A stretch of DNA of 64,000 nucleotides from Opitutia bacterium (GTDB lineage Bacteria > Verrucomicrobiota > Verrucomicrobiia > Opitutales > Opitutaceae), in the NCBI GenBank assembly GCA_016217545.1, contig JACRHT010000016.1, forward strand, positions 310,001 through 374,000, in the 5' to 3' direction. This document shows, in pieces, positions 1 through 64,000 of this stretch; positions within the stretch are counted from its first letter, which is position 1; each line of letters opens with the position of its first letter. The notes under the pieces are model-generated. The model saw only the letters and a program-made list of their open reading frames with translations. It did not search any database and was not told the origin of the DNA. The position numbers and the translations under genes were made by a program.

Positions 1-126
1 GCGACCGACCCCGCCGTCTTCGTCGGCGTGTCGGCTTTTCTCGTGTTCGTAGCCGCGTTCGCCTGCTGGCTTCCGGCGCATCGCGCCAGCCGCATTGATC
101 CGTTGGTCGCCCTGCGCGCCGAGTGA
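1..126 (+). CDS. ADOP-type permease, C-terminal end only
   Basis: The first 41 codons of the window are open in frame 1 and end in TGA. They encode a last membrane segment ([13 protein letters not shown]) followed by the family's C-terminal signature [17 protein letters not shown]. This is the tail of a duplicated MacB/FtsX-type permease of the kind that fills the next 42 kb, so the array continues upstream of the window. The next complete member starts 94 nt downstream. Nothing can be said about the missing part. Confidence 0.85.
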
Positions 127-220
127 ATTCTTCCGTCATTCTGTCTGCCTTCCCCACGTCGCGCTCCCCCGCGCCGGCCTCTCCTCCACGTTCCGACCCG
201 TAGATTCCCTGCCGCTTCCC

Positions 221-2614
221 ATGTTGTCCCTCTTCCGCCAGTCGGTCCGCAGTCTCTCGAAATCCCCCGGCTTTTCGTTCGTCGCGATCGTCATTCTAGC
301 CGCCGGCATCGGCGCATCGACTGCGGTGTTTTCCGTCGTCCACGCCCTGCTGCTCACGCCGCTGCGCTACGGCCAGGGCGACCGTCTCGTCCAAGTGCAG
401 AGCGTCCACCCGCAGCAAGGCGTCTCTCCGCTCGCGCCGGCGACGATGCTCGATGTCGCCGCGCAAGCCCGGACCCTCGACGCGATCGCCGCGCAAACCT
501 ACTACTACGTCAACCTCACCAAGTCGGGCACTCCGGCGCTGCTGACCGCCGCGCAGGTTACCGCCAACTATTTCAAGCTCCTCGCCGTCGCGCCGCTGCA
601 CGGTCGCACGTGGACCGCCGACGAGGCCAAACCCGGCGCGACGCCGGTCGTCGTCCTCGGCCAGCGCCTCTGGGAAACGCAATTCGGCGCGCGCCGCGAC
701 CTGATCGGCGAGACCATCCTGCTCGAGGACACGCCAACGACCGTCATCGGCATCATGCCCAAATCTTTTGGCGACCCGTGGGGCACGGCCGAGCTTTTCA
801 TCCCGATGCCGCTCGGTGCGGAGACGGTCAAGAACCGCGGCTCGCGTTACTGGAGCACCTTCGCGCGCCTCGCGCCGGGTGTCTCGCTCGAACAGGCCAA
901 CGCCGAGCTCGCCGGCGTCGCGCGCGACCTCGAGCGCGGCTTCCCCGAAAATTACCGGGGCTGGTCGCTGCAGGCGGCCGACCTGCACCGCCTCATCGTG
1001 GGCGATTACCGCGAGGCGCTGTGGATCATCGTCGGCGCCGTCGCGTGCGTGATGCTCATCACCTGCGCCAATCTCGCGGGTCTCTGCCTCGTGCGCGCCT
1101 CCGCCCGCCGCAAGGAACTCGCCATCCGCGTCTCCCTCGGCGCCACGCGCGGCCAGATCGCCGCGCAATTGCTCACCGAGAGCTTCCTGCTCTCGCTCGC
1201 CGGCGGCGGCGGCGGCGTCCTGATCGCGCATTGGGGCCTCGCGGGACTTTTGGCACTGACCGACGGCTGGTTGCCGCGCGGCGACGAGGTCGCCGTCAAC
1301 GCCCCCGTTCTCCTCGCCACTCTCGGCCTCACCTTGCTGACCGGACTCGCCTTCGGCCTCGCTCCCGTCTTCACACAGGCGCGCGTCGATGCGCAGGAAG
1401 CCCTCAAGGACGCCCACAGCGCCACCAGCCGCTCTGCGCAACGCCTCCGCTCCTCTCTCGTCGTCGCCGAGATCGCCCTCGCGCTCGTGCTCCTCGTCGG
1501 CGCCGGCGTGCTCGGGCGCAACCTCTACCGCATCCTGTCTCGCAATCCCGGCATCGAAGCCTCGCGCGTGCTCTCGCTCACGCTCACTCCGCCCGAGAAA
1601 CGCTACGACACCCCGGAAAAGCGCCGCGATTACTACACCCGCGCGCTGGCCGAAGTCGCCGCGGTGCCCGGCGTGCAGTCCGCCGCCTTCACGCAAACCT
1701 CCCCGTTCCGCTGGGGCATTCCCATCGCGCTCGCACCGGTGCCGCTGGCCGGCGAGCCGCGCAGCGAGAATCCACCGCAGGTCTTCTACGACTCGGTCAG
1801 CCGCGACTATTTCAAAACCATGGGCACGCCGCTGCGCGCCGGACGCAGCTTCTCCGACGCCGACGCACCGGGCGCGAAACCGGTCGTGATCATCAGCGAA
1901 TCGACCGCGCGCCGCCTCTTCGGCGAGGCCAATCCCATCGGCCGCGAACTCACGCCCGATCTGAACGGCCCCGTGCGCTTCGAGATCATCGGCGTTGCCG
2001 CCGACATCGCGCGCACCGGCCTCGCTGCCGAGACGCCGTTGCAGGTCTACCGCTCGCTCCAGCAACGCCCGACCGCGTTCGCGACGCTCATGGTGCGCAC
2101 GACGCTTCCGCCCGCCACGCTGGCCAAATCGGTGCAGGCGGCCCTGTGGCGCGTCGACGCCGACATTCCGTTCTCGGCCATCACGCCGATGGATCAGGTC
2201 GTCAGCCGCACCGCCACGCAGCCGCGGCTCTACCTCACGCTGTTCGCCGTGTTCGCGGGATTGGCGCTCACGCTCGCCGCCATCGGCCTCTACGGCCTGC
2301 TCGCCTACTCCGTCGCGCAACGCACCCGCGAGTTCGGCATCCGCGCGGCGCTCGGCGCCAACCCGTCCGACGTGCTGCAACTCATCCTCCGCGAAGGAGC
2401 GCTGTTGATCGGCGGCGGACTCGCGCTCGGCCTGCTCGGCGCGCTCGGCGCGGCGCGTCTCCTCCAACAACTGCTCTTCTCCGCCCGCGCCTACGATCCG
2501 CTCGTCTTCGGTGGCGTCGCGTTCCTGCTGGCGGCGGTCGCCCTGTTGGCGTCCCTCATCCCGGCACGTCGCGCAGCCCGCGTCGCACCGATGGAGGCGC
2601 TGCGCACCGACTGA
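221..2614 (+). CDS. ADOP-type duplicated permease 1
   Basis: This 797-residue protein has the plan of the Acidobacterial Duplicated Orphan Permease family (TIGR03434): two copies of a MacB periplasmic core domain plus an FtsX-like membrane domain, with no ATP-binding domain. Eight membrane segments are visible: about 19-45, 265-291, 318-345, 360-384 and 412-433 in the first half, then three near 685-785. Signatures are LITCANLAGL with RRKELAIR after it, GLYGLLAYSVAQRTREFGIR, and a C-terminal PARRAARVAPMEALRTD. The frame is open back to 95, but the ATG at 221 is chosen because MLSLFRQSVRSLSKSPGF aligns with the N-termini of the other members. The substrate is unknown. FtsX/MacB relatives couple a cytoplasmic ATPase to extracytoplasmic work; no ATPase gene is in this window. 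Confidence 0.93.
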   Translation: MLSLFRQSVRSLSKSPGFSFVAIVILAAGIGASTAVFSVVHALLLTPLRYGQGDRLVQVQSVHPQQGVSPLAPATMLDVAAQARTLDAIAAQTYYYVNLTKSGTPALLTAAQVTANYFKLLAVAPLHGRTWTADEAKPGATPVVVLGQRLWETQFGARRDLIGETILLEDTPTTVIGIMPKSFGDPWGTAELFIPMPLGAETVKNRGSRYWSTFARLAPGVSLEQANAELAGVARDLERGFPENYRGWSLQAADLHRLIVGDYREALWIIVGAVACVMLITCANLAGLCLVRASARRKELAIRVSLGATRGQIAAQLLTESFLLSLAGGGGGVLIAHWGLAGLLALTDGWLPRGDEVAVNAPVLLATLGLTLLTGLAFGLAPVFTQARVDAQEALKDAHSATSRSAQRLRSSLVVAEIALALVLLVGAGVLGRNLYRILSRNPGIEASRVLSLTLTPPEKRYDTPEKRRDYYTRALAEVAAVPGVQSAAFTQTSPFRWGIPIALAPVPLAGEPRSENPPQVFYDSVSRDYFKTMGTPLRAGRSFSDADAPGAKPVVIISESTARRLFGEANPIGRELTPDLNGPVRFEIIGVAADIARTGLAAETPLQVYRSLQQRPTAFATLMVRTTLPPATLAKSVQAALWRVDADIPFSAITPMDQVVSRTATQPRLYLTLFAVFAGLALTLAAIGLYGLLAYSVAQRTREFGIRAALGANPSDVLQLILREGALLIGGGLALGLLGALGAARLLQQLLFSARAYDPLVFGGVAFLLAAVALLASLIPARRAARVAPMEALRTD

Positions 2615-2653
2615 CCGTCTCCCCGTCCACTCCCAATCCGCCGCTCTCCCACC

Positions 2654-5056
2654 ATGCTCTCCGACCTGAAATTCGCCCTCCGCTCGCTCGCCAAAGCTCC
2701 CGTCTTCTCGCTCATCGCCATCGTGACGCTCGCGCTCGGGATCGGCGCGAACTCCGGCGTCCTGAGTTTTCTGAACGTTCTTCTGTTCAAACCGCTGCCC
2801 CTGCCGCACGTGCAGGAACTCGTCTTCTTCGGCGAACACTCCCAGCAGGTCCCGAACATGTCGGTGTCCTACCCGAATTTCGTCGACTGGCGCGAGCGGC
2901 AGAAGAGCTTCACGCACCTCGGCGCGTTCCGCGGCCAGTCGTTCAACTACGTCGGCCCCTCCGAGACCGAGCGCATCAACGGCGCCTTTTTTTCCTCCGA
3001 GATGTTCCTGGCGCTCGGCGTCGCGCCCATCCAAGGCCGCTGGTTCTCCGCCGACGAGGACAAACCCGGCGCGGAACGCGTCGCCGTCATCAGCGAGCGC
3101 TTCTGGCAAACCTCGCTCGGCGGCCGTCCCGACGTGCTCGGCGCCAAGCTCACCCTCAGCGGCGAAATCTACTCCGTCGTCGGCGTCATGCCCGCCAACT
3201 TCAACTTTCCCACCAACTCGCCCGATGTGTGGGCGCCGCTCGGACTCCTCGCCGACTCGATGCGCGACCGCGGCAGCCATCCCGGCCTCTACTGCATCGG
3301 CCGCCTGAAGCCCGGCGTCCCGCTCGAGACCGCGCGCGCGGACATGGTCGCGATCGCGAAGCAACTCGAGCAGCAATACCCGCAGTCGAACACCGGCAAC
3401 TCGGTCAACATGCAGACGCTCGTCGACCGCGCCGTCGGCCAGCAACGCGGCGCCGTCTGGATTTCCTTCGGTGCCGCCCTCGGCGTGCTGCTCATCGCCT
3501 GCGCCAACGTCGCGAACCTTCTCCTCGCCCGCGCCGCCGTTCGCTCGCGCGAGTTCGCCGTGCGCGCCGCGCTCGGAGCCGGTCGCAGCCGCCTCATCCG
3601 CCTCGTGCTCGCGGAGAGTCTCCTGCTCGGGCTCGCCGGCACCCTCCTCGGCCTCGGCGCCGGCTACGCCGTGATGCAGGGCATCAAGACCCTCATCCCC
3701 GCCAACTCGCCCTTCGTCACGCAGGTCGCGATGGATTTCAACGTGCTCGGCCTGTCGGTGGCGATCGGAGTCGGCACCACCATTCTCTTCGGTCTCGTGC
3801 CCGCGCTCTCGGGCACCAAGGTGAACCTCAACGAGGCTCTCGCCGCCGGCGGCCGCAGCGGCAACGCCGTCAACGCCCGCTGGCGCTCCCTCCTCGTCGT
3901 CGGCGAATTCGCCCTGACGCTCATGCTTCTCTTCGCGTCCGGCCTGATGATCCGGACCATCCACAACCTCTATCGCGCCGACCTCGGCCTCAAAACCGAC
4001 CGCATCGTCAGCTTCGGCTACGTCATGCCGGGCCGCGACTGGCAGGACGCCGCCAAGCGCACCCAGCTCCTCGACCGCGCGCTCGCCGAACTCCGCCAGC
4101 TCCCCGGCGTCACGCACGTCGCGCTCACCAACCCGCTCCCGCTCGCGGGTGGCGGCAACCAGACGTTCTACCTCGTCGAAGGCGAAGCCGATCCCGGCGC
4201 GGGCAAGCGCCCGTCCACGGAAAACAACGCCGCCAGCGCCGCGTATTTCGAGACCATGCGCATCCCGCTGCTGCGCGGACGCACCTTCACCGACACCGAG
4301 AAGCCCGACGATCCCGCGAGCGTAATCATCGACACCAAGTTCGCCGAAACCCACTTCGCCGGACAGGATCCCATCGGCAAGCGCATCAGCCTCGGCCTCA
4401 GCCCCACCGGCCCGAATTGGTCGACGATCATCGGCGTCGTCGGCCACGTGCAAAACTACGGCATCGGCGAGAATACGCGCGTCCAAATCTATTACCCCTA
4501 CCGCCGCCTCCCGCCGGGCTCCGTCAGTTTCGTGCTGCGCACGCAGCAGGACCCGGCCTCGCTCGCGGGCGCGATCCGCGCGACGATGCGGAAAATCGAA
4601 CCGACCTTGCCCGTGTTCGCCCTGCGCACGATGGACGAGCTCTTCGACCAATCGGTCACGAACGAACGCGTCATGCTCCGGCTCCTCGCTGTCTTCGCCG
4701 GCATCGCCCTGCTGCTCGCCGCGATCGGACTCTACGGCGTGCTCAGCTACATCGTCGCGCAACGCACGCGCGAAGTCGGCGTGCGCATGGCGCTCGGCGC
4801 TTCCGCCGCCTCCGTGCGCCAGCTGATGCTCGGCCAGGGCCTGCGGCTCGCTCTCATCGGTCTCGGCATCGGCCTGCTCGCCGCCGCGGGCCTCGGCAAA
4901 CTCATGAGCAGCGTCCTCTACGGCGTCTCGCCTTTCGACCTGCTCAGCCTTGCCACCGTCTCGGTTGTGCTGCTCGCGATCGGCCTCTTCGCCAGCTGGC
5001 TCCCCGCCCACCGCGCCACTCGCATCAATCCGGTCGAGGCGCTGCGCGCAGATTAA
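2654..5056 (+). CDS. ADOP-type duplicated permease 2
   Basis: 800 residues, starting MLSDLKFALRSLAKAP with the first membrane helix directly after it. It begins 39 nt after the previous stop, so co-transcription is likely. The first-half helix pair contains [31 protein letters not shown] written across the membrane-cytoplasm boundary, and the second half has GLYGVLSYIVAQRTREVG. The C-terminus is PAHRATRINPVEALRAD. The first periplasmic domain carries the HPGLYCIGRLKPGV segment, closely matched by NPGLYSFGRLKPGV in the member at 8558, so these two look like one subgroup. Both extracytoplasmic domains are full length. Substrate and partner ATPase are not identifiable. Confidence 0.93.
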   Translation: MLSDLKFALRSLAKAPVFSLIAIVTLALGIGANSGVLSFLNVLLFKPLPLPHVQELVFFGEHSQQVPNMSVSYPNFVDWRERQKSFTHLGAFRGQSFNYVGPSETERINGAFFSSEMFLALGVAPIQGRWFSADEDKPGAERVAVISERFWQTSLGGRPDVLGAKLTLSGEIYSVVGVMPANFNFPTNSPDVWAPLGLLADSMRDRGSHPGLYCIGRLKPGVPLETARADMVAIAKQLEQQYPQSNTGNSVNMQTLVDRAVGQQRGAVWISFGAALGVLLIACANVANLLLARAAVRSREFAVRAALGAGRSRLIRLVLAESLLLGLAGTLLGLGAGYAVMQGIKTLIPANSPFVTQVAMDFNVLGLSVAIGVGTTILFGLVPALSGTKVNLNEALAAGGRSGNAVNARWRSLLVVGEFALTLMLLFASGLMIRTIHNLYRADLGLKTDRIVSFGYVMPGRDWQDAAKRTQLLDRALAELRQLPGVTHVALTNPLPLAGGGNQTFYLVEGEADPGAGKRPSTENNAASAAYFETMRIPLLRGRTFTDTEKPDDPASVIIDTKFAETHFAGQDPIGKRISLGLSPTGPNWSTIIGVVGHVQNYGIGENTRVQIYYPYRRLPPGSVSFVLRTQQDPASLAGAIRATMRKIEPTLPVFALRTMDELFDQSVTNERVMLRLLAVFAGIALLLAAIGLYGVLSYIVAQRTREVGVRMALGASAASVRQLMLGQGLRLALIGLGIGLLAAAGLGKLMSSVLYGVSPFDLLSLATVSVVLLAIGLFASWLPAHRATRINPVEALRAD

Positions 5057-5101
5057 GAAAATCCCTGGTAACCGCAACGCCCACACTCAGTTCATCTCCT
5101 G

Positions 5102-7630
5102 ATGCTCGCCGACCTGCGCCTCGCCATCCGTCAACTCCATCAGAGTCCCGGTTTCACCGCCCTAGCCGTCCTATCGCTCGCCCTCGGCATCGGCGCCAAC
5201 GCCGCCGTCTTCAGCCTGGTGAACGAGTTTCTCCTCCGCCCGCTACCGGTGCGCGCGCCGGAGGAGTTGGTCATCTTTCGCAACGTCGAGGGACCGCGCG
5301 GCGGACTCGCGCAATCCGTCGAAGGTTTCGGCGGCATGGACATCGCCAGCGGTCGCTACTACACGACTTCATTTTCGCTGGGGATGATCGAGCGCTTCCG
5401 CGCCCACCCGGAAGTGCTCTCCGAAGTCATCGCCTTCGTGCCATCCACTGAGAGCTTCGTTCTCGTGGACGGCGCCCCGGAAATCGGCCTCACCGCGCAA
5501 CTCGTGTCAGGAAACTATTTTTCGGGGCTGGGGGTTTCGATGCAGGTCGGCCGCCCGATCGCGAGCGACGATGATCGCGTCTCGGCGCAACCGGTCGCCG
5601 TGATTTCCCATCGATTCTGGCAGCGCCGCTTCGCCGGCTCAGGCGATGTGCTTGGCCGCACCGTGACCTACAACAACGTCCCGGTCACCATCATCGGTGT
5701 AGCTGCGCGCGATTTTGGAGGCACCAGCCAAGTCGGCGAACACAGCGACATCTATCTTCCCCTGGCCCAACACGGGCGCTTCGAACCGGACAGCGCCGAA
5801 GAGCGCTCGCGGCTTTCCACCTGGTGGGTCCGCATCATGGGGCGGCTCGCGCCGGGTGTGACTGCGGCGCAGGCCCGCGCCACGCTTGAACCGGTCTTCG
5901 TGGCCACCGCGCAAGAGGGCTGGCGCAACGCGCCGCCTCCGCCCGAGGGACGCGGCGAGATGCCCGGCGCGCCTACCCTGCACGCCGACCCCGGTTTCCA
6001 AGGTGAGCGCGACTATCGCCAGCACTACAAGGACTCCCTGCGTCTCATGCAGGGTCTCGTCGGCCTCGTGCTCCTCGCCGCCTGCGCCAACGTCGCCAAT
6101 CTCCTCCTCGCGCGCGGCGCCGCCCGCCGTCGCGAGATTGCCGTCCGCCTCGCACTCGGAGCGAGCCGAGTGCGCATCGTGCGCCAACTCCTCGCCGAAA
6201 GTCTGGTTCTCGCGGCGTTTTCCGCGCTGGCCGGTCTCACGCTCGCCGCCTCGGCCCGGGGCGCATTGATCGCCTTGCAACCGTTCGGCAGCCAGTCCGC
6301 GAATTTGGAACTGCCGCTCGATTGGCGCGTCGTCGCGTTCACGGTCGCGGCCGCCTTGATCACCACGGTGGCCTTCGGCCTCGCGCCCGCGCTGCGCGCC
6401 ACGAAGCTCGATCTCACGCAAGAATTCCAAGGCGGTCGCGGTGCCCGCGGCGCGCGTTCGCGTCTCAGTCGCGCGCTGATGGCGACGCAGCTGGCTCTGT
6501 CACTCGTGCTGCTCGTCTGCCTGACGCTGTTGCTCGGCTCGCTCCGCAACCTCGAGCGCGTGGACGCCGGCTTCAACCGGCGCTCCCTCCTTCTTTTCAA
6601 TTTCAATCTCACCGCCGCCGGCTTCGACGAGGCGCAGACGCGAAATTTCCGTGATCGGGCGCAGGAGCGTCTCGCGGCATTGCCTGGTGTGCGTGGAGTC
6701 ACGTTCTCGCGCGTGCCGGTGTTGTCGCATCACAGGCAGACAAGTTCGGTCCTCATTCCGGGCGTGACGCCGCCCAAAGGCGCCAGCGGACTCGAAGCGC
6801 ACTTCAACGCCGTGGCGCCGAACTTCTTCTCGGTGCTCGAACTGCCACTGGTGCTCGGCCGAGGTTTCACGGCTGCGGACGGTCCGTCCTCTCCCAAGGT
6901 GGCGATCGTCAACGAGACCTTCGCGCGCCTCTACCTGGCGGGCGCCTATCCGCTCGGCTTGCGCTTCCACTATCCCGGAGACGACAAGAACGAGTTCGAG
7001 ATCGTCGGCGTCGCCCGCGACGCGAAATATGCCGATCTCCGCTCGGAGGTGCCGCCCACAGTGTATCTCAGCGCCGCGCAGCGTGACGGCGGATACACTT
7101 TCTACACGATTCGCTACTCGGGCTCGGCCGAGGCCTTGACGGGGTCTGTCCGCGAAGCGATTCGCACGCTCGCTCCGCAAATCCCCGTGTTGAATCTCCG
7201 CACGATGGACCAGCAGGTCGACATGTTGCACAGCGAGGAACGACTCTTCGCCAAGCTGGCCGGATTGTTCGGCGCGCTCTCGTTGCTGCTCACGTCGGTC
7301 GGGCTCTACGGTCTCATGTCCTACCTCATCGCGCGCCGCACGAGCGAGATTGGCGTGCGGATGGCGCTTGGCGCCTTGCCGATCCATATCCTTCGCCAGT
7401 TCATCGGCGAAGCCGGTGCGATGGTGGCGACTGGCGTCGCGGCGGGCGGCCTCGCCGCGTGGGGCGTCGCGCAGCTGCTGCGCCAGATGCTCTACGGCCT
7501 CACTCCCGCCGATCCCTCGGCTTACGCGATCGCCGCGGCTGGACTTGGTCTGGCAGCTCTCGTCACGGCGGCCGTGCCGGCCTGGCGCGCCTCCCGCGTG
7601 AGCCCCAGCGAAGCGCTGCGCGCCGACTGA
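5102..7630 (+). CDS. ADOP-type duplicated permease 3
   Basis: 842 residues, among the longer members of the array. The extra length lies in the first periplasmic domain, which has a longer N-terminal part (around [20 protein letters not shown]) and a proline-rich stretch ([16 protein letters not shown]) just before the second membrane segment. Starts [18 protein letters not shown], 45 nt after the previous stop. The middle signature is [19 protein letters not shown] and the C-terminus is [17 protein letters not shown]. Codon use matches its neighbours. The next gene is about 100 nt away and unrelated, so this closes the first permease block. Confidence 0.92.
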
Positions 7631-7732
7631 GGCGCATCCGGCGGAGGTGATCGCGGCGTCGACATCCGCGGCGAAACGCGGTAGGGCTTTGCTTGCTCCC
7701 GAACTGTTCCGCGCTGGTTCGGCACCTTTGCC

Positions 7733-8152
7733 GTGCTCACCAACGCCTTCATCAACCATCCGCGCGCACCGACATCGACGGAGCTCTCCGCGGCATTGCA
7801 ATCCGCGCAGCCAGTCTGGGACGAATTTCTCTCCGGCTTGATGCACGAGGGCGTCGCCACGACGCGCGAATGGAAATGTCATTCGCCGAAGTGGGGCTGG
7901 TCGTTGCGCGTGCTGCAGCGCCAGCGCACGATCGTCTGGCTGTCCCCCGGCCGCGGCGGCTTCAACGTCACCTTCATCCTCGGCAACAAGGCCGTCGCCG
8001 CTGCACGCGCGGCGCGGCTGCCTCAAATCGTCCGCCAGGCGCTCGCCACGGCGCTGCGTTACCCCGAAGGCACCGGCCTCCGCCTCGTCGTCAAATCTCC
8101 CCGCAGCCTCCCGGCTCTGCGCCGGCTCGCCGCGATCAAATCCACCCACTGA
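7733..8152 (+). CDS. DUF3788 family protein
   Basis: 139 residues, read from a GTG start. The central part (VWDEFLSGLMHE, then EWKCHSPKWGWSLRV, RTIVWLSPGRGGFNVTFILG, KAVAAAR) follows the conserved layout I associate with DUF3788, a small soluble cytoplasmic family of unknown function. There is no signal peptide or membrane segment. The stop is 7 nt before the start of the next small gene, so the two are probably translated from one message. It sits between permeases 3 and 4 and nothing links it functionally to them. The family call is from memory of the pattern; start choice is moderately sure. Confidence 0.75.
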   Translation: MLTNAFINHPRAPTSTELSAALQSAQPVWDEFLSGLMHEGVATTREWKCHSPKWGWSLRVLQRQRTIVWLSPGRGGFNVTFILGNKAVAAARAARLPQIVRQALATALRYPEGTGLRLVVKSPRSLPALRRLAAIKSTH

Positions 8153-8159
8153 TTCCGCC

Positions 8160-8495
8160 ATGCGCTTCCTCGCTCTCGAAAGAGAAATCCCCGCGTTGCC
8201 CCGCCCCGATCACACCGACCTCCTGCGCCACGAAGCCGCCGCCGTCTGGCGTCTGCAGTCGGCGGGCGTCGTCCGCGAAATCTGCTTCACCCATCCCGAG
8301 CGCCATGCCGTCCTCACGCTCGAATGCCCCAGCCTCGCCAGCGCCCGCGCTCATCTCGCGGCGTTGCCTCTGGCGCGAGCGGGGCTGATCGAGTTCCAGT
8401 TGCTCGAACTGCGCCCCTACGACGGCTACGAACGTCTCTTCGCGGCCGGTTACGACGCTCCCGCCGATCCCGCCGGCGGCCCGGCGGAATACTGA
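8160..8495 (+). CDS. small YCII/muconolactone-isomerase-like protein
   Basis: 111 residues from ATG. The N-terminal half reads MRFLALEREIPALPRPD, then an amphipathic helix (HEAAAVWRLQSAGVVREICF) and a strand-helix-strand (RHAVLTLECPSLASARAHLAALPL, GLIEFQLLELRPYDGYERLF). This spacing fits the small alpha-beta (ferredoxin-like) fold of YCII and muconolactone isomerase-like proteins, which are often dimeric and mostly uncharacterised. No catalytic residue can be named. It is coupled by a 7-nt gap to the DUF3788 gene upstream and followed 62 nt later by the next permease. Treat as a conserved hypothetical. Confidence 0.65.
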   Translation: MRFLALEREIPALPRPDHTDLLRHEAAAVWRLQSAGVVREICFTHPERHAVLTLECPSLASARAHLAALPLARAGLIEFQLLELRPYDGYERLFAAGYDAPADPAGGPAEY

Positions 8496-8557
8496 AGAAT
8501 TCCGGTAACCGCGGACGCGGCGGCGGGTTCTCTTGGCCAGCACCCCTGACCAAGACC

Positions 8558-10966
8558 ATGCCGCACGTCATCCGCTTCGCGTTGCGCTCCCTGCGCAAGT
8601 CCCCCGGCTTCACCGCTGCCACGATTCTCACGCTCGCGCTGGGCATCGGCGCGACCACGGCGATTTTCTCCGTCCTCTACGCCGTGCTCCTCCGGCCGTT
8701 CCCCTACCCGCACGCCGACCAACTCGTGGTGCTCTGGCAGAAGGGTCCGCAAATGGAGATGTCGATCTCCTGGCCCACCGTGCAGGACTGGATGAACGAG
8801 CAGCAGACGTTCAGCGCCCTCGCCGTCCACCGCCGCGACCGCTTCAACCTCTCCGGCGCCGGCCAGCTGCCCGAAAACGTCAACGGCGCCTACGTCTCCG
8901 CCTCTCTCTTCGACGTCGCCCAGCTTCCGCCCCTGCGCGGCCGCTACTTCGGCCGCGACGACGACAAAGCCGGTGCCGCGCCCGTCGTCGTGATTTCAGA
9001 AAAACTCTGGGAGCGTCGCTTCGGCCGCAATCCGTCGCTCCTCGGCACGACCATCCCGGTCGACGGCGTGCAGCGCACCGTCATCGGCATCGCGCCCGCC
9101 GCGCTCGCGCTCCCGCGCCTAGCCGAGGTCTGGGTGCCGATCTTCCCTTATGCCGCGACGCAGCAGAGCTGGCAGTCCCGCGGCAACAACCCCGGCCTCT
9201 ACAGCTTCGGCCGCTTGAAGCCCGGCGTGACACTGCAGCAAGCCGCCGCCGACATGGAGCGCATCTACGTCGGCCTGCGCCCGAATTACCCCGGAAATCT
9301 CACCGGCGTCGGCGCGCGCCTCCAGGCCTACTCGGAGAACCAGACCAACTCCTACAGTGCCGGACTGTGGTCGCTGCTCGCCGCGACGGCGTTCGTTCTC
9401 GCCATCGCCTGCGCCAACGTCGCGAGCCTATTCATCACCCGCGGCATCCAGCAGGAACGCGACTACGCCGTCCGCGCCGCGCTCGGCGCCAGCCGCGCGC
9501 AACTCATCCGCCAGATGCTCGCCGAGTCGCTGCTCGTCGGCCTTGCCGGCGGCGTGCTCGCGCTGCTCGTGGCGAGCGGAGCGCTCCAGCTCATCCGTTC
9601 GTTGATCCCGGCCGACAACGTTCGCTTCCAGTCGATCTCGCTCAATTTCTGGGTGCTCGGCTTCTCTTTCGTCCTCGCGATCGTCTCCGGCGTGCTCGCC
9701 GGCTTGTGGCCGGCCCTGAAAATCTCGCGCACCGACGTCCGCGGCGCCCTGCACGACGGCGGACGCGGTTCGACCGCGGGCGGCGGCGTGCGGCAGATTC
9801 TCGTCGGGGCCCAGGTCGCGCTCACCCTCGTGCTGCTCAGTGTCAGCGGGTTGATCCTGCGCAGCCTCGAGCGGATGCAAAGCGCCGACCTGGGCTTCGA
9901 CGCGACCTCCACGCTCACCTTCCAAATCTCGCTCCCGGGCAGCCGCTACGGCAGCGACGACGCGCGCCGACGGGACTTCTACCTGCACCTGCTCGACGAG
10001 TTGAAGGCCCTGCCGGGCGTCAAGACCGCCGCCGTCAACACCACCCCGCCGCTCAACACCGGCTGGCAATCGAGCTTCGCCGTCGAAGGCGTGCATCGCC
10101 TCGAGCAAAACGATCTTCCGCTCGCCGAGATGGGCATCGTCAGCGACGACTACTTCGCCACCTTGAAAGTGCCGCTGCTGAAAGGCCGCGCGTTCGGGCC
10201 GCAGGACATGACCGGCCCGAGCGTCGCCATCGTCGACGAAAGTTTCGCCCGCAAATTCTGGCCCGGCCAAGACCCGCTCGGGAAACGCATTCACTGGGGC
10301 TTCAGCGACGATGAGAGCCGCAACTGGTTCACCGTCGTCGGCATCGCCCCGACGCTCAAAGTCTACGGCTACGGCGAACCGCCCTCGCGGCCCCAGGCCT
10401 ACGTTTCGCTCCGGCAATTCGCGTGGCAGCAGAAGACCGGTCTCATCCGCACCGAAGGCAACCCGCGCCTCCTCGAACGCCAGATCCGCGAACTCGTCGG
10501 CAAACTCGACCCCGAACTCGCGATCTTCGATCTCAGCACGATGCAGGAGGACGTCGCCTCCACCTACCAAAACACGACCCTGCAATCGCGCCTGCTCACC
10601 GGCTTTTCGGTCCTCGCCTTCGTCCTCGCTCTCACCGGCCTCTACGGCGTCGTCGCCTACGGCGTGAACACGCGCCGCCGCGAGATCGGCGTGCGCATGG
10701 CGCTCGGCGCCGACAGCGGCAACGTCGTCGGCCTGATGCTCCGCCAAGGCATGCTCCCGCTCGCCATCGGCGCCGGCATCGGCCTCGTCGGCGCGCTCGC
10801 CGCCGGCCGCGCCCTGAAGGCGCAACTGTTCGAGGTGTCGCCCTTCGATCCCGCCACGCTCGGCGTCGCGACCGTTCTCCTCGCGCTCGCCGCCGCGCTC
10901 GCCAGCTGGCTGCCCGCCCGCCGCGCCGCCCGCGTGAACCCCGTCGAAGCCCTCCGCGCCGACTGA
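8558..10966 (+). CDS. ADOP-type duplicated permease 4
   Basis: 802 residues from the ATG at 8558. The frame is open upstream to 8324, but that part overlaps the previous gene and does not align with the family, whereas MPHVIRFALRSLRKSPGF does. The middle signature is AIACANVASLFITRGIQQERDYAVRAALGA; the usual basic RR pair after the helix is replaced by QQERDY, unlike its siblings. The second half has GLYGVVAYGVNTRRREIG and ends PARRAARVNPVEALRAD. The NPGLYSFGRLKPGV segment groups it with the member at 2654. It precedes the sigma factor-kinase module by about 70 nt without a clear terminator. Confidence 0.93.
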   Translation: MPHVIRFALRSLRKSPGFTAATILTLALGIGATTAIFSVLYAVLLRPFPYPHADQLVVLWQKGPQMEMSISWPTVQDWMNEQQTFSALAVHRRDRFNLSGAGQLPENVNGAYVSASLFDVAQLPPLRGRYFGRDDDKAGAAPVVVISEKLWERRFGRNPSLLGTTIPVDGVQRTVIGIAPAALALPRLAEVWVPIFPYAATQQSWQSRGNNPGLYSFGRLKPGVTLQQAAADMERIYVGLRPNYPGNLTGVGARLQAYSENQTNSYSAGLWSLLAATAFVLAIACANVASLFITRGIQQERDYAVRAALGASRAQLIRQMLAESLLVGLAGGVLALLVASGALQLIRSLIPADNVRFQSISLNFWVLGFSFVLAIVSGVLAGLWPALKISRTDVRGALHDGGRGSTAGGGVRQILVGAQVALTLVLLSVSGLILRSLERMQSADLGFDATSTLTFQISLPGSRYGSDDARRRDFYLHLLDELKALPGVKTAAVNTTPPLNTGWQSSFAVEGVHRLEQNDLPLAEMGIVSDDYFATLKVPLLKGRAFGPQDMTGPSVAIVDESFARKFWPGQDPLGKRIHWGFSDDESRNWFTVVGIAPTLKVYGYGEPPSRPQAYVSLRQFAWQQKTGLIRTEGNPRLLERQIRELVGKLDPELAIFDLSTMQEDVASTYQNTTLQSRLLTGFSVLAFVLALTGLYGVVAYGVNTRRREIGVRMALGADSGNVVGLMLRQGMLPLAIGAGIGLVGALAAGRALKAQLFEVSPFDPATLGVATVLLALAAALASWLPARRAARVNPVEALRAD

Positions 10967-11039
10967 ACTAGGGGAAATCACTGCGTCCCACGCGCACTTT
11001 TTAGTTTAGCCGGAGAACCCGACCCGCCAGCGTGCCGGA

Positions 11040-11609
11040 GTGACCGATTCCGGCCCCACGTCCAACCCCGTCCCGGAGCTCACCCTCGCGAGCGACCCGG
11101 CGGCGCTGCTCGCACTGGTCTACGACGAACTCCGAAAGCTGGCCGCCGCCAAACTCGCGCGCGAGTCGGCCGCGTTCACGCTTCAACCCACGGCGCTGGT
11201 GCACGAGGCCTGGCTGCGCCTCGGCGGCGACCGGCAGCCGACCTGGGCCAACCGCCGCCACTTCTTCGCGGCCGCCGCCGAAAGCATGCGGCGCATCCTG
11301 ATCGACAGCGCCCGGCGCAAGCACGCCGCGCGACGCGGCGCCGGTGCCACCAAGGTCAGCGCCGACTCGACGGGCTTCGACCTCGCGGCGCCCGCGGACG
11401 ACGACGAGCTGATCCTCGTCAACGACGCCCTCGACGCCCTCGCCGCGCACGACGCCCGCAAGGCCGAGCTGGTGAAACTGAAATACTTCGGCGGCCTCAC
11501 GCTCGACGAAGCCGCCGACACCTTGGAAATTTCCCACCGCACCGCCAAACGCGACTGGGCCTACGCTCGCGCCTGGCTGTTCAACGAAATCACCCGACTC
11601 CGCGGCTGA
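11040..11609 (+). CDS. ECF RNA polymerase sigma factor, TIGR02999 type
   Basis: 189 residues from a GTG start. The protein contains the landmarks of the Sigma70_ECF/TIGR02999 group: an acidic N-terminal helix with VYDELRKLAAAKL, the region-2 signature PTALVHEAWLRL, then HFFAAAAESMRRILIDSARRKHAARRG, and a region-4 helix-turn-helix (GGLTLDEAADTLEISHRTAKRDWAYARAWL). No anti-sigma gene lies next to it. A Ser/Thr kinase gene follows 147 nt downstream, an arrangement known from Planctomycetes and Verrucomicrobia, where the kinase is thought to act with the sigma factor. It is a probable regulator of the module ending at 16.0 kb. Its target promoters cannot be read from the sequence. Confidence 0.92.
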   Translation: MTDSGPTSNPVPELTLASDPAALLALVYDELRKLAAAKLARESAAFTLQPTALVHEAWLRLGGDRQPTWANRRHFFAAAAESMRRILIDSARRKHAARRGAGATKVSADSTGFDLAAPADDDELILVNDALDALAAHDARKAELVKLKYFGGLTLDEAADTLEISHRTAKRDWAYARAWLFNEITRLRG

Positions 11610-11756
11610 CGCCGCCCCTCCGCGCTCCGGCGCCGCCCGGACCGGTCACCACGGTCGCGGCGATTCGTCGGCTCCCGTCGTCGGCGTGGCCCCTTTCTTT
11701 TCGATTTTCCGCATCTCCGTATTGCCCGCAAAGCGCAATTCCTCCGCGCCCCGCCC

Positions 11757-14549
11757 TTGAGACCCGACGACGAAATCTTCTCCGACGCCCTCGAACTGCC
11801 GCCCGCCGAACGCGCCGCCTTCCTCGACCGAGCCTGCGCTGACGCTGCGCAGCGCAGCCGCATCGACGCCCTGCTCGCCGGCGACGCCGCCGCACGCAAC
11901 TTCCTCGACCGGCCGCCGGTCGTGCCCCGCATCGACCTTGCCGAGGAGAAACCGGGCGACCGCATCGGCGCCTACGTGCTCGAACGCCGCATCGGCGAAG
12001 GTGGTTGCGGCGTCGTCTACCTCGCCGAACAAACCGAGCCGATCCGCCGCCACGTCGCGCTGAAGGTCATCAAGCTCGGCATGGACACGCGCGAAGTCAT
12101 CACGCGCTTTGAGGCGGAGCGGCAGACGCTAGCGATGATGGACCACCCGTGCATCGCGCGAGTCTTCGACGCCGGCGCGACCACCACCGGCCGGCCGTTC
12201 TTCGTGATGGAATTCGTCGATGGCCTGCCGATCACGCGCTTCTGCGACGAACACCGGCTCACGACCGAGCAGCGCCTCGACCTCTTCGCCCGCGTCTGCC
12301 TCGCCATCCAACACGCGCATCAAAAGGGCATCATCCATCGCGACGTCAAACCGTCGAACGTCCTCGTCGCGATGCACGACGGCACCGCGATGCCCAAGGT
12401 CATCGACTTCGGCATCGCCAAAGCCACGCAAGGGCGCCTCGCCGAGCACACACTCATCACACGCGTCGATCAGCTCGTCGGCACGCCCGCCTACATGAGC
12501 CCGGAGCAAGTCGAGGCGCGCGACCACGACATCGACACGCGCAGCGACGTCTACTCGCTCGGCGTGCTCCTCTACGAACTCCTCGCCGGCCGCCCGCCCT
12601 ACGACCCGCAATCGCTCCTCCAAGCCGGCGCCGCCGAGATTCGCCGCATCATCCGCGAAGTCGATCCGCCGCGTCCGTCCACGCGACTCGCCACGCTCGC
12701 CGCCGCCGACCGCGACACCGTCGCCCGCCTCCGCGGCGCCGCCGCCGTGCAGCTCAGCTCGGTGCTCCGCGGCGATCTCGACTGGATCGTCATGCGGTGT
12801 CTCGAGAAGGACCGCACCCGCCGTTACGGCACGGCGTTCGAACTCGCGGACGACGTGCGCCGCCACCTCCGCCGCGAAGCCGTCGTCGCCCGCCCGCCCG
12901 ACGCGCTCTATCGTGCGCGGAAATTTGTTTCGCGGCACCGCGTCGCCTGCGCCAGCGCCGCCGCGATCGCCACGTCGCTCGTCGCCGGCACGATCGTCAG
13001 CCTCGTCCAAGCCGAACGCGCGCGTCGCGCCGAGGTCATCGCGCGCGCCGAGCGCGACATCGCCCAAGCCGCCCAATTCGCCGAGACCGTCGCCCGCACC
13101 GACGCCCAGCGCCGTCAGGAACAAGCCGAGGCGCTGCTCACGTTCATGCTCGGCGATTTCCGCACCGAGCTGAAGAAAATCGGCAAACTCAGCCTGCTCG
13201 ACGCCGTCGGCGACAAGGCGATGGCGCACTTCGCCGCGCTCGACTCGAAGGACCTGACCGACGCAGCGCTGACCCAGCAGGCGAAAGCGCTCACGCAGAT
13301 CGGCGAAATCCGCCTCGACCAAGCGCGCTACGCCGATGCGTCGAAGGCCTTCGAAGCCGCCTACCAACGCTCCGCCGCACTCGTGACGCGCCATCCCGCC
13401 AACGCCGAGATGCTGTTCGAGCGCGCGCAGGCCGAATTCTGGATCGGTTTCACCGCCCGCCGCAGAGGCGAATTCTCCCTGGCGCGCGAGTGGTTCACCC
13501 GGTATCGCGATTCAGCCAACGCACTCGTGAAAGCCGAGGGGCCCACGCTCCGCGCGCTGCGCGAAAGCAGCTCCGGCGAACACAATCTGGCGGTGCTCGA
13601 GTTTGAACAGGGCAACTGGTCGCAGGCCCAAGCCGGATTTGAAGCCGTTCGCCAGACACGCGAGCGATTGCGCGCCGCCAATCCGGCGGACCTTTCGATC
13701 CAGGCGCAGCTCGCCGACAACTCTTCGTGGCTCGGGCGACTCGCCGAGTCCGACGGCCGCTATGCCGACGCGCTGGCCCGTTACGGCGACATGAACCGAG
13801 TGCTCGAACAGCTGAGCCAATCGGAGCCGAACGTTCCCCGTTGGCGGGCAAGACTCGCAGACGGGCTGGTGTTTTCGGCAACCGTTCTCTCCTTCACCGG
13901 CGAGTTGGAGCGCGCCGCGGAGAAGCTGCGCGAAGCCCAATCGATCTACACCTCGCTCGCCGACAGCGATCACCAGAACCAGCAGTGGCGCCGCCTCTCC
14001 TTCTCCGTGACACTGCAGCGTGCGGAACAGGCGATCGGGCGCCGCGACCTCGAACAGGCTGGCCAGATTCTCTCCTCGGTCCGCAAGGAGATCGGAGACC
14101 TCGCCGCGAGCGAACCTTCCTCCCAAACATTCCGCCTGCGTCTTGCCACCACTTATCGCCTCGATGCCCGGCTCAACCTTGAGCAATCACCGGACAGAGC
14201 CCTGGTCGCGGCCGAACGGGCCGCATCGATGCTTCAATCGCTGCTGACCACGGATCCCAATGACGCGTGGGCGATTTGGGAGTATGCCCAATCGGTCCTG
14301 CTTGCCGGTCGCGCCGAAGTCGCGTTGCAGCGCCCGGCCGAAGCCCGCCGCCGCTGGGAAAGCCTGATCGGCCTGCTCACACCGCGAATCAAACGAACCC
14401 CGCGCGAATGGCGTCTGCTTGATCCGCTCGCCCAAGCCAGCGCCCTGGTCGGCGACTCAAATACCGCGCGGTCACTCGCCGCCGAGCTAAAGCGCCACGG
14501 TTATCGCGCCGTTGATCCTCTGTCCGCTTCCACCCTGGAGGCTCCCTGA
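11757..14549 (+). CDS. transmembrane Ser/Thr protein kinase with TPR-like C-terminal domain
   Basis: 930 residues from a TTG start. Residues 1-60 form a helical leader (LPPAERAAFLDRAC) common in planctomycete and verrucomicrobial kinases. The kinase domain is intact: glycine loop GEGGCG at 80-85, K103, HRDVKPSN with D196, DFG with D217, then GTPAYMSPE and the DTRSDVYSLGVLLYE helix. One membrane segment is at about 396-418, followed by a charged helix and a long helical-repeat region to about residue 920 that reads as degenerate TPRs. All catalytic residues are present, so it should phosphorylate Ser/Thr. The C-terminal repeats would lie on the other side of the membrane and could sense a ligand or partner. 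The gene follows the ECF sigma gene and is followed by a small beta-rich protein gene 16 nt on. Confidence 0.92.
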   Translation: MRPDDEIFSDALELPPAERAAFLDRACADAAQRSRIDALLAGDAAARNFLDRPPVVPRIDLAEEKPGDRIGAYVLERRIGEGGCGVVYLAEQTEPIRRHVALKVIKLGMDTREVITRFEAERQTLAMMDHPCIARVFDAGATTTGRPFFVMEFVDGLPITRFCDEHRLTTEQRLDLFARVCLAIQHAHQKGIIHRDVKPSNVLVAMHDGTAMPKVIDFGIAKATQGRLAEHTLITRVDQLVGTPAYMSPEQVEARDHDIDTRSDVYSLGVLLYELLAGRPPYDPQSLLQAGAAEIRRIIREVDPPRPSTRLATLAAADRDTVARLRGAAAVQLSSVLRGDLDWIVMRCLEKDRTRRYGTAFELADDVRRHLRREAVVARPPDALYRARKFVSRHRVACASAAAIATSLVAGTIVSLVQAERARRAEVIARAERDIAQAAQFAETVARTDAQRRQEQAEALLTFMLGDFRTELKKIGKLSLLDAVGDKAMAHFAALDSKDLTDAALTQQAKALTQIGEIRLDQARYADASKAFEAAYQRSAALVTRHPANAEMLFERAQAEFWIGFTARRRGEFSLAREWFTRYRDSANALVKAEGPTLRALRESSSGEHNLAVLEFEQGNWSQAQAGFEAVRQTRERLRAANPADLSIQAQLADNSSWLGRLAESDGRYADALARYGDMNRVLEQLSQSEPNVPRWRARLADGLVFSATVLSFTGELERAAEKLREAQSIYTSLADSDHQNQQWRRLSFSVTLQRAEQAIGRRDLEQAGQILSSVRKEIGDLAASEPSSQTFRLRLATTYRLDARLNLEQSPDRALVAAERAASMLQSLLTTDPNDAWAIWEYAQSVLLAGRAEVALQRPAEARRRWESLIGLLTPRIKRTPREWRLLDPLAQASALVGDSNTARSLAAELKRHGYRAVDPLSASTLEAP

Positions 14550-14565
14550 AACCGCATCCCACATC

Positions 14566-15027
14566 ATGTATACCGCCACCACTCAGATCACGATCATCAA
14601 CTTCGTGCCCGTCGTGGACTTCCCCACGAATGGTATCTGCACCCAAGCGACGATCTCGCCGCCCGTTAATACTTCCCCCCAACCCCCGAACCAACAGATA
14701 CCCGTGTTCACTGGCGACGGTCAGTCGATCACGATCACGGTTCCAGCCGACTACCATGGCGCGACCCAACTGACCTACCAGCTCTTCGATCCGCGGTATG
14801 TTCTGCTGGGCATCGCGTTCAAGGGCCCGATTGCGGGATGTGGCCGGGAGGAGTTCAACCAACTCGACATCTACCGCGACGACACAAGCAGTCAGATCAT
14901 CGTGACCGACACCTGCGATCCCGAGTATAGCGGAGTTGAATACCAATACATCATCCTGATCCAGGATTCGGAGACCGGCGCGATCGGCATCATCGATCCG
15001 GACATCGAAACTGACATCGACAGATAA
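14566..15027 (+). CDS. small beta-rich hypothetical protein of the sigma-kinase module
   Basis: 153 residues from the ATG at 14566, 16 nt after the kinase stop. The open frame extends to 14512 inside the kinase gene, but that part looks like read-through. The protein is rich in T, I, V, D and P, with few basic residues, and reads as alternating strands (ITIINFVPVVDFP, SITITVPADYHG, LTYQLFD, QYIILIQDSETG) ending in an acidic tail DPDIETDID. No classical signal peptide is visible. Base composition is less GC-extreme than the neighbours. I do not recognise a family. A strong intrinsic terminator follows 26 nt after the stop, which makes this the last gene of the sigma-kinase transcript. Confidence 0.7.
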   Translation: MYTATTQITIINFVPVVDFPTNGICTQATISPPVNTSPQPPNQQIPVFTGDGQSITITVPADYHGATQLTYQLFDPRYVLLGIAFKGPIAGCGREEFNQLDIYRDDTSSQIIVTDTCDPEYSGVEYQYIILIQDSETGAIGIIDPDIETDIDR

Positions 15028-15052
15028 TCGACCGCCCGATTTTTCTTCTTCC

Positions 15053-15083
15053 AAGGCCGCTTCGCTGAAGCGGCCTTTTGTTT
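15053..15083 (+). terminator. intrinsic terminator after the sigma-kinase-beta protein genes
   Basis: An 11-bp perfect stem (15053-15063 with 15067-15077) closed by a 3-nt loop is followed by TTTTGTTTTG counted from the end of the stem. It sits 26 nt after the stop of the beta-rich protein gene. This is the clearest rho-independent terminator in the permease region. It separates the glycine-rich gene downstream from the sigma-kinase transcript. Confidence 0.9.
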
Positions 15084-15206
15084 TGTCCGGCCCCTTTCGC
15101 CTTCTTGCAAAAAAAACGCCGACGCGTGGCCCCTTCGGACGCGCCACCGCGCATTGGGACAGTGGCGTGCCGCCCACACCGGCGCTCCGGTCACACCTCG
15201 TCCCGC

Positions 15207-16019
15207 ATGAGCTCCTCCCTCGTCACCTTCGCTGCGCTGCCTCAGGTCCAGAAATTCGTCGTGCCCGAGGAAGGCTTGTATGTGCTCGAGGTCTCCGGCG
15301 CGCAGGGCGGCGCCGGTGGCGGCCCGGGCGGCAAAGGAGCGCGGCTGCGCGGGACTTTTCATTTCACGGCCGGCCAACGGCTCTGCCTCGTGGTCGGAGA
15401 GCGCGGCGAATCCGGAGTGAAGCCGCCCCACGCCGCGGGCGGCGGCGGTGGCGGATCGTTCGTCTGGTGCGACACCGGTCCGGTTCGGCCGATCTTCCCC
15501 CTCATCGCCGCCGGAGGCGGTGGCGGCGGCAGCGGCAGCGATGGACGCACCGCCGCGGAAGGTGGCATCGGCGGCGGGCCCGGCGGCGCCGGCGGCCGGG
15601 GCGGACAGACTGATCTCGCCAATTTCCACTACAGTGGTGGCGGCGGCGCCGGCTGGTATTCGACCGGTGCGATCGGCTCCCTGCCGACACATTGCGGCGG
15701 CGGCGGCCACTGGAACGGCGGCGAAGGGGCTAACTACGGCGGTTTCCATGGCGGCGACGGCGGTTTCGGCGGCGGCGGTGGCGGCTCGTTTTTCGGCCAC
15801 GGCTCCGGCGGGGGTGGCGGCTACAGCGGCGGCGGCGGTGGCACCGAAATGGGCCCGGCCGGCGGCGGCGGCGGATCGTTCAACGCCGGGGCGGACCAAC
15901 TCAACCACAGCGGAGTCCAGGCGGGCGACGGCTGCATCCGGATCTGCCTCGCGCGCGAAGCGCACCTCCTGCTGAACGCCGGCCATCCGAACAAGTCCGC
16001 CGACCCTCAGCTTTGGTGA
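15207..16019 (+). CDS. glycine-rich domain protein (PF12810-like)
   Basis: 270 residues from the ATG at 15207 (an upstream in-frame extension to 15078 is basic and improbable). About one third of residues are glycine, in runs of four to six. The N-terminal part reads VPEEGLYVLEVSGAQGGAG, then GGKGARLRG, FHFTAGQRLCLVVGERGESG, followed by repeated GGGGGG blocks each ending in an aromatic or serine (GGGGGSF, GGFGGGG, GGGGGYSGG) and a closing DGCIRICLA strand. This is the order of the Pfam glycine-rich domain PF12810, which includes the extracellular glycine-rich region of animal ALK/LTK receptors. No signal peptide is visible. It lies after a terminator but next to the kinase module, so functional linkage is inferred only from position. 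Confidence 0.82.
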   Translation: MSSSLVTFAALPQVQKFVVPEEGLYVLEVSGAQGGAGGGPGGKGARLRGTFHFTAGQRLCLVVGERGESGVKPPHAAGGGGGGSFVWCDTGPVRPIFPLIAAGGGGGGSGSDGRTAAEGGIGGGPGGAGGRGGQTDLANFHYSGGGGAGWYSTGAIGSLPTHCGGGGHWNGGEGANYGGFHGGDGGFGGGGGGSFFGHGSGGGGGYSGGGGGTEMGPAGGGGGSFNAGADQLNHSGVQAGDGCIRICLAREAHLLLNAGHPNKSADPQLW

Positions 16020-16027
16020 CGAATTGG

Positions 16028-16104
16028 GGCGGACGGTTCACCCGCAATCGAACCGCCCGCCTCTGCGGCGCAGTGGCCCTCTGGCCCGAGACCACTGCGC
16101 CGCA
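16028..16104 (+). terminator. two tandem GC-rich hairpins after the glycine-rich gene
   Basis: Two strong inverted repeats lie back to back right after the glycine-rich gene. The first pairs 16028-16039 with 16050-16061 (12 bp, one mismatch). The second pairs 16064-16076 with 16092-16104 (13 bp, perfect, 15-nt loop). The second is followed by AACCCTTTTCC, a poor T-tract. They may end the upstream transcript or protect its 3' end. A terminator role is plausible rather than shown. Confidence 0.5.
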
Positions 16105-16207
16105 AACCCTTTTCCGCCGCGCGTCGCGCGCGAAAAAAAGCCGCAACTTCGTGTGACCAGGCCGTGTTGTGCCGGGAACCCATCCGGGGTTCGCACACCC
16201 CCGCGCC

Positions 16208-18775
16208 ATGTCCTCGCTGCTCCACGACCTCCGTTTCGCCACTCGTCTGCTCGCCAAAAGCCCCGGCTTCACCGCCGTCGCCGTCGCCACGCTCGCCGTG
16301 GCCATCGGTGTCAACTCCGCCATCTTTTCCCTCGTCAACGGCCTGCTCCTGAAGCCCGTCGTGCTCGAGCGCCCCCACGAGGTCGTCGGCGTTTTCTCCG
16401 CCCGCAAGGACGCCTCGCGCGACTACCGCCAGTTTTCCTTCGCCGAGTATCAGTCGCTCCTCGAGGCGAAGGACGTCTTCACCCAGGTCGCCGCGGTTAA
16501 CTTCTCCCTCGCCGGCATCGGCCGCGAGCCGGGCGAGATGCACCGCAGCTTCGCGTTCATGGTGACCGACGGCTTCTTCCCGCTCATGGGCGCGAAGCCC
16601 GCCGCCGGCCGCTTCTTCAACGCCGAGGAAACCCGTCCCAATTCCAACATCGCCGTCGTCGTCGCCAGCTACGCGCTGTGGCAGCGGATGGGCGGCGGCG
16701 CCGACTTCGTCGGCTCCACGCTGCGGGTCAACGACCGCCCCTACACCGTCATCGGCATCGCGCCGGAAGGTTTCTCGGGCATCAGCGCGCTGATCGCCCC
16801 CGAAGTCTGGCTGCCCACCGGCGTCTTCTCCCAAATCGCCTCGGCCTTCGGCGACGGCGCAGACGTGCGCGACCTCGCCGCGTTGAAAAACTACACGCTC
16901 AACGTCTACGCGCGCCTCGCGCCCGGCCTCACCCTCGAATCCGCCAAGGCCCGCCTGCCCGTCCTCGAGCAACGCCTCACCGCGCTCCAGCCGCCCGACG
17001 CGCAGGGCACGCGCGAGATCCAGCTCACGGTGCCGAGCAAATTCAGCATCAGCACGAGCCCCGAGTCCGACGGCGCGCTCGGCCTTCTCGCCACGCTGCT
17101 CATCGCCATGGCCGGCGCCGTTCTCCTGATCGCGTCGCTCAACCTCGCCAACATGCTCCTCGCCCGCGGCACCGCGCGCTCTCGCGAAATGGCCGTTCGC
17201 CTCGCCATCGGCGCCAGCCGCGGCCAGATCGTGCGCCAGCTCCTCGTCGAAGGCCTGCTGCTCTCCATCCTCGGTGGTTCCCTCGGCCTGTTGCTCAGCT
17301 ATTGGTCGAACACGCTGCTGGAAAAATCGTTCACCGCGCTGCTCAGCTCGATGAACTTCACGCTCGCCAGCGGCCTCCAGCCCGACGGCACCGTCCTCAC
17401 CGTCACCACGCTGTTCTGCCTGCTCTCGACGCTCGTCTTCAGTCTCGGGCCCGCGCTCAAGGCCGCCCGCACCGACGTCGTCACCGATCTGAAGTCCAAC
17501 GGCGCCGAAGCCACCGGCACCGGCCGCTTCAATCGCTTCTTCGCGCCGCGCCACGTGCTCGTCATGGTCCAGATGACGCTCTCGCTCGTGCTGCTGTTCA
17601 GCGCCGGCCTCTTCCTCCGCGGCGCGCTCAACGCCAGCGGCCTCGACAAGGGCTTCGATCCCGCCAACGCCGTGCTCGCCGAGATGGACTTCTCGCTCAG
17701 CAACACACCGCAACAGGAAGGCCTGCGCCGCATGAGCGACCTCGCCGACCGCGTCCGCGCGCTGCCGGGCGTCGAATCCGCCGGCTACACCACGCTCATC
17801 CCCTACGGCAACATCACCAACACCACGCGCATCATGCCCGCCAACGAGCCGATGCCCGTCACCACCGACCCGAAGGCACCGCGCCCCGGCTCCAGCGGTG
17901 TCGAAGCCGGCATCACGCCCGGCTTCCTCCGCGCCATCGGCGTGCGCATCCTCCGCGGCCGCGACTTCACCGAGACCGAGGCGCGCGACAAGAATTCACC
18001 CAAGGTCGTCATCATCGACGAAGGCATGGCCGCGAAACTCTTCCCCAACGGCGATGCCCTCGGCCAGCGCGTGAAATTCACGCAGGCTCCGACCGACGGC
18101 TCCGTCAACGAGCTTGAGATCGTCGGCATCTGCTCCGCGCATCGCCACGATTTGCAGGACAACAGCGGCAACACCGCCGCGCGCCGCGTCTACTTCCCGC
18201 TCGCGCAGCGCTACAACGCCTCCGTGTTCCTCGCCACGCGCTTCGCCGAACGCGACCCGCAAGCCGTCCTCGCGACGCTGCCGTCGTTCCGCGCCGAGCT
18301 GCGCCGCATCGACACCGCGCTGCCGCTGCTCCAGCTCGTGCCCTACGCTTCCTTCCTCGAGCGCAGCATCACGCTTTGGGTCGTGCGCCTCGGCGCCGTG
18401 CTCTTCGGCGTCTTCGGCAGCATCGCCCTCGCGCTCGCCGTGGTCGGCGTCTACGGCGTCAAGGCCTACGCGGTCGAACGGCGCACGCGCGAAATCGGCA
18501 TCCGCATGGCGCTCGGCGCCGAGCGCGGCGACGTCTTTGCCCTCATCATGAAACAAGGCGCCTTGCAGACCGTCGTGTCCATCGCCGCCGGCACCGTCCT
18601 TTCTCTCCTCGTCGGCCAGGTGCTGGCCACCGCGTTGTTCAAGGTCAGTCCGATGGACCCGCTCTCGCTCGGTCTCTCCGCCGTGCTGCTCGGCGCCGCA
18701 ACGCTCGCCGCCTGCTACATTCCCGCCCGCCGCGCCACCCGCGTGAGCCCGACCATCGCCCTCCGCGCCGAGTAG
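16208..18775 (+). CDS. ADOP-type duplicated permease 5
   Basis: 855 residues from the ATG at 16208, chosen because MSSLLHDLRFATRLLAKSPGF matches the family; the frame is open to 16169. It opens the second permease block. Subgroup marks shared with the next gene are SLLxDLRF at the N-terminus, STLRxNxRPxTVIGIAPxGFSG in the first periplasmic domain, a helix with LNLANMLLARGTARSRE in place of CANVANL, and YGVKAYAVERRTREIG in the second half. C-terminus PARRATRVSPTIALRAE. The second periplasmic domain has an insert around ICSAHRHDLQDNSGNTAARR. The upstream gap of 188 nt holds two hairpins. Confidence 0.93.
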   Translation: MSSLLHDLRFATRLLAKSPGFTAVAVATLAVAIGVNSAIFSLVNGLLLKPVVLERPHEVVGVFSARKDASRDYRQFSFAEYQSLLEAKDVFTQVAAVNFSLAGIGREPGEMHRSFAFMVTDGFFPLMGAKPAAGRFFNAEETRPNSNIAVVVASYALWQRMGGGADFVGSTLRVNDRPYTVIGIAPEGFSGISALIAPEVWLPTGVFSQIASAFGDGADVRDLAALKNYTLNVYARLAPGLTLESAKARLPVLEQRLTALQPPDAQGTREIQLTVPSKFSISTSPESDGALGLLATLLIAMAGAVLLIASLNLANMLLARGTARSREMAVRLAIGASRGQIVRQLLVEGLLLSILGGSLGLLLSYWSNTLLEKSFTALLSSMNFTLASGLQPDGTVLTVTTLFCLLSTLVFSLGPALKAARTDVVTDLKSNGAEATGTGRFNRFFAPRHVLVMVQMTLSLVLLFSAGLFLRGALNASGLDKGFDPANAVLAEMDFSLSNTPQQEGLRRMSDLADRVRALPGVESAGYTTLIPYGNITNTTRIMPANEPMPVTTDPKAPRPGSSGVEAGITPGFLRAIGVRILRGRDFTETEARDKNSPKVVIIDEGMAAKLFPNGDALGQRVKFTQAPTDGSVNELEIVGICSAHRHDLQDNSGNTAARRVYFPLAQRYNASVFLATRFAERDPQAVLATLPSFRAELRRIDTALPLLQLVPYASFLERSITLWVVRLGAVLFGVFGSIALALAVVGVYGVKAYAVERRTREIGIRMALGAERGDVFALIMKQGALQTVVSIAAGTVLSLLVGQVLATALFKVSPMDPLSLGLSAVLLGAATLAACYIPARRATRVSPTIALRAE

Positions 18776-18777
18776 AA

Positions 18778-18860
18778 AGTTCTTAATGAGTAACGCTCGT
18801 CGACAACGTCCGCCGCGTAGTCGCCGCCAGCATACCGCTCCATAGTTCTTAATGAGCAAC
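18778..18860 (+). repeat. 17-bp direct repeat pair between permeases 5 and 6
   Basis: The sequence AGTTCTTAATGAGYAAC occurs at 18778-18794 and 18844-18860 (one base differs), 66 nt apart. It is A/T-rich against a GC-rich background. It fills most of the 93-nt gap between two related permease genes, with the second copy ending 8 nt before the start codon at 18869. No function is known to me. Confidence 0.75.
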
Positions 18861-18868
18861 TATTCTCC

Positions 18869-21469
18869 ATGACCTCCCTGCTCCAAGATCTCCGCTTCGG
18901 TCTCCGCCTGTTCGCCAAGGCGCCCGGCTTCACCGTCGCCGCCATCGCCGTGCTCGCCCTCGGCATCGGCCTGAACACCGCGGTATTCAGCCTCACCTAC
19001 TCGCTCGCGTTCAGCCCGCGTCCGTTCCCGGAACCTGAGCGCATCGTGCAACTCTACACGCACGACCGGAAGGAACCGGCGAACTACCGCGCGTTCTCCT
19101 ACCCGCTCTACCGCGAGATCGCGGCCCGCTCCGATCTTTTCTCCGGCGTGCTCGCGCACGCGCTCAGCATCGTCGGCGTCGGTGAAAAAGGCGAAACCCG
19201 CCGCTCGTTCTCCGCGCTCGTCAGCTCCAACTATTTCGACGCGCTCGGCGTGCGCCTGCTCCAAGGCCGCCCGTTCACGCCCGCGGAGGAACGCCCCGGC
19301 TCCGCCGTGGCCGTCACGATCGTGAGCTACGAGTATTGGCGCAAAACCGGTTTCAACCCCGCCCTCGTCGGCTCGACGCTGCGGATCAACGAGCGCCCCT
19401 GCACCGTCATCGGCATCGCGCCGCGCGGATTCTCCGGCACGATGATGCTCGTGGGGCCGGAACTCTATTTCCCGCTCGGGATGTTCGACCTGCTGAGCGA
19501 CGATTTCGAGGGGCGCGCCAAGCGCACGCTCGAACGCGCCGACACCTTCAACCTCTTCCTCGTCGCCCGGCTCGCCCCGGGCGTGACACGCGAGGCCGCG
19601 ACCTCCGCCCTCGGCGCGCTCGGCACCGCGCTGGAAAAGGACTTCCCCGTCGAGTTCAAGGACAAGACCGTGGGACTCGGCTCCCTGCCCCGCCTCAGCA
19701 CGAGCACGGCGCCATCGGAGGAGAAAAGCGTCAGGCTCGTGGGCTTCCTGCTCCTGGGCATGGCCGGGGCGATGCTCCTCGTCGTCTGCCTCAACCTCGC
19801 CGGGCTCCTCCTCGCCCGCGGCAACGCGCGGCGCAAGGAATTCGCCATCCGTCTTGCCCTCGGCGGCGGGCGCGCCCGGCTCGTCCGCCAGCTTCTGGTC
19901 GAGGGTCTCGTCCTCACGCTGGGCGGCGGTTCGATCGGTGTCCTGTTGGCGGGCTACGTCAACGGCCTCGTCGCCCAAACGCTCAACACGCGTCTGCCCA
20001 TCACGCTTTTCCTCGCCGACGGGGTCACGCCGGTGATCGTGGCCGCCACCGCCGCATTCTGCCTGCTCGCGACGCTCTTCTTCGCGCTCGGGCCGGCGCT
20101 CAAATTCGCGCGCACCGACGTGCTGACGGACTTGAAGGGCAACTCCGGCGAAGACGCCACCGCCCGTCACCGCCGCTGGCTGCCGCGTCACCCGCTGGTC
20201 GTCGCCCAGATCGCGTTGTCGCTGGCGCTGCTCGTCGCCTCCGTCCTGTTCATGCGCATGGCGCTCGGCCTCGCCACGGTCGAAAACGGCTACCACGCCG
20301 AGCACACGCTGATGGTCGAAGTCGACGCCGCGCTCGGCGGCTTCAACGAGGCCCAAACCCGCGATCTCTACCGCGCGGTCCAGGATCGCCTCGCCGCGCT
20401 TCCGGGCGTCGCGCAATCCAGCCTGGGCTCGATCGCGCCGTTCGGCTTCACCAGCATCAGCCGCCCGGTGCGGCGCGCCGGCATCAACCCCGGTCCCGAC
20501 GCCAAACCGGCGACCGCCGCCGAGGGGCTCGCCTTCGATCCCGCATGGAATTCCGTCGGCGTGGGTTACTTTGCCGCGATGGGCCTGCCGATCCTGCGCG
20601 GTCGCGATTTTACCCGCGCGGAAACGGACGCCCCCGGCAGCCCGCTCGTCGCCATCATCGATGAGGAGCTGGCGCGCCGCCTCTGGCCCGACGGCGACGC
20701 GCTCGGCCAGCGCCTGCAGTGGGCCGATCGCGATGCGCCGCGCGCGAATGCCTCGTCCGGCGGCGGCATCGGCGATTCGCAGGAGCTTTCCGTGCGTCCC
20801 GGAGAGGCGAAGATCGTCGAGATTGTCGGCATCGTCCGTTCCACCCGCGATGACATCGGACAAAAGACCGCCGGCCCCGCGCTCTACGTCCCGTTCGCCC
20901 AAGGACACCGCAACAACGTCTTCTTCTACGTGCGCTCCAACGCGAACACCCGCGAGGCCGCGCTCGCCCTGCTCGATCCCACCCGCCGCGCCGTTCGCGA
21001 GGCCGCACCGGGTCTGCCCATGTTCAAGGTGCAGACCTTCAGCGACCATCTCGCCTCCAACATCGAGATCTGGCTTTCCCAATTCAGCTCCGCCCTCTTT
21101 GGCTTCTTCAGCCTCGTGGCCATGATCGTCTCGGTGGTCGGCATCTATGGCGTCAAATCCTACTCGGTGTCGCGCCGCACGCGGGAGATCGGCGTCCGTA
21201 TGGCCTTGGGCGCGCAACCGCGCGAAGTGCGCGCCATGATCCTCCGTGAAAGCGCCGTCATTGCCGGCTCGGGTATCGCGATCGGCCTGCTCCTTTCGCT
21301 CGCCGTCGGCCAGGCGATGGCCGCGGTCTTCACCGATGTGCCTGCGTTCGACCTGTGGGTGTTCTCCGGCGCTGCCCTCGCGTTCGCCATCGCGAGCCTG
21401 GCCGCCTGCTGGTCGCCCGCCAGCCGCGCCACGCGCGTCAACCCGCTGGAGGCGCTCCGCGCGGAATAA
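18869..21469 (+). CDS. ADOP-type duplicated permease 6
   Basis: 866 residues, starting MTSLLQDLRFGLRLFAKAPGF. It is the closest array relative of the preceding gene in layout: same STLRINERPCTVIGIAPRGFSG block, LNLAGLLLARGNARRKE in the middle helix, and YGVKSYSVSRRTREIG in the second half. Like its partner it is longer than the usual 800 residues, here because of an insert in the second periplasmic domain around GDSQELSVRPGEAKIVEI. C-terminus PASRATRVNPLEALRAE. The pair looks like an older tandem duplication. Two DUF4097 genes follow 54 nt downstream. Confidence 0.93.
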   Translation: MTSLLQDLRFGLRLFAKAPGFTVAAIAVLALGIGLNTAVFSLTYSLAFSPRPFPEPERIVQLYTHDRKEPANYRAFSYPLYREIAARSDLFSGVLAHALSIVGVGEKGETRRSFSALVSSNYFDALGVRLLQGRPFTPAEERPGSAVAVTIVSYEYWRKTGFNPALVGSTLRINERPCTVIGIAPRGFSGTMMLVGPELYFPLGMFDLLSDDFEGRAKRTLERADTFNLFLVARLAPGVTREAATSALGALGTALEKDFPVEFKDKTVGLGSLPRLSTSTAPSEEKSVRLVGFLLLGMAGAMLLVVCLNLAGLLLARGNARRKEFAIRLALGGGRARLVRQLLVEGLVLTLGGGSIGVLLAGYVNGLVAQTLNTRLPITLFLADGVTPVIVAATAAFCLLATLFFALGPALKFARTDVLTDLKGNSGEDATARHRRWLPRHPLVVAQIALSLALLVASVLFMRMALGLATVENGYHAEHTLMVEVDAALGGFNEAQTRDLYRAVQDRLAALPGVAQSSLGSIAPFGFTSISRPVRRAGINPGPDAKPATAAEGLAFDPAWNSVGVGYFAAMGLPILRGRDFTRAETDAPGSPLVAIIDEELARRLWPDGDALGQRLQWADRDAPRANASSGGGIGDSQELSVRPGEAKIVEIVGIVRSTRDDIGQKTAGPALYVPFAQGHRNNVFFYVRSNANTREAALALLDPTRRAVREAAPGLPMFKVQTFSDHLASNIEIWLSQFSSALFGFFSLVAMIVSVVGIYGVKSYSVSRRTREIGVRMALGAQPREVRAMILRESAVIAGSGIAIGLLLSLAVGQAMAAVFTDVPAFDLWVFSGAALAFAIASLAACWSPASRATRVNPLEALRAE

Positions 21470-21523
21470 TCCTGTAACTTCGCGCCACGCGCCGGGTTTT
21501 CCTAGGCAACCACCGCCTCGCCG

Positions 21524-22297
21524 ATGAACTTCCGCCTCTTCCGTCTCCCCGTCCTTGCTGTGTTTGCGCTCGCCGCTGTCGGCGTCGCCTCCGCCAAAGT
21601 CACGGAGAAATTCAGCCAGACCTGCCCGCTCGGCGCCACCGGCACCGTCGCCCTGTCCAACGTGAACGGCGACGTCGAGATCGTCGGCTGGGACAAGGCC
21701 GAGGTCAGCATCGAGGCGGAAAAATCGGCCCGCAACGACGAGGAGCTGAAACGCATCGAGATCGTCGTCGAGGCGTCCGCCGATCAGGTTTCCATCCGCA
21801 CCAAACACCACAAAGCCGAAGGAACCTCGTGGTGGCACCGCAACAGCAACACGCCCGGCGCGGTGCACTACGTTGTCCGCGTCCCCGCGAAACTCGTGCG
21901 CCTGAAGATCGATGCGATGAACTCCAACCTCTCCATCGACAAGGTCAGCGCCGCGATGAAGCTCGAGACCATGAACGGTCGCATCCGCGCCAACAGCCTC
22001 ACCGGCGACGCCGAGCTCGACACCATGAACGGCCGCATTTCCGCCTCCTTCGACCGCCTCGGCGCCGGCCAAAAGGTCAACGTCGATACCATGAACGGCC
22101 AGTGCGAGATCTTCGTCCCCGCCGACGCCAGCGCCCGCGTGAACGCCTCTTCGATGAACGGCCGTGTCACCAGCGAACTGCCCATCACGATCGAAAAATC
22201 CTCCCGCCGCTCGCTCCACGGCGCCCTCGGCAAAGGCGAAGCCTCCGTCTCGATGGACTCGATGAACGGCTCGCTCTCGATTCGCGCTCGCACCTAA
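21524..22297 (+). CDS. exported DUF4097 (putative adhesin) beta-solenoid protein A
   Basis: 257 residues with a signal peptide (hydrophobic stretch 8-20, cleavage likely after SA near residue 24). The mature part starts KVTEKFSQTCPLG and LSNVNGDVEIVGWDKAEVSIEA, the usual DUF4097 entry. Further on the motif (E/D/S)(T/S)MNG recurs roughly every 20 residues (ETMNGRIRA, DTMNGRISA, DTMNGQCEI, SSMNGRVTS, DSMNGSLSI), as expected for a right-handed beta-solenoid. The domain is widespread in exported or membrane-associated bacterial proteins of unknown role. A close paralogue follows 12 nt downstream. Both sit between permeases and may be co-transcribed with them. Confidence 0.85.
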   Translation: MNFRLFRLPVLAVFALAAVGVASAKVTEKFSQTCPLGATGTVALSNVNGDVEIVGWDKAEVSIEAEKSARNDEELKRIEIVVEASADQVSIRTKHHKAEGTSWWHRNSNTPGAVHYVVRVPAKLVRLKIDAMNSNLSIDKVSAAMKLETMNGRIRANSLTGDAELDTMNGRISASFDRLGAGQKVNVDTMNGQCEIFVPADASARVNASSMNGRVTSELPITIEKSSRRSLHGALGKGEASVSMDSMNGSLSIRART

Positions 22298-22309
22298 TTC
22301 TCCACCTCC

Positions 22310-23065
22310 ATGTCCACCGCGCTCCGCCGCCTCGCCCTCGTCGCTCTTTCCCTCGCCACCGCCGCCTCGCTCTCCGCGACGGTGACCGAGAAATTCAACC
22401 AGACCCACCCGCTCGCCGCCGACGGCACGGTCGCCCTCAGCAACGTCAACGGCACCGTTGAGATCGTCGGCTGGGACAAGAACGAAGTCAGCATCGAGGC
22501 CGAGAAGATCGCTTCAAACGAAGCCGGCATGAAGCGCATCGAGATCGACGTCGACGCCACGCCCGACCGCGTGACGATCAAGACGAAGCTCGAGAAGAAG
22601 TGGTTTTCCTTCGGCTTCAACCGCGCCGAAGTCCGCTACAAGCTCCACGTGCCCGCCTCGGCGACACTGCGAAAAATCGACGTCGTGAACGCCGACGTCC
22701 ACGTCCGTGGCGTCAAAGGCTACGTCGATCTCGACACCGTGAACGGCTCCATCGACGCCGAGGGTCTCGCCCGCGGCGGCCGCTTCGACACCGTCAACGG
22801 CTCGATCCGCGCCAGCTTTGTCGAAGTCGGCGCGAAGGACCGCATCGTCCTCGATACCGTCAACGGTTCCGCCACGGTCACGCTGCCCGCCAACGCCGCA
22901 TTCAGCCTCAAAGCCGATTCGGTCAACGGCAGCATCTCGTGCGACTACCCGATCACGATCGGCAAAGCCGGCAGCCGCCACCTGAAAGGCGACGTCAACG
23001 GCGGCGGCGCCGAAGTCGTGCTCGACTCCGTCAACGGCGGCCTCGCCGTCCGCGCAAACCGCTGA
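22310..23065 (+). CDS. exported DUF4097 (putative adhesin) beta-solenoid protein B
   Basis: 251 residues with a signal peptide (LALVALSLATAASLSA). The start of the mature protein is nearly identical to that of the preceding gene (VTEKFNQTHPLAADGTVALS, then VNGTVEIVGWDKNEVSIEAEK), so the two arose by tandem duplication. Its repeats read D(T/S)VNG at the positions where protein A has (T/S)MNG (DTVNGSIDA, DTVNGSIRA, DTVNGSATV, DSVNGSISC, DSVNGGLAV). The methionine to valine change is consistent along the whole solenoid, which points to an ordered stack of that side chain. The ligand is unknown. The gap to the next gene is 168 nt and has no clear terminator. Confidence 0.85.
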   Translation: MSTALRRLALVALSLATAASLSATVTEKFNQTHPLAADGTVALSNVNGTVEIVGWDKNEVSIEAEKIASNEAGMKRIEIDVDATPDRVTIKTKLEKKWFSFGFNRAEVRYKLHVPASATLRKIDVVNADVHVRGVKGYVDLDTVNGSIDAEGLARGGRFDTVNGSIRASFVEVGAKDRIVLDTVNGSATVTLPANAAFSLKADSVNGSISCDYPITIGKAGSRHLKGDVNGGGAEVVLDSVNGGLAVRANR

Positions 23066-23233
23066 GTTCCCAGCTCGGGGCATGCCGCCCTGGCATCCCA
23101 TTCATGGGACGGCGCAATTTCGCTTTTAGGCTAACCGGACTATTGCGCCTTCCTCAGGAAACCCGCAAAGCGCTGCGCGAGCGGGAATAAGCTTCTTCCG
23201 CACGCTTGGCACAACGGCTGCAATTTCGCGGCC

Positions 23234-24529
23234 GTGCTGCTCGCCACGCACTCGATCCACTTTCGTGTCCACACGCGTGTTTTGCTCACGTTGCTGGTCG
23301 CGTGCGCGATCGCCACGGCGATGTGGGCGCAACCTCCCGCGCGCGAGCTGCTGCGCGACGCCAATGCCGCACTGAAAGCCGGCGATCGCCGCCTCGCGCT
23401 CGCAAAACTCGAAACCGCCCGCGACCTGCTGCCCGATTATCCGCGCCTCCACCTCCAAATGGCGCGCCTGCACGCGGCGTCCGGCGACAACGCCGCCGCG
23501 TTCGCTTCCCTGCTGAAGTTGGCCGATCTCGGCGTCGCGCACGACGCGGCGAACGACGCCGCGCTCGCACCCTTGCACGCCTCTCCCGCGTGGGCGGACA
23601 CCGTCGCCCGCTTCGCCGCCAACACCGCGCCGCGCGGTCGCGCCGAGCGCACGCTCACGCTTCCGGCCCGCGACGGCATCATCGAAACCGCCGTGGCCGA
23701 CTCGCACGGACGCTGGTATTTCGCCGATGTCCGCAATCGCTGCATTGGCGTGCGCGAAGCGGTCGGCACCGTCCGCGCTTTTTCGAGCGAGCGCGACGGT
23801 CTCGCCGGCGTTTTCAGCCTCGCGCTCGACGAAACGCATCAGCGCCTGTGGGCGGGCATTTCCGCCACGCCGGAAGTCAAAGGCTACCGCGCCGAGGAAA
23901 ACGCCTCGGCGTTCCTCGCGGAATACGATCTGCAATCCGCCAAACTCGTGCGCGTGCTGCGATTGCCAGAGGATGGCCGCACGCACGTCCTCGGCAGCCT
24001 TGCCCTCGCGCCCGACGACACCGTGTTCGCGACGGACAGCGGCGCGCCGTGCATCTGGCGCGTGAATCCCGCCGACGGCTCCGTCGCGTCGTGGCTCACG
24101 AGCGACGACTTCGCCTCGCTGCAGGGCCTCGCGTTCTCTGCCGACGGCAAGACGCTCTACGTCGCTGACTACGCGCGCGGCATCTGGGCCATCGATGTCG
24201 CGACCAAGGCGCCTCTCCGCCTGCGTGCACCGGCGCACGCCACGTTGTTCGGGATCGACGATCTCCGCCTCGCTTCGGCTAGCGCGCTCGTCGCCGTGCA
24301 GAACGGCATCGAACCGCAACGCGTGATCCGTCTCGACTTCGATTCCGCCGGTGAAATCTCCGCCGCCCACGTCCTCGCCTCCGCCTTGCCCGGCATGGAC
24401 GACCTCGCGGGCGGCTGGCTGCGCGAAGGCCGCTACGTCGTCGTCGGCAACGCCGGCTGGTCGCTCTTCGACGCGCCTGGCTCCGCCCCGGCACCGCGCG
24501 ACGTGCGTCTCTTTTCCGTCATCCCTTAA
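23234..24529 (+). CDS. exported TPR-beta-propeller (SMP-30/NHL-like) protein
   Basis: 431 residues from a GTG start. A hydrophobic signal (VLLTLLVACAIATAMWA) is followed by a short helical-repeat region (about residues 38-110: LRDANAALKAGDRRLALAKLETARDLLPDYPRLHLQMARLHAASGD) typical of TPRs. From about residue 130 to the end it has propeller-blade repeats (FSLALDETHQRLWAGI, LGSLALAPDDTVFATDS, LQGLAFSADGKTLYVADYARGIWAID) like SMP-30/gluconolactonase or NHL sensors. No catalytic metal site could be confirmed, so it is more likely a binding protein. It ends 11 nt before the next permease start, so the two are probably co-translated. The exact start is uncertain. Confidence 0.75.
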   Translation: MLLATHSIHFRVHTRVLLTLLVACAIATAMWAQPPARELLRDANAALKAGDRRLALAKLETARDLLPDYPRLHLQMARLHAASGDNAAAFASLLKLADLGVAHDAANDAALAPLHASPAWADTVARFAANTAPRGRAERTLTLPARDGIIETAVADSHGRWYFADVRNRCIGVREAVGTVRAFSSERDGLAGVFSLALDETHQRLWAGISATPEVKGYRAEENASAFLAEYDLQSAKLVRVLRLPEDGRTHVLGSLALAPDDTVFATDSGAPCIWRVNPADGSVASWLTSDDFASLQGLAFSADGKTLYVADYARGIWAIDVATKAPLRLRAPAHATLFGIDDLRLASASALVAVQNGIEPQRVIRLDFDSAGEISAAHVLASALPGMDDLAGGWLREGRYVVVGNAGWSLFDAPGSAPAPRDVRLFSVIP

Positions 24530-24540
24530 TTTTCCACGCC

Positions 24541-27060
24541 ATGTTCATCGAATCTTTCGGCCAAGACCTGCGCATCGGCCTGCGCGTCCTCGTTAAGGAA
24601 AAAGGCTTTTGCGCGCTCGCCGTCACGGTGCTGGCGCTCGGCATCTGCGCCGTCACCACGATGTTCGCCGTCGTCAACGGCACGCTCTTGCGGGGCTTCT
24701 CGTTCCCCGAGCCCGACCGACTCGTCGACGTGCAACTTGTCGATCCGACAAATTTCCAGCCGAACAACTTCAACGGTCAGATCCTCACCGTCGACTTCAA
24801 GGAAATGAGCGAGATGGAGCTGAAGTCGTTTTCCAGCCTCAGTGCTTACCTGAACGGCTCGACCGTCAACGTGACCTACCAGGGCCAGCCGCGCCGCTAC
24901 CAAGGCGGCTACATCTCGCACGACTTCTTCCGCACGCTCGGCATCAAACCGGCGCTCGGCCGCGACTTCCTCCCCGAAGATGACCGCCCGGCCGTCGACA
25001 AGGCCGTCATCCTCTCCGATACGCTCTGGAAATCCGATTTCGGCGGCGATCCCTCGATCCTCAACAAACCCATCCGCGTCAACGGCACCGCCGCCACCGT
25101 CGTCGGCATCATGCCGCCGAAGTTCCAGTTCCCGCAGAACGAGCAGCTCTGGATTCCCGTCAACGCCTCGTTCCCGCCGCGCGGGCGCGCCGACCGGAAC
25201 AACCAAACGGTGAACATCATCGGTCGCCTGAAGCCCGGCGTGAGCCTCGACGCGGCGCAGAACGAAATCGACGTCATCGCCAAGCAGTTCGCGCAGTCCT
25301 ATCCGGAGACCAACAAGCAGTTCTCGATGGGTTACGTCCGCCCGCTGATCGAGTCGTTCGTCGGCGGCGGCTTCCGCCAGACCGTTTTCACCATGCTCGC
25401 GTTCTGCGTCGGCGTGCTGCTCATCGCCTGCGTCAACGTGATGAACATGCAGTTCGCGCGCGCCACGCTGCGCAGCAAGGAACTCGCGATCCGCTCGTCG
25501 CTCGGCGCCGGTCGTTGGCGCCTCCTGCGCCAGATGCTCACCGAAAGCCTGCTCGTCGCCTCGCTTGGCGCCCTCGTCGGCGTGGGGCTCGCGTTCTGGT
25601 CCACCGATTTCATCGACGCGGCCTCGCGCAACACCGCGTTTCCCCTGCCCGCCTGGATGGCCTTCACCATCGATCCGATGGTGCTCGTCGCCGTCGTCGG
25701 CTTCACGCTCCTGGCCGCGCTCGTCTCGGGCCTTGTGCCGGCGTGGTTGTCGTCGCGCGCCAACGCCGCCGAAGTGCTCAAGGAATCCGGCCGCGGCAAC
25801 ACCGGACGCACGATCAATCTCATCACGAAGGGTCTCGTCGTCTTCCAGATTTTCATCACGAGCATCCTGCTCGTCGTCGGCCTGCTCCAGGTGCAGTCGA
25901 TCCTCCGCGCGCAAACGCTCGACCTCGGCTACGACACCGGCGGCGTCCTCGGCGCGCGCATCGGCCTCATGGAGGGCGACTACCCGACCGCCGCCACTCG
26001 CGCGTTGTTCTACCAGAAACTCGTCCGCGAACTCCGCGCCACGCCCGACTTCGAGTCCGCCGGACTCACCATCCGTTTTCAGATGATGTTCGCGCCGCAG
26101 GCCCCGATCGAGATCGAGGGCAAGAGCTACGCGCAACCCAGCGACCGCACGATCGCGCAGGCGGAGAACGTCTCGCCCGACTTCGCCCGCACGCTCGGCC
26201 AGAAGATCGTCGAAGGCCGCTACCTGACCGACGAGGACGCCGATGCGCGCGAGCCCGTCGCCGTCGTGAACGCCACTTTCGCCCGCAAGCACTTCGGCAC
26301 CGAGTCCGCCGTCGGCCGCCGCATCCGCACGAACTCTCCCGACGGCAAAAACGCCGGCGTGTGGCGCCGCATCGTCGGCGTCGTCACCGACGTCCGCATG
26401 CTCGGCCCGTTCAACACCCAGAACGACAACGCGGGCTTCTACGTGCCGCTCACCGCCGCGATCTTCGGCCCGTTGCCGACGGAAGTCACCGCGCCGCAGT
26501 TCGTCACCATCGTCGCCAAGCCCCGCGGCGGCCAGCGCGGCGAATCGCTCACTCGGGCGATCAGCGCCGTCGTGCAAAAAATCGACCCCAACCTCCCGCC
26601 CTACTTTGTCCAGACACCGAAGGCCTCGCTCGACGCCATCCTCGCGCAAAACCGCATCGTCGCCGGCCTCTTCGGCGTGTTCGGCCTGATGGCCATCGTG
26701 CTCGCCTCGGTCGGCCTCTACGGCGTCCAGAGCTTCTCGGTCAACCAACGCACGCAGGAGTTCGGTGTCCGCATGGCGCTCGGAGCGCAGCCCTCGACGA
26801 TTCTCGGCATGGTCTTCCGCAGCGGAGCCTGGCAGCTCGGCCTGGGCCTCGCGCTCGGGCTCGGGATCATGTGGACGATCGCGACGATCTTCTCCCAACA
26901 GATTGCCGGCGCGTTGTTCATCACCCAAATCGCGCCGTCCGATCTGCCGACCTACGTGGCGGTAGCCGGCCTGCTCACGCTGGTATCCGCCGGCGCCGTT
27001 CTCGTGCCCGCCCAACGCGCCACCCGCGTCGACCCGATGGTCGCGCTGCGTGCCGAGTAA
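24541..27060 (+). CDS. ADOP-type duplicated permease 7 (divergent subgroup)
   Basis: 839 residues, starting MFIESFGQDLRIGLRVLVKEKGF. It departs from the other members: the first helix reads LAVTVLALGICAVTTMFAVVNGTLL, the middle helix is ACVNVMNMQFARATLRSKELAIR, and the second-half signature is GLYGVQSFSVNQRTQEFG. The C-terminus is PAQRATRVDPMVALRAE. The first periplasmic domain has FNGQILTVDFKEM where most siblings have the YPNFxDW segment. It is 11 nt from the TPR-propeller gene, which suggests that exported protein as its partner. Both halves are complete. Confidence 0.92.
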   Translation: MFIESFGQDLRIGLRVLVKEKGFCALAVTVLALGICAVTTMFAVVNGTLLRGFSFPEPDRLVDVQLVDPTNFQPNNFNGQILTVDFKEMSEMELKSFSSLSAYLNGSTVNVTYQGQPRRYQGGYISHDFFRTLGIKPALGRDFLPEDDRPAVDKAVILSDTLWKSDFGGDPSILNKPIRVNGTAATVVGIMPPKFQFPQNEQLWIPVNASFPPRGRADRNNQTVNIIGRLKPGVSLDAAQNEIDVIAKQFAQSYPETNKQFSMGYVRPLIESFVGGGFRQTVFTMLAFCVGVLLIACVNVMNMQFARATLRSKELAIRSSLGAGRWRLLRQMLTESLLVASLGALVGVGLAFWSTDFIDAASRNTAFPLPAWMAFTIDPMVLVAVVGFTLLAALVSGLVPAWLSSRANAAEVLKESGRGNTGRTINLITKGLVVFQIFITSILLVVGLLQVQSILRAQTLDLGYDTGGVLGARIGLMEGDYPTAATRALFYQKLVRELRATPDFESAGLTIRFQMMFAPQAPIEIEGKSYAQPSDRTIAQAENVSPDFARTLGQKIVEGRYLTDEDADAREPVAVVNATFARKHFGTESAVGRRIRTNSPDGKNAGVWRRIVGVVTDVRMLGPFNTQNDNAGFYVPLTAAIFGPLPTEVTAPQFVTIVAKPRGGQRGESLTRAISAVVQKIDPNLPPYFVQTPKASLDAILAQNRIVAGLFGVFGLMAIVLASVGLYGVQSFSVNQRTQEFGVRMALGAQPSTILGMVFRSGAWQLGLGLALGLGIMWTIATIFSQQIAGALFITQIAPSDLPTYVAVAGLLTLVSAGAVLVPAQRATRVDPMVALRAE

Positions 27061-27096
27061 CCGCCTCGCGACACCCGCCCCTTTCCCCGTCATCCC

Positions 27097-29523
27097 ATGC
27101 TCCCCGATCTCCGCTTCGCCTTCCGCTCACTCTCCAAAACCCCGGGATTCACGACCGTGGCCGTGCTCACCATGGCGATCGCCATCGGCGCCTGCACCGC
27201 CCTGTTCAGCGTGCTCCAAGCCGTCGTGCTGCGCCCGCTGCCGTATCCGAACCTCGACACGCTGGTCTCGATCTGGGCGGTGCAGGCCGACCGCAATCTC
27301 CAGGCGCCTGCCGTTTCGTGGGACAAATACCTCGCGTTCCGCGAGCGCAAGGACGTGTTCGCCGACATCGCGCTGCTCGCCAACAACGGCTTCACGCTCA
27401 CCGCCGAGCGCGCCGAGCCGGAACAAGTCACGGGCCTCCACGTCTCCGCCAACTTCCTCCCCGTGCTCGGCCTCGCGCCGCTCAAGGGCCGTAATTTCAC
27501 GGTCGACGAGGACCGCGCGGGCGGCGCGCCGGTCGTCATGATCAGCGCCCGCCTCTGGCGCAACCGCTTCGGCGGCGCCGCCGACGTCATCGGCCGCACG
27601 CTCCAGGTCGACGGCGTGGCCCGCGAGGTGATCGGCGTCCTGCCCGACCCGATGCCCGTGCCGTTCAACGGCACCGACGTCGTCGTCACCGCCGCGCGCG
27701 AGCTTCCCTACCTGACGGAGCAGCAGCGCAACTTCGCCGTCTTCCACGGTGCGCTTGCCCGCCTCGCGCCGGGAGTCACCCGCGAACAAGCCAACCTGCG
27801 CCTCACGGAAATGAGCAAGCAGTTCGCCGCCGCCCACGCCGGCCACCTCGATGCGCCGAACGCCAACGAGGCCCGACCGATCGCGCAGCAGGTCCTCGGC
27901 AATCTCGGCCAGCTCTTTTGGACACTCGCCGGCGCCGTCGCCGCCGTCCTGCTCATCGCCTGCGCGAACATCGCCAATCTCTTCCTCGCCCGCGTCAGCG
28001 CCCGCCAAAAGGAAATCGCCGTCCGCATGTCGCTCGGTGCCCGCCCCTCCGAGGTGGTGCGACAGTTCCTCATCGAAAGCCTCGCGTTCACCGCCGTCGC
28101 CGCCTCGCTCGGCGTGCTGCTCGCGTGGTGGAGCTTGCGCGGCATCGAGCTGCTCGCCGGCCCGCAACTCCCGCGCGGCGACGAGATCGCCCTCGATCCC
28201 GGCGTGCTCACGTTCTCCGTCGTTGTCGCGTTGCTCGCTTCGCTCGTCGTCGGACTTTACCCCGCGCTCCAAGCGTCGCGCACCGATGTCGGCTCCGTGT
28301 TGAAGGACAACACCCGCGGCGCCGGCGGCGGCACCGCCGCCAAGACCTTCCGCCACGCCCTCGTCGTCGCCCAGGTCGCCCTATCCCTCTGCCTGCTCAT
28401 CGGCGCCGGCCTGCTCGTGCTGAGCTTCAGCAAACTGAACCGCGCCGACCCGGGCTTCGCCACCGAGGGCCGCGCCTTTGGCGGCGTCAGCTTGCCGACC
28501 TCCAAATACGACACGCCGGAACGCGTGCGCGAATTTCACCGCCGCCTGCAGGAACAGCTCCGCCAGACGCCCGAGCTCCAACACGGCGGCCTCTCCGGCA
28601 ACGTGCCGCTCGCCGGCGGCGGCTTTCTCTCGCCCTACACCGTCAAGGGCCGGCCGATCGTGCCGTTCGGCGAGCGTCCGCTGGCCACGATCAGCAACGT
28701 CAGCGTCGACTACTTCGCCACGCTCGGGATCAAGCTGAAGGCCGGCCGCTTCTTCGCCGACACCGACACCGCCCAGTCCGAGCAGGTCTGCCTCATCAAC
28801 GAGACGCTCGCGAAGAAACTCTTCCCCAACTCCGATCCGCTCAACGAATCCTTCGTCATCGGCCCCAAAACCGACATCGTCGTCCGCATCGTCGGCGTCG
28901 TGAAGGACGTCAAGACCGCCGGCCTCAACGCGCCCGCCGGTGACGAGATCTACTATCCCTTCAACCAGCGCGGCCCGATCTTCACCGGTGTCGTCGGCCA
29001 CGCCCAGCCGGGACTCGCCGCCGCCGCCGTGATTCCGGCGCTGCGCCGCGCCGTCGCCGCCGTCGATCCCAACGTCGCGCTCGCCAACGTCCAGACGATG
29101 CCCGATCTCCTCACGCAATCGCTCGGCGTCCAGCGCGTGACGATGTCGCTGCTGCTCGTCTTCGCCGCCATCGCCGCCCTGCTCGCCGCCGTCGGCGTCT
29201 ACTCGATCATGGCCTACGCCGTCACCCAGCGCACCGGCGAGATCGGCGTCCGCCTCGCGCTCGGCGCGAGCGAACGCGACATTCTCGGCCTCATCCTGCG
29301 CGGCGGCGCCTGGCAGGTCGGCCTCGGCCTGCTGCTCGGCGTCGCCGGTGCGCTCGCCTCCAGCCGGCTCCTCGAGCAGGCGCTCTACGAGGTGAAACCG
29401 TTCGACCCGCTTGTCTTCTCCGTCGTAGGCGCCGGCTTCGCCGCCGTCGCGCTCCTCGCCTGCCTCATCCCCGCCCGCCGTGCCATGCGCGTCGATCCCA
29501 TGATCGCGCTGCGGGCCGAGTAA
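27097..29523 (+). CDS. ADOP-type duplicated permease 8
   Basis: 808 residues, starting MLPDLRFAFRSLSKTPGF. Of its first 60 residues, 54 are identical to those of the next gene, and a 110-nt stretch (27931-28040) differs at only about five positions from 30392-30501 of that gene. The middle signature is LIACANIANLFLARVSARQKEIAVR and the second half has YSIMAYAVTQRTGEIGVR, marking a subgroup that also includes the member at 39576. C-terminus PARRAMRVDPMIALRAE. The gap to the previous gene is 36 nt. Confidence 0.94.
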   Translation: MLPDLRFAFRSLSKTPGFTTVAVLTMAIAIGACTALFSVLQAVVLRPLPYPNLDTLVSIWAVQADRNLQAPAVSWDKYLAFRERKDVFADIALLANNGFTLTAERAEPEQVTGLHVSANFLPVLGLAPLKGRNFTVDEDRAGGAPVVMISARLWRNRFGGAADVIGRTLQVDGVAREVIGVLPDPMPVPFNGTDVVVTAARELPYLTEQQRNFAVFHGALARLAPGVTREQANLRLTEMSKQFAAAHAGHLDAPNANEARPIAQQVLGNLGQLFWTLAGAVAAVLLIACANIANLFLARVSARQKEIAVRMSLGARPSEVVRQFLIESLAFTAVAASLGVLLAWWSLRGIELLAGPQLPRGDEIALDPGVLTFSVVVALLASLVVGLYPALQASRTDVGSVLKDNTRGAGGGTAAKTFRHALVVAQVALSLCLLIGAGLLVLSFSKLNRADPGFATEGRAFGGVSLPTSKYDTPERVREFHRRLQEQLRQTPELQHGGLSGNVPLAGGGFLSPYTVKGRPIVPFGERPLATISNVSVDYFATLGIKLKAGRFFADTDTAQSEQVCLINETLAKKLFPNSDPLNESFVIGPKTDIVVRIVGVVKDVKTAGLNAPAGDEIYYPFNQRGPIFTGVVGHAQPGLAAAAVIPALRRAVAAVDPNVALANVQTMPDLLTQSLGVQRVTMSLLLVFAAIAALLAAVGVYSIMAYAVTQRTGEIGVRLALGASERDILGLILRGGAWQVGLGLLLGVAGALASSRLLEQALYEVKPFDPLVFSVVGAGFAAVALLACLIPARRAMRVDPMIALRAE

Positions 29524-29560
29524 CCGTCGCCTCTTTTCCACTCTTTCCTCCACGCTCCAC

Positions 29561-31981
29561 ATGCTCGCCGACCTCCGTTTCGCTCTCCGCTCGCTCGCCA
29601 AGACTCCCGGCTTCACCGTCGTCGCCGTGCTCACGATGGCCATCGCCATCGGCGCCTGCACCGCGCTGTTCAGCGTGCTGCAGGCCGTCGTGCTCCGCCC
29701 GTTGCCTTACCCGAATCCCGACGCACTCGTCTCGATCTGGGCCCGCAACGACGAGCGCAACCTCGAGGCGCCGGCGCTTTCCTGGGCGAAGTTCGAGGCG
29801 TTCCGCACGCGCACCGACGTGTTCACCGACATTTCCATGTCAGCCGGCAACAGCTTCACGCTCACCGAGGGCGAAGGCGAACCCGAGCAACTCCCCGGCC
29901 TCCACGTCACCGAAAATTTCCTCCCGATCCTCGGTCTCGGCACCCTTCGCGGCCGCAATTTCACGAAGGAAGAAGATTCCGAAGGCGGCGCACCGGTCGC
30001 GATGATCAGCCGCCAGCTCTGGCAGACGCGCTTCAACTCCGACCCGAACATCGTCGGCCGCCTCGTCCAATTCGACGGCGTCGGCCGCACCGTGGTGGGT
30101 GTGTTCGACAACCTCCCGCTGCCGTTCAACGGCACCGCGGTGCTGGTGCCGCGCGCTGACGACTTGCCCTATCTCCCGCGCGCCAACCGCGACAACGCCA
30201 TCACGCATCAGGCCATCGCCCGCCTCGCGCCGGGCGTGTCGCTGAAGGTCGCCAACCTGCGGCTCGCGGAAATGGTGCAGCAGTTCAAGGCCGACAAAGC
30301 CTCGCACATCGACGCCGAGAACAAGAACGAACTCCGCACCGTCACCCAGCAGGTGCTCGGCAACCTCGACCGCACGTTCTGGACGCTGGCCGGCGCAGTC
30401 GCCGCCGTCCTGCTCATCGCCTGCGCGAACATCGCCAACCTCTTCCTCGCACGCGTCAGCGCCCGCCAAAAGGAAATCGCCGTCCGCTTGTCGCTCGGCG
30501 CGCGTCGCGGCGAAGTCGTGCGGCAATTCCTCGCCGAGAGCATCGTCTTCACCCTCGCCGCCGGCGCGATCGGCGTCCTGCTCTCGTGGTGGAGCCTGCG
30601 CGGCATCCAGGTCGTCGCCGGCCCGCAACTCCCGCGCGCCGACGAAATCTCCCTCGACCCCGTCGTGCTCGGCTTCGCGCTCGTCACCGCACTCCTCGCC
30701 GCGGTGCTCATAGGCGTCTACCCGGCGTGGCAGGCGTCGCGCACCGACGTCGGCACCGTCCTCAAGGACAACACCCGCGGCGCCGGTGGCGGCTCGGCCG
30801 CGAAAGCCTTCCGCCATATTCTCGTCGTCGCACAGGTCGCGATGTCGCTCACGCTGCTCATCTGCGCCGGGTTGCTCGTCCTGAGTTTCTACAAGCTCCA
30901 GAACGCCGACCTCGGCTTTCAAGTCGAGCGCCGCGCTCTCGGCCAGCTCAACCTCCCGAGCGCGCGCTACTCCAAGCCGGAGCAATCGCGCGAGTTCTAC
31001 CAACAGCTCCAGCAAAAGCTCAACGAAGCGCCCGAGCTCGAGGCCGGCGGGGTCGCCTTCGGCGCACCGCTGACCGGCATCGGCGCCATCTCGCCGTTCG
31101 CCGTCCAGGGCCGCCCGATTCCCGAACTCACCAAGCAACCGCTCGCGAGCATCCGCCAGGTGAGCTACGGCTACTTCGCGGCGATGGGCATCCAGCTCCG
31201 CGAAGGCCGGTTCTTCGACACCACCGACCGCAACGGCGGCGAAAACGTCGTCCTCGTCAACGAGACGCTCGCGAAAAAGCTCTTCCCGGGTGAAAGCGCC
31301 CTCGACAAGGTGCTCCTCACCGGCCGCGGCAACACGAAGAACCGCATCGTCGGCGTCATCCGCGACGTCAAGGCCTCCGGCCTCGCCGCGCCGCCACCGG
31401 ACGAAATCTATTTCCCGCGCTCCCAGCGCGGCGGCGCCTTCATGAACGTCGTCGCAGCCGCCAAGCCGGGCCTCAACGCCTCGACCGTCATCCCCGTGCT
31501 CCGCCGGCTGGTGAAGGAGATCGATCCCACCGTCGCCGTCGCGACGCCGCAAACTTACGAACAACTCGTGGCCGCCTCCATCGGCGTGCAACGCGTGACG
31601 ATGGCGCTGCTTCTCGCCTTCGCCGGCATCGCCGCGCTGCTCGCGGCCGTCGGCGTCTACTCGGTCATGGCCTACGCCGTCACCCAGCGCACCGGCGAGA
31701 TCGGCGTGCGCATGGCGCTCGGCGCGACACCCGGCAGCATCCTCGCGCTTGTCCTCCGCTCCGGCGCGGTCCAGGTCGGCGGCGGCCTCGCGCTCGGCCT
31801 GATCGGAGCGTTCGCGGCGAGCCGCCTGCTCAGCGACGTGCTCTATCAAGTGAAGCCCTTCGATCCGCTGGTCTTCTCCGTCGTCGCGTTGTTCTTCGCC
31901 GTCGTGGCCACCGCCGCCTGCCTCGTGCCCGCGGCGCGCGCCACGCGCGTGAGTCCGCTCGACGCGCTGCGCAGCGAATAG
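29561..31981 (+). CDS. ADOP-type duplicated permease 9
   Basis: 806 residues, starting MLADLRFALRSLAKTPGF, 37 nt after its close paralogue. Similarity to that neighbour is highest in the membrane parts (CTALFSVLQAVVLRPLPYPN and ANIANLFLARVSARQKEIAV are shared exactly) and lower in the second periplasmic domain, so the substrate-facing parts are the ones diverging. It ends PAARATRVSPLDALRSE, where PAxRA replaces the usual PARRA. The next permease starts only 10 nt after the stop, so translational coupling is likely. Confidence 0.94.
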   Translation: MLADLRFALRSLAKTPGFTVVAVLTMAIAIGACTALFSVLQAVVLRPLPYPNPDALVSIWARNDERNLEAPALSWAKFEAFRTRTDVFTDISMSAGNSFTLTEGEGEPEQLPGLHVTENFLPILGLGTLRGRNFTKEEDSEGGAPVAMISRQLWQTRFNSDPNIVGRLVQFDGVGRTVVGVFDNLPLPFNGTAVLVPRADDLPYLPRANRDNAITHQAIARLAPGVSLKVANLRLAEMVQQFKADKASHIDAENKNELRTVTQQVLGNLDRTFWTLAGAVAAVLLIACANIANLFLARVSARQKEIAVRLSLGARRGEVVRQFLAESIVFTLAAGAIGVLLSWWSLRGIQVVAGPQLPRADEISLDPVVLGFALVTALLAAVLIGVYPAWQASRTDVGTVLKDNTRGAGGGSAAKAFRHILVVAQVAMSLTLLICAGLLVLSFYKLQNADLGFQVERRALGQLNLPSARYSKPEQSREFYQQLQQKLNEAPELEAGGVAFGAPLTGIGAISPFAVQGRPIPELTKQPLASIRQVSYGYFAAMGIQLREGRFFDTTDRNGGENVVLVNETLAKKLFPGESALDKVLLTGRGNTKNRIVGVIRDVKASGLAAPPPDEIYFPRSQRGGAFMNVVAAAKPGLNASTVIPVLRRLVKEIDPTVAVATPQTYEQLVAASIGVQRVTMALLLAFAGIAALLAAVGVYSVMAYAVTQRTGEIGVRMALGATPGSILALVLRSGAVQVGGGLALGLIGAFAASRLLSDVLYQVKPFDPLVFSVVALFFAVVATAACLVPAARATRVSPLDALRSE

Positions 31982-31991
31982 TCTCCTCTCC

Positions 31992-34394
31992 ATGCTAACC
32001 GATCTCCGCTACGCGCTCCGCCAACTGACGAAATCGCCGGGCTTTTCGCTCACCGTCCTGCTGATCCTCGCCCTCGGCATCGGCGCGACAACCATCGTCT
32101 TCACGATCGTCGATTCCGTGTTGCTGCGGCCGGTCGAGTATCCGGAGTCGGATCGCCTCGTCGTGGTGCGCGAGCGCTCGATGCCTCGCTTTCCGCAGTT
32201 TTCCGTTTCACCCGGCAACTACGCGAGTTTCGCCTCGGAGATCGAGGCGTTCGAGAGCACCTACGCCACGACCGGCCGTCTCTTCAATCTCACCGGCCGG
32301 GGCGATCCGGTGCGCGTGAGCGCGCTCGCCGCCAGCGGCCGCTACTTCGAAGTTCTCAAAACGCCGCCGTTCATCGGCCGCGCCTTCGGCCCTGCGGAGG
32401 ACGCCCCGGGCAAAGGAAACGTCGTCGTGCTCATGCACGCCTTCTGGCAACGGCAGTTCGGCGGCCGCCGGGAGGTCGTCGGCGAGGCGATCACGTTGAG
32501 CGGACAGAGCTACACCGTGATCGGCGTCATGGGGCCGGATTTCCGCCGCGGCAGCACGCTGGATTTGATCGTGCCCATGGCCCTGCCCACCGACCAGGCC
32601 GGCCAGCGCGGCGGGCACTATCTCAGCATGGTGGGCCGGCTGAAGCCGGGCGCGACGCTCGAGCAGGCCAACGCCCAGCTCGCCGCCGTGACGGCCCGCC
32701 TCGCGCGCGAATTCCCCGACTCGAACGCCGGCTGGGACGCGTTCGCGATCACGATGCTCGAGAACAACACCCGGAGCGCCCGCACCGCACTCTATCTGCT
32801 GCTCGGGGCCGTCGGCGCCATGCTCCTGATCGCCTGCGCCAACATCGCCAACCTGATGCTCGCCCGCGCGACCGTGCGGCACCGCGAAATCTCCATCCGC
32901 GCCGCGCTCGGCGCCTCGCGCTGGCGCACGGTGAGGTTGCTGCTTACGGAAAGCCTGCTGCTCTCGCTCGCCGGCGGCGCCCTCGGCGTCCTCGCCGCGC
33001 GTTGGGGACTCGATCTGGTGCTCGCATTCGGCAGCGACGCGCTGCCGCGCGCGGCGGAGATCGCGCTCGACTGGCGCGCCATTGGCGCCACGACCGCCTT
33101 GTCGGTCGTGACCGGCATCGCCTTCGGGCTCGCGCCGGCGCTGGCCGGGGTGCGGGTCAATCTCATCGACGCGCTCAAGAGCGGCGCCCGCACGGCCGGC
33201 GACAGCGGCATGCGCTGGGCACGCTCGGCCCTCGTCGTGATTGAGATGGCGCTGGCGCTGATTCTCCTGACCTGCGCCGGCCTGCTCATGCGGAGCTTCG
33301 TGACACTCGTGCACACCAGCCCCGGTTTCGATCCGAGCGGCGTCGCCGTCGCCTCGGTCGCGCTGCCCGAAAGCCAATACGACACGCCGGAAAAACAGGC
33401 GCTGTTCGTCGAACAGGTCCTCGCCAACTACCGCGCGGTGCCAGGCGCGCGCTTCGCCGCGGCCTCGCACTCCATGCCCTATGTGAGCAACGAGTGGATT
33501 CTCTCGCTCGAGTTCGAGGGGCGTCCCGCCCCGAAGCCCGGCGAGGGCGTCTCCGTGCATTACTTCGCGATCACCCCGGACTACTTCCGCGCGATGGGCG
33601 TCCCGCTCCTGCGCGGTCGCTCGTTCACGGCCGCCGACCGGAAGGACGCCCCGCGCGTGGCGATCGTGAGCGAATCGTTCGTGCGCCAGCATTTCCCCTC
33701 CGGCGAGGCGCTCGGCCAGCGTGTTGCCGTGGGCATCGGTCCCCAAGTGTGGCACGAAATCGTCGGCATCGTCGGCGACATCAAGCACGCCCGCGTCGAC
33801 GTGGCGACGATGCCGCAGGTCTACGAGCCCCTCGCCCAACAACCGTTCGACACCGTCACGTTTGCCGTGCGTTTCGACACGCCCGCCGCCGCTGCCGCGG
33901 CCGGGAGCGCGCTCAAGCAAGGCGTGCTCGCGGTCGATCCCGCCCAGCCGGTCATGCTTGGCCGGACGCTCAGCGGCTACGTCGACGAGACGAGCGCGCG
34001 GGAGCGCTTCATCCTGGGACTCTTCGGCGTCTTCGCCGTGCTCGCCGTGCTGTTGGCGGCCCTCGGCATCTACAGCGTGATCGCCTACGGTGTCGCGCAG
34101 CGTCGCACGGAATTCGGCGTGCGCGTCGCGCTGGGAGCGATGCCGGCGGACATTCTCCGGTTGGTGCTGGCGACCGGCGGCAGGCTGCTCGCACTCGGTG
34201 TGCTGCTCGGTCTGGCCGGCTCGCTCGCCGCGTCCCGTTTGCTGGAATCGATGCTCTTCCGCACCAACGCCCGCGATCCTCTCGTCCTCGCCGCCGTCGC
34301 CGCGCTGCTCGGCGCCGTCGCCCTTGTCGCGTGCCTCGTCCCCGCACGGCGCGCGGCCCGCATCGACCCGATGACCGCCCTGCGCGCGGAATAA
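31992..34394 (+). CDS. ADOP-type duplicated permease 10
   Basis: 800 residues, starting MLTDLRYALRQLTKSPGF. The 10-nt gap to the previous gene is the tightest within the permease array. The first periplasmic domain has FSVSPGNYASFASEIEAFES where siblings have YPNFxDWR. The middle helix is LIACANIANLMLARATVRHREISIR, and the second-half signature is YSVIAYGVAQRRTEFGVR. C-terminus PARRAARIDPMTALRAE. The conserved ALPESQYDTPEKQ block opens the second periplasmic domain, as in member 11 kb upstream types. The substrate is unknown. Confidence 0.93.
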   Translation: MLTDLRYALRQLTKSPGFSLTVLLILALGIGATTIVFTIVDSVLLRPVEYPESDRLVVVRERSMPRFPQFSVSPGNYASFASEIEAFESTYATTGRLFNLTGRGDPVRVSALAASGRYFEVLKTPPFIGRAFGPAEDAPGKGNVVVLMHAFWQRQFGGRREVVGEAITLSGQSYTVIGVMGPDFRRGSTLDLIVPMALPTDQAGQRGGHYLSMVGRLKPGATLEQANAQLAAVTARLAREFPDSNAGWDAFAITMLENNTRSARTALYLLLGAVGAMLLIACANIANLMLARATVRHREISIRAALGASRWRTVRLLLTESLLLSLAGGALGVLAARWGLDLVLAFGSDALPRAAEIALDWRAIGATTALSVVTGIAFGLAPALAGVRVNLIDALKSGARTAGDSGMRWARSALVVIEMALALILLTCAGLLMRSFVTLVHTSPGFDPSGVAVASVALPESQYDTPEKQALFVEQVLANYRAVPGARFAAASHSMPYVSNEWILSLEFEGRPAPKPGEGVSVHYFAITPDYFRAMGVPLLRGRSFTAADRKDAPRVAIVSESFVRQHFPSGEALGQRVAVGIGPQVWHEIVGIVGDIKHARVDVATMPQVYEPLAQQPFDTVTFAVRFDTPAAAAAAGSALKQGVLAVDPAQPVMLGRTLSGYVDETSARERFILGLFGVFAVLAVLLAALGIYSVIAYGVAQRRTEFGVRVALGAMPADILRLVLATGGRLLALGVLLGLAGSLAASRLLESMLFRTNARDPLVLAAVAALLGAVALVACLVPARRAARIDPMTALRAE

Positions 34395-34415
34395 TCTCCG
34401 ACCACTCCACCACCC

Positions 34416-36830
34416 ATGCCCTCCAGCCTCCGCTCTCTCTTCCGCAACATCGCGCGCGCGCCGTTTCTCAGCGCCGTCATCATCGGCTCGCTGGCCGTCG
34501 GCGTCGGCGTGAACACCGTCATCTTCAGCTGGCTGCGCGAAGTGGCGTTCGATCCGCTGCCGGGCACCCGCAGCGCCGGACTCGTTTCCCTCGAGACGCT
34601 CGACGATACCGGCCGCTACGTCTCCACCTCGTGGCTCGAATACCTCGACCTCCGCGAACGCGTCCCGTCGCTGCCGGGCATCGCGCTCCAGCGCAACCGT
34701 CCGCTCACGCTCGGCGATGCGACGGCGGGCGAACGTGTGTCCGCGCAAATGGTGTCGGACAACTTCTTCGAAGTCCTCGGCGTCGCTCCCGGTCTCGGAC
34801 GATTCTTCCGCGCCGGCGAAGGCCTTCATGCCGGCGACGAGCCGACCGTCGTCCTCTCGCACGATTTCTGGCGCAAACGCTTCCACGCCGATCCGGCGAT
34901 CATCGGCCGCACCGTGCGGCTCAACGATCGCGTCTGCACCGTCGCGGGCGTCGCGCCGCGCGGCTTTTTCGGCGGACTAAACTCGGTGAGCTTCGACGTC
35001 TGGGTGCCCGCCGCCTTCGCCCGCGAGTTCCAACCCGGCAGCACCGAGCTCACCGACCGCAAAGCGCGCGGCTACACGATGCTCACGCGCCTGCCGCCCG
35101 GCGTCGGCGCGCCGCGCGTGCAGGGCGAACTCGATGCCGCCGCCCGCTTCCTCCTCGAATCCTACCCGGAAACCAATCGCGGCCTCGGCTACACGCTTCT
35201 GCCGCTCTGGCGCTCGCCTCGCGGCGGACAGGCGATGGTCCTCGCGCTGGCCACGCTCCAATTGTTTGCCGCCCTCGTCCTCGCGGTCGTGTGCGCCAAC
35301 ACCGCGGGCCTGCTCCTCGCCCAAGCCTCGACGCGCCGGCGCGAGATCGGCGTCCGCCTCGCGCTCGGCGCCTCGCCCCGCCGCATCTTGTTACAGCTCC
35401 TCGGCGAAAGCGTCACGCTGTCGGCTTGCGCGATCCTCGGCGGCTACCTCGTCGCCCTCTGGGGCGGCGACATTCTCCGCAACCTGCCGTTCTCGCTCCC
35501 CGGCAATTTGCACCTGCGCGTTGCCACCGAACTCAACTGGCCGGCCCTCGTCTTCGGCGGCGGCCTCGCGCTCGTCTGCGGAGTTTTGTTCGGCCTCGCC
35601 CCGGCTCTTCAACTCACACGCGCCGACGTCGTCGACTCGCTGCGCAACGGCTCCGGCGCCCTGCCCGGACGCAGCCGGCTCCGCGATACGCTCGTCATGC
35701 TCGAAGTCGCGCTCGCGGTCGTGCTTCTCGTGCTGGCGGGGCTCTACTCGCTCAGTTTCCGCCGCGCCCTCGCGGCCAATCCCGGCTTCGACGTCGATCG
35801 CGTCCTCCTCGCATCCCTCGACCTCGGGGCCAAGGGCTACAACGGCGCGCGCACGCGCGCGTTCACGCCCGATCTGTTGCGCCGGCTCCGCGAGACGCCG
35901 GGCATCACCGGTGCCTCCGTCAGCAACAGCGTGCTCCTCGACCTCCACGGTCTGCCGACCGGCGTGATCGCCGTCGCAGGCTATCCGTTCGATGGCACGG
36001 CGAAGATCCGCTACGCCTTCGCCTCGCCGGGACACCTGCAAACCCTCGGCATGCCGCTGCGCGCCGGCACCGACCTCACGCCGCTCGAGCGGGCCGACCT
36101 GCCCGTCGACGCCGTCATCAACGAGCGCATGGCGCAGCTCTACTGGCCGGACGTCTCGCCGCTCGGACGCAAGTTCATCGTCAACGACACCGAATACATC
36201 GTCAGCGGCGTCGTGCGCGACGCCCGCTACGAATTCCTCAACGAGGCGCCCTTGCCGCTCGCGTGGCTCACGGTGCGCTCGCGCACGCTGGTGCAGCCTG
36301 TCCTGCACATCCGCAGCGACGGCGATCCGCGCGCCACGCTCGGCGCCGTGCGCGATGCCTTGCGGCAGGTCGATCCCGCGCTGCCGCTCCTCGAAATCCG
36401 CACTCTCGCGCAACACGTCGAAAACAACCTGATCACACAGCGCATGCCCGCGCAGATGCTCGCCTTCCTCGGCCCGCTCTCCCTCGTGCTCGCCGCCATC
36501 GGCCTCTACGCCGTCATCGCCTACGCCCTGGCCCAGCGCACGCGCGAGATCGGCGTGCGCATCGCGCTGGGTTCATCCACGGGTCGGGTCGTCGGCCTCA
36601 TGGTTTGGCAAGGCATGCGCGTCGTCCTGATCGGCGGCGCAGCCGGTTGGGTCGTGGCGCTGACGATCGGCTATTTTCTGCAACGCCGCCTCGTGGGTGT
36701 GCACTTCGGCGAACCGATCGTGTATGCAGGCGTGCCGCTGCTCCTGCTCGGCGTCACTGCGCTCGCGTGCTGGCTTCCCGCGCGCCGCGCCGCCCACGTC
36801 GACCCGATGGTCGCGCTGCGCTCCGAATGA
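34416..36830 (+). CDS. ADOP-type duplicated permease 11
   Basis: 804 residues, starting MPSSLRSLFRNIARAPF, a shorter and less typical N-terminus. The middle helix (VCANTAGLLLAQASTRRREIGVR) has ANTAGL in place of ANVANL, and the first periplasmic domain carries SDNFFEVLGVAPGLGRFFRAGE. The second half reads GLYAVIAYALAQRTREIGVRIALG and ends PARRAAHVDPMVALRSE. It begins 21 nt after the previous stop. A 138-nt gap with a perfect hairpin follows, so the transcript of members 7-11 may end or be controlled there. Confidence 0.93.
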   Translation: MPSSLRSLFRNIARAPFLSAVIIGSLAVGVGVNTVIFSWLREVAFDPLPGTRSAGLVSLETLDDTGRYVSTSWLEYLDLRERVPSLPGIALQRNRPLTLGDATAGERVSAQMVSDNFFEVLGVAPGLGRFFRAGEGLHAGDEPTVVLSHDFWRKRFHADPAIIGRTVRLNDRVCTVAGVAPRGFFGGLNSVSFDVWVPAAFAREFQPGSTELTDRKARGYTMLTRLPPGVGAPRVQGELDAAARFLLESYPETNRGLGYTLLPLWRSPRGGQAMVLALATLQLFAALVLAVVCANTAGLLLAQASTRRREIGVRLALGASPRRILLQLLGESVTLSACAILGGYLVALWGGDILRNLPFSLPGNLHLRVATELNWPALVFGGGLALVCGVLFGLAPALQLTRADVVDSLRNGSGALPGRSRLRDTLVMLEVALAVVLLVLAGLYSLSFRRALAANPGFDVDRVLLASLDLGAKGYNGARTRAFTPDLLRRLRETPGITGASVSNSVLLDLHGLPTGVIAVAGYPFDGTAKIRYAFASPGHLQTLGMPLRAGTDLTPLERADLPVDAVINERMAQLYWPDVSPLGRKFIVNDTEYIVSGVVRDARYEFLNEAPLPLAWLTVRSRTLVQPVLHIRSDGDPRATLGAVRDALRQVDPALPLLEIRTLAQHVENNLITQRMPAQMLAFLGPLSLVLAAIGLYAVIAYALAQRTREIGVRIALGSSTGRVVGLMVWQGMRVVLIGGAAGWVVALTIGYFLQRRLVGVHFGEPIVYAGVPLLLLGVTALACWLPARRAAHVDPMVALRSE

Positions 36831-36923
36831 TCACAGCTCGTTCTTTTGCCTCCCTGTCACGTCCGCCCGCTCCCGTGTTTCCCGTCCGCCGTCGCCGTGC
36901 GCGAAAACTGACGGTCGCGCCGC

Positions 36924-36949
36924 GGGCGAAGTAATTTCCTACTTCGCCC
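36924..36949. promoter_or_regulatory. perfect 10-bp inverted repeat upstream of permease 12
   Basis: GGGCGAAGTA (36924-36933) and its exact complement TACTTCGCCC (36940-36949) are separated by 6 nt. No T-tract follows, so it is a poor terminator. It ends 19 nt before the ATG at 36969, where it could be a repressor operator or an mRNA hairpin over the ribosome binding site. Confidence 0.55.
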
Positions 36950-36968
36950 CACGCTGATCCTACCCGCC

Positions 36969-39428
36969 ATGATGACCCTGCGCCTCGCCTTCCGCTCGCT
37001 GCTGAGAAATCCTGGCTTCACCGCCACCGTCGTGCTCGTCCTCGCGCTCGGCATCGGCGCCACCACCGCCATCTTCAGCGTCATCCACGCGGTGCTGCTC
37101 CACCCGTTCCCCTACAAGCAGGGCAACGAGATCCTCTTCGTCGCCTCGATGCGCACCACCGAGCCGGACAGCCAGTTTTCCGTCACCTACCCGGATTTCC
37201 TCGACTGGCAAAAGGCCGCGCAGTCCACTGAGGAACTCGTCTACGCCGGCGCCGACGCGGTGACGCTCACCGGCATTCCCGAACCGGCTTCGCTCCGCAA
37301 CGCCACCATCTCCTCCGGCGCCTGGTCGCTGCTCGGCATGCAGCCGATTCTCGGCCGCGTCTTCACCGCCGACGAAGATCGCCCCTCCGCCACGCCTGTC
37401 GTCGTGCTCAGCCACGCCACGTGGAAGAACCGCTTCGCGTCCGATCCGGCGATTCTCAACCGGATCATCCAGCTCAACGGCGTCGCCCACACCGTCATCG
37501 GCGTCATGCCGCCCAATTTCAAATTCTGGGCCGGCGACATCTGGACTCCCGTCGGCCTAAACGCCGGCACGCCCATCCTCCAAAGCCGCGTGCTGCGCAC
37601 CGACGCCTGGGTCGTCACGCGCCCGAAGCCGGGCAAGACCATGGAGGACGTCCGCGCCGAGCTGAACGTCATCGCCGCGCAGATCGCGCAGCAACACCCG
37701 GACACCAACAAGGACGTGGGCGTCCGCCTCGAGCGCCTCGCCGCCAACACCGGCTCCCAACTGCGCGACCCGCTCATGATCCTCCTCGCCGCCGTCGGTG
37801 GTGTGCTGCTCATCGCTTGCGCCAACGTCGCCAATCTGCTCCTCGCGCGCACCACCGCGCGCCGCCGCGAGTTCGCCCTGCGCGCCGCCCTCGGCGCCGA
37901 TCGCGGCCAGTTGCTCCGGCAAACCCTCCTCGAGGGCGTGCCGCTCGCGCTCCTCGGCGGTCTCGCCGGCGTGGTCCTCGCTTACTGGGGACTCGAGGCG
38001 ATCCTCGCCGTGATCCCCGCCGACGCCGTGCCGGCCGAGTCCGAGATTCGCGTTAACGGCCTCGTCCTGCTCTTCTCACTCGCCGTCACGCTCGGCACTT
38101 TGCTGCTCTTCGCGCTCTTCCCCGCGCTCGAAGGCTCTCGCGCCGCACTCGCGCCCGGGCTCGCGGACGACGCACGCGGCACCGCCAGCGCGCGCACCGG
38201 CCGCGTCCGCTCCGGCCTCATCGTCGCAGAAGTCGCCCTCTCGCTCATGCTGCTCGTCGCCGCCGGGCTTCTCCTGCGGAATTTCGCGCGACTCCAGCGC
38301 GTCGATCTCGGTTTCGACCGCGAGCACCTCCTCGTCATTCCCATCCAGCTGCCCGAGTCGCGCTACGCCTCCACCGAGCAATCGACACAGTTTTTCGAGG
38401 CCGCCGTCGAGCGGCTCCGCCAGCTTCCTGTCGTCGCTTCCGTCGCACACTCCACCAATGTTCCGATGATGGGCGGCAGCGGCATGCCGCTGGTCGTCGA
38501 AGGCAAAACCTACAACTCGCTCGACGACCTGCAGAGCGTCCAGTTCACCTTCGGCACCGCCGACCTCCTCCGCGCCCAGGGCATCCGCCTCAAACGCGGC
38601 CGCGGCCTCGAGCCCACCGACACCGCCGGTTCGCAACCGGTGATCCTGCTCAACGAGGCCGCCGTGAAGCGCTTCCTGCCCGACGGCGATCCGCTCGGCA
38701 AACGGGTCATGCTCGGCGTTCCCGAACATCTCAACAAGGGCGGCATCCTCCCATCCGAACTGTCGAAAACCCAATGGGCCACCGTCGTCGGTGTCGTCGA
38801 GAACGTCCGCCATTTCGGTCCAGTGAGCAGCGATATATTCTCAGCTTACGCTCCGCTGCGCCAGGCGTGGGACTTCCCGCCGCTGCGCCGCGCGGGCTTC
38901 CTGCTCGTCCGCACAAAGGGCGCGCCGCTCGACGCGGTCCCGATGGTCCGCTCCACCCTCCGCGCCCTCGATCCCAATCTCCCCGTCGAACGCATCACGA
39001 CGATGGATCTCACGCTGCGGGATTTCCTCCGCGGCACGCGCTTCAACACGCTCCTTCTCGGCCTGTTCGCCGGCACCGCCCTCGCTCTCGCGGCGGTCGG
39101 CATCTACGGCGTCGTCGCGTGGAACGTCACGCAACGCACGCGCGAGATCGGCGTCCGCCTCGCCCTCGGCGCCGAGCCGCGCGCCATCCTGCGCCTCGTC
39201 ATTTCCCAATCCATGCGCGTCGTCGCCCTCGGCCTCGTGCTCGGACTCGCCGGCGCGCTCGCCACCACGCGTTTCCTCCAGTCGCAGCTCGCCAACCTCA
39301 GCGCGTTCGACCCCTGGACGTTCGGCGTGGTCGTCGTCGTGCTCGCCGTCTCCGCGCTGCTCGCCTGCTGGCTGCCCGCCCACCGTGCCACGAAGGTGAA
39401 CCCCGTCGACGCCCTCCGCGCCGAATAG
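36969..39428 (+). CDS. ADOP-type duplicated permease 12
   Basis: 819 residues, starting MMTLRLAFRSLLRNPGF (the second ATG at 36972 is equally possible). It carries the YPDFLDWQKA segment in the first periplasmic domain and [30 protein letters not shown] in two adjoining parts of the middle region. In the second half the signature is IYGVVAWNVTQRTREIGVR. C-terminus PAHRATKVNPVDALRAE. It stands apart from its neighbours: 138 nt upstream and 147 nt downstream are free of genes, and both gaps contain a hairpin. It may therefore be its own transcription unit. Confidence 0.93.
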   Translation: MMTLRLAFRSLLRNPGFTATVVLVLALGIGATTAIFSVIHAVLLHPFPYKQGNEILFVASMRTTEPDSQFSVTYPDFLDWQKAAQSTEELVYAGADAVTLTGIPEPASLRNATISSGAWSLLGMQPILGRVFTADEDRPSATPVVVLSHATWKNRFASDPAILNRIIQLNGVAHTVIGVMPPNFKFWAGDIWTPVGLNAGTPILQSRVLRTDAWVVTRPKPGKTMEDVRAELNVIAAQIAQQHPDTNKDVGVRLERLAANTGSQLRDPLMILLAAVGGVLLIACANVANLLLARTTARRREFALRAALGADRGQLLRQTLLEGVPLALLGGLAGVVLAYWGLEAILAVIPADAVPAESEIRVNGLVLLFSLAVTLGTLLLFALFPALEGSRAALAPGLADDARGTASARTGRVRSGLIVAEVALSLMLLVAAGLLLRNFARLQRVDLGFDREHLLVIPIQLPESRYASTEQSTQFFEAAVERLRQLPVVASVAHSTNVPMMGGSGMPLVVEGKTYNSLDDLQSVQFTFGTADLLRAQGIRLKRGRGLEPTDTAGSQPVILLNEAAVKRFLPDGDPLGKRVMLGVPEHLNKGGILPSELSKTQWATVVGVVENVRHFGPVSSDIFSAYAPLRQAWDFPPLRRAGFLLVRTKGAPLDAVPMVRSTLRALDPNLPVERITTMDLTLRDFLRGTRFNTLLLGLFAGTALALAAVGIYGVVAWNVTQRTREIGVRLALGAEPRAILRLVISQSMRVVALGLVLGLAGALATTRFLQSQLANLSAFDPWTFGVVVVVLAVSALLACWLPAHRATKVNPVDALRAE

Positions 39429-39474
39429 CGCGCGCACGCGATCGGTTCGCACGCGCCCACTCATCCCGCGGATT

Positions 39475-39495
39475 GCAGTGCTCGTCCTGCACTGC
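39475..39495. promoter_or_regulatory. 7-bp perfect inverted repeat in the gap before permease 13
   Basis: GCAGTGC (39475-39481) and GCACTGC (39489-39495) flank a 7-nt spacer in the 147-nt gap between permeases 12 and 13. There is no T-tract. The size fits a dimeric repressor site as well as a weak hairpin. It is 80 nt upstream of the next start codon. Confidence 0.4.
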
Positions 39496-39575
39496 GGCGG
39501 CCTGTCCGCTGTCGCGTTGCCCACCCCGGCGCGCCGCGCCATCAAACGCGCGCCCCTCCCCGCCCCAGCCCGCCC

Positions 39576-41996
39576 ATGCATTCGCTCAAGACCGCTTTCC
39601 GTTCGCTCCTGAAATCGCCCGGCTTCACCGCCGTCGCCGTCCTCACCATCGCCGTCGGCATCGGCGCCAACACCACGCTGTTCACGCTCTTCGACCGCCT
39701 GATGCTCAACCCCGTCTCGTTCCCCGAGCCCTCGCGCCTCGTGGCCGTGTGGGCGGTGAACAACGAGCGGCAATTCGTCGCGCCCGCGATCTCGTGGCCG
39801 CGTTTCGAAGAACTCCATCGCTCCACCGGGAGTGTTTTCGAGTCGCTCACGACGTCGTCGTTCGACTCCCACACGCTCACCGGCAACGGCGAGCCGGAGC
39901 AGGTCACGGTGCTGCGCGTCACCGCCGATTTCTTTTCCACGATCGGGATCAAGCCGGCGCGCGGTCGCGCCTTCACCCGCGAGGAGGACCTGCCCAACGG
40001 CGCCGCCGTCGTCATCCTCGCCCACGAATACTGGCAAACGCGCTTCGGCGGTCGCGAGTCGATCCTCGGCGAGAACATCATGCTCAGCGGCACGCCGCAC
40101 CAAGTCATCGGCATCATGCCGCCGCGCCTCGGCAACCCGTTCGTCGGCGCGCAGGTTTTCGTTCCGCGCGTCTTCGAAGTCGGCGGACTCCAGCCCGCGC
40201 AGATCCAGGCCGGCGCCGGCTACACGCAGGCGCTCGGCCGCCTGCGTCCGGGCGTGACGCTCGAGCAAGCCCGCGCCGCCTGCGCCGCACACGACCGCGC
40301 TTACCGCGAGCAGTTCGCCTCGCGCCTCGACGCCGACAACCAGATGGACCCGCGCGCGTTCACCGAGACGCTCGTCAGCGGACTGCGGCCGACGATGCGC
40401 ATGATGCTGGGTGTCGTCGCGTTCGTCCTACTCATCGCCTGCGCCAACGTCGCCAGCCTCTTCCTCGGCCGCCTCTCCGCCCGGCAAAAGGAGATCGCGG
40501 TCCGCCAGTCCCTTGGCGCCACGCGTGGCATGCTCGTGCGCCAATTCCTTGTCGAAAGCCTCCTCTTCAGCGTCGTGGCGGGCGGGCTCGGCGTGCTGCT
40601 CGCCATCTGGTCGCTCTCCGGCATCCGCAGCCTCCTCGCCAACCAACTCCCGCCCGACACGCAACTCGGCGTGAGCCTCCCCGCACTCGTCGCGACCGTC
40701 GGCGTGACATTCCTCGTCGGCGTGCTGATCGGGCTCTTTCCCGCGTGGCAGGCTTCGCAAGTCGAGCTCACCGAAACGCTCAAGGACTCCTCGCGCGGTT
40801 CCTCCGGCGGCCCGCGCGGCAAACGCTTCCGCGGCGCGCTTGTCGTGGCGGAAGTGGCGCTCTCGGTCGCCTTGCTCGTCGGTTCGGGCCTGTTGCTCGC
40901 GTCGTTCCTGAAACTCCAGCGCACGCCGCCGGGCTTCTCGCCGCGCGGCGTGGCCGCCGCGTTTGTCGGATTGCCCAACACGCGCTACCGCACCGGCGCG
41001 GAGCAGGCGGAATTTTTCCGGGCCGTCATTGAGCGACTCCAGTCGATGCCACAGATCGAATCCGCCGCCGCCGTCATCGGCCTGCCACTCAGCGGCAACC
41101 TCCCGCGTGCGCCCTACACCGTCGGCACCGACGCCGCGCTGCCCCTCCCGCAGCGCCCGCTCGCCGGCCTGCGCATCGTCACTCCCGGTTACTTGAAAAC
41201 CCTCGGCATCCCGCTCCGCGAGGGCCGCGACTTCACCGACCTCGACCGCCAGGGCGCACCGGGCGTCTGCCTGATCAATGAATCCTTCGCGCGCCGCCTC
41301 TTCCCCGGCCAGAGCGCGCTGGGTAAAGTCATCCGTCGCGGCCGCGACGCGGAGTTCGCCCACGAAATCGTCGGCGTCGTGGCCGACGTGCGCTCGCTCG
41401 GCCTCGGCCAGCCGCCGTCGGACGAAGTTTTCTACCCACTCGCCCAATTGCCGCGCCCTGGACTCGCGATCGTGGCGCGCACGGCGGGCGACGCGGCGGG
41501 CTTGCAGGCGATCATCCGGTCCGCCGTCGCGTCGGTCGATCGCGACCAACCCGTATCGTTCTTCCAAACGATGGAGAACTTGCTCCAGCAGAGCCTCGGT
41601 TTTCAACGGATCGTCGCCTCGCTCACCACGCTCTTCGCCGGCATCGCGCTCGTCCTCGCCGCCGTCGGTCTTTACAGCGTGCTGGCCTACTCCGTGGCGC
41701 AGCGCACCGGCGAGATCGGCATTCGGATGGCGCTCGGGGCGGCACGCAGCGATGTCGTGGCGATGATCGTGCGGCAGGGCCTCGGGCTCGTCGCCATCGG
41801 CTTGGGCGTCGGTCTCGCGGGCGCCGCTGGCCTCGCGCACCTGCTCTCGACGCTGCTCTACGAAGTCCGCCCGTTCGAGCCCGCCGTCTACGCCGTCGTC
41901 ACCGTCGTGTTCGCCGTCGTCGCGGTGCTGGCCTGCCTGTTGCCGTCGTGGCGCGCGAGCCGCGTCGATCCCTTGGTCGCGCTGCGCACCGAGTGA
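39576..41996 (+). CDS. ADOP-type duplicated permease 13
   Basis: 806 residues, starting MHSLKTAFRSLLKSPGF; last member of the array. Its SARQKEIAVRQSLGA, ETLKDSSRG and AQRTGEIGIRMALGA blocks place it with members 8 and 9, although it is separated from them by three other permeases. C-terminus PSWRASRVDPLVALRTE. The periplasmic domain has FESLTTSSFDSHTLTGNGEPEQVTVLRVT. No ATPase or regulator gene follows; the next gene, 54 nt downstream, encodes an exported TPR protein. Confidence 0.93.
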   Translation: MHSLKTAFRSLLKSPGFTAVAVLTIAVGIGANTTLFTLFDRLMLNPVSFPEPSRLVAVWAVNNERQFVAPAISWPRFEELHRSTGSVFESLTTSSFDSHTLTGNGEPEQVTVLRVTADFFSTIGIKPARGRAFTREEDLPNGAAVVILAHEYWQTRFGGRESILGENIMLSGTPHQVIGIMPPRLGNPFVGAQVFVPRVFEVGGLQPAQIQAGAGYTQALGRLRPGVTLEQARAACAAHDRAYREQFASRLDADNQMDPRAFTETLVSGLRPTMRMMLGVVAFVLLIACANVASLFLGRLSARQKEIAVRQSLGATRGMLVRQFLVESLLFSVVAGGLGVLLAIWSLSGIRSLLANQLPPDTQLGVSLPALVATVGVTFLVGVLIGLFPAWQASQVELTETLKDSSRGSSGGPRGKRFRGALVVAEVALSVALLVGSGLLLASFLKLQRTPPGFSPRGVAAAFVGLPNTRYRTGAEQAEFFRAVIERLQSMPQIESAAAVIGLPLSGNLPRAPYTVGTDAALPLPQRPLAGLRIVTPGYLKTLGIPLREGRDFTDLDRQGAPGVCLINESFARRLFPGQSALGKVIRRGRDAEFAHEIVGVVADVRSLGLGQPPSDEVFYPLAQLPRPGLAIVARTAGDAAGLQAIIRSAVASVDRDQPVSFFQTMENLLQQSLGFQRIVASLTTLFAGIALVLAAVGLYSVLAYSVAQRTGEIGIRMALGAARSDVVAMIVRQGLGLVAIGLGVGLAGAAGLAHLLSTLLYEVRPFEPAVYAVVTVVFAVVAVLACLLPSWRASRVDPLVALRTE

Positions 41997-42050
41997 GGGC
42001 ACTTTCGGCTTCTCGCGTGGTCTGAATTGGCCCATCTCCTTTCACCCTCC

Positions 42051-42902
42051 ATGCGCCCTCTCGCCCTCCTCCTGCTCGCCGCCACCACGCTCTCGGCCTC
42101 GCCCGCGTTCGACGCCGCCGTCGATCTCTACAAGCAGCGCAAAGACGCCGAAGCGCGCGCTGCGTTCGAGTCCCTCCGCAAGGCGGAGCCGAAGAACGCC
42201 GAAGTCCCCTACTACCTCGGCCGCCTCGACCTGCGCGCCAAGAAGGTCGACGACGCCGTCGAGCACTTCCAAGCCGCGATCGCACTCGATGGCTCGAACA
42301 GCACCTATCACCTCGAACTCGGCGGCGCCTACGGCAATCAGGCCCAGACCGCGGGGCTGCTGAGCAAAGCCTCCCTCGCCAGCAAAGCGCGCACGGAATT
42401 CGAAAAGGCCGTCGCCCTCGATCCGCAGAGCTTCGAGGCGCAGAGCGCGCTCTTCCAGTATTACATGCAGGCTCCCGGCTTCATGGGCGGCGGATTCGAC
42501 AAGGCCCTCGCGCAATCCGAGGTGCTCATCAAACTCGACCCCATCCGCGGCAAGAACGCCAAGGCTGGCCTGCTCATGCGCGAGAAGAAGTTCGACGAGG
42601 CCTTCGCGATCTTCGACGAGATGCTCCGCGCCAACGCCGACGACTACGCCGCGCTCTACGGCCTCGGCCGCATGGCGGCGGAGTCGGGCCAGCGCCTCGA
42701 AGCCGGCCTCGCGCACCTCCAGAAATGCCTCACGATGACGCCGCCCGCCGGCACGCCGTCCCACGCCGCCGCGAACTGGCGCATCGGCAACATCCACGAG
42801 AAGAAAGGCGACAAGGCCGCCGCTCGCGCCGCCTATCAAGCCGCCCTCGCCCTCGACCCGAAGTTCCAGCCGGCGATCGACTCGTTGAAGAAGCTCGGCT
42901 GA
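42051..42902 (+). CDS. exported TPR protein
   Basis: 283 residues from the ATG at 42051 (the frame is open to 42027, but MRPLALLLLAATTLSASPA is a clear signal peptide). The mature protein is a set of tetratricopeptide repeats: AAVDLYKQRKDAEARAAFESL, then LGRLDLRAKKVDDAVEHFQAAIALD, KARTEFEKAVALDPQSFEAQSAL, KFDEAFAIFDEMLRAN and GDKAAARAAYQAALALDPKF. It probably acts as an adaptor in the cell envelope. The partner is unknown. It follows the last permease by 54 nt and may share its transcript. Confidence 0.85.
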   Translation: MRPLALLLLAATTLSASPAFDAAVDLYKQRKDAEARAAFESLRKAEPKNAEVPYYLGRLDLRAKKVDDAVEHFQAAIALDGSNSTYHLELGGAYGNQAQTAGLLSKASLASKARTEFEKAVALDPQSFEAQSALFQYYMQAPGFMGGGFDKALAQSEVLIKLDPIRGKNAKAGLLMREKKFDEAFAIFDEMLRANADDYAALYGLGRMAAESGQRLEAGLAHLQKCLTMTPPAGTPSHAAANWRIGNIHEKKGDKAAARAAYQAALALDPKFQPAIDSLKKLG

Positions 42903-42989
42903 GCCGCACGGTCATCGCTGCGGGCGGCCTCCGGACGCCGCCGCCTCTCGCCACTTGCCTACCGCAACGCACGCGCGCACCTTACGCGC

Positions 42990-44213
42990 ATGTCCACCGG
43001 CCTCGCGCCTGAAGTCTCCGAATTCCTCGCCCTGCTCGACGCGAGCGTGCGCGACGGCACCTTCACGCGCCTCACGCTCGGCAAACCCCGCGGCGGCGAC
43101 GACGCGACGCTCCAAAACGTCTTCGTCCGCCCCGTGCGCCTGAAATCCGGCGCGCACCTGAGCTTTCTCTGGCGCCACGACCGCCGCGACCTCACGAAAA
43201 ACATCCCGCCCGCCGACGGCATCATCGAAGTCGGCCGGCTCGTCGGCACGATCTTCCACAGCGCCCACCTCTTCATCGGCGCGCGCACCGCGCAGCTCGA
43301 GTTCAACAAGAAGGGCGAACCGCGCCTCACCTTCGGCAAGAACACGCCGCCCGCCGCCGCGAAACTCGTGCGCGAAGACGCCCACGATCGCACCAAAGCC
43401 CGCCTGCTGCCCGTCTCGAGCCATGACTGGTTGCACGCCCTCGGCGTCACCAACTCGACCGGCATCGTGCGCGAAGGCATGGCCGACAAGCATCGGCAAA
43501 TCCACAAGTTCGTCGAACTCCTCCACCACCTCGTCGCCGACGCCACGCTGCCGCACGACCGGCCGATCGAGATCGCCGACATGGGCTGCGGCAAGGGCTA
43601 CCTCACCTTCGCCACGCACGACTACTTCGATCGCGTCGCCAAGCGCTCGGTTCGCGTGTGCGGCGTCGAGTTGCGCCCGGAACTCGTCGAGCAGTGCAAC
43701 ACCCTCGCGCACGACACCGACCGCGAAAAACTCTCCTTCGTCCGCGGCACCATCCAGGAGGCCACGCTGCCCGCGCCCGACGTGCTCATCGCGCTCCACG
43801 CCTGCGACACCGCGACGGACGACGCCATCGCGCGCGGCCTCGCCGCCGGCAGCGCGCTGATCGTCACCGCGCCCTGCTGCCAGAAGGAACTCCGCCCGCA
43901 GCTCCGCGCCGCGCCCGTGCTCGCCCCCGCGCTGCGGCACGGCATTTTCCAGGAACGCCACGCGGAATTCGCCACCGACGCCCTGCGCGCACTGCTGCTC
44001 GAATGGGCCGGCTACGACACGAAGGTGTTCGAGTTCATCTCGACCGAGCACACGGCGAAGAACCTCATGATCGCCGCGACCAAACGCACCCGCGCCGATA
44101 GCGCCGACGAACGCGCCGAGCGGGCGCAGGCCGTTCGCGCGCTGGCGGAATTCTACGGCGTGAAACGCCAGGCGCTCGCCGCCCATCTCGACTTCGCGCT
44201 GTCGTTGCCGTGA
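42990..44213 (+). CDS. SAM-dependent methyltransferase (METTL25/Methyltransf_32-like)
   Basis: 407 residues. The C-terminal half has the class I methyltransferase core: the glycine motif ADMGCGKGYLTFA, the acidic end of strand 2 (CGVELRPELVEQCN), and DVLIALHACDTATDDAIARG. It is followed by APCCQKELR, a cysteine pair characteristic of the Methyltransf_32 group that includes eukaryotic METTL25/RRNAD1. The N-terminal ~190 residues are an additional domain (FVRPVRLKSGAHLSFLWRHD, TKNIPPADG) found with this core in bacteria. Probably an RNA or protein methyltransferase; the substrate is not known. The stop overlaps the start of the next gene by 4 nt. Confidence 0.85.
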   Translation: MSTGLAPEVSEFLALLDASVRDGTFTRLTLGKPRGGDDATLQNVFVRPVRLKSGAHLSFLWRHDRRDLTKNIPPADGIIEVGRLVGTIFHSAHLFIGARTAQLEFNKKGEPRLTFGKNTPPAAAKLVREDAHDRTKARLLPVSSHDWLHALGVTNSTGIVREGMADKHRQIHKFVELLHHLVADATLPHDRPIEIADMGCGKGYLTFATHDYFDRVAKRSVRVCGVELRPELVEQCNTLAHDTDREKLSFVRGTIQEATLPAPDVLIALHACDTATDDAIARGLAAGSALIVTAPCCQKELRPQLRAAPVLAPALRHGIFQERHAEFATDALRALLLEWAGYDTKVFEFISTEHTAKNLMIAATKRTRADSADERAERAQAVRALAEFYGVKRQALAAHLDFALSLP

Positions 44214-44551
44214 CCGCCGCAGACTTCCGACGTTTTGTCCTCGCCCTGCCGGGCACGATCGAAGGCGCGCATCGCGGCCACGCAGACTTCCGTCTCGGCG
44301 GCCGCGTCATCGCCTCGCTCGATTCGCCGGATGTCGGCTGGGCCATGGTGAAGCTCACGCCCGCCCAGCAATCCGAGGTGCTCGGCGCGTCCGCGAGCGG
44401 ATTTCGCCCGGCCAACGGCGCGTGGGGCGTCCAAGGCTACACCATTCTCTTCCTAGCCGACGCCAAGGCCGAGCCCGTGCGCGCGGCGCTCGCGCTAGCC
44501 GCCGCCAACGTCACCGCCAAAAAAAAGTCCCGCGCGCCGAAGCGCCGCTGA
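44210..44551 (+). CDS. MmcQ/YjbR-like (DUF419) protein
   Basis: 113 residues from a GTG start that overlaps the upstream stop in GTGA, so translation is coupled to the methyltransferase. The layout FRRFVLALPGTIEGAHRGHADFRLGGRVIASL, MVKLTPAQQSEVL, then FRPANGAWGVQGYTILFLA matches the MmcQ/YjbR family, a small CyaY-like fold with DNA-binding and quorum-related roles suggested for some members. It ends in a basic tail (KKKSRAPKRR). The gene converges with the metallophosphoesterase gene, with 7 nt between the two stops. Confidence 0.8.
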   Translation: MTAADFRRFVLALPGTIEGAHRGHADFRLGGRVIASLDSPDVGWAMVKLTPAQQSEVLGASASGFRPANGAWGVQGYTILFLADAKAEPVRAALALAAANVTAKKKSRAPKRR

Positions 44552-44558
44552 CGGCGTT

Positions 44559-45527
44559 TCACGCCCACGCGCAGGAGTGATAAGTGCGGTTCCATGAACC
44601 GTCCGACCCCAGGTCCAGCACCGCGAAGCCGGCGCCCGTCTGGTGAAACACCGGCTTGCCCCACCAATCGGCGCTGACCGCCCCGTTGCCGAGATAGTGG
44701 ACGCCGTCGTAGGCGACGTGGTCCTGCAGATGCAGATGCCCGCTGACGCAGAGCGTGACGCCGCCGCGTTTCCGCAACACCGCTTGCAGCACACTGCTGT
44801 CCGTGTGCATGAGCGCCGAGCTCACCACCCTCCCGCCGGAGGCCCGGCCCGGCGCGGGAAAATCGACCACTTTCTCAAGCACCTGTCCCCACTCGTGCAC
44901 GGCCGCCGACAGAATGGGAATGTGCGAGCAGACTACCAAGGGCTGCGCGGCCGGCGTGCGCGCCACTTCGCCGCGGAACCACTCGAGCTGCTCCGGATCG
45001 AGGTGCGCGCGATAGTAGGTCTTCTCGCCGTCGACCACCGGCCGCGTGCTGTCCAGCACGAGAAACCGCCAGCCACCCTGCTCGAACGCATACCACGGGC
45101 GCTCCAGCTGCAGCTCATCCATCGCGCGCAGTTGATAGCGGAGCCCGCCGCGTTCGCGCGTCTCGCCGATCCAGATGTCGTGATTGCCGAGGCAAGCGCG
45201 CACCGGGGCGCGCAACCGCGCCGCCGCGCCACGCCAGACGTTCCACAGCTGGTCGACGCGCGCCGCGTCGCGCACGGCCCACGAATCCATGATCACGTCA
45301 CCCGTGTGCAGGATGAAATCCGGCGCCGGATCGAGCGCCGAGAGTTCCGCAAGCAACTGCTCCAAGCCCGCCGCGCAGTTCGGGTTGGTCGTGACGTGGG
45401 TATCCGTGATGTGAGCCACGCGCAGCGCGCGCGGGCGGGAGGCGTTTTCCGCGGCAACAAGAAGCGGCGCGGCCGCAGCCGTGCCCGCCAGCGCGCCGAG
45501 GGTCCGAACGAAGTGGCGGCGATTCAT
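44559..45527 (-). CDS. Tat-exported metallophosphoesterase
   Basis: 322 residues. The N-terminus NRRHFVRTLGALAGTAAAAPLLVA is a twin-arginine signal. All calcineurin-type metal motifs are present: ITDTHV (DxH), ILHTGDVIMDS (GD), LGNHDIW (GNHD), CSHIPIL and SGHLHLQDH (GHxH). It should hydrolyse phosphomonoesters or phosphodiesters in the periplasm or outside the cell. The order of motifs resembles the 3',5'-cyclic nucleotide phosphodiesterase CpdA group. It is on the same strand as the rha-lut operon, 62 nt after lutC, so read-through is possible, but no functional tie is evident. Confidence 0.88.
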   Translation of the reverse strand: MNRRHFVRTLGALAGTAAAAPLLVAAENASRPRALRVAHITDTHVTTNPNCAAGLEQLLAELSALDPAPDFILHTGDVIMDSWAVRDAARVDQLWNVWRGAAARLRAPVRACLGNHDIWIGETRERGGLRYQLRAMDELQLERPWYAFEQGGWRFLVLDSTRPVVDGEKTYYRAHLDPEQLEWFRGEVARTPAAQPLVVCSHIPILSAAVHEWGQVLEKVVDFPAPGRASGGRVVSSALMHTDSSVLQAVLRKRGGVTLCVSGHLHLQDHVAYDGVHYLGNGAVSADWWGKPVFHQTGAGFAVLDLGSDGSWNRTYHSCAWA

Positions 45528-45589
45528 GCGGCCGGGATGGGACGCGAGAGTCCGCCCGACCGCAAGACTGCGCTTTTCGTGCGCCGGAA

Positions 45590-46201
45590 TCAGTCGACCA
45601 ACAGCACCGCCTGCACACCCGGACCGTGGACGCCTTCGATCAGGATGCCCTCGACGTCGGCGGTCTTCGAGGGACCGGTGACCCAGATGATGTTCGGATC
45701 AGCGGGCAGCGCCGCGAGCGCAGCCGGGATGTCCGGGAAAATATCCATGCGCTTCAGGACGACGATGTGCGCCCACGGCGCCAGTGCCGCAAGCCGCGAG
45801 CTCGTGTCGCCGTCGGTCAGCACCACCGTGCCGGTCTCCGCGATCGCCGCCGAGGCGCGTGTGATGCCGAACGCGTAATCGTCGACGCGCGTGCGGTCGA
45901 AAGTCGTCTCCACCTGCACGCCGGCGAGCGCGGCTCCGAGCAGCGGCAGCAGCGCCGGATCGCAGTAGCCACGCGTCCATTGGTTCTTCGCCAGCAAATC
46001 GGCCAGTTCCGCCGCCGATTGCAGCGGCGTGCCGTTCACGCCCTTGAGTCGCGCGCAGAAGGTCGCGGTGAGATCGCTGGCGCCCTGCATCTGGCGCATG
46101 CGCACGAGTTCGCGCTCCCAATCGGGCAGCGCCGCGCGTTGCGGCAACGGCGCAAGGGCCGCGCGGACGCGGCCGAGGATCGCTTCGCGGTCGTTGCTCA
46201 T
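45590..46201 (-). CDS. lutC: lactate utilisation protein C
   Basis: 203 residues from the ATG at 46201, which overlaps the lutB stop in ATGA. It begins MSNDREAILGRVRAAL and has the LUD domain core (DDYAFGITRASAAIAETGTV, LTDGDTSSRLAALAPWAHIVV, then NIIWVTGPSKTADVEGILIEG and GVHGPGVQAVLLVD). LutC is the third subunit of the LutABC L-lactate oxidase, which passes electrons from L-lactate to an acceptor and gives pyruvate. At about 200 residues it is shorter than the Bacillus protein (about 240). It is last in the operon that starts with rhaA. Confidence 0.93.
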   Translation of the reverse strand: MSNDREAILGRVRAALAPLPQRAALPDWERELVRMRQMQGASDLTATFCARLKGVNGTPLQSAAELADLLAKNQWTRGYCDPALLPLLGAALAGVQVETTFDRTRVDDYAFGITRASAAIAETGTVVLTDGDTSSRLAALAPWAHIVVLKRMDIFPDIPAALAALPADPNIIWVTGPSKTADVEGILIEGVHGPGVQAVLLVD

Positions 46202-47592
46202 GACTTCCTCCGTTGCTTCATCCACTTCCTGAACTCGCCGCCGCGCCACGCGGGCAGCGCGCGCTTCTCCTCCCACGCACGGAGCGCGGGCACGGGAATC
46301 AGTTTCGTCGGGAGATAGTTCAGCGCCTTGCCGCCGAACAGCGCGGCCTTCCACGCCGTCGGCTGCGACGCCATGAGCGCCCACGCACCCATCGGCGGCG
46401 TGCCGACCGAAGCGAGCGGCGCGCCCTCGCGCTTGCCCTTCTCGCGCAAGCGCAGGAGCAGATCGGGAATCGGGATGTTCACGGGGCAAACCTCGTTGCA
46501 CGCGCCGCAGAGCGACGAGGCTTTCGGCAAATCCGCCAGCTCCGGAAACTTCTTCCCGGCGAGCAGCGGCGAGAGCACCGCACCGACCGGGCCGGGATAA
46601 ACGCTGCGGTAGGCGTGGCCGCTCGCCTGCCGGTAGACGGGGCAGACGTTCAGGCAAGCGCCGCAGCGGATGCAGCGCAGGATCTCGCGGCAATCGGAGG
46701 CGAGCACCTCGGTGCGTCCGTTGTCGACGAAGATGACGTGCATCTCCTCCGGCCCGTCGGGCTGCGTCGCGCCCTTCGGCCCCGAGATGAACTCGGTGTA
46801 GACCGTCAGTTGCTGCGCGGTCGCGGAGCGCGCGAGGAGGTTGAGCAGCACGCCGAGATCGCGGTCGCGCGGAACAAGCTTCTCGATGCCGACGAGCGCA
46901 ATGTGGACTTTCGGCGCGGCGAGGCTGAAGCGCGAGTTGCCCTCGTTCGTCACGAGCACGATGCGCCCGCTCTCGACGGAGACGAAGTTGGCGCCGGTCA
47001 GGCCGACGTCGGCTTCGAGGTATTTGTGGCGGAGAAACTGCCGCGCGCGACGCGTGATCGTCTCGGGATCGTCATTGTAGGCGCCGAGGCCCTCGCGCTC
47101 GAAGCTCGTCGCGATCTCGCGGCGGTTCTTGTGAATGATCGGCCGGACGATGTGGCTCGGGTGGTCCTTGTCGATTTGGACGATGAATTCGCCGAGGTCG
47201 GTCTCGAGCGCCTCGATGCCGTGCTTCTCGAGGTAGTGTGCGAGCTCGATCTCCTCGGAGACCATCGTCTTCGCCTTCACCATTTTTTTGGCGCCGTGCG
47301 CCTGCATGATGCGCAGCACCGCTTCGCAGGCCGCCTCGCCGGTCGACGCCCAGTGGACCTGCGCGCCGTTGGCCTTCAACTTCGCTTCGACGGCGGGCAG
47401 CAGCGTGTCGAGGTTCTCGATGACGTGCTGCTTGATCTCGCCCGCGCGCTGGCGCAGTAGGTCGGGATCGTTGAATTGGTCGAAGAGCAGCTTGGTGCGC
47501 TTCTCGTGCGTCGCCTTCGTGCTCTGGTAAACCGAGACGCGCTTGTCGGCGGGCAGCGTCGCGGCGGCTTGGTCGATGAGTTGCTTGGCCAT
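46198..47592 (-). CDS. lutB: iron-sulfur lactate utilisation protein B
   Basis: 464 residues from the ATG at 47592 (the same frame is open far upstream through lutA, which is a composition artefact). A LUD domain fills the first ~280 residues (GLTGANFVSVESGRIVLV, TNEGNSR). Two ferredoxin-like clusters follow: C307, C310, C313, C317 in CIRCGACLNVCP and C362, C365, C369 in CGACNEVCP. With LutA and LutC it forms the L-lactate oxidation complex. The start is 2 nt from the lutA stop and the end overlaps lutC, as expected for subunits made in fixed ratio. Confidence 0.95.
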   Translation of the reverse strand: MAKQLIDQAAATLPADKRVSVYQSTKATHEKRTKLLFDQFNDPDLLRQRAGEIKQHVIENLDTLLPAVEAKLKANGAQVHWASTGEAACEAVLRIMQAHGAKKMVKAKTMVSEEIELAHYLEKHGIEALETDLGEFIVQIDKDHPSHIVRPIIHKNRREIATSFEREGLGAYNDDPETITRRARQFLRHKYLEADVGLTGANFVSVESGRIVLVTNEGNSRFSLAAPKVHIALVGIEKLVPRDRDLGVLLNLLARSATAQQLTVYTEFISGPKGATQPDGPEEMHVIFVDNGRTEVLASDCREILRCIRCGACLNVCPVYRQASGHAYRSVYPGPVGAVLSPLLAGKKFPELADLPKASSLCGACNEVCPVNIPIPDLLLRLREKGKREGAPLASVGTPPMGAWALMASQPTAWKAALFGGKALNYLPTKLIPVPALRAWEEKRALPAWRGGEFRKWMKQRRKS

Positions 47593-47594
47593 GG

Positions 47595-48377
47595 TCAGCG
47601 CAAGAGCCCTCCGTTGCGGAGCGCATCCCGCATCACCTGCGCGATGTGCTGGGTTTTGATCGGCTGGCCGGCCTTCTGCGCGAGGCCGCCCATGTGCATG
47701 AGGCAGCTCATGTCGCCCGAGACGAGCACATCGGGCTGCGCGGCGCGGATGTGGTCGAGCTTGAGCGTGCCCATGCTCGAGGAGACGTGCGGGAACGCCA
47801 CCGAGAACGTGCCGCCGAAGCCGCAGCATTGCTCCTGCTCGCCGAAGGGAACGACCTTCGCGCCCGCGATCGAGTTGAGCAGCGCGAGCGAGGCGGCTTC
47901 GCTGCCCGTGCCGCGATTGTGGCAATTGCGGTGAAACGCGATCGTCGCGTCGTAGCGGCCGGGCCAGGTCTTCACGCCGAGGGCATTCACGACGAAATCG
48001 GCGAACTCCCACGTGCGTGCGGCGAGCGCTTTCACTTCGGGCAAGTCGGACTCCTTCTCGAACTCCAGCAACGCGCCATGCCGCAGCATCGCCGCGCACG
48101 AGCCGGACGGCAGCAGCACCGGCGCGGTGCCGGCGAAGGTGCGCAGCGTGTGCCGCACGACCTTGCGCGAGGCCGGCCAGTCGCCGCCATTGAACGCCGG
48201 TTGTCCGCAGCAGGTCTGGCCTTCGGGAAACTCGACCTCGACCCCGAGATGCTCGAGGACTTCCACCGTGGCGCGCGCGACGTCGTCGTAGAACGCGTCG
48301 CACAGGCACGTCGCCATCAGCTGGATTTTCGGCCGCTCACCGGGCGCGAAAGGCGAAGGACGGACGGGAGCATGCAT
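47595..48377 (-). CDS. lutA: lactate utilisation protein A
   Basis: 260 residues. It contains two CCG-type cysteine-rich domains, EGQTCCGQPAFNGGD near residue 55 and EQEQCCGFGGTFSV near residue 190, plus the partner cysteines in MATCLCDAFYDD, GSCAAMLRH and AFHRNCHNRGT. These ligate the non-cubane iron-sulfur cluster in the heterodisulfide-reductase/GlcF-like group. LutA is the presumed electron-transfer or catalytic subunit of LutABC. The start codon shares one base with the rhaB stop. This links lactate oxidation directly to rhamnose breakdown. Confidence 0.94.
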   Translation of the reverse strand: MHAPVRPSPFAPGERPKIQLMATCLCDAFYDDVARATVEVLEHLGVEVEFPEGQTCCGQPAFNGGDWPASRKVVRHTLRTFAGTAPVLLPSGSCAAMLRHGALLEFEKESDLPEVKALAARTWEFADFVVNALGVKTWPGRYDATIAFHRNCHNRGTGSEAASLALLNSIAGAKVVPFGEQEQCCGFGGTFSVAFPHVSSSMGTLKLDHIRAAQPDVLVSGDMSCLMHMGGLAQKAGQPIKTQHIAQVMRDALRNGGLLR

Positions 48378-49795
48378 CAGGATCGCGGAGTGTAGATGGT
48401 CGCTTTGAGTTGGCGAGCCAGGTGGGCACGGAAGGCGTGGATATCACGCACGACGCCGAGTCCGATTAGCTGGTTCGCCAGATTGCCGACGGCGGTGCCT
48501 TCGAGCGAATACGACACGACGGGCAGGCCGGCAGCATCGGCGGTCGCCTGGCAAAGCAGCCGGTTCTTCGAACCGCCGCCGACGATGAGGATGCGACGGA
48601 ATTTGCGGCCGGACAACCGCTCGAAACTCCGCACGGCGTCGGCGTGGCCGCGCCCGAGCGAGTCGCAGATGAGACGAACGTAGCCGGCGAGGTCGCGCGG
48701 CGGGCGCGCGCCGTTCTTCTTCAATTGCGCGTCGATCGCGGCGCGCATGTCAGGCGGGTTGAAGAGCGAGGCGTCGGTCACGTCGATGAGCTGCGCCGGC
48801 GCGGGCGCCTTTTCGGCGAGCGCGATGAGCTTCTTCCACTGCGCGGCGTTGGCCGGATGCGCGGAGAATGCCGGCAGCGTTTTCTCGAGCAGCCACAAAC
48901 CGAGACAGGAACACAGCGGCCGGTAACGGCCGTCGCCCATGCGCTCGTTCGAAATGCGCGCGGCGCGCGCCGCTTCACCGAGCACCGGCGTGTCGCTTTC
49001 GAAGCCGAGCAGCGACCACGTGCCGGAACTCAGGTAGAGATCGGAGCCGTCGGGCGCCGCCGGCATCGCGGCGAAGGCGCAGGCCGTGTCGTGCCCGGGC
49101 ACCAGCACCGTCTGGACGCCGGCGAGTTCGGGAATGTCGCGCACCGGACCGAGTTTCTGCGCGGCGAGCGCAGGTTGGCTGAACCAGTGGCGCGGGATGC
49201 CGAAGTATTTCATCGCGGCCGCCGACCACTCCGTGCTCTTCACGTCCAAAAACTGCGAGTGGCTGCAGATGGAGATCTCGTTCTCCATGCGCCCCGAGAG
49301 CAGGAAATTGAAATAATCCGCGATGAACAGGCAACGCGCCGCGGTGCGCGAGATGCCCGGACACGCGGCGAGCGTCTCCTGCAATTGGAGGCTGGTGTTG
49401 AAGACGTGACTGGGCAGGCCGGTCAGCGCGTAGATGCGGGGATAGCCGGTCTGCTCGAACTTCTTCGCGGGTTCCAGCGTGCGCCGGTCGCGGTAGGCGT
49501 GCACCGGATAAACGGGACGGCCCGACGCGTTCACCAACACGTGATCGACGCCCCACGCATCGCAGCCGACCGAGGCTAGCTTCGGGAATTGCGCCTTCGC
49601 CTTCAGCAGGCCGGCGCGGGCTTCGCTCCAGAGATACGGCAGATCCCAGTAGTCGTTCGCGCCGAGCGAGCGGAACTGGTTCGGGAACCGATGGACCTCG
49701 GTGAGTTCGAGCCGGCCCCTCGTCCAAGTGCCGACAATCACGCGGCCGCTCGTGGCCCCCAAATCGATCGCGGCACAATGGACGGTTGCTTTCAT
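48377..49795 (-). CDS. rhaB: rhamnulokinase
   Basis: 472 residues of the FGGY sugar-kinase family (E. coli RhaB is about 490). The N-terminal phosphate loop is AAIDLGATSGRVIVG, with GCDAWGVDHVLV and the sugar-site segment DYFNFLLSGRMENEISI after it. The second domain has PGHDTACAFAAMPA, LSSGTWSLLGFE and the ATP-site loop IVGGGSKNRLLCQATADAAG. It phosphorylates L-rhamnulose to L-rhamnulose 1-phosphate in the cytoplasm. It starts 4 nt after the stop of the aldolase fusion, and its stop shares one base with the lutA start. Confidence 0.95.
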   Translation of the reverse strand: MKATVHCAAIDLGATSGRVIVGTWTRGRLELTEVHRFPNQFRSLGANDYWDLPYLWSEARAGLLKAKAQFPKLASVGCDAWGVDHVLVNASGRPVYPVHAYRDRRTLEPAKKFEQTGYPRIYALTGLPSHVFNTSLQLQETLAACPGISRTAARCLFIADYFNFLLSGRMENEISICSHSQFLDVKSTEWSAAAMKYFGIPRHWFSQPALAAQKLGPVRDIPELAGVQTVLVPGHDTACAFAAMPAAPDGSDLYLSSGTWSLLGFESDTPVLGEAARAARISNERMGDGRYRPLCSCLGLWLLEKTLPAFSAHPANAAQWKKLIALAEKAPAPAQLIDVTDASLFNPPDMRAAIDAQLKKNGARPPRDLAGYVRLICDSLGRGHADAVRSFERLSGRKFRRILIVGGGSKNRLLCQATADAAGLPVVSYSLEGTAVGNLANQLIGLGVVRDIHAFRAHLARQLKATIYTPRS

Positions 49796-49799
49796 AGAA

Positions 49800-51992
49800 T
49801 CATCGCAGGAAGGCCTCGTGCAGGCCGCCGTCGACCGTGATCACCTGGCCGGTGGTCTTGCTCAGGCGCTGGGACACGAGGAGGAAATACGCTTCGGCTT
49901 GGTCGGCGGGCGTGATCGGCGCCTTCGTCAGCGTGCGGTCGGCGTAGAACTGCGCCAGTTTCTTCACGAGCGACTCGGTCGCCTCGTCGTCGGCGTAGGG
50001 AATGTTGTATTTCGCGAGCGAGCCGATGACGCGGTCGCGCGGGAACATCGCGGAGCCCTGCACGACCGTCGCGGGCGCGACGCCGTTCACCCGCACGAGC
50101 GGCGCGAGTTCGATCGCGAGTTCGCGCACGAGGTGGTTCGCGGCGGCCTTCGACGTGTCGTAGGCGACGGAGCCTTTTTTCGCGACGACGGCGTTGGCCG
50201 AGGTCGTGAGCACGAGGTTGCCGCGCAGGCCCTGCTCTTTCCAAGTCTTGGCCGCCTCGTCGCCGACGACGTAGCTGCCGGTGACGTTGATGGCGAAGGT
50301 GAGCGCCCACTTGTCGTCGGGAATGTGGCCCGAGGTGTCGCTCGGCACGAAGATGCCCGCGGTGACGCAGATGGAATCGAAGCCGCCATAGGCGAGCGCG
50401 ACGTTGTCGAGCATCGTGCGGACGGACGCGCGATCGGTGATGTTCGCCGCGAGCCCGACGGCCGGGCCGCAATTGGAAACACCCGTGCCGGCGACGCCGA
50501 TGCCGACGCCGTATTTCGACTCGATCTCCTTCGCGGTCGCCTGCGCGGCGGTCTCGTTAAGATCGACGGCGACGATGTGCGCGCCTTCCTTCACGAGGCG
50601 GTGCGCAGTTTCCTTGCCGATGCCGGAGCCGGCGCCGATCACGACGACGACTTGGCGCGCGAGTTCCTTCTCGGCGGGCATGCGCTTGAGCTTCGCTTCC
50701 TCGAGGAGCCAATACTCGATGTCGAACGCCTCCTGCTGCGGGAGCGCGATATATTTGTCGATCGCCTCCGCGCCGCGCATGACTTCGACGGCGCAGTTGT
50801 AGAATTCGGCGGTGACGCGCGACTCGGACTTGTCCTTGCCCCACGCGACCATGCCGAGGCCAGGGATCAGCACGACGGTCGGATTCGGGTCGCGCATCGC
50901 GGGCGAGTTGGCGTGTTTGCAGGCCGCGTAGTAAGCCGCGTAGTCCTTGCGGTAGGCTTCGAGGCCGTGTGCGAGTTTCGACTTCAGCTCGGCGACGGTT
51001 TCCTGCTGCGGATTCCAGTCGACGTAGAGCGGCTTGATTTTGGTGCGAAGGAAGTGGTCCGGGCACGACGTGCCGAGTTCGGCGAGACGCGCGGCATCCT
51101 TGGAATTCACGAAGCGCAGGATCTTCGCGTCGTCCTGCACGGTGCCGATGAAACGCTTCTCCTTGGAAACCTGGCCGCGGAGCCACGGCAGGATCGCGGC
51201 GAACGTCGCGCGGCGCTTCGTGTCGTCGAGCGTGGTGTATTTTTGTCCGCCGAAGGCCGCGGCGTCGCCGCCCTTGGCCGCGTAGGCTTTCTCGATGTAG
51301 GCGGAGGCTTCCTCAATGAAGGCCAGCGTGTCGGTGTAGCACTGCTTGTCGTCGTCGGCCCACGAGATGAAGCCGTGCTGGCCCATCATGATGGCGCGAA
51401 TGTTCGGCTGCTCGCGCGCGATTTTCTGCATCGCGAGGCCGAGTTCGAAGCCCGGGCGCATCCACGGCACGTAGGCCATGCGGCCGCCGAAGATTTCCTT
51501 GGTCAGCTTTTCGCAATTCGCCGACGCCGCGATCGCGATGATCGCGTTCGGGTGCATGTGATCGACGTTCTTGCCGGGCAGGAAGGAGTGCAGCGGCGTG
51601 TCGATCGAGGACGCGCGCGGGTTCAGGTTGAACGTCGCGTGCGTATACATGCCCACCATGTCGTCCTCGGCGGGCGACTTCAGGCCCTTGTCCGCGCGGG
51701 CGGCGTAGAGCGATTGGAGGCCGACGAGCTTGCTCTGGTAGAGCGACGAGAAGTTCTCGCGCGTGCTCGTGCGGAGGTCGCCGCCGGAGCCTTTGACCCA
51801 GAGAACCTCCGTCGGCTGGCCGGTCAGCGGGTCCTTTTCGGTGAGCTTCGAGGACGTGTTGCCGCCGCCGGTGTTGGTGATGCGTTGATCGCTGCCGAGG
51901 AGATTGGAGCGATAAACGAGGCGGGCGACGGGATCGAGGGACGCCGCTTTGGCGTCGTCCCACAGATAGTTGACGAATTGGTAGGAAGGCAT
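49800..51992 (-). CDS. rhaEW: bifunctional rhamnulose-1-phosphate aldolase / short-chain dehydrogenase
   Basis: 730 residues in two domains. Residues 1 to about 440 are a class II aldolase domain (NTGGGNTSSKL, WVKGSGGDL, and probable zinc ligands in VDHMHPNA at H145 and H147 and in GQHG at H206). Residues 450-730 are an SDR domain with the dinucleotide loop GAGSGIG at 453-459, S598, Y611 and K615 (YDTSK). This is the RhaEW-type fusion known from Bacillus: the aldolase gives dihydroxyacetone phosphate and L-lactaldehyde, and the SDR part oxidises lactaldehyde to L-lactate. All catalytic residues are present. It lies between rhaA (31-nt gap) and rhaB (4-nt gap). Confidence 0.93.
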   Translation of the reverse strand: MPSYQFVNYLWDDAKAASLDPVARLVYRSNLLGSDQRITNTGGGNTSSKLTEKDPLTGQPTEVLWVKGSGGDLRTSTRENFSSLYQSKLVGLQSLYAARADKGLKSPAEDDMVGMYTHATFNLNPRASSIDTPLHSFLPGKNVDHMHPNAIIAIAASANCEKLTKEIFGGRMAYVPWMRPGFELGLAMQKIAREQPNIRAIMMGQHGFISWADDDKQCYTDTLAFIEEASAYIEKAYAAKGGDAAAFGGQKYTTLDDTKRRATFAAILPWLRGQVSKEKRFIGTVQDDAKILRFVNSKDAARLAELGTSCPDHFLRTKIKPLYVDWNPQQETVAELKSKLAHGLEAYRKDYAAYYAACKHANSPAMRDPNPTVVLIPGLGMVAWGKDKSESRVTAEFYNCAVEVMRGAEAIDKYIALPQQEAFDIEYWLLEEAKLKRMPAEKELARQVVVVIGAGSGIGKETAHRLVKEGAHIVAVDLNETAAQATAKEIESKYGVGIGVAGTGVSNCGPAVGLAANITDRASVRTMLDNVALAYGGFDSICVTAGIFVPSDTSGHIPDDKWALTFAINVTGSYVVGDEAAKTWKEQGLRGNLVLTTSANAVVAKKGSVAYDTSKAAANHLVRELAIELAPLVRVNGVAPATVVQGSAMFPRDRVIGSLAKYNIPYADDEATESLVKKLAQFYADRTLTKAPITPADQAEAYFLLVSQRLSKTTGQVITVDGGLHEAFLR

Positions 51993-52023
51993 CGTGGAAT
52001 GCGTTGCGTGGAGAGAAAGCGAA

Positions 52024-53280
52024 TCAGCGGCGCTGCGCGAGCACTTCGCGCTCGTAGCGTGTCACCGCCGGGAGCCACTGGCGGTCGCCGGGCACATTGG
52101 CGCGGCGGCAGTGCTCCTCCCAGATGGCGCCGAGCGGGAGCGTCTTGAGCTCCTCCAGCAGCGCGAGGCGGCCCGTGTGGTCGCCGGCCGCTTCGAGATC
52201 GCGGAGGCGCTGCGACGGCTCGAGCAATGCGGAGAGCAGGCACTTCTGGGCGTTGCGCGTGCCGATGACCCAGGCCGCAACGCGGTTGATGCTCGCGTCG
52301 AAGTAGTCGAGGCCGATGGCCGTGCGCGGGAGAAAGCCGCCGCGAACGAGTTCCTCGAACAGCGCCTTGGTGACGTCGTCGAAGAGCACCACGTGATCGC
52401 TGTCCCAACGGACGCCGCGACTCACGTGCAGCAGCAGGCCGGGGGCAAATTGCAGCACAGCGGAAATCTTGTCCGCGACCGACTCCGTCGGGTGGAAGTG
52501 CCCCATGTCGAGGCAGAGCATCTTTTTCCGGGTGACGGCGTAGCCCAGGTAGAATTCGTGCGAGCCGACGACGTAGCTCTCGGAGCCGATGCCAAAGAGC
52601 TTCGACTCGACCGCGTCGCGGTGAACGCGTTCATCGATTTGCTCCTTGAACACGGCGTCGAGCGACTGCTCGAGGCGCTCGCGCGGGCCCTTGCGGTCGG
52701 CGGGCAGGTCCTTGTGGCCGTCGGGAATCCAGACGTTCGTCACCGTCGGCGTGCCGAGCGCCTGTCCCATCGCCGCGCCGATGCGGCGGCACGCGATGGC
52801 GTGCTCGATCCAAAACTGGCGGATGGCGGGCTCCCGATGCGAGAGCGTGAAACCGTCGTTGGCGAGCGGATGCGAGAAGCACGTCGGGTTAAAGTCGAGG
52901 CCCATGCCGCGCTGCTTCGCCCAGTCGATCCAGCTCTGGAAATGCTCCACGCCGATCGCGTTGCGATCGACCTTCTTGCCGCCGAAGTCGCCGTAGATCG
53001 CGTGCAGGTTCAGGCGGTGCTTGCCCGGGATGAGCGCGAGCGCGGCGTCGAGGTCGCTGCGCAGTTCGGCGAGCGTGCGCGCCTTGCCGGGATAGTTGCC
53101 CGTCGCCTGGATGCCGCCGCCTTCGAGCGTGGCGCCGGCGCGCTCGAAGCCACCGACGTCGTCGCCTTGCCAGCAGTGCAGCGAGATCGGCGTGCGCGCG
53201 AGCGTGGCCAGCGCGGCCTCGGTATCGACGCCGAGCGCGGCGTAGGTTTCACGGGCGGAATCGTAGAGCGAGGCAGTCAT
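52024..53280 (-). CDS. rhaA: L-rhamnose isomerase
   Basis: 418 residues, the same length class as E. coli RhaA (419). The start at 53280 ([20 protein letters not shown]) is preferred over an upstream in-frame GTG at 53355, because the predicted transcript starts near 53332. Family blocks are [16 protein letters not shown], then [51 protein letters not shown] and [20 protein letters not shown]; they include the metal and sugar ligands. It converts L-rhamnose to L-rhamnulose in the cytoplasm. First gene of a six-gene operon; its promoter has the shared operator described at 53339-53401. Confidence 0.95.
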
Positions 53281-53338
53281 GGAGGATGCAGCATTTGCCG
53301 CGGAGCGGCGGGGTGGACGGAAAGCAGCGTAGCCCGTC

Positions 53339-53401
53339 AGTCTACAGTGGAGCACAGCGGCCGGGAATCCGCGCGATGATCTTTGGAATACAGAAATTGC
53401 C
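53339..53401 (-). promoter_or_regulatory. rhaA promoter with shared 25-bp operator (site a)
   Basis: Read on the - strand, a 25-bp site (53401 to 53377) begins GGCAATTT and ends CCAAAGATCA. It is followed after 9 nt by a -35-like TTCCCG (53367-53362), a 17-nt spacer and a -10-like TAGACT (53344-53339). Predicted start of transcription is near 53332, which leaves a leader of about 50 nt before rhaA. The site recurs upstream of the GH2 gene and in front of the lactonase gene with the same 32-nt distance to the -10. On the + strand a weak TTGGAA-N18-CATATT (53383-53412) overlaps the site and could serve the divergent esterase gene. Confidence 0.72.
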
Positions 53402-53494
53402 TAGGACATATTCGTCCGGTTTCGAGTCGCCAAGCGCCGCGTCGTCCGTTGAATCCGGCTTGGTCGCTCCTCCCCCGCGGCGGCCGCGCCTCCC

Positions 53495-54985
53495 ATGCCC
53501 TGCCCTGTCCTTTTCCGCCGCGGTGTCTGGCTCTGCCTCGCCGCTTTCCTTGCGGCCTCACTGCGCGCCGACGTGCGTTGCGCCAAGCTGTTCACCGACC
53601 ACATGGTCCTCCAGCGCGAGCGCCCCGTCCCGATTTGGGGCACCGCCACGCCGGGCGAGAAGATCGCGGTCGCTTTCGCCAACCAAACCAAGGAGACCGT
53701 CGCCGCGACCGACGGCGCGTGGCGCATCACGCTCGATGCGCTGGCAACGAGCGCGGAGCCGCGCGAACTCGTCGTGCGTGGCGCGAACAAGGTGACCTTC
53801 CGCGACGTGCTCGTGGGCGAAGTCTGGTTCGCCTCCGGCCAATCCAACATGGAGAAGCCGCTCGGCGAGCGAAAGGGCCAGAAGCCCACGACCGGCTACG
53901 ACCTCGAGATCGCCGCCGCGCGCTATCCGCTGCTGCGCCTGTTTCAGGTGCCGCGCACCGACCTCAAGCAGGACGGCGCGGGCGTCTTCCGCTGGTTGCC
54001 GTGCTCGCCCGAAACATTGCGCGAGTCGAATTTCTCGGCCGCGGCCTACTACTTCGGCTGGCAGGTGCAGCAAACGCTCGGCGTCCCCATCGGCATCATC
54101 CACTCCAGCTTCGGCGGCACGCGCATCGAGGCGTGGCTGCCGCCCGAGGCCTTCGCCGACCCGCAACTCGCCGGACTCGAAAAGGAGCACTACGCCGCCT
54201 GGGTGCCCGGCGTGCAACCGACCGAGCTTTTCACGAGCATGGTTCGTCCCTACGCACCGTTCGCCGTGCGCGGCTTCCTCTGGTATCAGGGCGAGACCAA
54301 CTGCATGGTGCCCGACTCCGACCGCTACGCGCACAAGCTCACGACGCTGATCGCGCACTGGCGTCGCGTGTGGGGAAACGCCGACGCGCCGTTCTACGGC
54401 GTGCTGCTCGCGCCGTTCGACTACTCGAAGTGGGAGAAATTCGCCACGACCGAGCTCGCTCTGCCGCGCTTCTGGCAGGCGCAAATCGAAGCGCTCTCCG
54501 CCCCGCGCACCGGCTACGCCGTCATCAGCGACGGCGTCGACGATCTCCACGACATCCATCCCGTGAACAAGCGCGTCGTCGGCGACCGTCTCGCGCGCCT
54601 TGCGCTGAACGAGACCTACGGCCGCACCGACATCGCCGCGCACGGACCAACGCTCGCGAGTTGGAAAGTCGACGGTGCCGCTCTCGTCGTCACGTTTGCC
54701 CACGCGGAAGGCCTGCACACGCGCGACAACCTGCCGCCGACCGACTTCGCCGTCGCCGGCACCGACCACGTCTTCCATCCCGCCCAAGCGACGATCAAGG
54801 ACGCAACGATCACGCTCACGTGTCCCGAAGTTCCCGCGCCGATCGCCGCACGCTTTGGATGGCACGAGACCGCGCGCCCGAACCTCGTCAACCGCGCCGG
54901 CCTCCCCGCCACGCCCTTCCGCACCGACGACTGGCCGGTGAAGATCGATCGTCCAGTTTCCAAGCCGCTCGAGATGCGGCCCTGA
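53495..54985 (+). CDS. exported sialate O-acetylesterase-like SGNH hydrolase
   Basis: 496 residues with a signal peptide (LCLAAFLAASLRA). It is a SASA-domain (CAZyme-associated) esterase: DHMVLQRERPVPIWGTA at the start of an N-terminal beta-sandwich, then VWFASGQSNME with the nucleophile S117, VRGFLWYQGETN, and DLHDIHPVNK with D353 and H355 completing the triad. In polysaccharide loci such enzymes remove acetyl groups from sugars; rhamnogalacturonan is a reasonable target given the rha operon next door, but this is inference. It is divergent from rhaA, with the shared operator in the 214-nt gap between them. Confidence 0.88.
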   Translation: MPCPVLFRRGVWLCLAAFLAASLRADVRCAKLFTDHMVLQRERPVPIWGTATPGEKIAVAFANQTKETVAATDGAWRITLDALATSAEPRELVVRGANKVTFRDVLVGEVWFASGQSNMEKPLGERKGQKPTTGYDLEIAAARYPLLRLFQVPRTDLKQDGAGVFRWLPCSPETLRESNFSAAAYYFGWQVQQTLGVPIGIIHSSFGGTRIEAWLPPEAFADPQLAGLEKEHYAAWVPGVQPTELFTSMVRPYAPFAVRGFLWYQGETNCMVPDSDRYAHKLTTLIAHWRRVWGNADAPFYGVLLAPFDYSKWEKFATTELALPRFWQAQIEALSAPRTGYAVISDGVDDLHDIHPVNKRVVGDRLARLALNETYGRTDIAAHGPTLASWKVDGAALVVTFAHAEGLHTRDNLPPTDFAVAGTDHVFHPAQATIKDATITLTCPEVPAPIAARFGWHETARPNLVNRAGLPATPFRTDDWPVKIDRPVSKPLEMRP

Positions 54986-55003
54986 TCGCGATCACATCCA
55001 TAA

Positions 55004-55076
55004 GCGTGAGGCTTGTGTCGGAATGGAAGCGGAGCGCAAATCCGGGGCACAGGCACAACAGCCTTGAGCCTCACGC
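55004..55076. repeat. 10-bp perfect inverted repeat after the esterase gene
   Basis: GCGTGAGGCT (55004-55013) and its exact complement AGCCTCACGC (55067-55076) are 53 nt apart in the 144-nt gap between the esterase and GIY-YIG genes. There is no T-tract, so it is not a typical terminator. It may mark the boundary of an inserted segment. Confidence 0.5.
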
Positions 55077-55111
55077 ACTTTGCCGCACCCTCACCGCCAC
55101 GGGCCAAACCA

Positions 55112-55129
55112 CAGTGAATTTTTTCACTG
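55112..55129. repeat. A/T-rich hairpin immediately before the GIY-YIG gene
   Basis: CAGTGAA (55112-55118) and TTCACTG (55123-55129) pair perfectly around a TTTT loop and abut the ATG at 55130. The stretch is far more A/T-rich than the rest of the window. It could hide the translation start in mRNA or bind a protein. Confidence 0.55.
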
Positions 55130-55717
55130 ATGCTGAATAACACTGTTAGGCAAAACCAGCACGTGCTTATCAAAAATTACGGTCGTCTATGGAAGCGCAG
55201 CGCCGTCGAATGGCGCGGTGGTCGACTTCGCCGTGGCGCTCTTTTGGGAATCGGAGAAAAAAATAAAAGCGGCGGTGATTTTCGCGACCAGATCGCGATC
55301 TACATTCTCCATGACGCGGCGTTTGTGCCGATCTACGTAGGCCAGACCGGCTCGAAGGAAGCGCGGTTGTTTGACCGGCTTGCGGCGCACAATCGCAATC
55401 CGAAGATGGGACAGTGGGATTTCTTCAGTTGGTTCGGTTTTCGCGAAATGGATCAAAATGGTTTTCTGGTTGCGCACACCGAATCGACGGCTCTTTCGCG
55501 TGCTCAAGCTTTGGATGAAATTGAGTCGCTCCTCATCCTTTTACTAGAGCCGAAGCGCAATCGTCAGACCGGACGATGGAAGAGTGTAGAAGAGTTCTTT
55601 CAGATGGCTTCGAAGGAAGCCTGGGGTTATTCGAACAACGACATCCACAAGCGCCTCGTGAGAATCGAAGAGCTACTTCAAAAGAAAGGCCGAACAAGTA
55701 GGAATGGGAAAGCGTGA
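55130..55717 (+). CDS. GIY-YIG nuclease-fold protein
   Basis: 195 residues. From about residue 50 the protein reads DFRDQIAIYILHDAAFVPIYVGQTGSKEARLFDRLAAHNRN, then WDFFSWFGFRE, ALDEIESLLILLLEPKRNRQ. This has the two GIY-YIG strands in the variant form IYIL and IYVGQT, the conserved arginine helix, and the glutamate (EIES) and asparagine expected of the nuclease fold. The N-terminus has LIKNYGRLWKRSAVEW. The start could be ATG 55130 or GTG 55163. Codon use and base composition are clearly less GC-rich than in all neighbours, and inverted repeats lie just upstream, so recent horizontal acquisition is likely. Its role (repair, mobile element or defence) is unknown. Confidence 0.82.
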   Translation: MLNNTVRQNQHVLIKNYGRLWKRSAVEWRGGRLRRGALLGIGEKNKSGGDFRDQIAIYILHDAAFVPIYVGQTGSKEARLFDRLAAHNRNPKMGQWDFFSWFGFREMDQNGFLVAHTESTALSRAQALDEIESLLILLLEPKRNRQTGRWKSVEEFFQMASKEAWGYSNNDIHKRLVRIEELLQKKGRTSRNGKA

Positions 55718-55917
55718 GAGGTCCGCGTTGCCGTAGAGGGCGTGCGGTTCCACTCCCCGCCTTGTGGGCACGAACGAACTGACGATCGGACCAGACCTCG
55801 GCCCCCCCGGCATCACATGTGCGTCCTCTAGACTTCGGGCGAGATTCTCACCGAGGAAGTCATCCCCAGCCCCGCGAGTGCCTCGCCGCCGACGCCGCGC
55901 GCTAGCGTATGCCAGAA
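55718..55917. other. gap between the convergent GIY-YIG and GH42 genes
   Basis: These 200 bases separate two convergent genes. I see no coding frame with family support, no T-tract terminator and no clear repeat. The - strand is open across it in one frame, but this is common in the window and does not resemble a protein I know. Confidence 0.6.
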
Positions 55918-58059
55918 TCAGCGCGAGGGTAGAGCGACAATGCGACGGCAAAGCACCGCGACGCCGTAGCGGGGCAGATTGAGCTTGGTCACCTCGCCTC
56001 CGTTCAGGACGTCGGTCATCGGTGCGGGCAACGCGATGTCCTGCGGGCCGGCGGAGAAATTCGTGAGGATGTAGACTTCGCGATCGGCCGCGACGCGACG
56101 GCCGACGCTGACGCGCTCGGGCACGCCGATGACCGGCGCATCGACCTTTGCGAGTGCGGTCCACTGCTTCGCGAGTGCCTGCATCAGCGGCTGATCGACA
56201 ACCGCGCCGAGGTAGGTGATCGTGCCCTTCCCCACCGGGCGACGGAGCGCCGCGGGCTGGCCGGCGAGCCAGTCGTTGCCCGGGCCGTAGCGCAACGGGA
56301 CCTCGATCTCGCCTGCGGAAGCTGAGCGCTGAGGGCTGAACGCTGAAAGCTGCGCCGCGGTCAGCGGCGCCAGCGTCTCCGCCCACACCGTCGCGCGGCC
56401 ACTGCCCCACTCGCCGGTGACCGGCACGTCTTCGAGCAACGCGTAGAATTGCTCCACGCGACCGCCGAGCGGGGCCACGAGCGGGCCGGGCTGGCGCTGG
56501 GTGTTGAGCGCGTTGAATTCGTTCTTCATGCCCGTGCGCGGACCGAGGACGAGATGGCCGCCAGCTTCGACCCATGCGGTGAGCTTCGCCGCCAACTCCG
56601 TGGAAACGACGTTGAGGCTCGGGGCGACGATCAGCTTGTAGCGGGCGAGGTCCATCGCGGGCGTGACGATGTCGACCGACTGCGTCTGCTGCCGCAGCGC
56701 CTTGTAGTAGCTGTGCAGCACTTCGAGCTGTTCGTAGCGGTTGCTGAAGCGATTGAAGTCGATCGCCCAGCGGCTGTCGTAGTCGTGGATCAGCGCGACC
56801 TCCGCGACCGGCGAAGTGCCCGCGATCACCGGCGCCGCCTGCGCGAACTCGCGTCCCGCCTGCGCGGCCTCGGCGTAAACCGGCACGGGCTCGCCGTCGG
56901 GGCCGACGAGCGAGCCGTGGTATTGCTCCTGCCCGTTCAACGCGCTGCGCCATTGCCAGTAGGCGACGCAATCGGCGCCGTGCGCGACCGAGTGCCACGC
57001 CATCGCGCGCGTCTCGCCTCGGTCGAGCGAGTTGCTGACGCTCGACCAGTCGACGAAACCGGGCGGCATCTCCAGCACCCAGAAATTCCGCTGCTTCCAG
57101 CCGCGCACGAGATCGTGCGTCGAACCGCTGCGGTCGGGATCGAGGTGCCCGGTGCCATTGCGCGAATTGTCGGCGTAGCCGGCGCCGAGGTATTCGTCCC
57201 ACGAGATGACGTCGTAGTCGGCCGCGATGAGCTGGCGGTTGAAACGGTTCGCCCAGCCGACGCCGCCGAGATTGGTCGTGATGAGCTGGCGCGGCTCCAC
57301 GTGCGCGCGCAGCACCGCGATCTGGTTGCGCTGGAAGGCGAGCCACGTGTCCGTGACGTAGCGCTTGTAGTCGAGCAACAGGCCCGGATTGGCGCGTCCC
57401 GTGGTCATCGGAATCTGGTTCCACTGCGAATACGTCTGGCTCCAATACGCGGTCATCCAGTGGCGGTTCAACTGGTCGAGCGAGCCGTAGCGCTGCTCCA
57501 GCCACACGTGCCAGCCGCGCTTCGATTCGTCGTCGAACGAGTCTTCGGTGAACTCGTTGCCGATCTGCCACGCGACAACGTTCGGATTCTGGCCAAAGCG
57601 CTGGGCGAGCTGCGTGACGATCCGCGCGCAGAGTTCGCGGTATTTCGCGCTCGCGATGGAAAAGTGCCGGCGCGAGCCGTGCTGGAGCTGCTTGCCGTCC
57701 TCGCTGACGCGCAGGACCTCGGGATATTTCGTCGTCAGCCACGCCGGCGGCGTGTCGGTCGGCGTGCCGATGATGGTGACCATGCCGTGGCGCGCGGCCG
57801 CAGCGACGGCGCGCTCCATCCAGTCGAGTTGGTAATTGCTCTCGGACGGCTCGAGGCTGCTCCACGCGAATTCGCCGATGCGCACCATGTTGAGTCCGGC
57901 GGCCTGCATGCGCGCGAGATCGGCCTCCCACGTCGCCTCCGACCACTGCTCGGGATACCACGCCGCGCCATACATGAGCGGCGGGACGTTCGCGGCCCGC
58001 GCGACGAGCCCGAGCGTGAGAAGCGTGACGACCGAAACGAGACGGCGGAAGGTGGACAT
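55918..58059 (-). CDS. exported GH42 beta-galactosidase
   Basis: 713 residues with a signal peptide (VVTLLTLGLVARA). The GH42 TIM barrel starts MYGAAWYPEQWSEATWEADL. The general acid is E169 in WQIGNEF and the nucleophile is E330 in FWVLEMPPG. A flavodoxin-like trimerisation domain follows from about residue 400 (VAEVALIHDYDSRWAIDFNR, KLIVAPSLNVVS), then a C-terminal beta domain ending LPRYGVAVLCRR. It should release terminal beta-galactosyl units from galactan or arabinogalactan side chains outside the cytoplasm. The start is 12 nt after the stop of the GH2 gene, so the two form an operon. A heptanucleotide repeat lies inside the gene at 56321-56355. Confidence 0.93.
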   Translation of the reverse strand: MSTFRRLVSVVTLLTLGLVARAANVPPLMYGAAWYPEQWSEATWEADLARMQAAGLNMVRIGEFAWSSLEPSESNYQLDWMERAVAAAARHGMVTIIGTPTDTPPAWLTTKYPEVLRVSEDGKQLQHGSRRHFSIASAKYRELCARIVTQLAQRFGQNPNVVAWQIGNEFTEDSFDDESKRGWHVWLEQRYGSLDQLNRHWMTAYWSQTYSQWNQIPMTTGRANPGLLLDYKRYVTDTWLAFQRNQIAVLRAHVEPRQLITTNLGGVGWANRFNRQLIAADYDVISWDEYLGAGYADNSRNGTGHLDPDRSGSTHDLVRGWKQRNFWVLEMPPGFVDWSSVSNSLDRGETRAMAWHSVAHGADCVAYWQWRSALNGQEQYHGSLVGPDGEPVPVYAEAAQAGREFAQAAPVIAGTSPVAEVALIHDYDSRWAIDFNRFSNRYEQLEVLHSYYKALRQQTQSVDIVTPAMDLARYKLIVAPSLNVVSTELAAKLTAWVEAGGHLVLGPRTGMKNEFNALNTQRQPGPLVAPLGGRVEQFYALLEDVPVTGEWGSGRATVWAETLAPLTAAQLSAFSPQRSASAGEIEVPLRYGPGNDWLAGQPAALRRPVGKGTITYLGAVVDQPLMQALAKQWTALAKVDAPVIGVPERVSVGRRVAADREVYILTNFSAGPQDIALPAPMTDVLNGGEVTKLNLPRYGVAVLCRRIVALPSR
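56321..56355. repeat. imperfect heptanucleotide repeat inside the GH42 gene
   Basis: Five units of GCTGxxx in a row (GCTGAGC, GCTGAGG, GCTGAAC, GCTGAAA, GCTGCGC) on the + strand. In the GH42 protein this encodes a low-complexity stretch, LSAFSPQRSASA, on the opposite strand, between the trimerisation and C-terminal domains. The frame is kept, so the repeat appears to sit in a tolerant linker. Confidence 0.8.
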
Positions 58060-58071
58060 GCGAAGTGTGGT

Positions 58072-60492
58072 TCAGCGCGCGGCGGCGCGCAGGTTGACGG
58101 TGACTGGTTTCAATTTCGGCGCGGAAACCCGCACGACGATCTCGCCGCCCTTCTCTTTCGAGCGAACGACGGCGAGCGCGCGACCTTGACAAAGCGAACG
58201 ACGCGGCCCGAGATAGGACTCCTTCGACGTGAGGTCGGCGTTGCCGAGCGCGAGCAACGTCGCGGCGCCCGACACCTCGACCGTGACGGGCAAATCCGCC
58301 GTCGGCACCCACTCGCCTTTCGCATCGAGCGCCTCGATCGTCACGTAAACCAAATCCTGCCCGCCGGGGCGGACGCGCGTCAGGTCCGGCGTCGCGCGCA
58401 GCGCCGTGACCTTTCCGGCCGTGCGCAACGCGAAGCGCTCGACCTCGCGTCCGTCCTTGAGGCCAATGGCCACCAGCTCGCCCGGCGCGTAGGCGACGGC
58501 GAAACGCGCGCGGAATTCGTGCGCGCGGTCCGTGGGCTGTTCGCCGAGCGACTTGCCGTTCAGCTCGAGCCGCACCGCGTCGTAGCGCGAGTAGACTTCC
58601 ACGTTCAGCTCCTTTCCGTCGCGACCGGGCCAGGTCCAGCTGGGGAGCGCGGGCGGCATCGACCACGGCGTGACGTTCCACGGACGACCGTCGGAGGTGG
58701 GCGCGACGACGGCGGCGTAAAGTTTCTCGCCGCGATCCCACACGATGTTGCGGTAGTGCGAAATCGGTTTCCGCCAGCCGATGAGATCAATGTCGCCACA
58801 GGCCGCGCCGTGCCACGGCCACATGTTGCCCTCCCAGTGCTTCACGGCGGGTTCGTCCGGCGGGAAGACGCGGCCGATGCCGGCTTCGCCGAGATAATCC
58901 AGCGCGCTCCACACGAAATCGCCGACGACGTAAGGCTGCTCCTGCACGATCATCCAATTGGCGAACACTTCGGACTGATACGATTCCGCCGCGACGATGA
59001 CGCGCTCCGGCAGACGCGCATGGTCGCCCGCGTGCTGCGCGGCCAATTCATAGTTGTAGCCGGCGAGGTCGAGCGCGGCGAAGAGCGGATCGAGTTGCTC
59101 CCAGTTGCCATTCTTGCCGGCCCCGTTCACGCCCGCCGACACGGGGCGCGTCGCGTCGAGCGAACGCACGCGACCGGCCAGCTCACGCGCGATGCGCTGG
59201 CCGTCGGCGGTGGTGCGCTCGAACATCTCGTTGCCGATGCTCCAGATGACAACCGACGGGTGGTTGCGGTCCCGCTTCACCCACGCATCGACGTCGCGCT
59301 GCCACCACTCGGCGAAGAGCACGCTGTAGTCGTGCTTGGTCTTCCCCTTCGCCCAGCCGTCGAAGATCTCGTCCATCACGAGCACACCGAGCCGGTCGCA
59401 AGCGTCGAGGAACGCCCGCGACGGCGGATTGTGCGCCGTGCGCACCGCGTTGAAACCCTCCGCCTTCAGCAGCTCGACCTTGCGCTCCTCAGCGCGATCG
59501 AACGCCGCGGCACCGAGGATGCCGGTGTCGTGGTGCACGTTGCCGCCGTTGAGCTTGATCGGCGCGCCGTTGAGTTCGAGGCCGCGCGCGGCCGTCCAAC
59601 GCAGTGTGCGAATGCCGAAGACGGTCGAGTATTCGTCGACCAGCTCCTTGCCGTCAGTGAGGCGCACGGCCGCGCGATAGAGCGCGGGCGACGCCGGCGA
59701 CCACGCCTGCGGTTGCGGGATTTTCGCCGTGACGCGAAACACGGAGTCGACGCCGGACGGCGCCACGACGGCGGTTCGCGTCTGTGCGACGCGTTTCCCC
59801 GTCGCGTCGAAAAAGCTGATCTCGGCCGCCAGCTTGCGCTCAGTCTCCCCGCGATTGGTCACCGTCGTCTCCACCTCGAGCGTCGCCTCGGCGGCGCTCA
59901 ACGCGGTCGTGGTGACAAAAACCCCGTCCGCCGCCACATGCACCGGCGCGGTGACGTGCAGCGTCACGTGGCGATAGATGCCGGAGCCAGTGTAGAAACG
60001 CGCCGTCGGCTGCGCCGAGTGGTCGACGCGCACGGCGAGCAGGTTCTCGGCCGCGAGCTTCAGGTGCGGCGTGAGTTCGACCGTGAACGGCGTGAAGCCG
60101 TAGGGATGCCGCCCGACCGAGACTCCATTGATGAAAACCTCGGCGTTCATGTAGACGCCCTCGAATTCGAGCGTCACGCGCTGGCCCGCCCACGATTTCG
60201 CGGCGCGAAACGTCTTTCGATACCAGCCGATCCCGTTCTCGAAAAACCCGCCGTGTCCCGCGGAAGCGGCGTCCTTTCGCACCGGCAACTCGATGCTCCA
60301 GTCGTGCGGCAGATCGAGCGCGCGCCACTTGGCGTCGTCGAAGCCCACCCCGGCCGCGCCGGCCGGATCGCCGAATCGGAACTTCCACTGCGCGTCCCAC
60401 AGGTAGCGCTCCCGCGCTCCCGCCCACGGAGCGACGAGCAGGATCAGGAGGACCGCGACGAAGCGAAAACGGAAGGGGTGAAGAATCAGCAT
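58072..60492 (-). CDS. exported GH2 beta-galactosidase-like enzyme
   Basis: 806 residues with a signal peptide (FVAVLLILLVAPWAGA). Domains in order: sugar-binding jelly roll about 30-195 (LPHDWSIELP, FEGVYMNAEVFINGVSVGRHPYGF), Ig-like about 200-295, and a TIM barrel from about 297 (LNGGNVHHDTGILG, RTAHNPPS, VLVMDEIFDGW). The acid/base is E422 in IWSIGNEM, the nucleophile probably E503 in AAESYQSE. C-terminal beta domains follow (residues 600-806). The substrate is probably a beta-galactoside, but beta-glucuronidase or other GH2 activities cannot be excluded. It is the first gene of the GH2-GH42 operon, read from the promoter at 60554-60616. Confidence 0.92.
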   Translation of the reverse strand: MLILHPFRFRFVAVLLILLVAPWAGARERYLWDAQWKFRFGDPAGAAGVGFDDAKWRALDLPHDWSIELPVRKDAASAGHGGFFENGIGWYRKTFRAAKSWAGQRVTLEFEGVYMNAEVFINGVSVGRHPYGFTPFTVELTPHLKLAAENLLAVRVDHSAQPTARFYTGSGIYRHVTLHVTAPVHVAADGVFVTTTALSAAEATLEVETTVTNRGETERKLAAEISFFDATGKRVAQTRTAVVAPSGVDSVFRVTAKIPQPQAWSPASPALYRAAVRLTDGKELVDEYSTVFGIRTLRWTAARGLELNGAPIKLNGGNVHHDTGILGAAAFDRAEERKVELLKAEGFNAVRTAHNPPSRAFLDACDRLGVLVMDEIFDGWAKGKTKHDYSVLFAEWWQRDVDAWVKRDRNHPSVVIWSIGNEMFERTTADGQRIARELAGRVRSLDATRPVSAGVNGAGKNGNWEQLDPLFAALDLAGYNYELAAQHAGDHARLPERVIVAAESYQSEVFANWMIVQEQPYVVGDFVWSALDYLGEAGIGRVFPPDEPAVKHWEGNMWPWHGAACGDIDLIGWRKPISHYRNIVWDRGEKLYAAVVAPTSDGRPWNVTPWSMPPALPSWTWPGRDGKELNVEVYSRYDAVRLELNGKSLGEQPTDRAHEFRARFAVAYAPGELVAIGLKDGREVERFALRTAGKVTALRATPDLTRVRPGGQDLVYVTIEALDAKGEWVPTADLPVTVEVSGAATLLALGNADLTSKESYLGPRRSLCQGRALAVVRSKEKGGEIVVRVSAPKLKPVTVNLRAAAR

Positions 60493-60553
60493 GGACGCGA
60501 ACGGAAGTGTTGCCGAAACCGCCGGGGTGACGAGTGCGCAATCGCGTGCAGTT

Positions 60554-60616
60554 ACTGTATGGCAAAGGCTTGCCCTCGGGAATATCCGGCCTGATCTTTG
60601 GCATCCAATAAATGCC
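60554..60616 (-). promoter_or_regulatory. GH2 promoter with shared 25-bp operator (site b)
   Basis: On the - strand the site (60616 to 60592) begins GGCATTTA and ends CCAAAGATCA. It is followed by 9 nt, -35-like TTCCCG (60582-60577), a 17-nt spacer and -10-like TACAGT (60559-60554), predicting a leader of about 55 nt before the GH2 gene. The site is nearly palindromic: 60596-60604 pairs with 60612-60620 with one mismatch. The right arm includes the ATG of the divergent AraC-type gene at 60612, so binding here should also affect that gene. Confidence 0.75.
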
Positions 60617-61538
60617 CAAGCCGCCGCCCGACTATTTTCGCTACTTCCCGGACCACCCGGATATCGCGCGGTGGGGTGTCGGTGTCGCGGCCTGCGGCAC
60701 CGCCCGCGTCGCGCCGGGCGCCCCCTACCCGCCCCAGCAACACCCGGCGGATCACCATTTCGACTGGTCGCACGGGCGCGTGCTCGATGCCGTCCAGATC
60801 GTGCTCATCACGTCCGGCCGCGGCACGTTCGAGTCGCGCGAGCTCGGACGCCACGAGATCGAAACCGGCACCGCCGTGCTGCTGCTGCCGGGCATGTGGC
60901 ACCGCTACCGGCCCGACGACAAAACCGGTTGGTCCGAGAGCTGGGTGGAATTGCGCGGCCCGGTCGTCGACACGCTGCGCAAGTCCGGCGTGCTCGCCGT
61001 CGGGAGCGCGATTCGCACGGCCGCGCTCGCGGCCGGGTTGGACGGCGCGATGGACACGTTGCATCAACACGCGCGGCGCGCGGGGCCGGGATTCGATCCG
61101 GAGATGTCCGCGTTCGCACTGAGCATCCTCGCCGCGTGGGTCCGCGCGGGCGAGACGGCGCCGGCGCGCGCGCGCATGGTGCGCGCCGTCTTGCAGGCGG
61201 AGCGGTATTTCGCCGACCACCACACCGAAGCGGTGAACGTCGAGGCGTTGGCCAAGGAGCTCGGCGTCGCCTACTCGCACTTCCGCCGCGAGTTCAAGGC
61301 CCAGACGGGATTCTCGCCATGGAACTACGTCGTGCACCTGCGCCTGTCGCGCGCGCGCCGTCTGCTCGCCGCCGGCGACGCGACGCTGGACGACATCGCG
61401 GCGCGCCTCGGTTTCAGCTCGGCATTCCACCTCTCCAGCGCGTTCAAACAGGCCTACGGCATCGCCCCGCAGCACTGGCGTGACCAACTGCGAAAGACCT
61501 CGCGACCGGGGGGAATCCCTCCCGAACCGGCCGGCTGA
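60612..61538 (+). CDS. AraC-family transcriptional regulator
   Basis: 308 residues. The N-terminal half (about 45-150) is a cupin-like sugar-sensing domain: GRVLDAVQIVLITSGRGTFE, then GTAVLLLPGMWHRYRPDDKTGW. The C-terminal ~100 residues hold the double helix-turn-helix: VNVEALAKELGVAYSHFRREFKAQTG followed by TLDDIAARLGFSSAFHLSSAFKQAYG, and the family's closing P.HWR. It is divergent from the GH2-GH42 operon and is the only regulator gene near the rha genes, so it is the best candidate to read rhamnose or a related sugar and act at sites a, b and c. The ATG at 60612 is the only usable in-frame start near the N-terminus and lies inside site b. Confidence 0.92.
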   Translation: MPKPPPDYFRYFPDHPDIARWGVGVAACGTARVAPGAPYPPQQHPADHHFDWSHGRVLDAVQIVLITSGRGTFESRELGRHEIETGTAVLLLPGMWHRYRPDDKTGWSESWVELRGPVVDTLRKSGVLAVGSAIRTAALAAGLDGAMDTLHQHARRAGPGFDPEMSAFALSILAAWVRAGETAPARARMVRAVLQAERYFADHHTEAVNVEALAKELGVAYSHFRREFKAQTGFSPWNYVVHLRLSRARRLLAAGDATLDDIAARLGFSSAFHLSSAFKQAYGIAPQHWRDQLRKTSRPGGIPPEPAG

Positions 61539-61545
61539 CGCTGTT

Positions 61546-61608
61546 GGCATTTTTTGTAGGCAAATGATCAAGCCCCCCATGGCCACCGAGCCCGCCATGC
61601 GGTATGCT
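61546..61608 (+). promoter_or_regulatory. promoter with shared 25-bp operator (site c)
   Basis: On the + strand the site (61546-61570) begins GGCATTTT and ends AAATGATCA. After 9 nt comes a weak -35 (TGGCCA, 61580-61585), a 17-nt spacer and a good -10 (TATGCT, 61603-61608). The geometry equals that of sites a and b to the base. It starts 7 nt after the AraC gene stop. Transcription would begin near 61615 toward the lactonase gene at 61868, with a leader of about 250 nt. Confidence 0.68.
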
Positions 61609-61867
61609 GCCAACGTCGGGAGGGGATTCCGGCGCGCCGCGGGGGTGGCGCGCCGGTTTTCTTCTCCGACACCCCTCGCGGAGCCACATGCCTCCCCTCA
61701 CCCCGAATCTGCCGCGCGGCTCCGCTGATCCCGGAAGCTTTGGGCAACGCACCACCACAGCCGTCGCGCTGCGTCACGACGGCGCCATGACCGCCTCGCA
61801 CTGCGGCCCGCTCCCGTCCCGCAGGCCCTGCGCCTCATCCGCCGCTGCGTCTATCGCCTGATCCGCC
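61609..61867 (+). other. long leader between site c and the lactonase gene
   Basis: The gene-free stretch from the AraC stop to the lactonase start is 329 nt. It holds site c, then a strong terminator, then about 200 nt in which I see no family-supported gene. A 57-codon frame (ATG 61688, stop 61859-61861, 6 nt before the lactonase start) is present; its composition (many S, P, A, R) gives no sign of selection. It could be a leader peptide or noise. Confidence 0.45.
61629..61665 (+). terminator. intrinsic terminator or attenuator in the lactonase leader
   Basis: CCGGCGCGCC (61629-61638) pairs perfectly with GGCGCGCCGG (61647-61656) around an 8-nt loop and is followed by TTTTCTTCT. This is a strong rho-independent terminator. 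It lies about 90 nt after the AraC gene stop but only about 14 nt after the start point predicted from site c. Confidence 0.85.
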
Positions 61868-62704
61868 ATGCACCTCGTCGACACTCACCAACATCTCTGG
61901 GACCTCGACCGGCTCCCGTATTCCTGGTGCGCGAGCATTCCCGTCCTGCATCGAAGCTTTTCCCTCGCCGACTACCGCGCCGCGAGTGAGAGCACGGGAA
62001 TCACCAAGACGGTTTTCATGGAATGCGACGTGGACGATCCCCATCAGCGCGCCGAGGCGGATCACGTCCAACGACTCGCCGACACCGACCCGCTCATCCA
62101 AGGCATCGTCGCGAGCGGACGACCGGAAAACGCGGGTTTCCGCGATCATCTCCGCGCGCTCGCGCGGCTGCCGCGCCTCCGGGGCATTCGCCGCGTGCTG
62201 CACGTCAAGCACGACGACCTGTGCCTCGAACCCCGCTTCGCGGAAAACCTCCGCCTGCTGCCGGACTTCGGGCTGACGTTCGACGTGTGCGCCTTGCCCC
62301 GACAACTGGCCAACGTGCGCACGTTGGCCGAGCGCTGCCCGCAGGTGACCTTCATCGTCGACCACGTCGGCGTCCCCGACGTGAAAAATCGCATGGACGA
62401 ACCGTGGCGCAGCGGGCTGGCGCGCCTCGCCGACCTGCCCAACGTGAATTGCAAGATCAGCGGCCTCGTCGCCTACGCCGACGCCGCAACGTGGACGCCC
62501 GAGCATCTCCACCCGTATTTCGAGCACGCCGTCGCGTGTTTCGGTTGGGAGCGCCTGGTGTGGGGCGGCGATTGGCCGGTGTGCACGCTCTCCGCGCCGC
62601 TCGCCCGCTGGGTGGACGCCACGCACGCGCTCACGGCCAGCGCCACGCCCGCGCAGCGCGCCCTCCTCTACCACCGCAATGCCGAGCGCCTCTACCGGGT
62701 TTGA
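61868..62704 (+). CDS. amidohydrolase-2 family sugar lactonase (rhamnono-/fuconolactonase type)
   Basis: 278 residues of the COG3618 amidohydrolase group. Motifs are VDTHQHLWDL (metal-binding HxH), then FMECDVDD, VASGRPENAGFRDHL, GIRRVLHVKHDD, DVCALPRQL, FIVDHVGVPD, KISGLV and LVWGGDWPVC with the catalytic aspartate. Characterised relatives hydrolyse L-rhamnono- or L-fuconolactones in oxidative deoxysugar breakdown. Together with the phosphorylated route encoded by rhaA, rhaEW and rhaB, it suggests that the cell handles a second, non-phosphorylated sugar or lactone. It has a 92-nt gap to the following glycosidase-like gene and lies behind site c. Confidence 0.85.
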   Translation: MHLVDTHQHLWDLDRLPYSWCASIPVLHRSFSLADYRAASESTGITKTVFMECDVDDPHQRAEADHVQRLADTDPLIQGIVASGRPENAGFRDHLRALARLPRLRGIRRVLHVKHDDLCLEPRFAENLRLLPDFGLTFDVCALPRQLANVRTLAERCPQVTFIVDHVGVPDVKNRMDEPWRSGLARLADLPNVNCKISGLVAYADAATWTPEHLHPYFEHAVACFGWERLVWGGDWPVCTLSAPLARWVDATHALTASATPAQRALLYHRNAERLYRV

Positions 62705-62796
62705 CCCCACGCGCTCCGCGGCAACATCCCGCTCGACCGAAGTCGACTCGCCCCCGCGAACCTCGTAACACCATCGCGAACCGCCCCGCCCGACCC

Positions 62797-63894
62797 ATGC
62801 GACCCCTGCTGCCCGCTCTCGTGTTTCTGGCCTGCGCGCTCGTCGCCACCGCGGCGCCACGTCCCGAGGTGATCCCTTTCCCGACCGGAAAACCGCGACT
62901 CGTCGGAGCCGAAGCGATGCAACGCATCCACGACGAAGTGAAAACGCCCTTCAAATACGGCGTCGTGCTCCGCGGCGAACCGGGCGAACTCGTCGATTGC
63001 CCCAATGTGTTCCGCCGCGACGGCCGCTGGTATATGGTCTACGTCGCGAACAAGGACAAGGTCGGCTACCAAACCTGCCTCGCCCGCAGCGACGATCTCC
63101 TCCACTGGGAAAAACTGGGGCCGATCCTCTCGTTCCGCCGCGAGGGCTGGGACGCCTGGCAGGCCGCCGGCGGACTCGCGCTCTACGACACGCGCTGGGA
63201 CGGCACGCACGAGCTGACCGCGCACGACGGCCGCTACTGGCTCTCCTACCTCGGCGGCGCGAAGCAAGGCTACGAACCCGACCCGCTCGCCATCGGTCTC
63301 GCGCACACCGACGATCCAACCGCCGTGCGCGAGTGGACGCGCCTCCCGGAAAACCCCGTGCTCGCGCCGGACCAGAGCGACACGCGCGACTTCGAACACG
63401 TGACGCTCTACAAGAGCGCGATCGTTCGCGACGAGGCGCGCACCCTCGGCGCGCCGTTCGTGATGTTCTACAACGGCAAATCCGCGCCCAACGGCGTCGA
63501 GACGATCGGCCTCGCGATTTCAGACGACCTCCACTCGTGGCGCCGCTTCGGCCACGGCCCCGTCGTGGCCAACATCGGCGCCGCGCCGTGGGCGATCAGC
63601 GGCGACCCGCAGCTCACGCGGATCGGCGACGTGTGGGTGATGTTCTATTTCGGCGCGTTCTGGAAGCCGGGCGCGTTCGACACCTTCGCCTGCTCCTACG
63701 ACCTCGTGCACTGGACCAAGTGGGACGGCCCGCACCTCGTGGCCCCGAGCGAGCCCTACGACCGGCAGTTCGCGCACAAGCCGTGGGTGTTGAAACACGA
63801 CGGCGTCGTCTACCATTTCTACTGCGCCGTCGGCGCCGAGGGCCGCGTCATCGCCCTCGCGACCTCGAAAGACCTGCACGCCCCTTCCCCATGA
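62797..63894 (+). CDS. exported five-bladed beta-propeller glycosidase-like protein (GH43/GH130-type)
   Basis: 365 residues from the ATG at 62797 with a signal peptide (LPALVFLACALVATAA). The rest is a repeated blade pattern: CPNVFRRDGRWYMVYVANKD, then CLARSDDLLHWEKLGPIL, GRYWLSYLGGAKQGYE, APFVMFYNGKS, LAISDDLHSWRRFGHGPVV, DVWVMFYFGAFW and DGVVYHFYCAVG. These are typical of GH43/GH32/GH130 propellers. Acidic residues such as D in DCPNVF and E in DFEHVTLYKSA are at plausible catalytic positions, but I cannot assign the family with certainty. The stop overlaps the start of the next gene in ATGA. Confidence 0.82.
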   Translation: MRPLLPALVFLACALVATAAPRPEVIPFPTGKPRLVGAEAMQRIHDEVKTPFKYGVVLRGEPGELVDCPNVFRRDGRWYMVYVANKDKVGYQTCLARSDDLLHWEKLGPILSFRREGWDAWQAAGGLALYDTRWDGTHELTAHDGRYWLSYLGGAKQGYEPDPLAIGLAHTDDPTAVREWTRLPENPVLAPDQSDTRDFEHVTLYKSAIVRDEARTLGAPFVMFYNGKSAPNGVETIGLAISDDLHSWRRFGHGPVVANIGAAPWAISGDPQLTRIGDVWVMFYFGAFWKPGAFDTFACSYDLVHWTKWDGPHLVAPSEPYDRQFAHKPWVLKHDGVVYHFYCAVGAEGRVIALATSKDLHAPSP

Positions 63895-64000
63895 GACTCC
63901 TCGCGCTCGCCCTCGCCTTGCTCGCCTCCGCGGCGTCCACGCTCGCGACTCCGTCCGACGACTCCCGCTACGTCCTGCTTCATACTCCGGGCGAACACCT
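63891..64000 (+). CDS. exported protein, N-terminal part only
   Basis: The ATG overlaps the stop of the preceding gene by 4 nt and the frame stays open to the window edge. The 36 visible residues are a signal peptide (MRLLALALALLASAASTLA) followed by TPSDDSRYVLLHTPGEH. The tight overlap suggests it works with the glycosidase-like protein. The visible part is too short to name a family. Confidence 0.7.
   Translation, partial: MRLLALALALLASAASTLATPSDDSRYVLLHTPGEH

Follow-up and report, generated by a model that had tools for sequence, protein, structure and literature searches.

In the araBAD promoter of E. coli, AraC bound at araI1-I2 holds RNA polymerase at the promoter, and the operator can be read as direct half-sites at the -35. 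Regulons of AraC-type RhaR proteins, with 21-bp direct repeats as operators, have been described in Bacillales, Bacteroides and Enterococcus (Rodionova et al. 2013, PMC3870299), and the introduction of the same paper gives the sites of E. coli RhaS and RhaR as inverted repeats. In a Chthoniobacteraceae genome (Verrucomicrobiota), LutABC and a rhamnulokinase are encoded in the same operon, according to PMC11596606, so that a link between rha and lut genes is already in print.

In a 64-kb window, the whole stretch of Opitutia DNA analysed here, a sequence-only reading had proposed three promoters, a, b and c, sharing a 25-bp operator in a rhamnose and galactan regulon. A literature search by title and abstract opening returned no paper describing the operator of a, b and c, and none on such a sugar regulon in the host's group. 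We consider it highly probable that the three sites, as predicted operators, belong to the AraC-family protein coded at 60612-61538 (+ strand), a probable rhamnose-responsive activator widespread in the host family. The basis for this is sequence: the sites, their spacing and conservation, the repeat, covariation, co-occurrence and the target genes.

Three related sites and the geometry of their promoters

Sites a (53377-53401, - strand), b (60592-60616, -) and c (61546-61570, +) were all located where they had been proposed, and a pairwise likeness put at about 20 of 27 positions corresponds to 20, 19 and 20 identities in the 25-nt cores, 17 of these positions being common to all three. The -10 hexamers TAGACT (a, 53339-53344, -), TACAGT (b, 60554-60559, -) and TATGCT (c, 61603-61608, +) do start exactly 32 nt past GATCA, and the -35-like hexamers TTCCCG (a, 53362-53367, -), TTCCCG (b, 60577-60582, -) and TGGCCA (c, 61580-61585, +) start 9 nt past it, leaving spacers of 17 nt. 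In a consensus scan of 60480-61900, neither b nor c showed a sigma-70-type promoter.

The similarity of the three sites is not due to chance. Allowing three mismatches, the pattern GGCAWTTNNTGNANNCMAANGATCA matched three times in the window and never in 100 shuffles; in the host's own genome it gave six matches, namely a, b and c with no mismatch and three others with three mismatches, and the reversed pattern gave none. This loose pattern is present in 165 of 200 host-family genomes and has poor specificity, so only matches with 0-1 mismatches are informative. A 68-position model was built from 42 promoters, three of them from other species of the genus and none from the species G000, G040 and G096, and so without a, b or c in training. 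Its genome-wide scan, in which 150 of 377 preliminary candidates were scored, returned a, c and b as the only own-genome matches at E <= 10 (4.1e-8, 1.3e-6 and 2.8e-5, respectively). The three additional pattern matches were not picked up by the model and were rejected as chance occurrences.

All three sites lie within 8.2 kb, and they might be alike through a recent local duplication without function. This explanation is hardly credible, since each of a, b and c is kept in G000, G040 and G096 while the spacers at a and c have diverged, and since other genera carry the site too, at unlinked loci. At promoter a, 21 of 25 core positions, 7 of 8 in the GATTCC block and all six of the -10 are identical across the three species, as against 7 of 17 in the spacer; promoter c likewise keeps its core and -10 with a diverged spacer.

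The proposed length of 25 bp proved too short. The operator is a tandem direct repeat of ~38 bp, formed by two direct half-sites 21 bp apart, GGCATTTTnTGTATGnnAAA / GATCATTnnnnnGATTCC, of which the second extends to GATTCC and overlaps the -35. Operator a, made of the core and the B-box of the second half-site, accordingly occupies 53363-53401 (-) upstream of rhaA, its final box overlapped by the -35-like hexamer; operator b (60578-60616, -) overlaps the AraC start codon and reads into GH2; and operator c (61546-61584, +) starts 7 nt past the AraC stop codon and lacks the final box, its second B-box being degenerate. Over 77 collected sites, column self-similarity was 0.135 at a shift of 21 and 0.091 at the next-best shift, 9, and tandem half-sites with a period of ~21 bp, as expected for AraC/XylS-type activators, are present.

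A core-only matrix, derived from three species of the host's genus, was used to examine the promoter geometry in relatives; in its control, shuffled base-wise rather than preserving dinucleotides, it gave 54 matches in 694,561 real bases and 7 in the shuffled ones. Over 39 promoters, TANNNT begins 32 nt past the core in 32 and 33 nt past it in seven, so that the 32-nt spacing is not without exception; any other offset from 15 to 54 is found in at most two. TTC stands 9 nt past the core in 32 of the 39, with at most four at any other offset from 0 to 29. Together with the overlap of the last box, this fixed place agrees with the suggestion of an activator-type site abutting a weak -35. The site would thus touch the -35 in a class II position, TTC being taken as the -35 from its distance to the -10.

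The AraC-family protein as the probable regulator

The protein coded at 60612-61538 has an N-terminal AraC_binding domain (PF02311, 54.9 bits, cut-off 21.1) and a C-terminal HTH pair (HTH_18, 76.7 bits, cut-off 33.6; HTH_AraC, 55.8 bits in two stretches), and it matches 13 distinct PDB sequences, several of them AraC-type (AraC, MarA, SoxS). With the core-only matrix, 36 of 42 homologue-bearing loci in other genomes had a site no more than 80 bp from the AraC start, as did 34 of the 40 among them that were picked by protein alone. In all 36 it points away from the AraC gene. Four of the 42 loci (L105, L112, L119 and L121) have no AraC-adjacent site with either matrix, and no site was seen with L038-L043, distant relatives of AraC type whose best segments are 29-35% identical.

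The shared site could instead belong to another regulator or a global factor, with the AraC gene a mere neighbour. Of the 77 sites, 31 lie away from an AraC start, and among 186 genomes without a close homologue the site occurs in one (G028) at E <= 1e-3 and in 11 at E <= 0.05. We nevertheless regard this alternative as improbable. The site adjoins the homologue in fixed orientation, as described above, and 30 of the 46 AraC-adjacent sites share an identical base offset; furthermore, a 21-bp direct repeat is of the AraC type as far as PMC3870299 describes it. Genomes with a homologue (E <= 1e-60) carry the site at E <= 1e-3 in 47 of 66 cases, the other 19 having none at this threshold, a co-occurrence that is partly built in, given that homologue-adjacent sites made up most of the training set of the model.

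Covariation over 44 regulator-operator pairs also argues for the AraC-family protein. The top-scoring pair joins H223 in HTH1 to operator base 21 in the A-box (Z 22.8; H-A 31, Y-G 9, H-G 3, L-G 1), and the second by corrected score joins L274 in HTH2 to base 36; V193, G24 and D59, which lie outside the HTH motifs, also take part in high-scoring pairs. This covariation is confounded by descent. On the tree, the H223 and base-21 traits change only four and five times, and a tree-aware count gives three well-supported independent pairs, ~2 concordant and none opposite, too few for significance; L274 with base 36 is weaker still. Adjacency, co-occurrence and covariation agree in pointing to the AraC-family gene among the promoters as their probable regulator, as had been suggested. 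Pairs with an apparently co-varying recognition-helix residue and base would be useful for the AraC recognition code.

We propose HTH1 as the reader of the RKCA-type A-boxes, with HTH2 recognising the TAT / GATTC B-boxes. Of the latter, the second lies on the -35 hexamer, and since this hexamer is itself poor (TTCCCG), the activator, once bound, would keep RNA polymerase at the promoter. The protein would bind and activate at a, b and c, presumably with L-rhamnose or an early intermediate as inducer. Because operator b covers the AraC start codon, the gene may also be subject to negative autoregulation through b. Since the same site and spacing recur in many relatives beside rhamnose genes, the whole looks like a genuine but conventional gene switch.

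Target genes and the element after promoter c

The regulon here would comprise rhaA-rhaD-rhaB-lutABC and GH2-GH42, with the unit after promoter c as a possible further member. Downstream of promoter a, all on the - strand, lie rhaA for L-rhamnose isomerase (52024-53280, 418 aa when counted from the ATG that relatives use; 676.2 bits, above the cut-off of 572), a bifunctional rhamnulose-1-phosphate aldolase / short-chain dehydrogenase (49800-51992; 994.4 bits, above 567.75) and a rhamnulokinase-like rhaB (48377-49795), whose 341 bits stay under the NCBIfam cut-off of 527.95 with RhaB still the best family. There follow a lutA/lldE-like gene (47595-48377), whose product has two CCG stretches in a profile scan covering LutA alone among the three Lut subunits, and genes that we take to be lutB-like (46198-47571) and lutC-like (45590-46258) from gene order and general features of such subunits, their starts being unsure. 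The proposed inclusion of lactate genes is supported by this contiguous operon, which recurs in L049, L114 and L118; in G163 the homologue is divergent to rhaA-rhaD-rhaB-lutABC, with the site in between.

The rhamnose theme likewise holds in relatives, where targets include rhamnose isomerases, RhaB, RhaD, rhamnosidases and TonB receptors. The first gene after a site was defined as the longest ORF starting no more than 700 nt past the -10, a rule that at site c selects the glycosidase frame, not the nearer lactonase. The 76 ORFs so obtained include 11 RhaA, 2 RhaI-like, 3 RhaB, 1 RhaD and a GH106 cluster of 7. The galactan part fared less well: the GH2 (58072-60492, -) and GH42 (55918-58059, -) beta-galactosidase genes, the former coding for a beta-galactosidase-like protein, follow collected sites in G000, G040 and G096 only, a single genus.

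It is conceivable, if rather unlikely, that the regulator senses another sugar or oligosaccharide (fucose, arabinose, galactose or rhamnogalacturonan pieces) and that rhamnose genes are one target set among several. With 22 of the 76 ORFs, an arabinose-isomerase-like (Arabinose_Iso_C-like) protein forms the largest target cluster, and GH2-GH42 and a fucono-lactonase-like gene lie within the regulon here. However, 58 of the 59 homologue genomes tested, out of 66, code for a rhamnose isomerase, either RhaA (46) and/or a RhaI-like one (13, each under the curated cut-off), RhaA being present in 113 of 252 genomes family-wide; in 17 of 76 promoters the gene after the site is that of RhaA, a RhaI-like protein, RhaB or RhaD; and the arabinose-isomerase-like gene itself precedes RhaT and GH106 in L084 and an alpha-L-rhamnosidase in L092. 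These observations favour rhamnose as the signal. A 476-aa isomerase-like protein was considered as the missing rhamnose isomerase and set aside as no general answer, because 25 of its 38 bearers also have RhaA; 12 of the 13 without RhaA have a RhaI-like protein.

Promoter c had been thought probably to drive an amidohydrolase gene (61868-62704, +; most like L-fucono-1,5-lactonase, under cut-off) and a GH43/GH130-like gene (62803-63894, +), a homologue of which (67%) directly follows a site in G029 (L085). This link is doubtful, since a terminator-like element (61629-61663, +), a 12-bp GC-rich stem followed by a T-run, begins 20 nt past its -10. G000, G040 and G096 have an identical block running from GGATTCC through the loop to TTTTCTT, whereas the promoter spacer and the DNA beyond the block have diverged; in G096 the first genes to follow the block are different ones. 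As a tentative and not very likely possibility, promoter c may make an activator-controlled RNA of ~50 nt ending at this element and not serve the lactonase-glycosidase genes directly; such a transcript would be a small regulatory RNA or would act as a conditional attenuator. An Rfam scan of 53000-62000 gave two matches, neither reaching the gathering score. Among 14 gene starts, that of the esterase gene at 53495 offered the best leader for pairing with such an RNA, at a duplex energy that 0.5% of 600 random windows also reached; this pairing is not claimed, because 14 starts were tried and a GC-rich hairpin is involved.

Comparison with described systems

The predicted operator and promoter would provide a sharp model for sugar regulation in the host's group, and rhamnose-polymer genes might be predicted by site instead of annotation. 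By description, the RhaR regulons of PMC3870299 resemble the one proposed here in the AraC family, the 21-bp direct repeat and the targeting of rhamnose genes and glycoside hydrolases; the main text of that paper contains no occurrence of Opitutus or Verrucomicro. In the retrieved text of PMC11596606, which reports the rha-lut operon, the terms regulon and AraC do not occur. E. coli RhaS and RhaR share the AraC family and activation of a rhamnose operon, as proposed here, but our regulator scores 66.9 bits against the curated RhaS cut-off of 288, and 41.7 against 363 for the best RhaR model, below equivalog level, and the Opitutia operator is a direct repeat, unlike the inverted repeat given for RhaS/RhaR in PMC3870299.

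The araBAD promoter of E. coli K-12 differs from the Opitutia regulon in its genes and regulator. Its operator shares 7-13 of 31 positions over the six registers tried, and model R1 had no match in the K-12 araBAD stretch; the register of highest identity is not that of the GCATTTTT anchor, so identity does not fix the alignment. With that anchor, the distance from the site start to the start of the -10 is 57 bp in both systems and that to the -35 is 33 in araBAD versus 34 here, and in both, with AraC at araI1-I2 in E. coli, direct half-sites lie upstream of the -35 and touch it.

Three predicted promoters with a common operator and fixed spacing

The three 25-bp operator cores of the window, ending in GATCA, lie before rhaA (site a, 53377-53401, minus strand), at the start of the GH2-GH42 operon (site b, 60592-60616, minus strand) and before two lactonase-glycosidase genes at 61868-62704 and 62803-63894 (site c, 61546-61570, plus strand). 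The sequence-only reading had placed them exactly, and the likeness that it claimed is borne out by pairwise core identities of 20, 19 and 20 of 25. The fixed spacing also holds, with 32 nt from GATCA to the start of the -10 hexamer and 9 nt to the start of the -35-like hexamer. The core pattern has three matches in the window and none in 100 shuffles, and the only matches without mismatch in the 5.09-Mb own genome (G000) are a, b and c; at up to three mismatches it is unspecific, being present in 165 of 200 family genomes. The proposed whole-genome scan, made with R1, a 68-position operator-promoter model built from 42 promoters outside G000 and two other species of the genus (G040 and G096), matched a, b and c only, up to E = 10 and among the 150 of 377 first-look candidates that were scored. 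A SASA-type esterase gene (53495-54985) diverges from rhaA across site a and may share its control region.

Conservation in related species, which that reading had proposed as a check, was found in G040 and G096, where each of the three promoters is present and arranged as in the window. Across the three species, promoter a is identical at 21/25 core positions, 7/8 of the GATTCC block, 6/6 of the -10 and 7/17 of the spacer, and promoter c at 22/25, 4/8, 6/6 and 5/17, respectively. The promoter b spacer is also kept (16 of 17 identical), perhaps owing to its overlap with the AraC leader; inside the spacer lies an inverted repeat, GGCAAgcctTTGCC (60561-60574, minus strand), perhaps a site for a second regulator.

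Spacing was assessed beyond these species with a matrix trained on their nine cores, promoter columns excluded, and run over 44 loci from other genomes, 40 picked on AraC similarity alone and four (L046-L049) for a match to the core pattern. It gave 54 matches of at least 10 bits, against seven in base-shuffled copies. A core match lay within 80 bp of the AraC homologue start in 36 of the 42 loci having a homologue (34 of the 40 picked on AraC alone), and all 36 were directed away from the AraC gene. These 36 and three more sites from L046 and L047 form a set of 39 promoters, which are not 39 independent events, since the genomes include sister species and the window's own genus contributes three loci. 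TANNNT begins 32 nt after the core in 32 of them and 33 nt after it in seven, six of which show an 18-nt spacer in the alignment; elsewhere between offsets 15 and 54, no position has it in more than two promoters. Similarly, TTC stands at offset 9 in 32/39 (TTC or TTT in 37/39), and no other position between 0 and 29 has TTC in more than four.

Distribution and target genes

Under strict filters, by which weak matches are lost, R1 sites at E <= 0.05 occur in 64 of 252 family genomes: 53 of the 66 with a homologue of the AraC-family protein (E <= 1e-60) and 11 of the 186 others. At E <= 1e-3 the counts are 47/66 against 1/186, the homologue genomes being favoured in both comparisons because R1 was trained largely beside such homologues. 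Among the 77 sites collected, 31 lie away from any AraC start.

Of these 77 sites, 76 are followed within 700 nt by the start of an ORF of 110 codons or more. The longest ORFs cluster as arabinose-isomerase-like proteins (22), RhaA (11, three being site a), GH106 (7), TonB receptors (5, 3 and two single), RhaB (3), RhaI-like (2), RhaD (1) and others, and as GH2 in three cases, all from the window's genus; the names RhaA, RhaB, RhaD and GH2 come from BLAST against the window proteins, those of the other clusters from one representative each. An isomerase-like example of 476 aa (L084:7940-9370) has weak Arabinose_Iso_C similarity and is followed by RhaT and GH106, and in L092 an alpha-L-rhamnosidase follows the isomerase-like gene. 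Of the 252 family genomes, 113 have RhaA: 46 of the 59 homologue genomes tested (of 66) against 67 of 193 others (p = 5e-9, not corrected for descent). A RhaI-like protein, scoring below its cut-off, occurs in 13 of the 59; one genome has both and one, 65% complete, has neither.

In the window, gaps of 31 nt (rhaA-rhaD), 4 nt (rhaD-rhaB) and -1 nt (rhaB-lutA) separate the genes, and L049, L114 and L118 have the same rha-lut order. According to excerpted text of PMC11596606, a rhamnulokinase-LutABC operon is already published for a Chthoniobacteraceae genome; our literature search found no publication on this rhamnose regulon.

Promoter c starts 7 nt past the AraC stop. A terminator-like 12-bp stem and T-run (61629-61663) begins 20 nt after its -10, is identical in G000, G040 and G096, loop included, and is single copy in the own genome. 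The remaining 10 genomes of the genus, not all of which are complete, contain no match to it at up to three mismatches. Candidate roles are the AraC terminator, which transcription from c would have to pass, an attenuator or a small-RNA end. The lactonase-glycosidase unit may belong to the regulon, since the same-strand genes after c in G096 include RhaT immediately before the lactonase homologue, and in G029 the glycosidase homologue directly follows an AraC-adjacent site.

The proposed regulator and its operator

The product of the AraC-family gene (60612-61538, plus strand) has AraC_binding and HTH_18 domains and falls far short of the cut-off scores for RhaS and RhaR. Operator b overlies its start codon, directly preceded by an in-frame TAA stop, and the offset to the AraC start is the same in 30 of 46 AraC-adjacent sites; the bound protein therefore probably limits its own synthesis as well. 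Many cores overlap the AraC start codon, so coding constraint could account for some of their conservation; against this, 24 of the 31 AraC-distant sites keep CAT at the same place.

Covariation was scored, with correction, between variable residues and bases in 44 regulator-operator pairs (45 minus one near-identical). The top score joins H223 (HTH1) to base 21, in the A-box of the second half-site, and the second L274 (HTH2) to base 36, in the B-box. The third and fourth involve V193 and G24, both outside the HTH motifs, so that descent contributes to the signal. By colinear PDB ranges, assumed gapless, H223 and L274 map to MarA positions 43 and 94, which lie near DNA contacts. Tyrosine or leucine at the HTH1 residue pairs with G at base 21 in 10/10 cases (AraC-adjacent sites of L109, L110, L114-L118, L120, L166 and L171), and histidine with A in 31/34. 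On a tree built without HTH columns the H223 trait changes four times and the base-21 trait five times, in the same direction wherever both differ, too rarely for significance. This pairing is possibly a piece of an AraC recognition code.

Operator architecture and comparison with araBAD

Judged from its columns, the operator is a tandem repeat: self-similarity over the 77 sites is highest at shift 21 (0.135), then at shift 9 (0.091), with information peaks at CATTT, TGTAT, AAA, ATCA and ATTC. The proposed -35 shares bases with the last box. As read from sequence, the a/b/c system looks like a real AraC-type rhamnose regulon, ordinary in kind, with an unusually clean operator-promoter layout. 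An activator bound beside this poor -35 would act in an araBAD-like class II mode. Although sequence identity to the E. coli K-12 araBAD promoter does not suffice to set the register, that promoter has nearly the same distances as those found here, provided that GCATTTTT is taken as the anchor.
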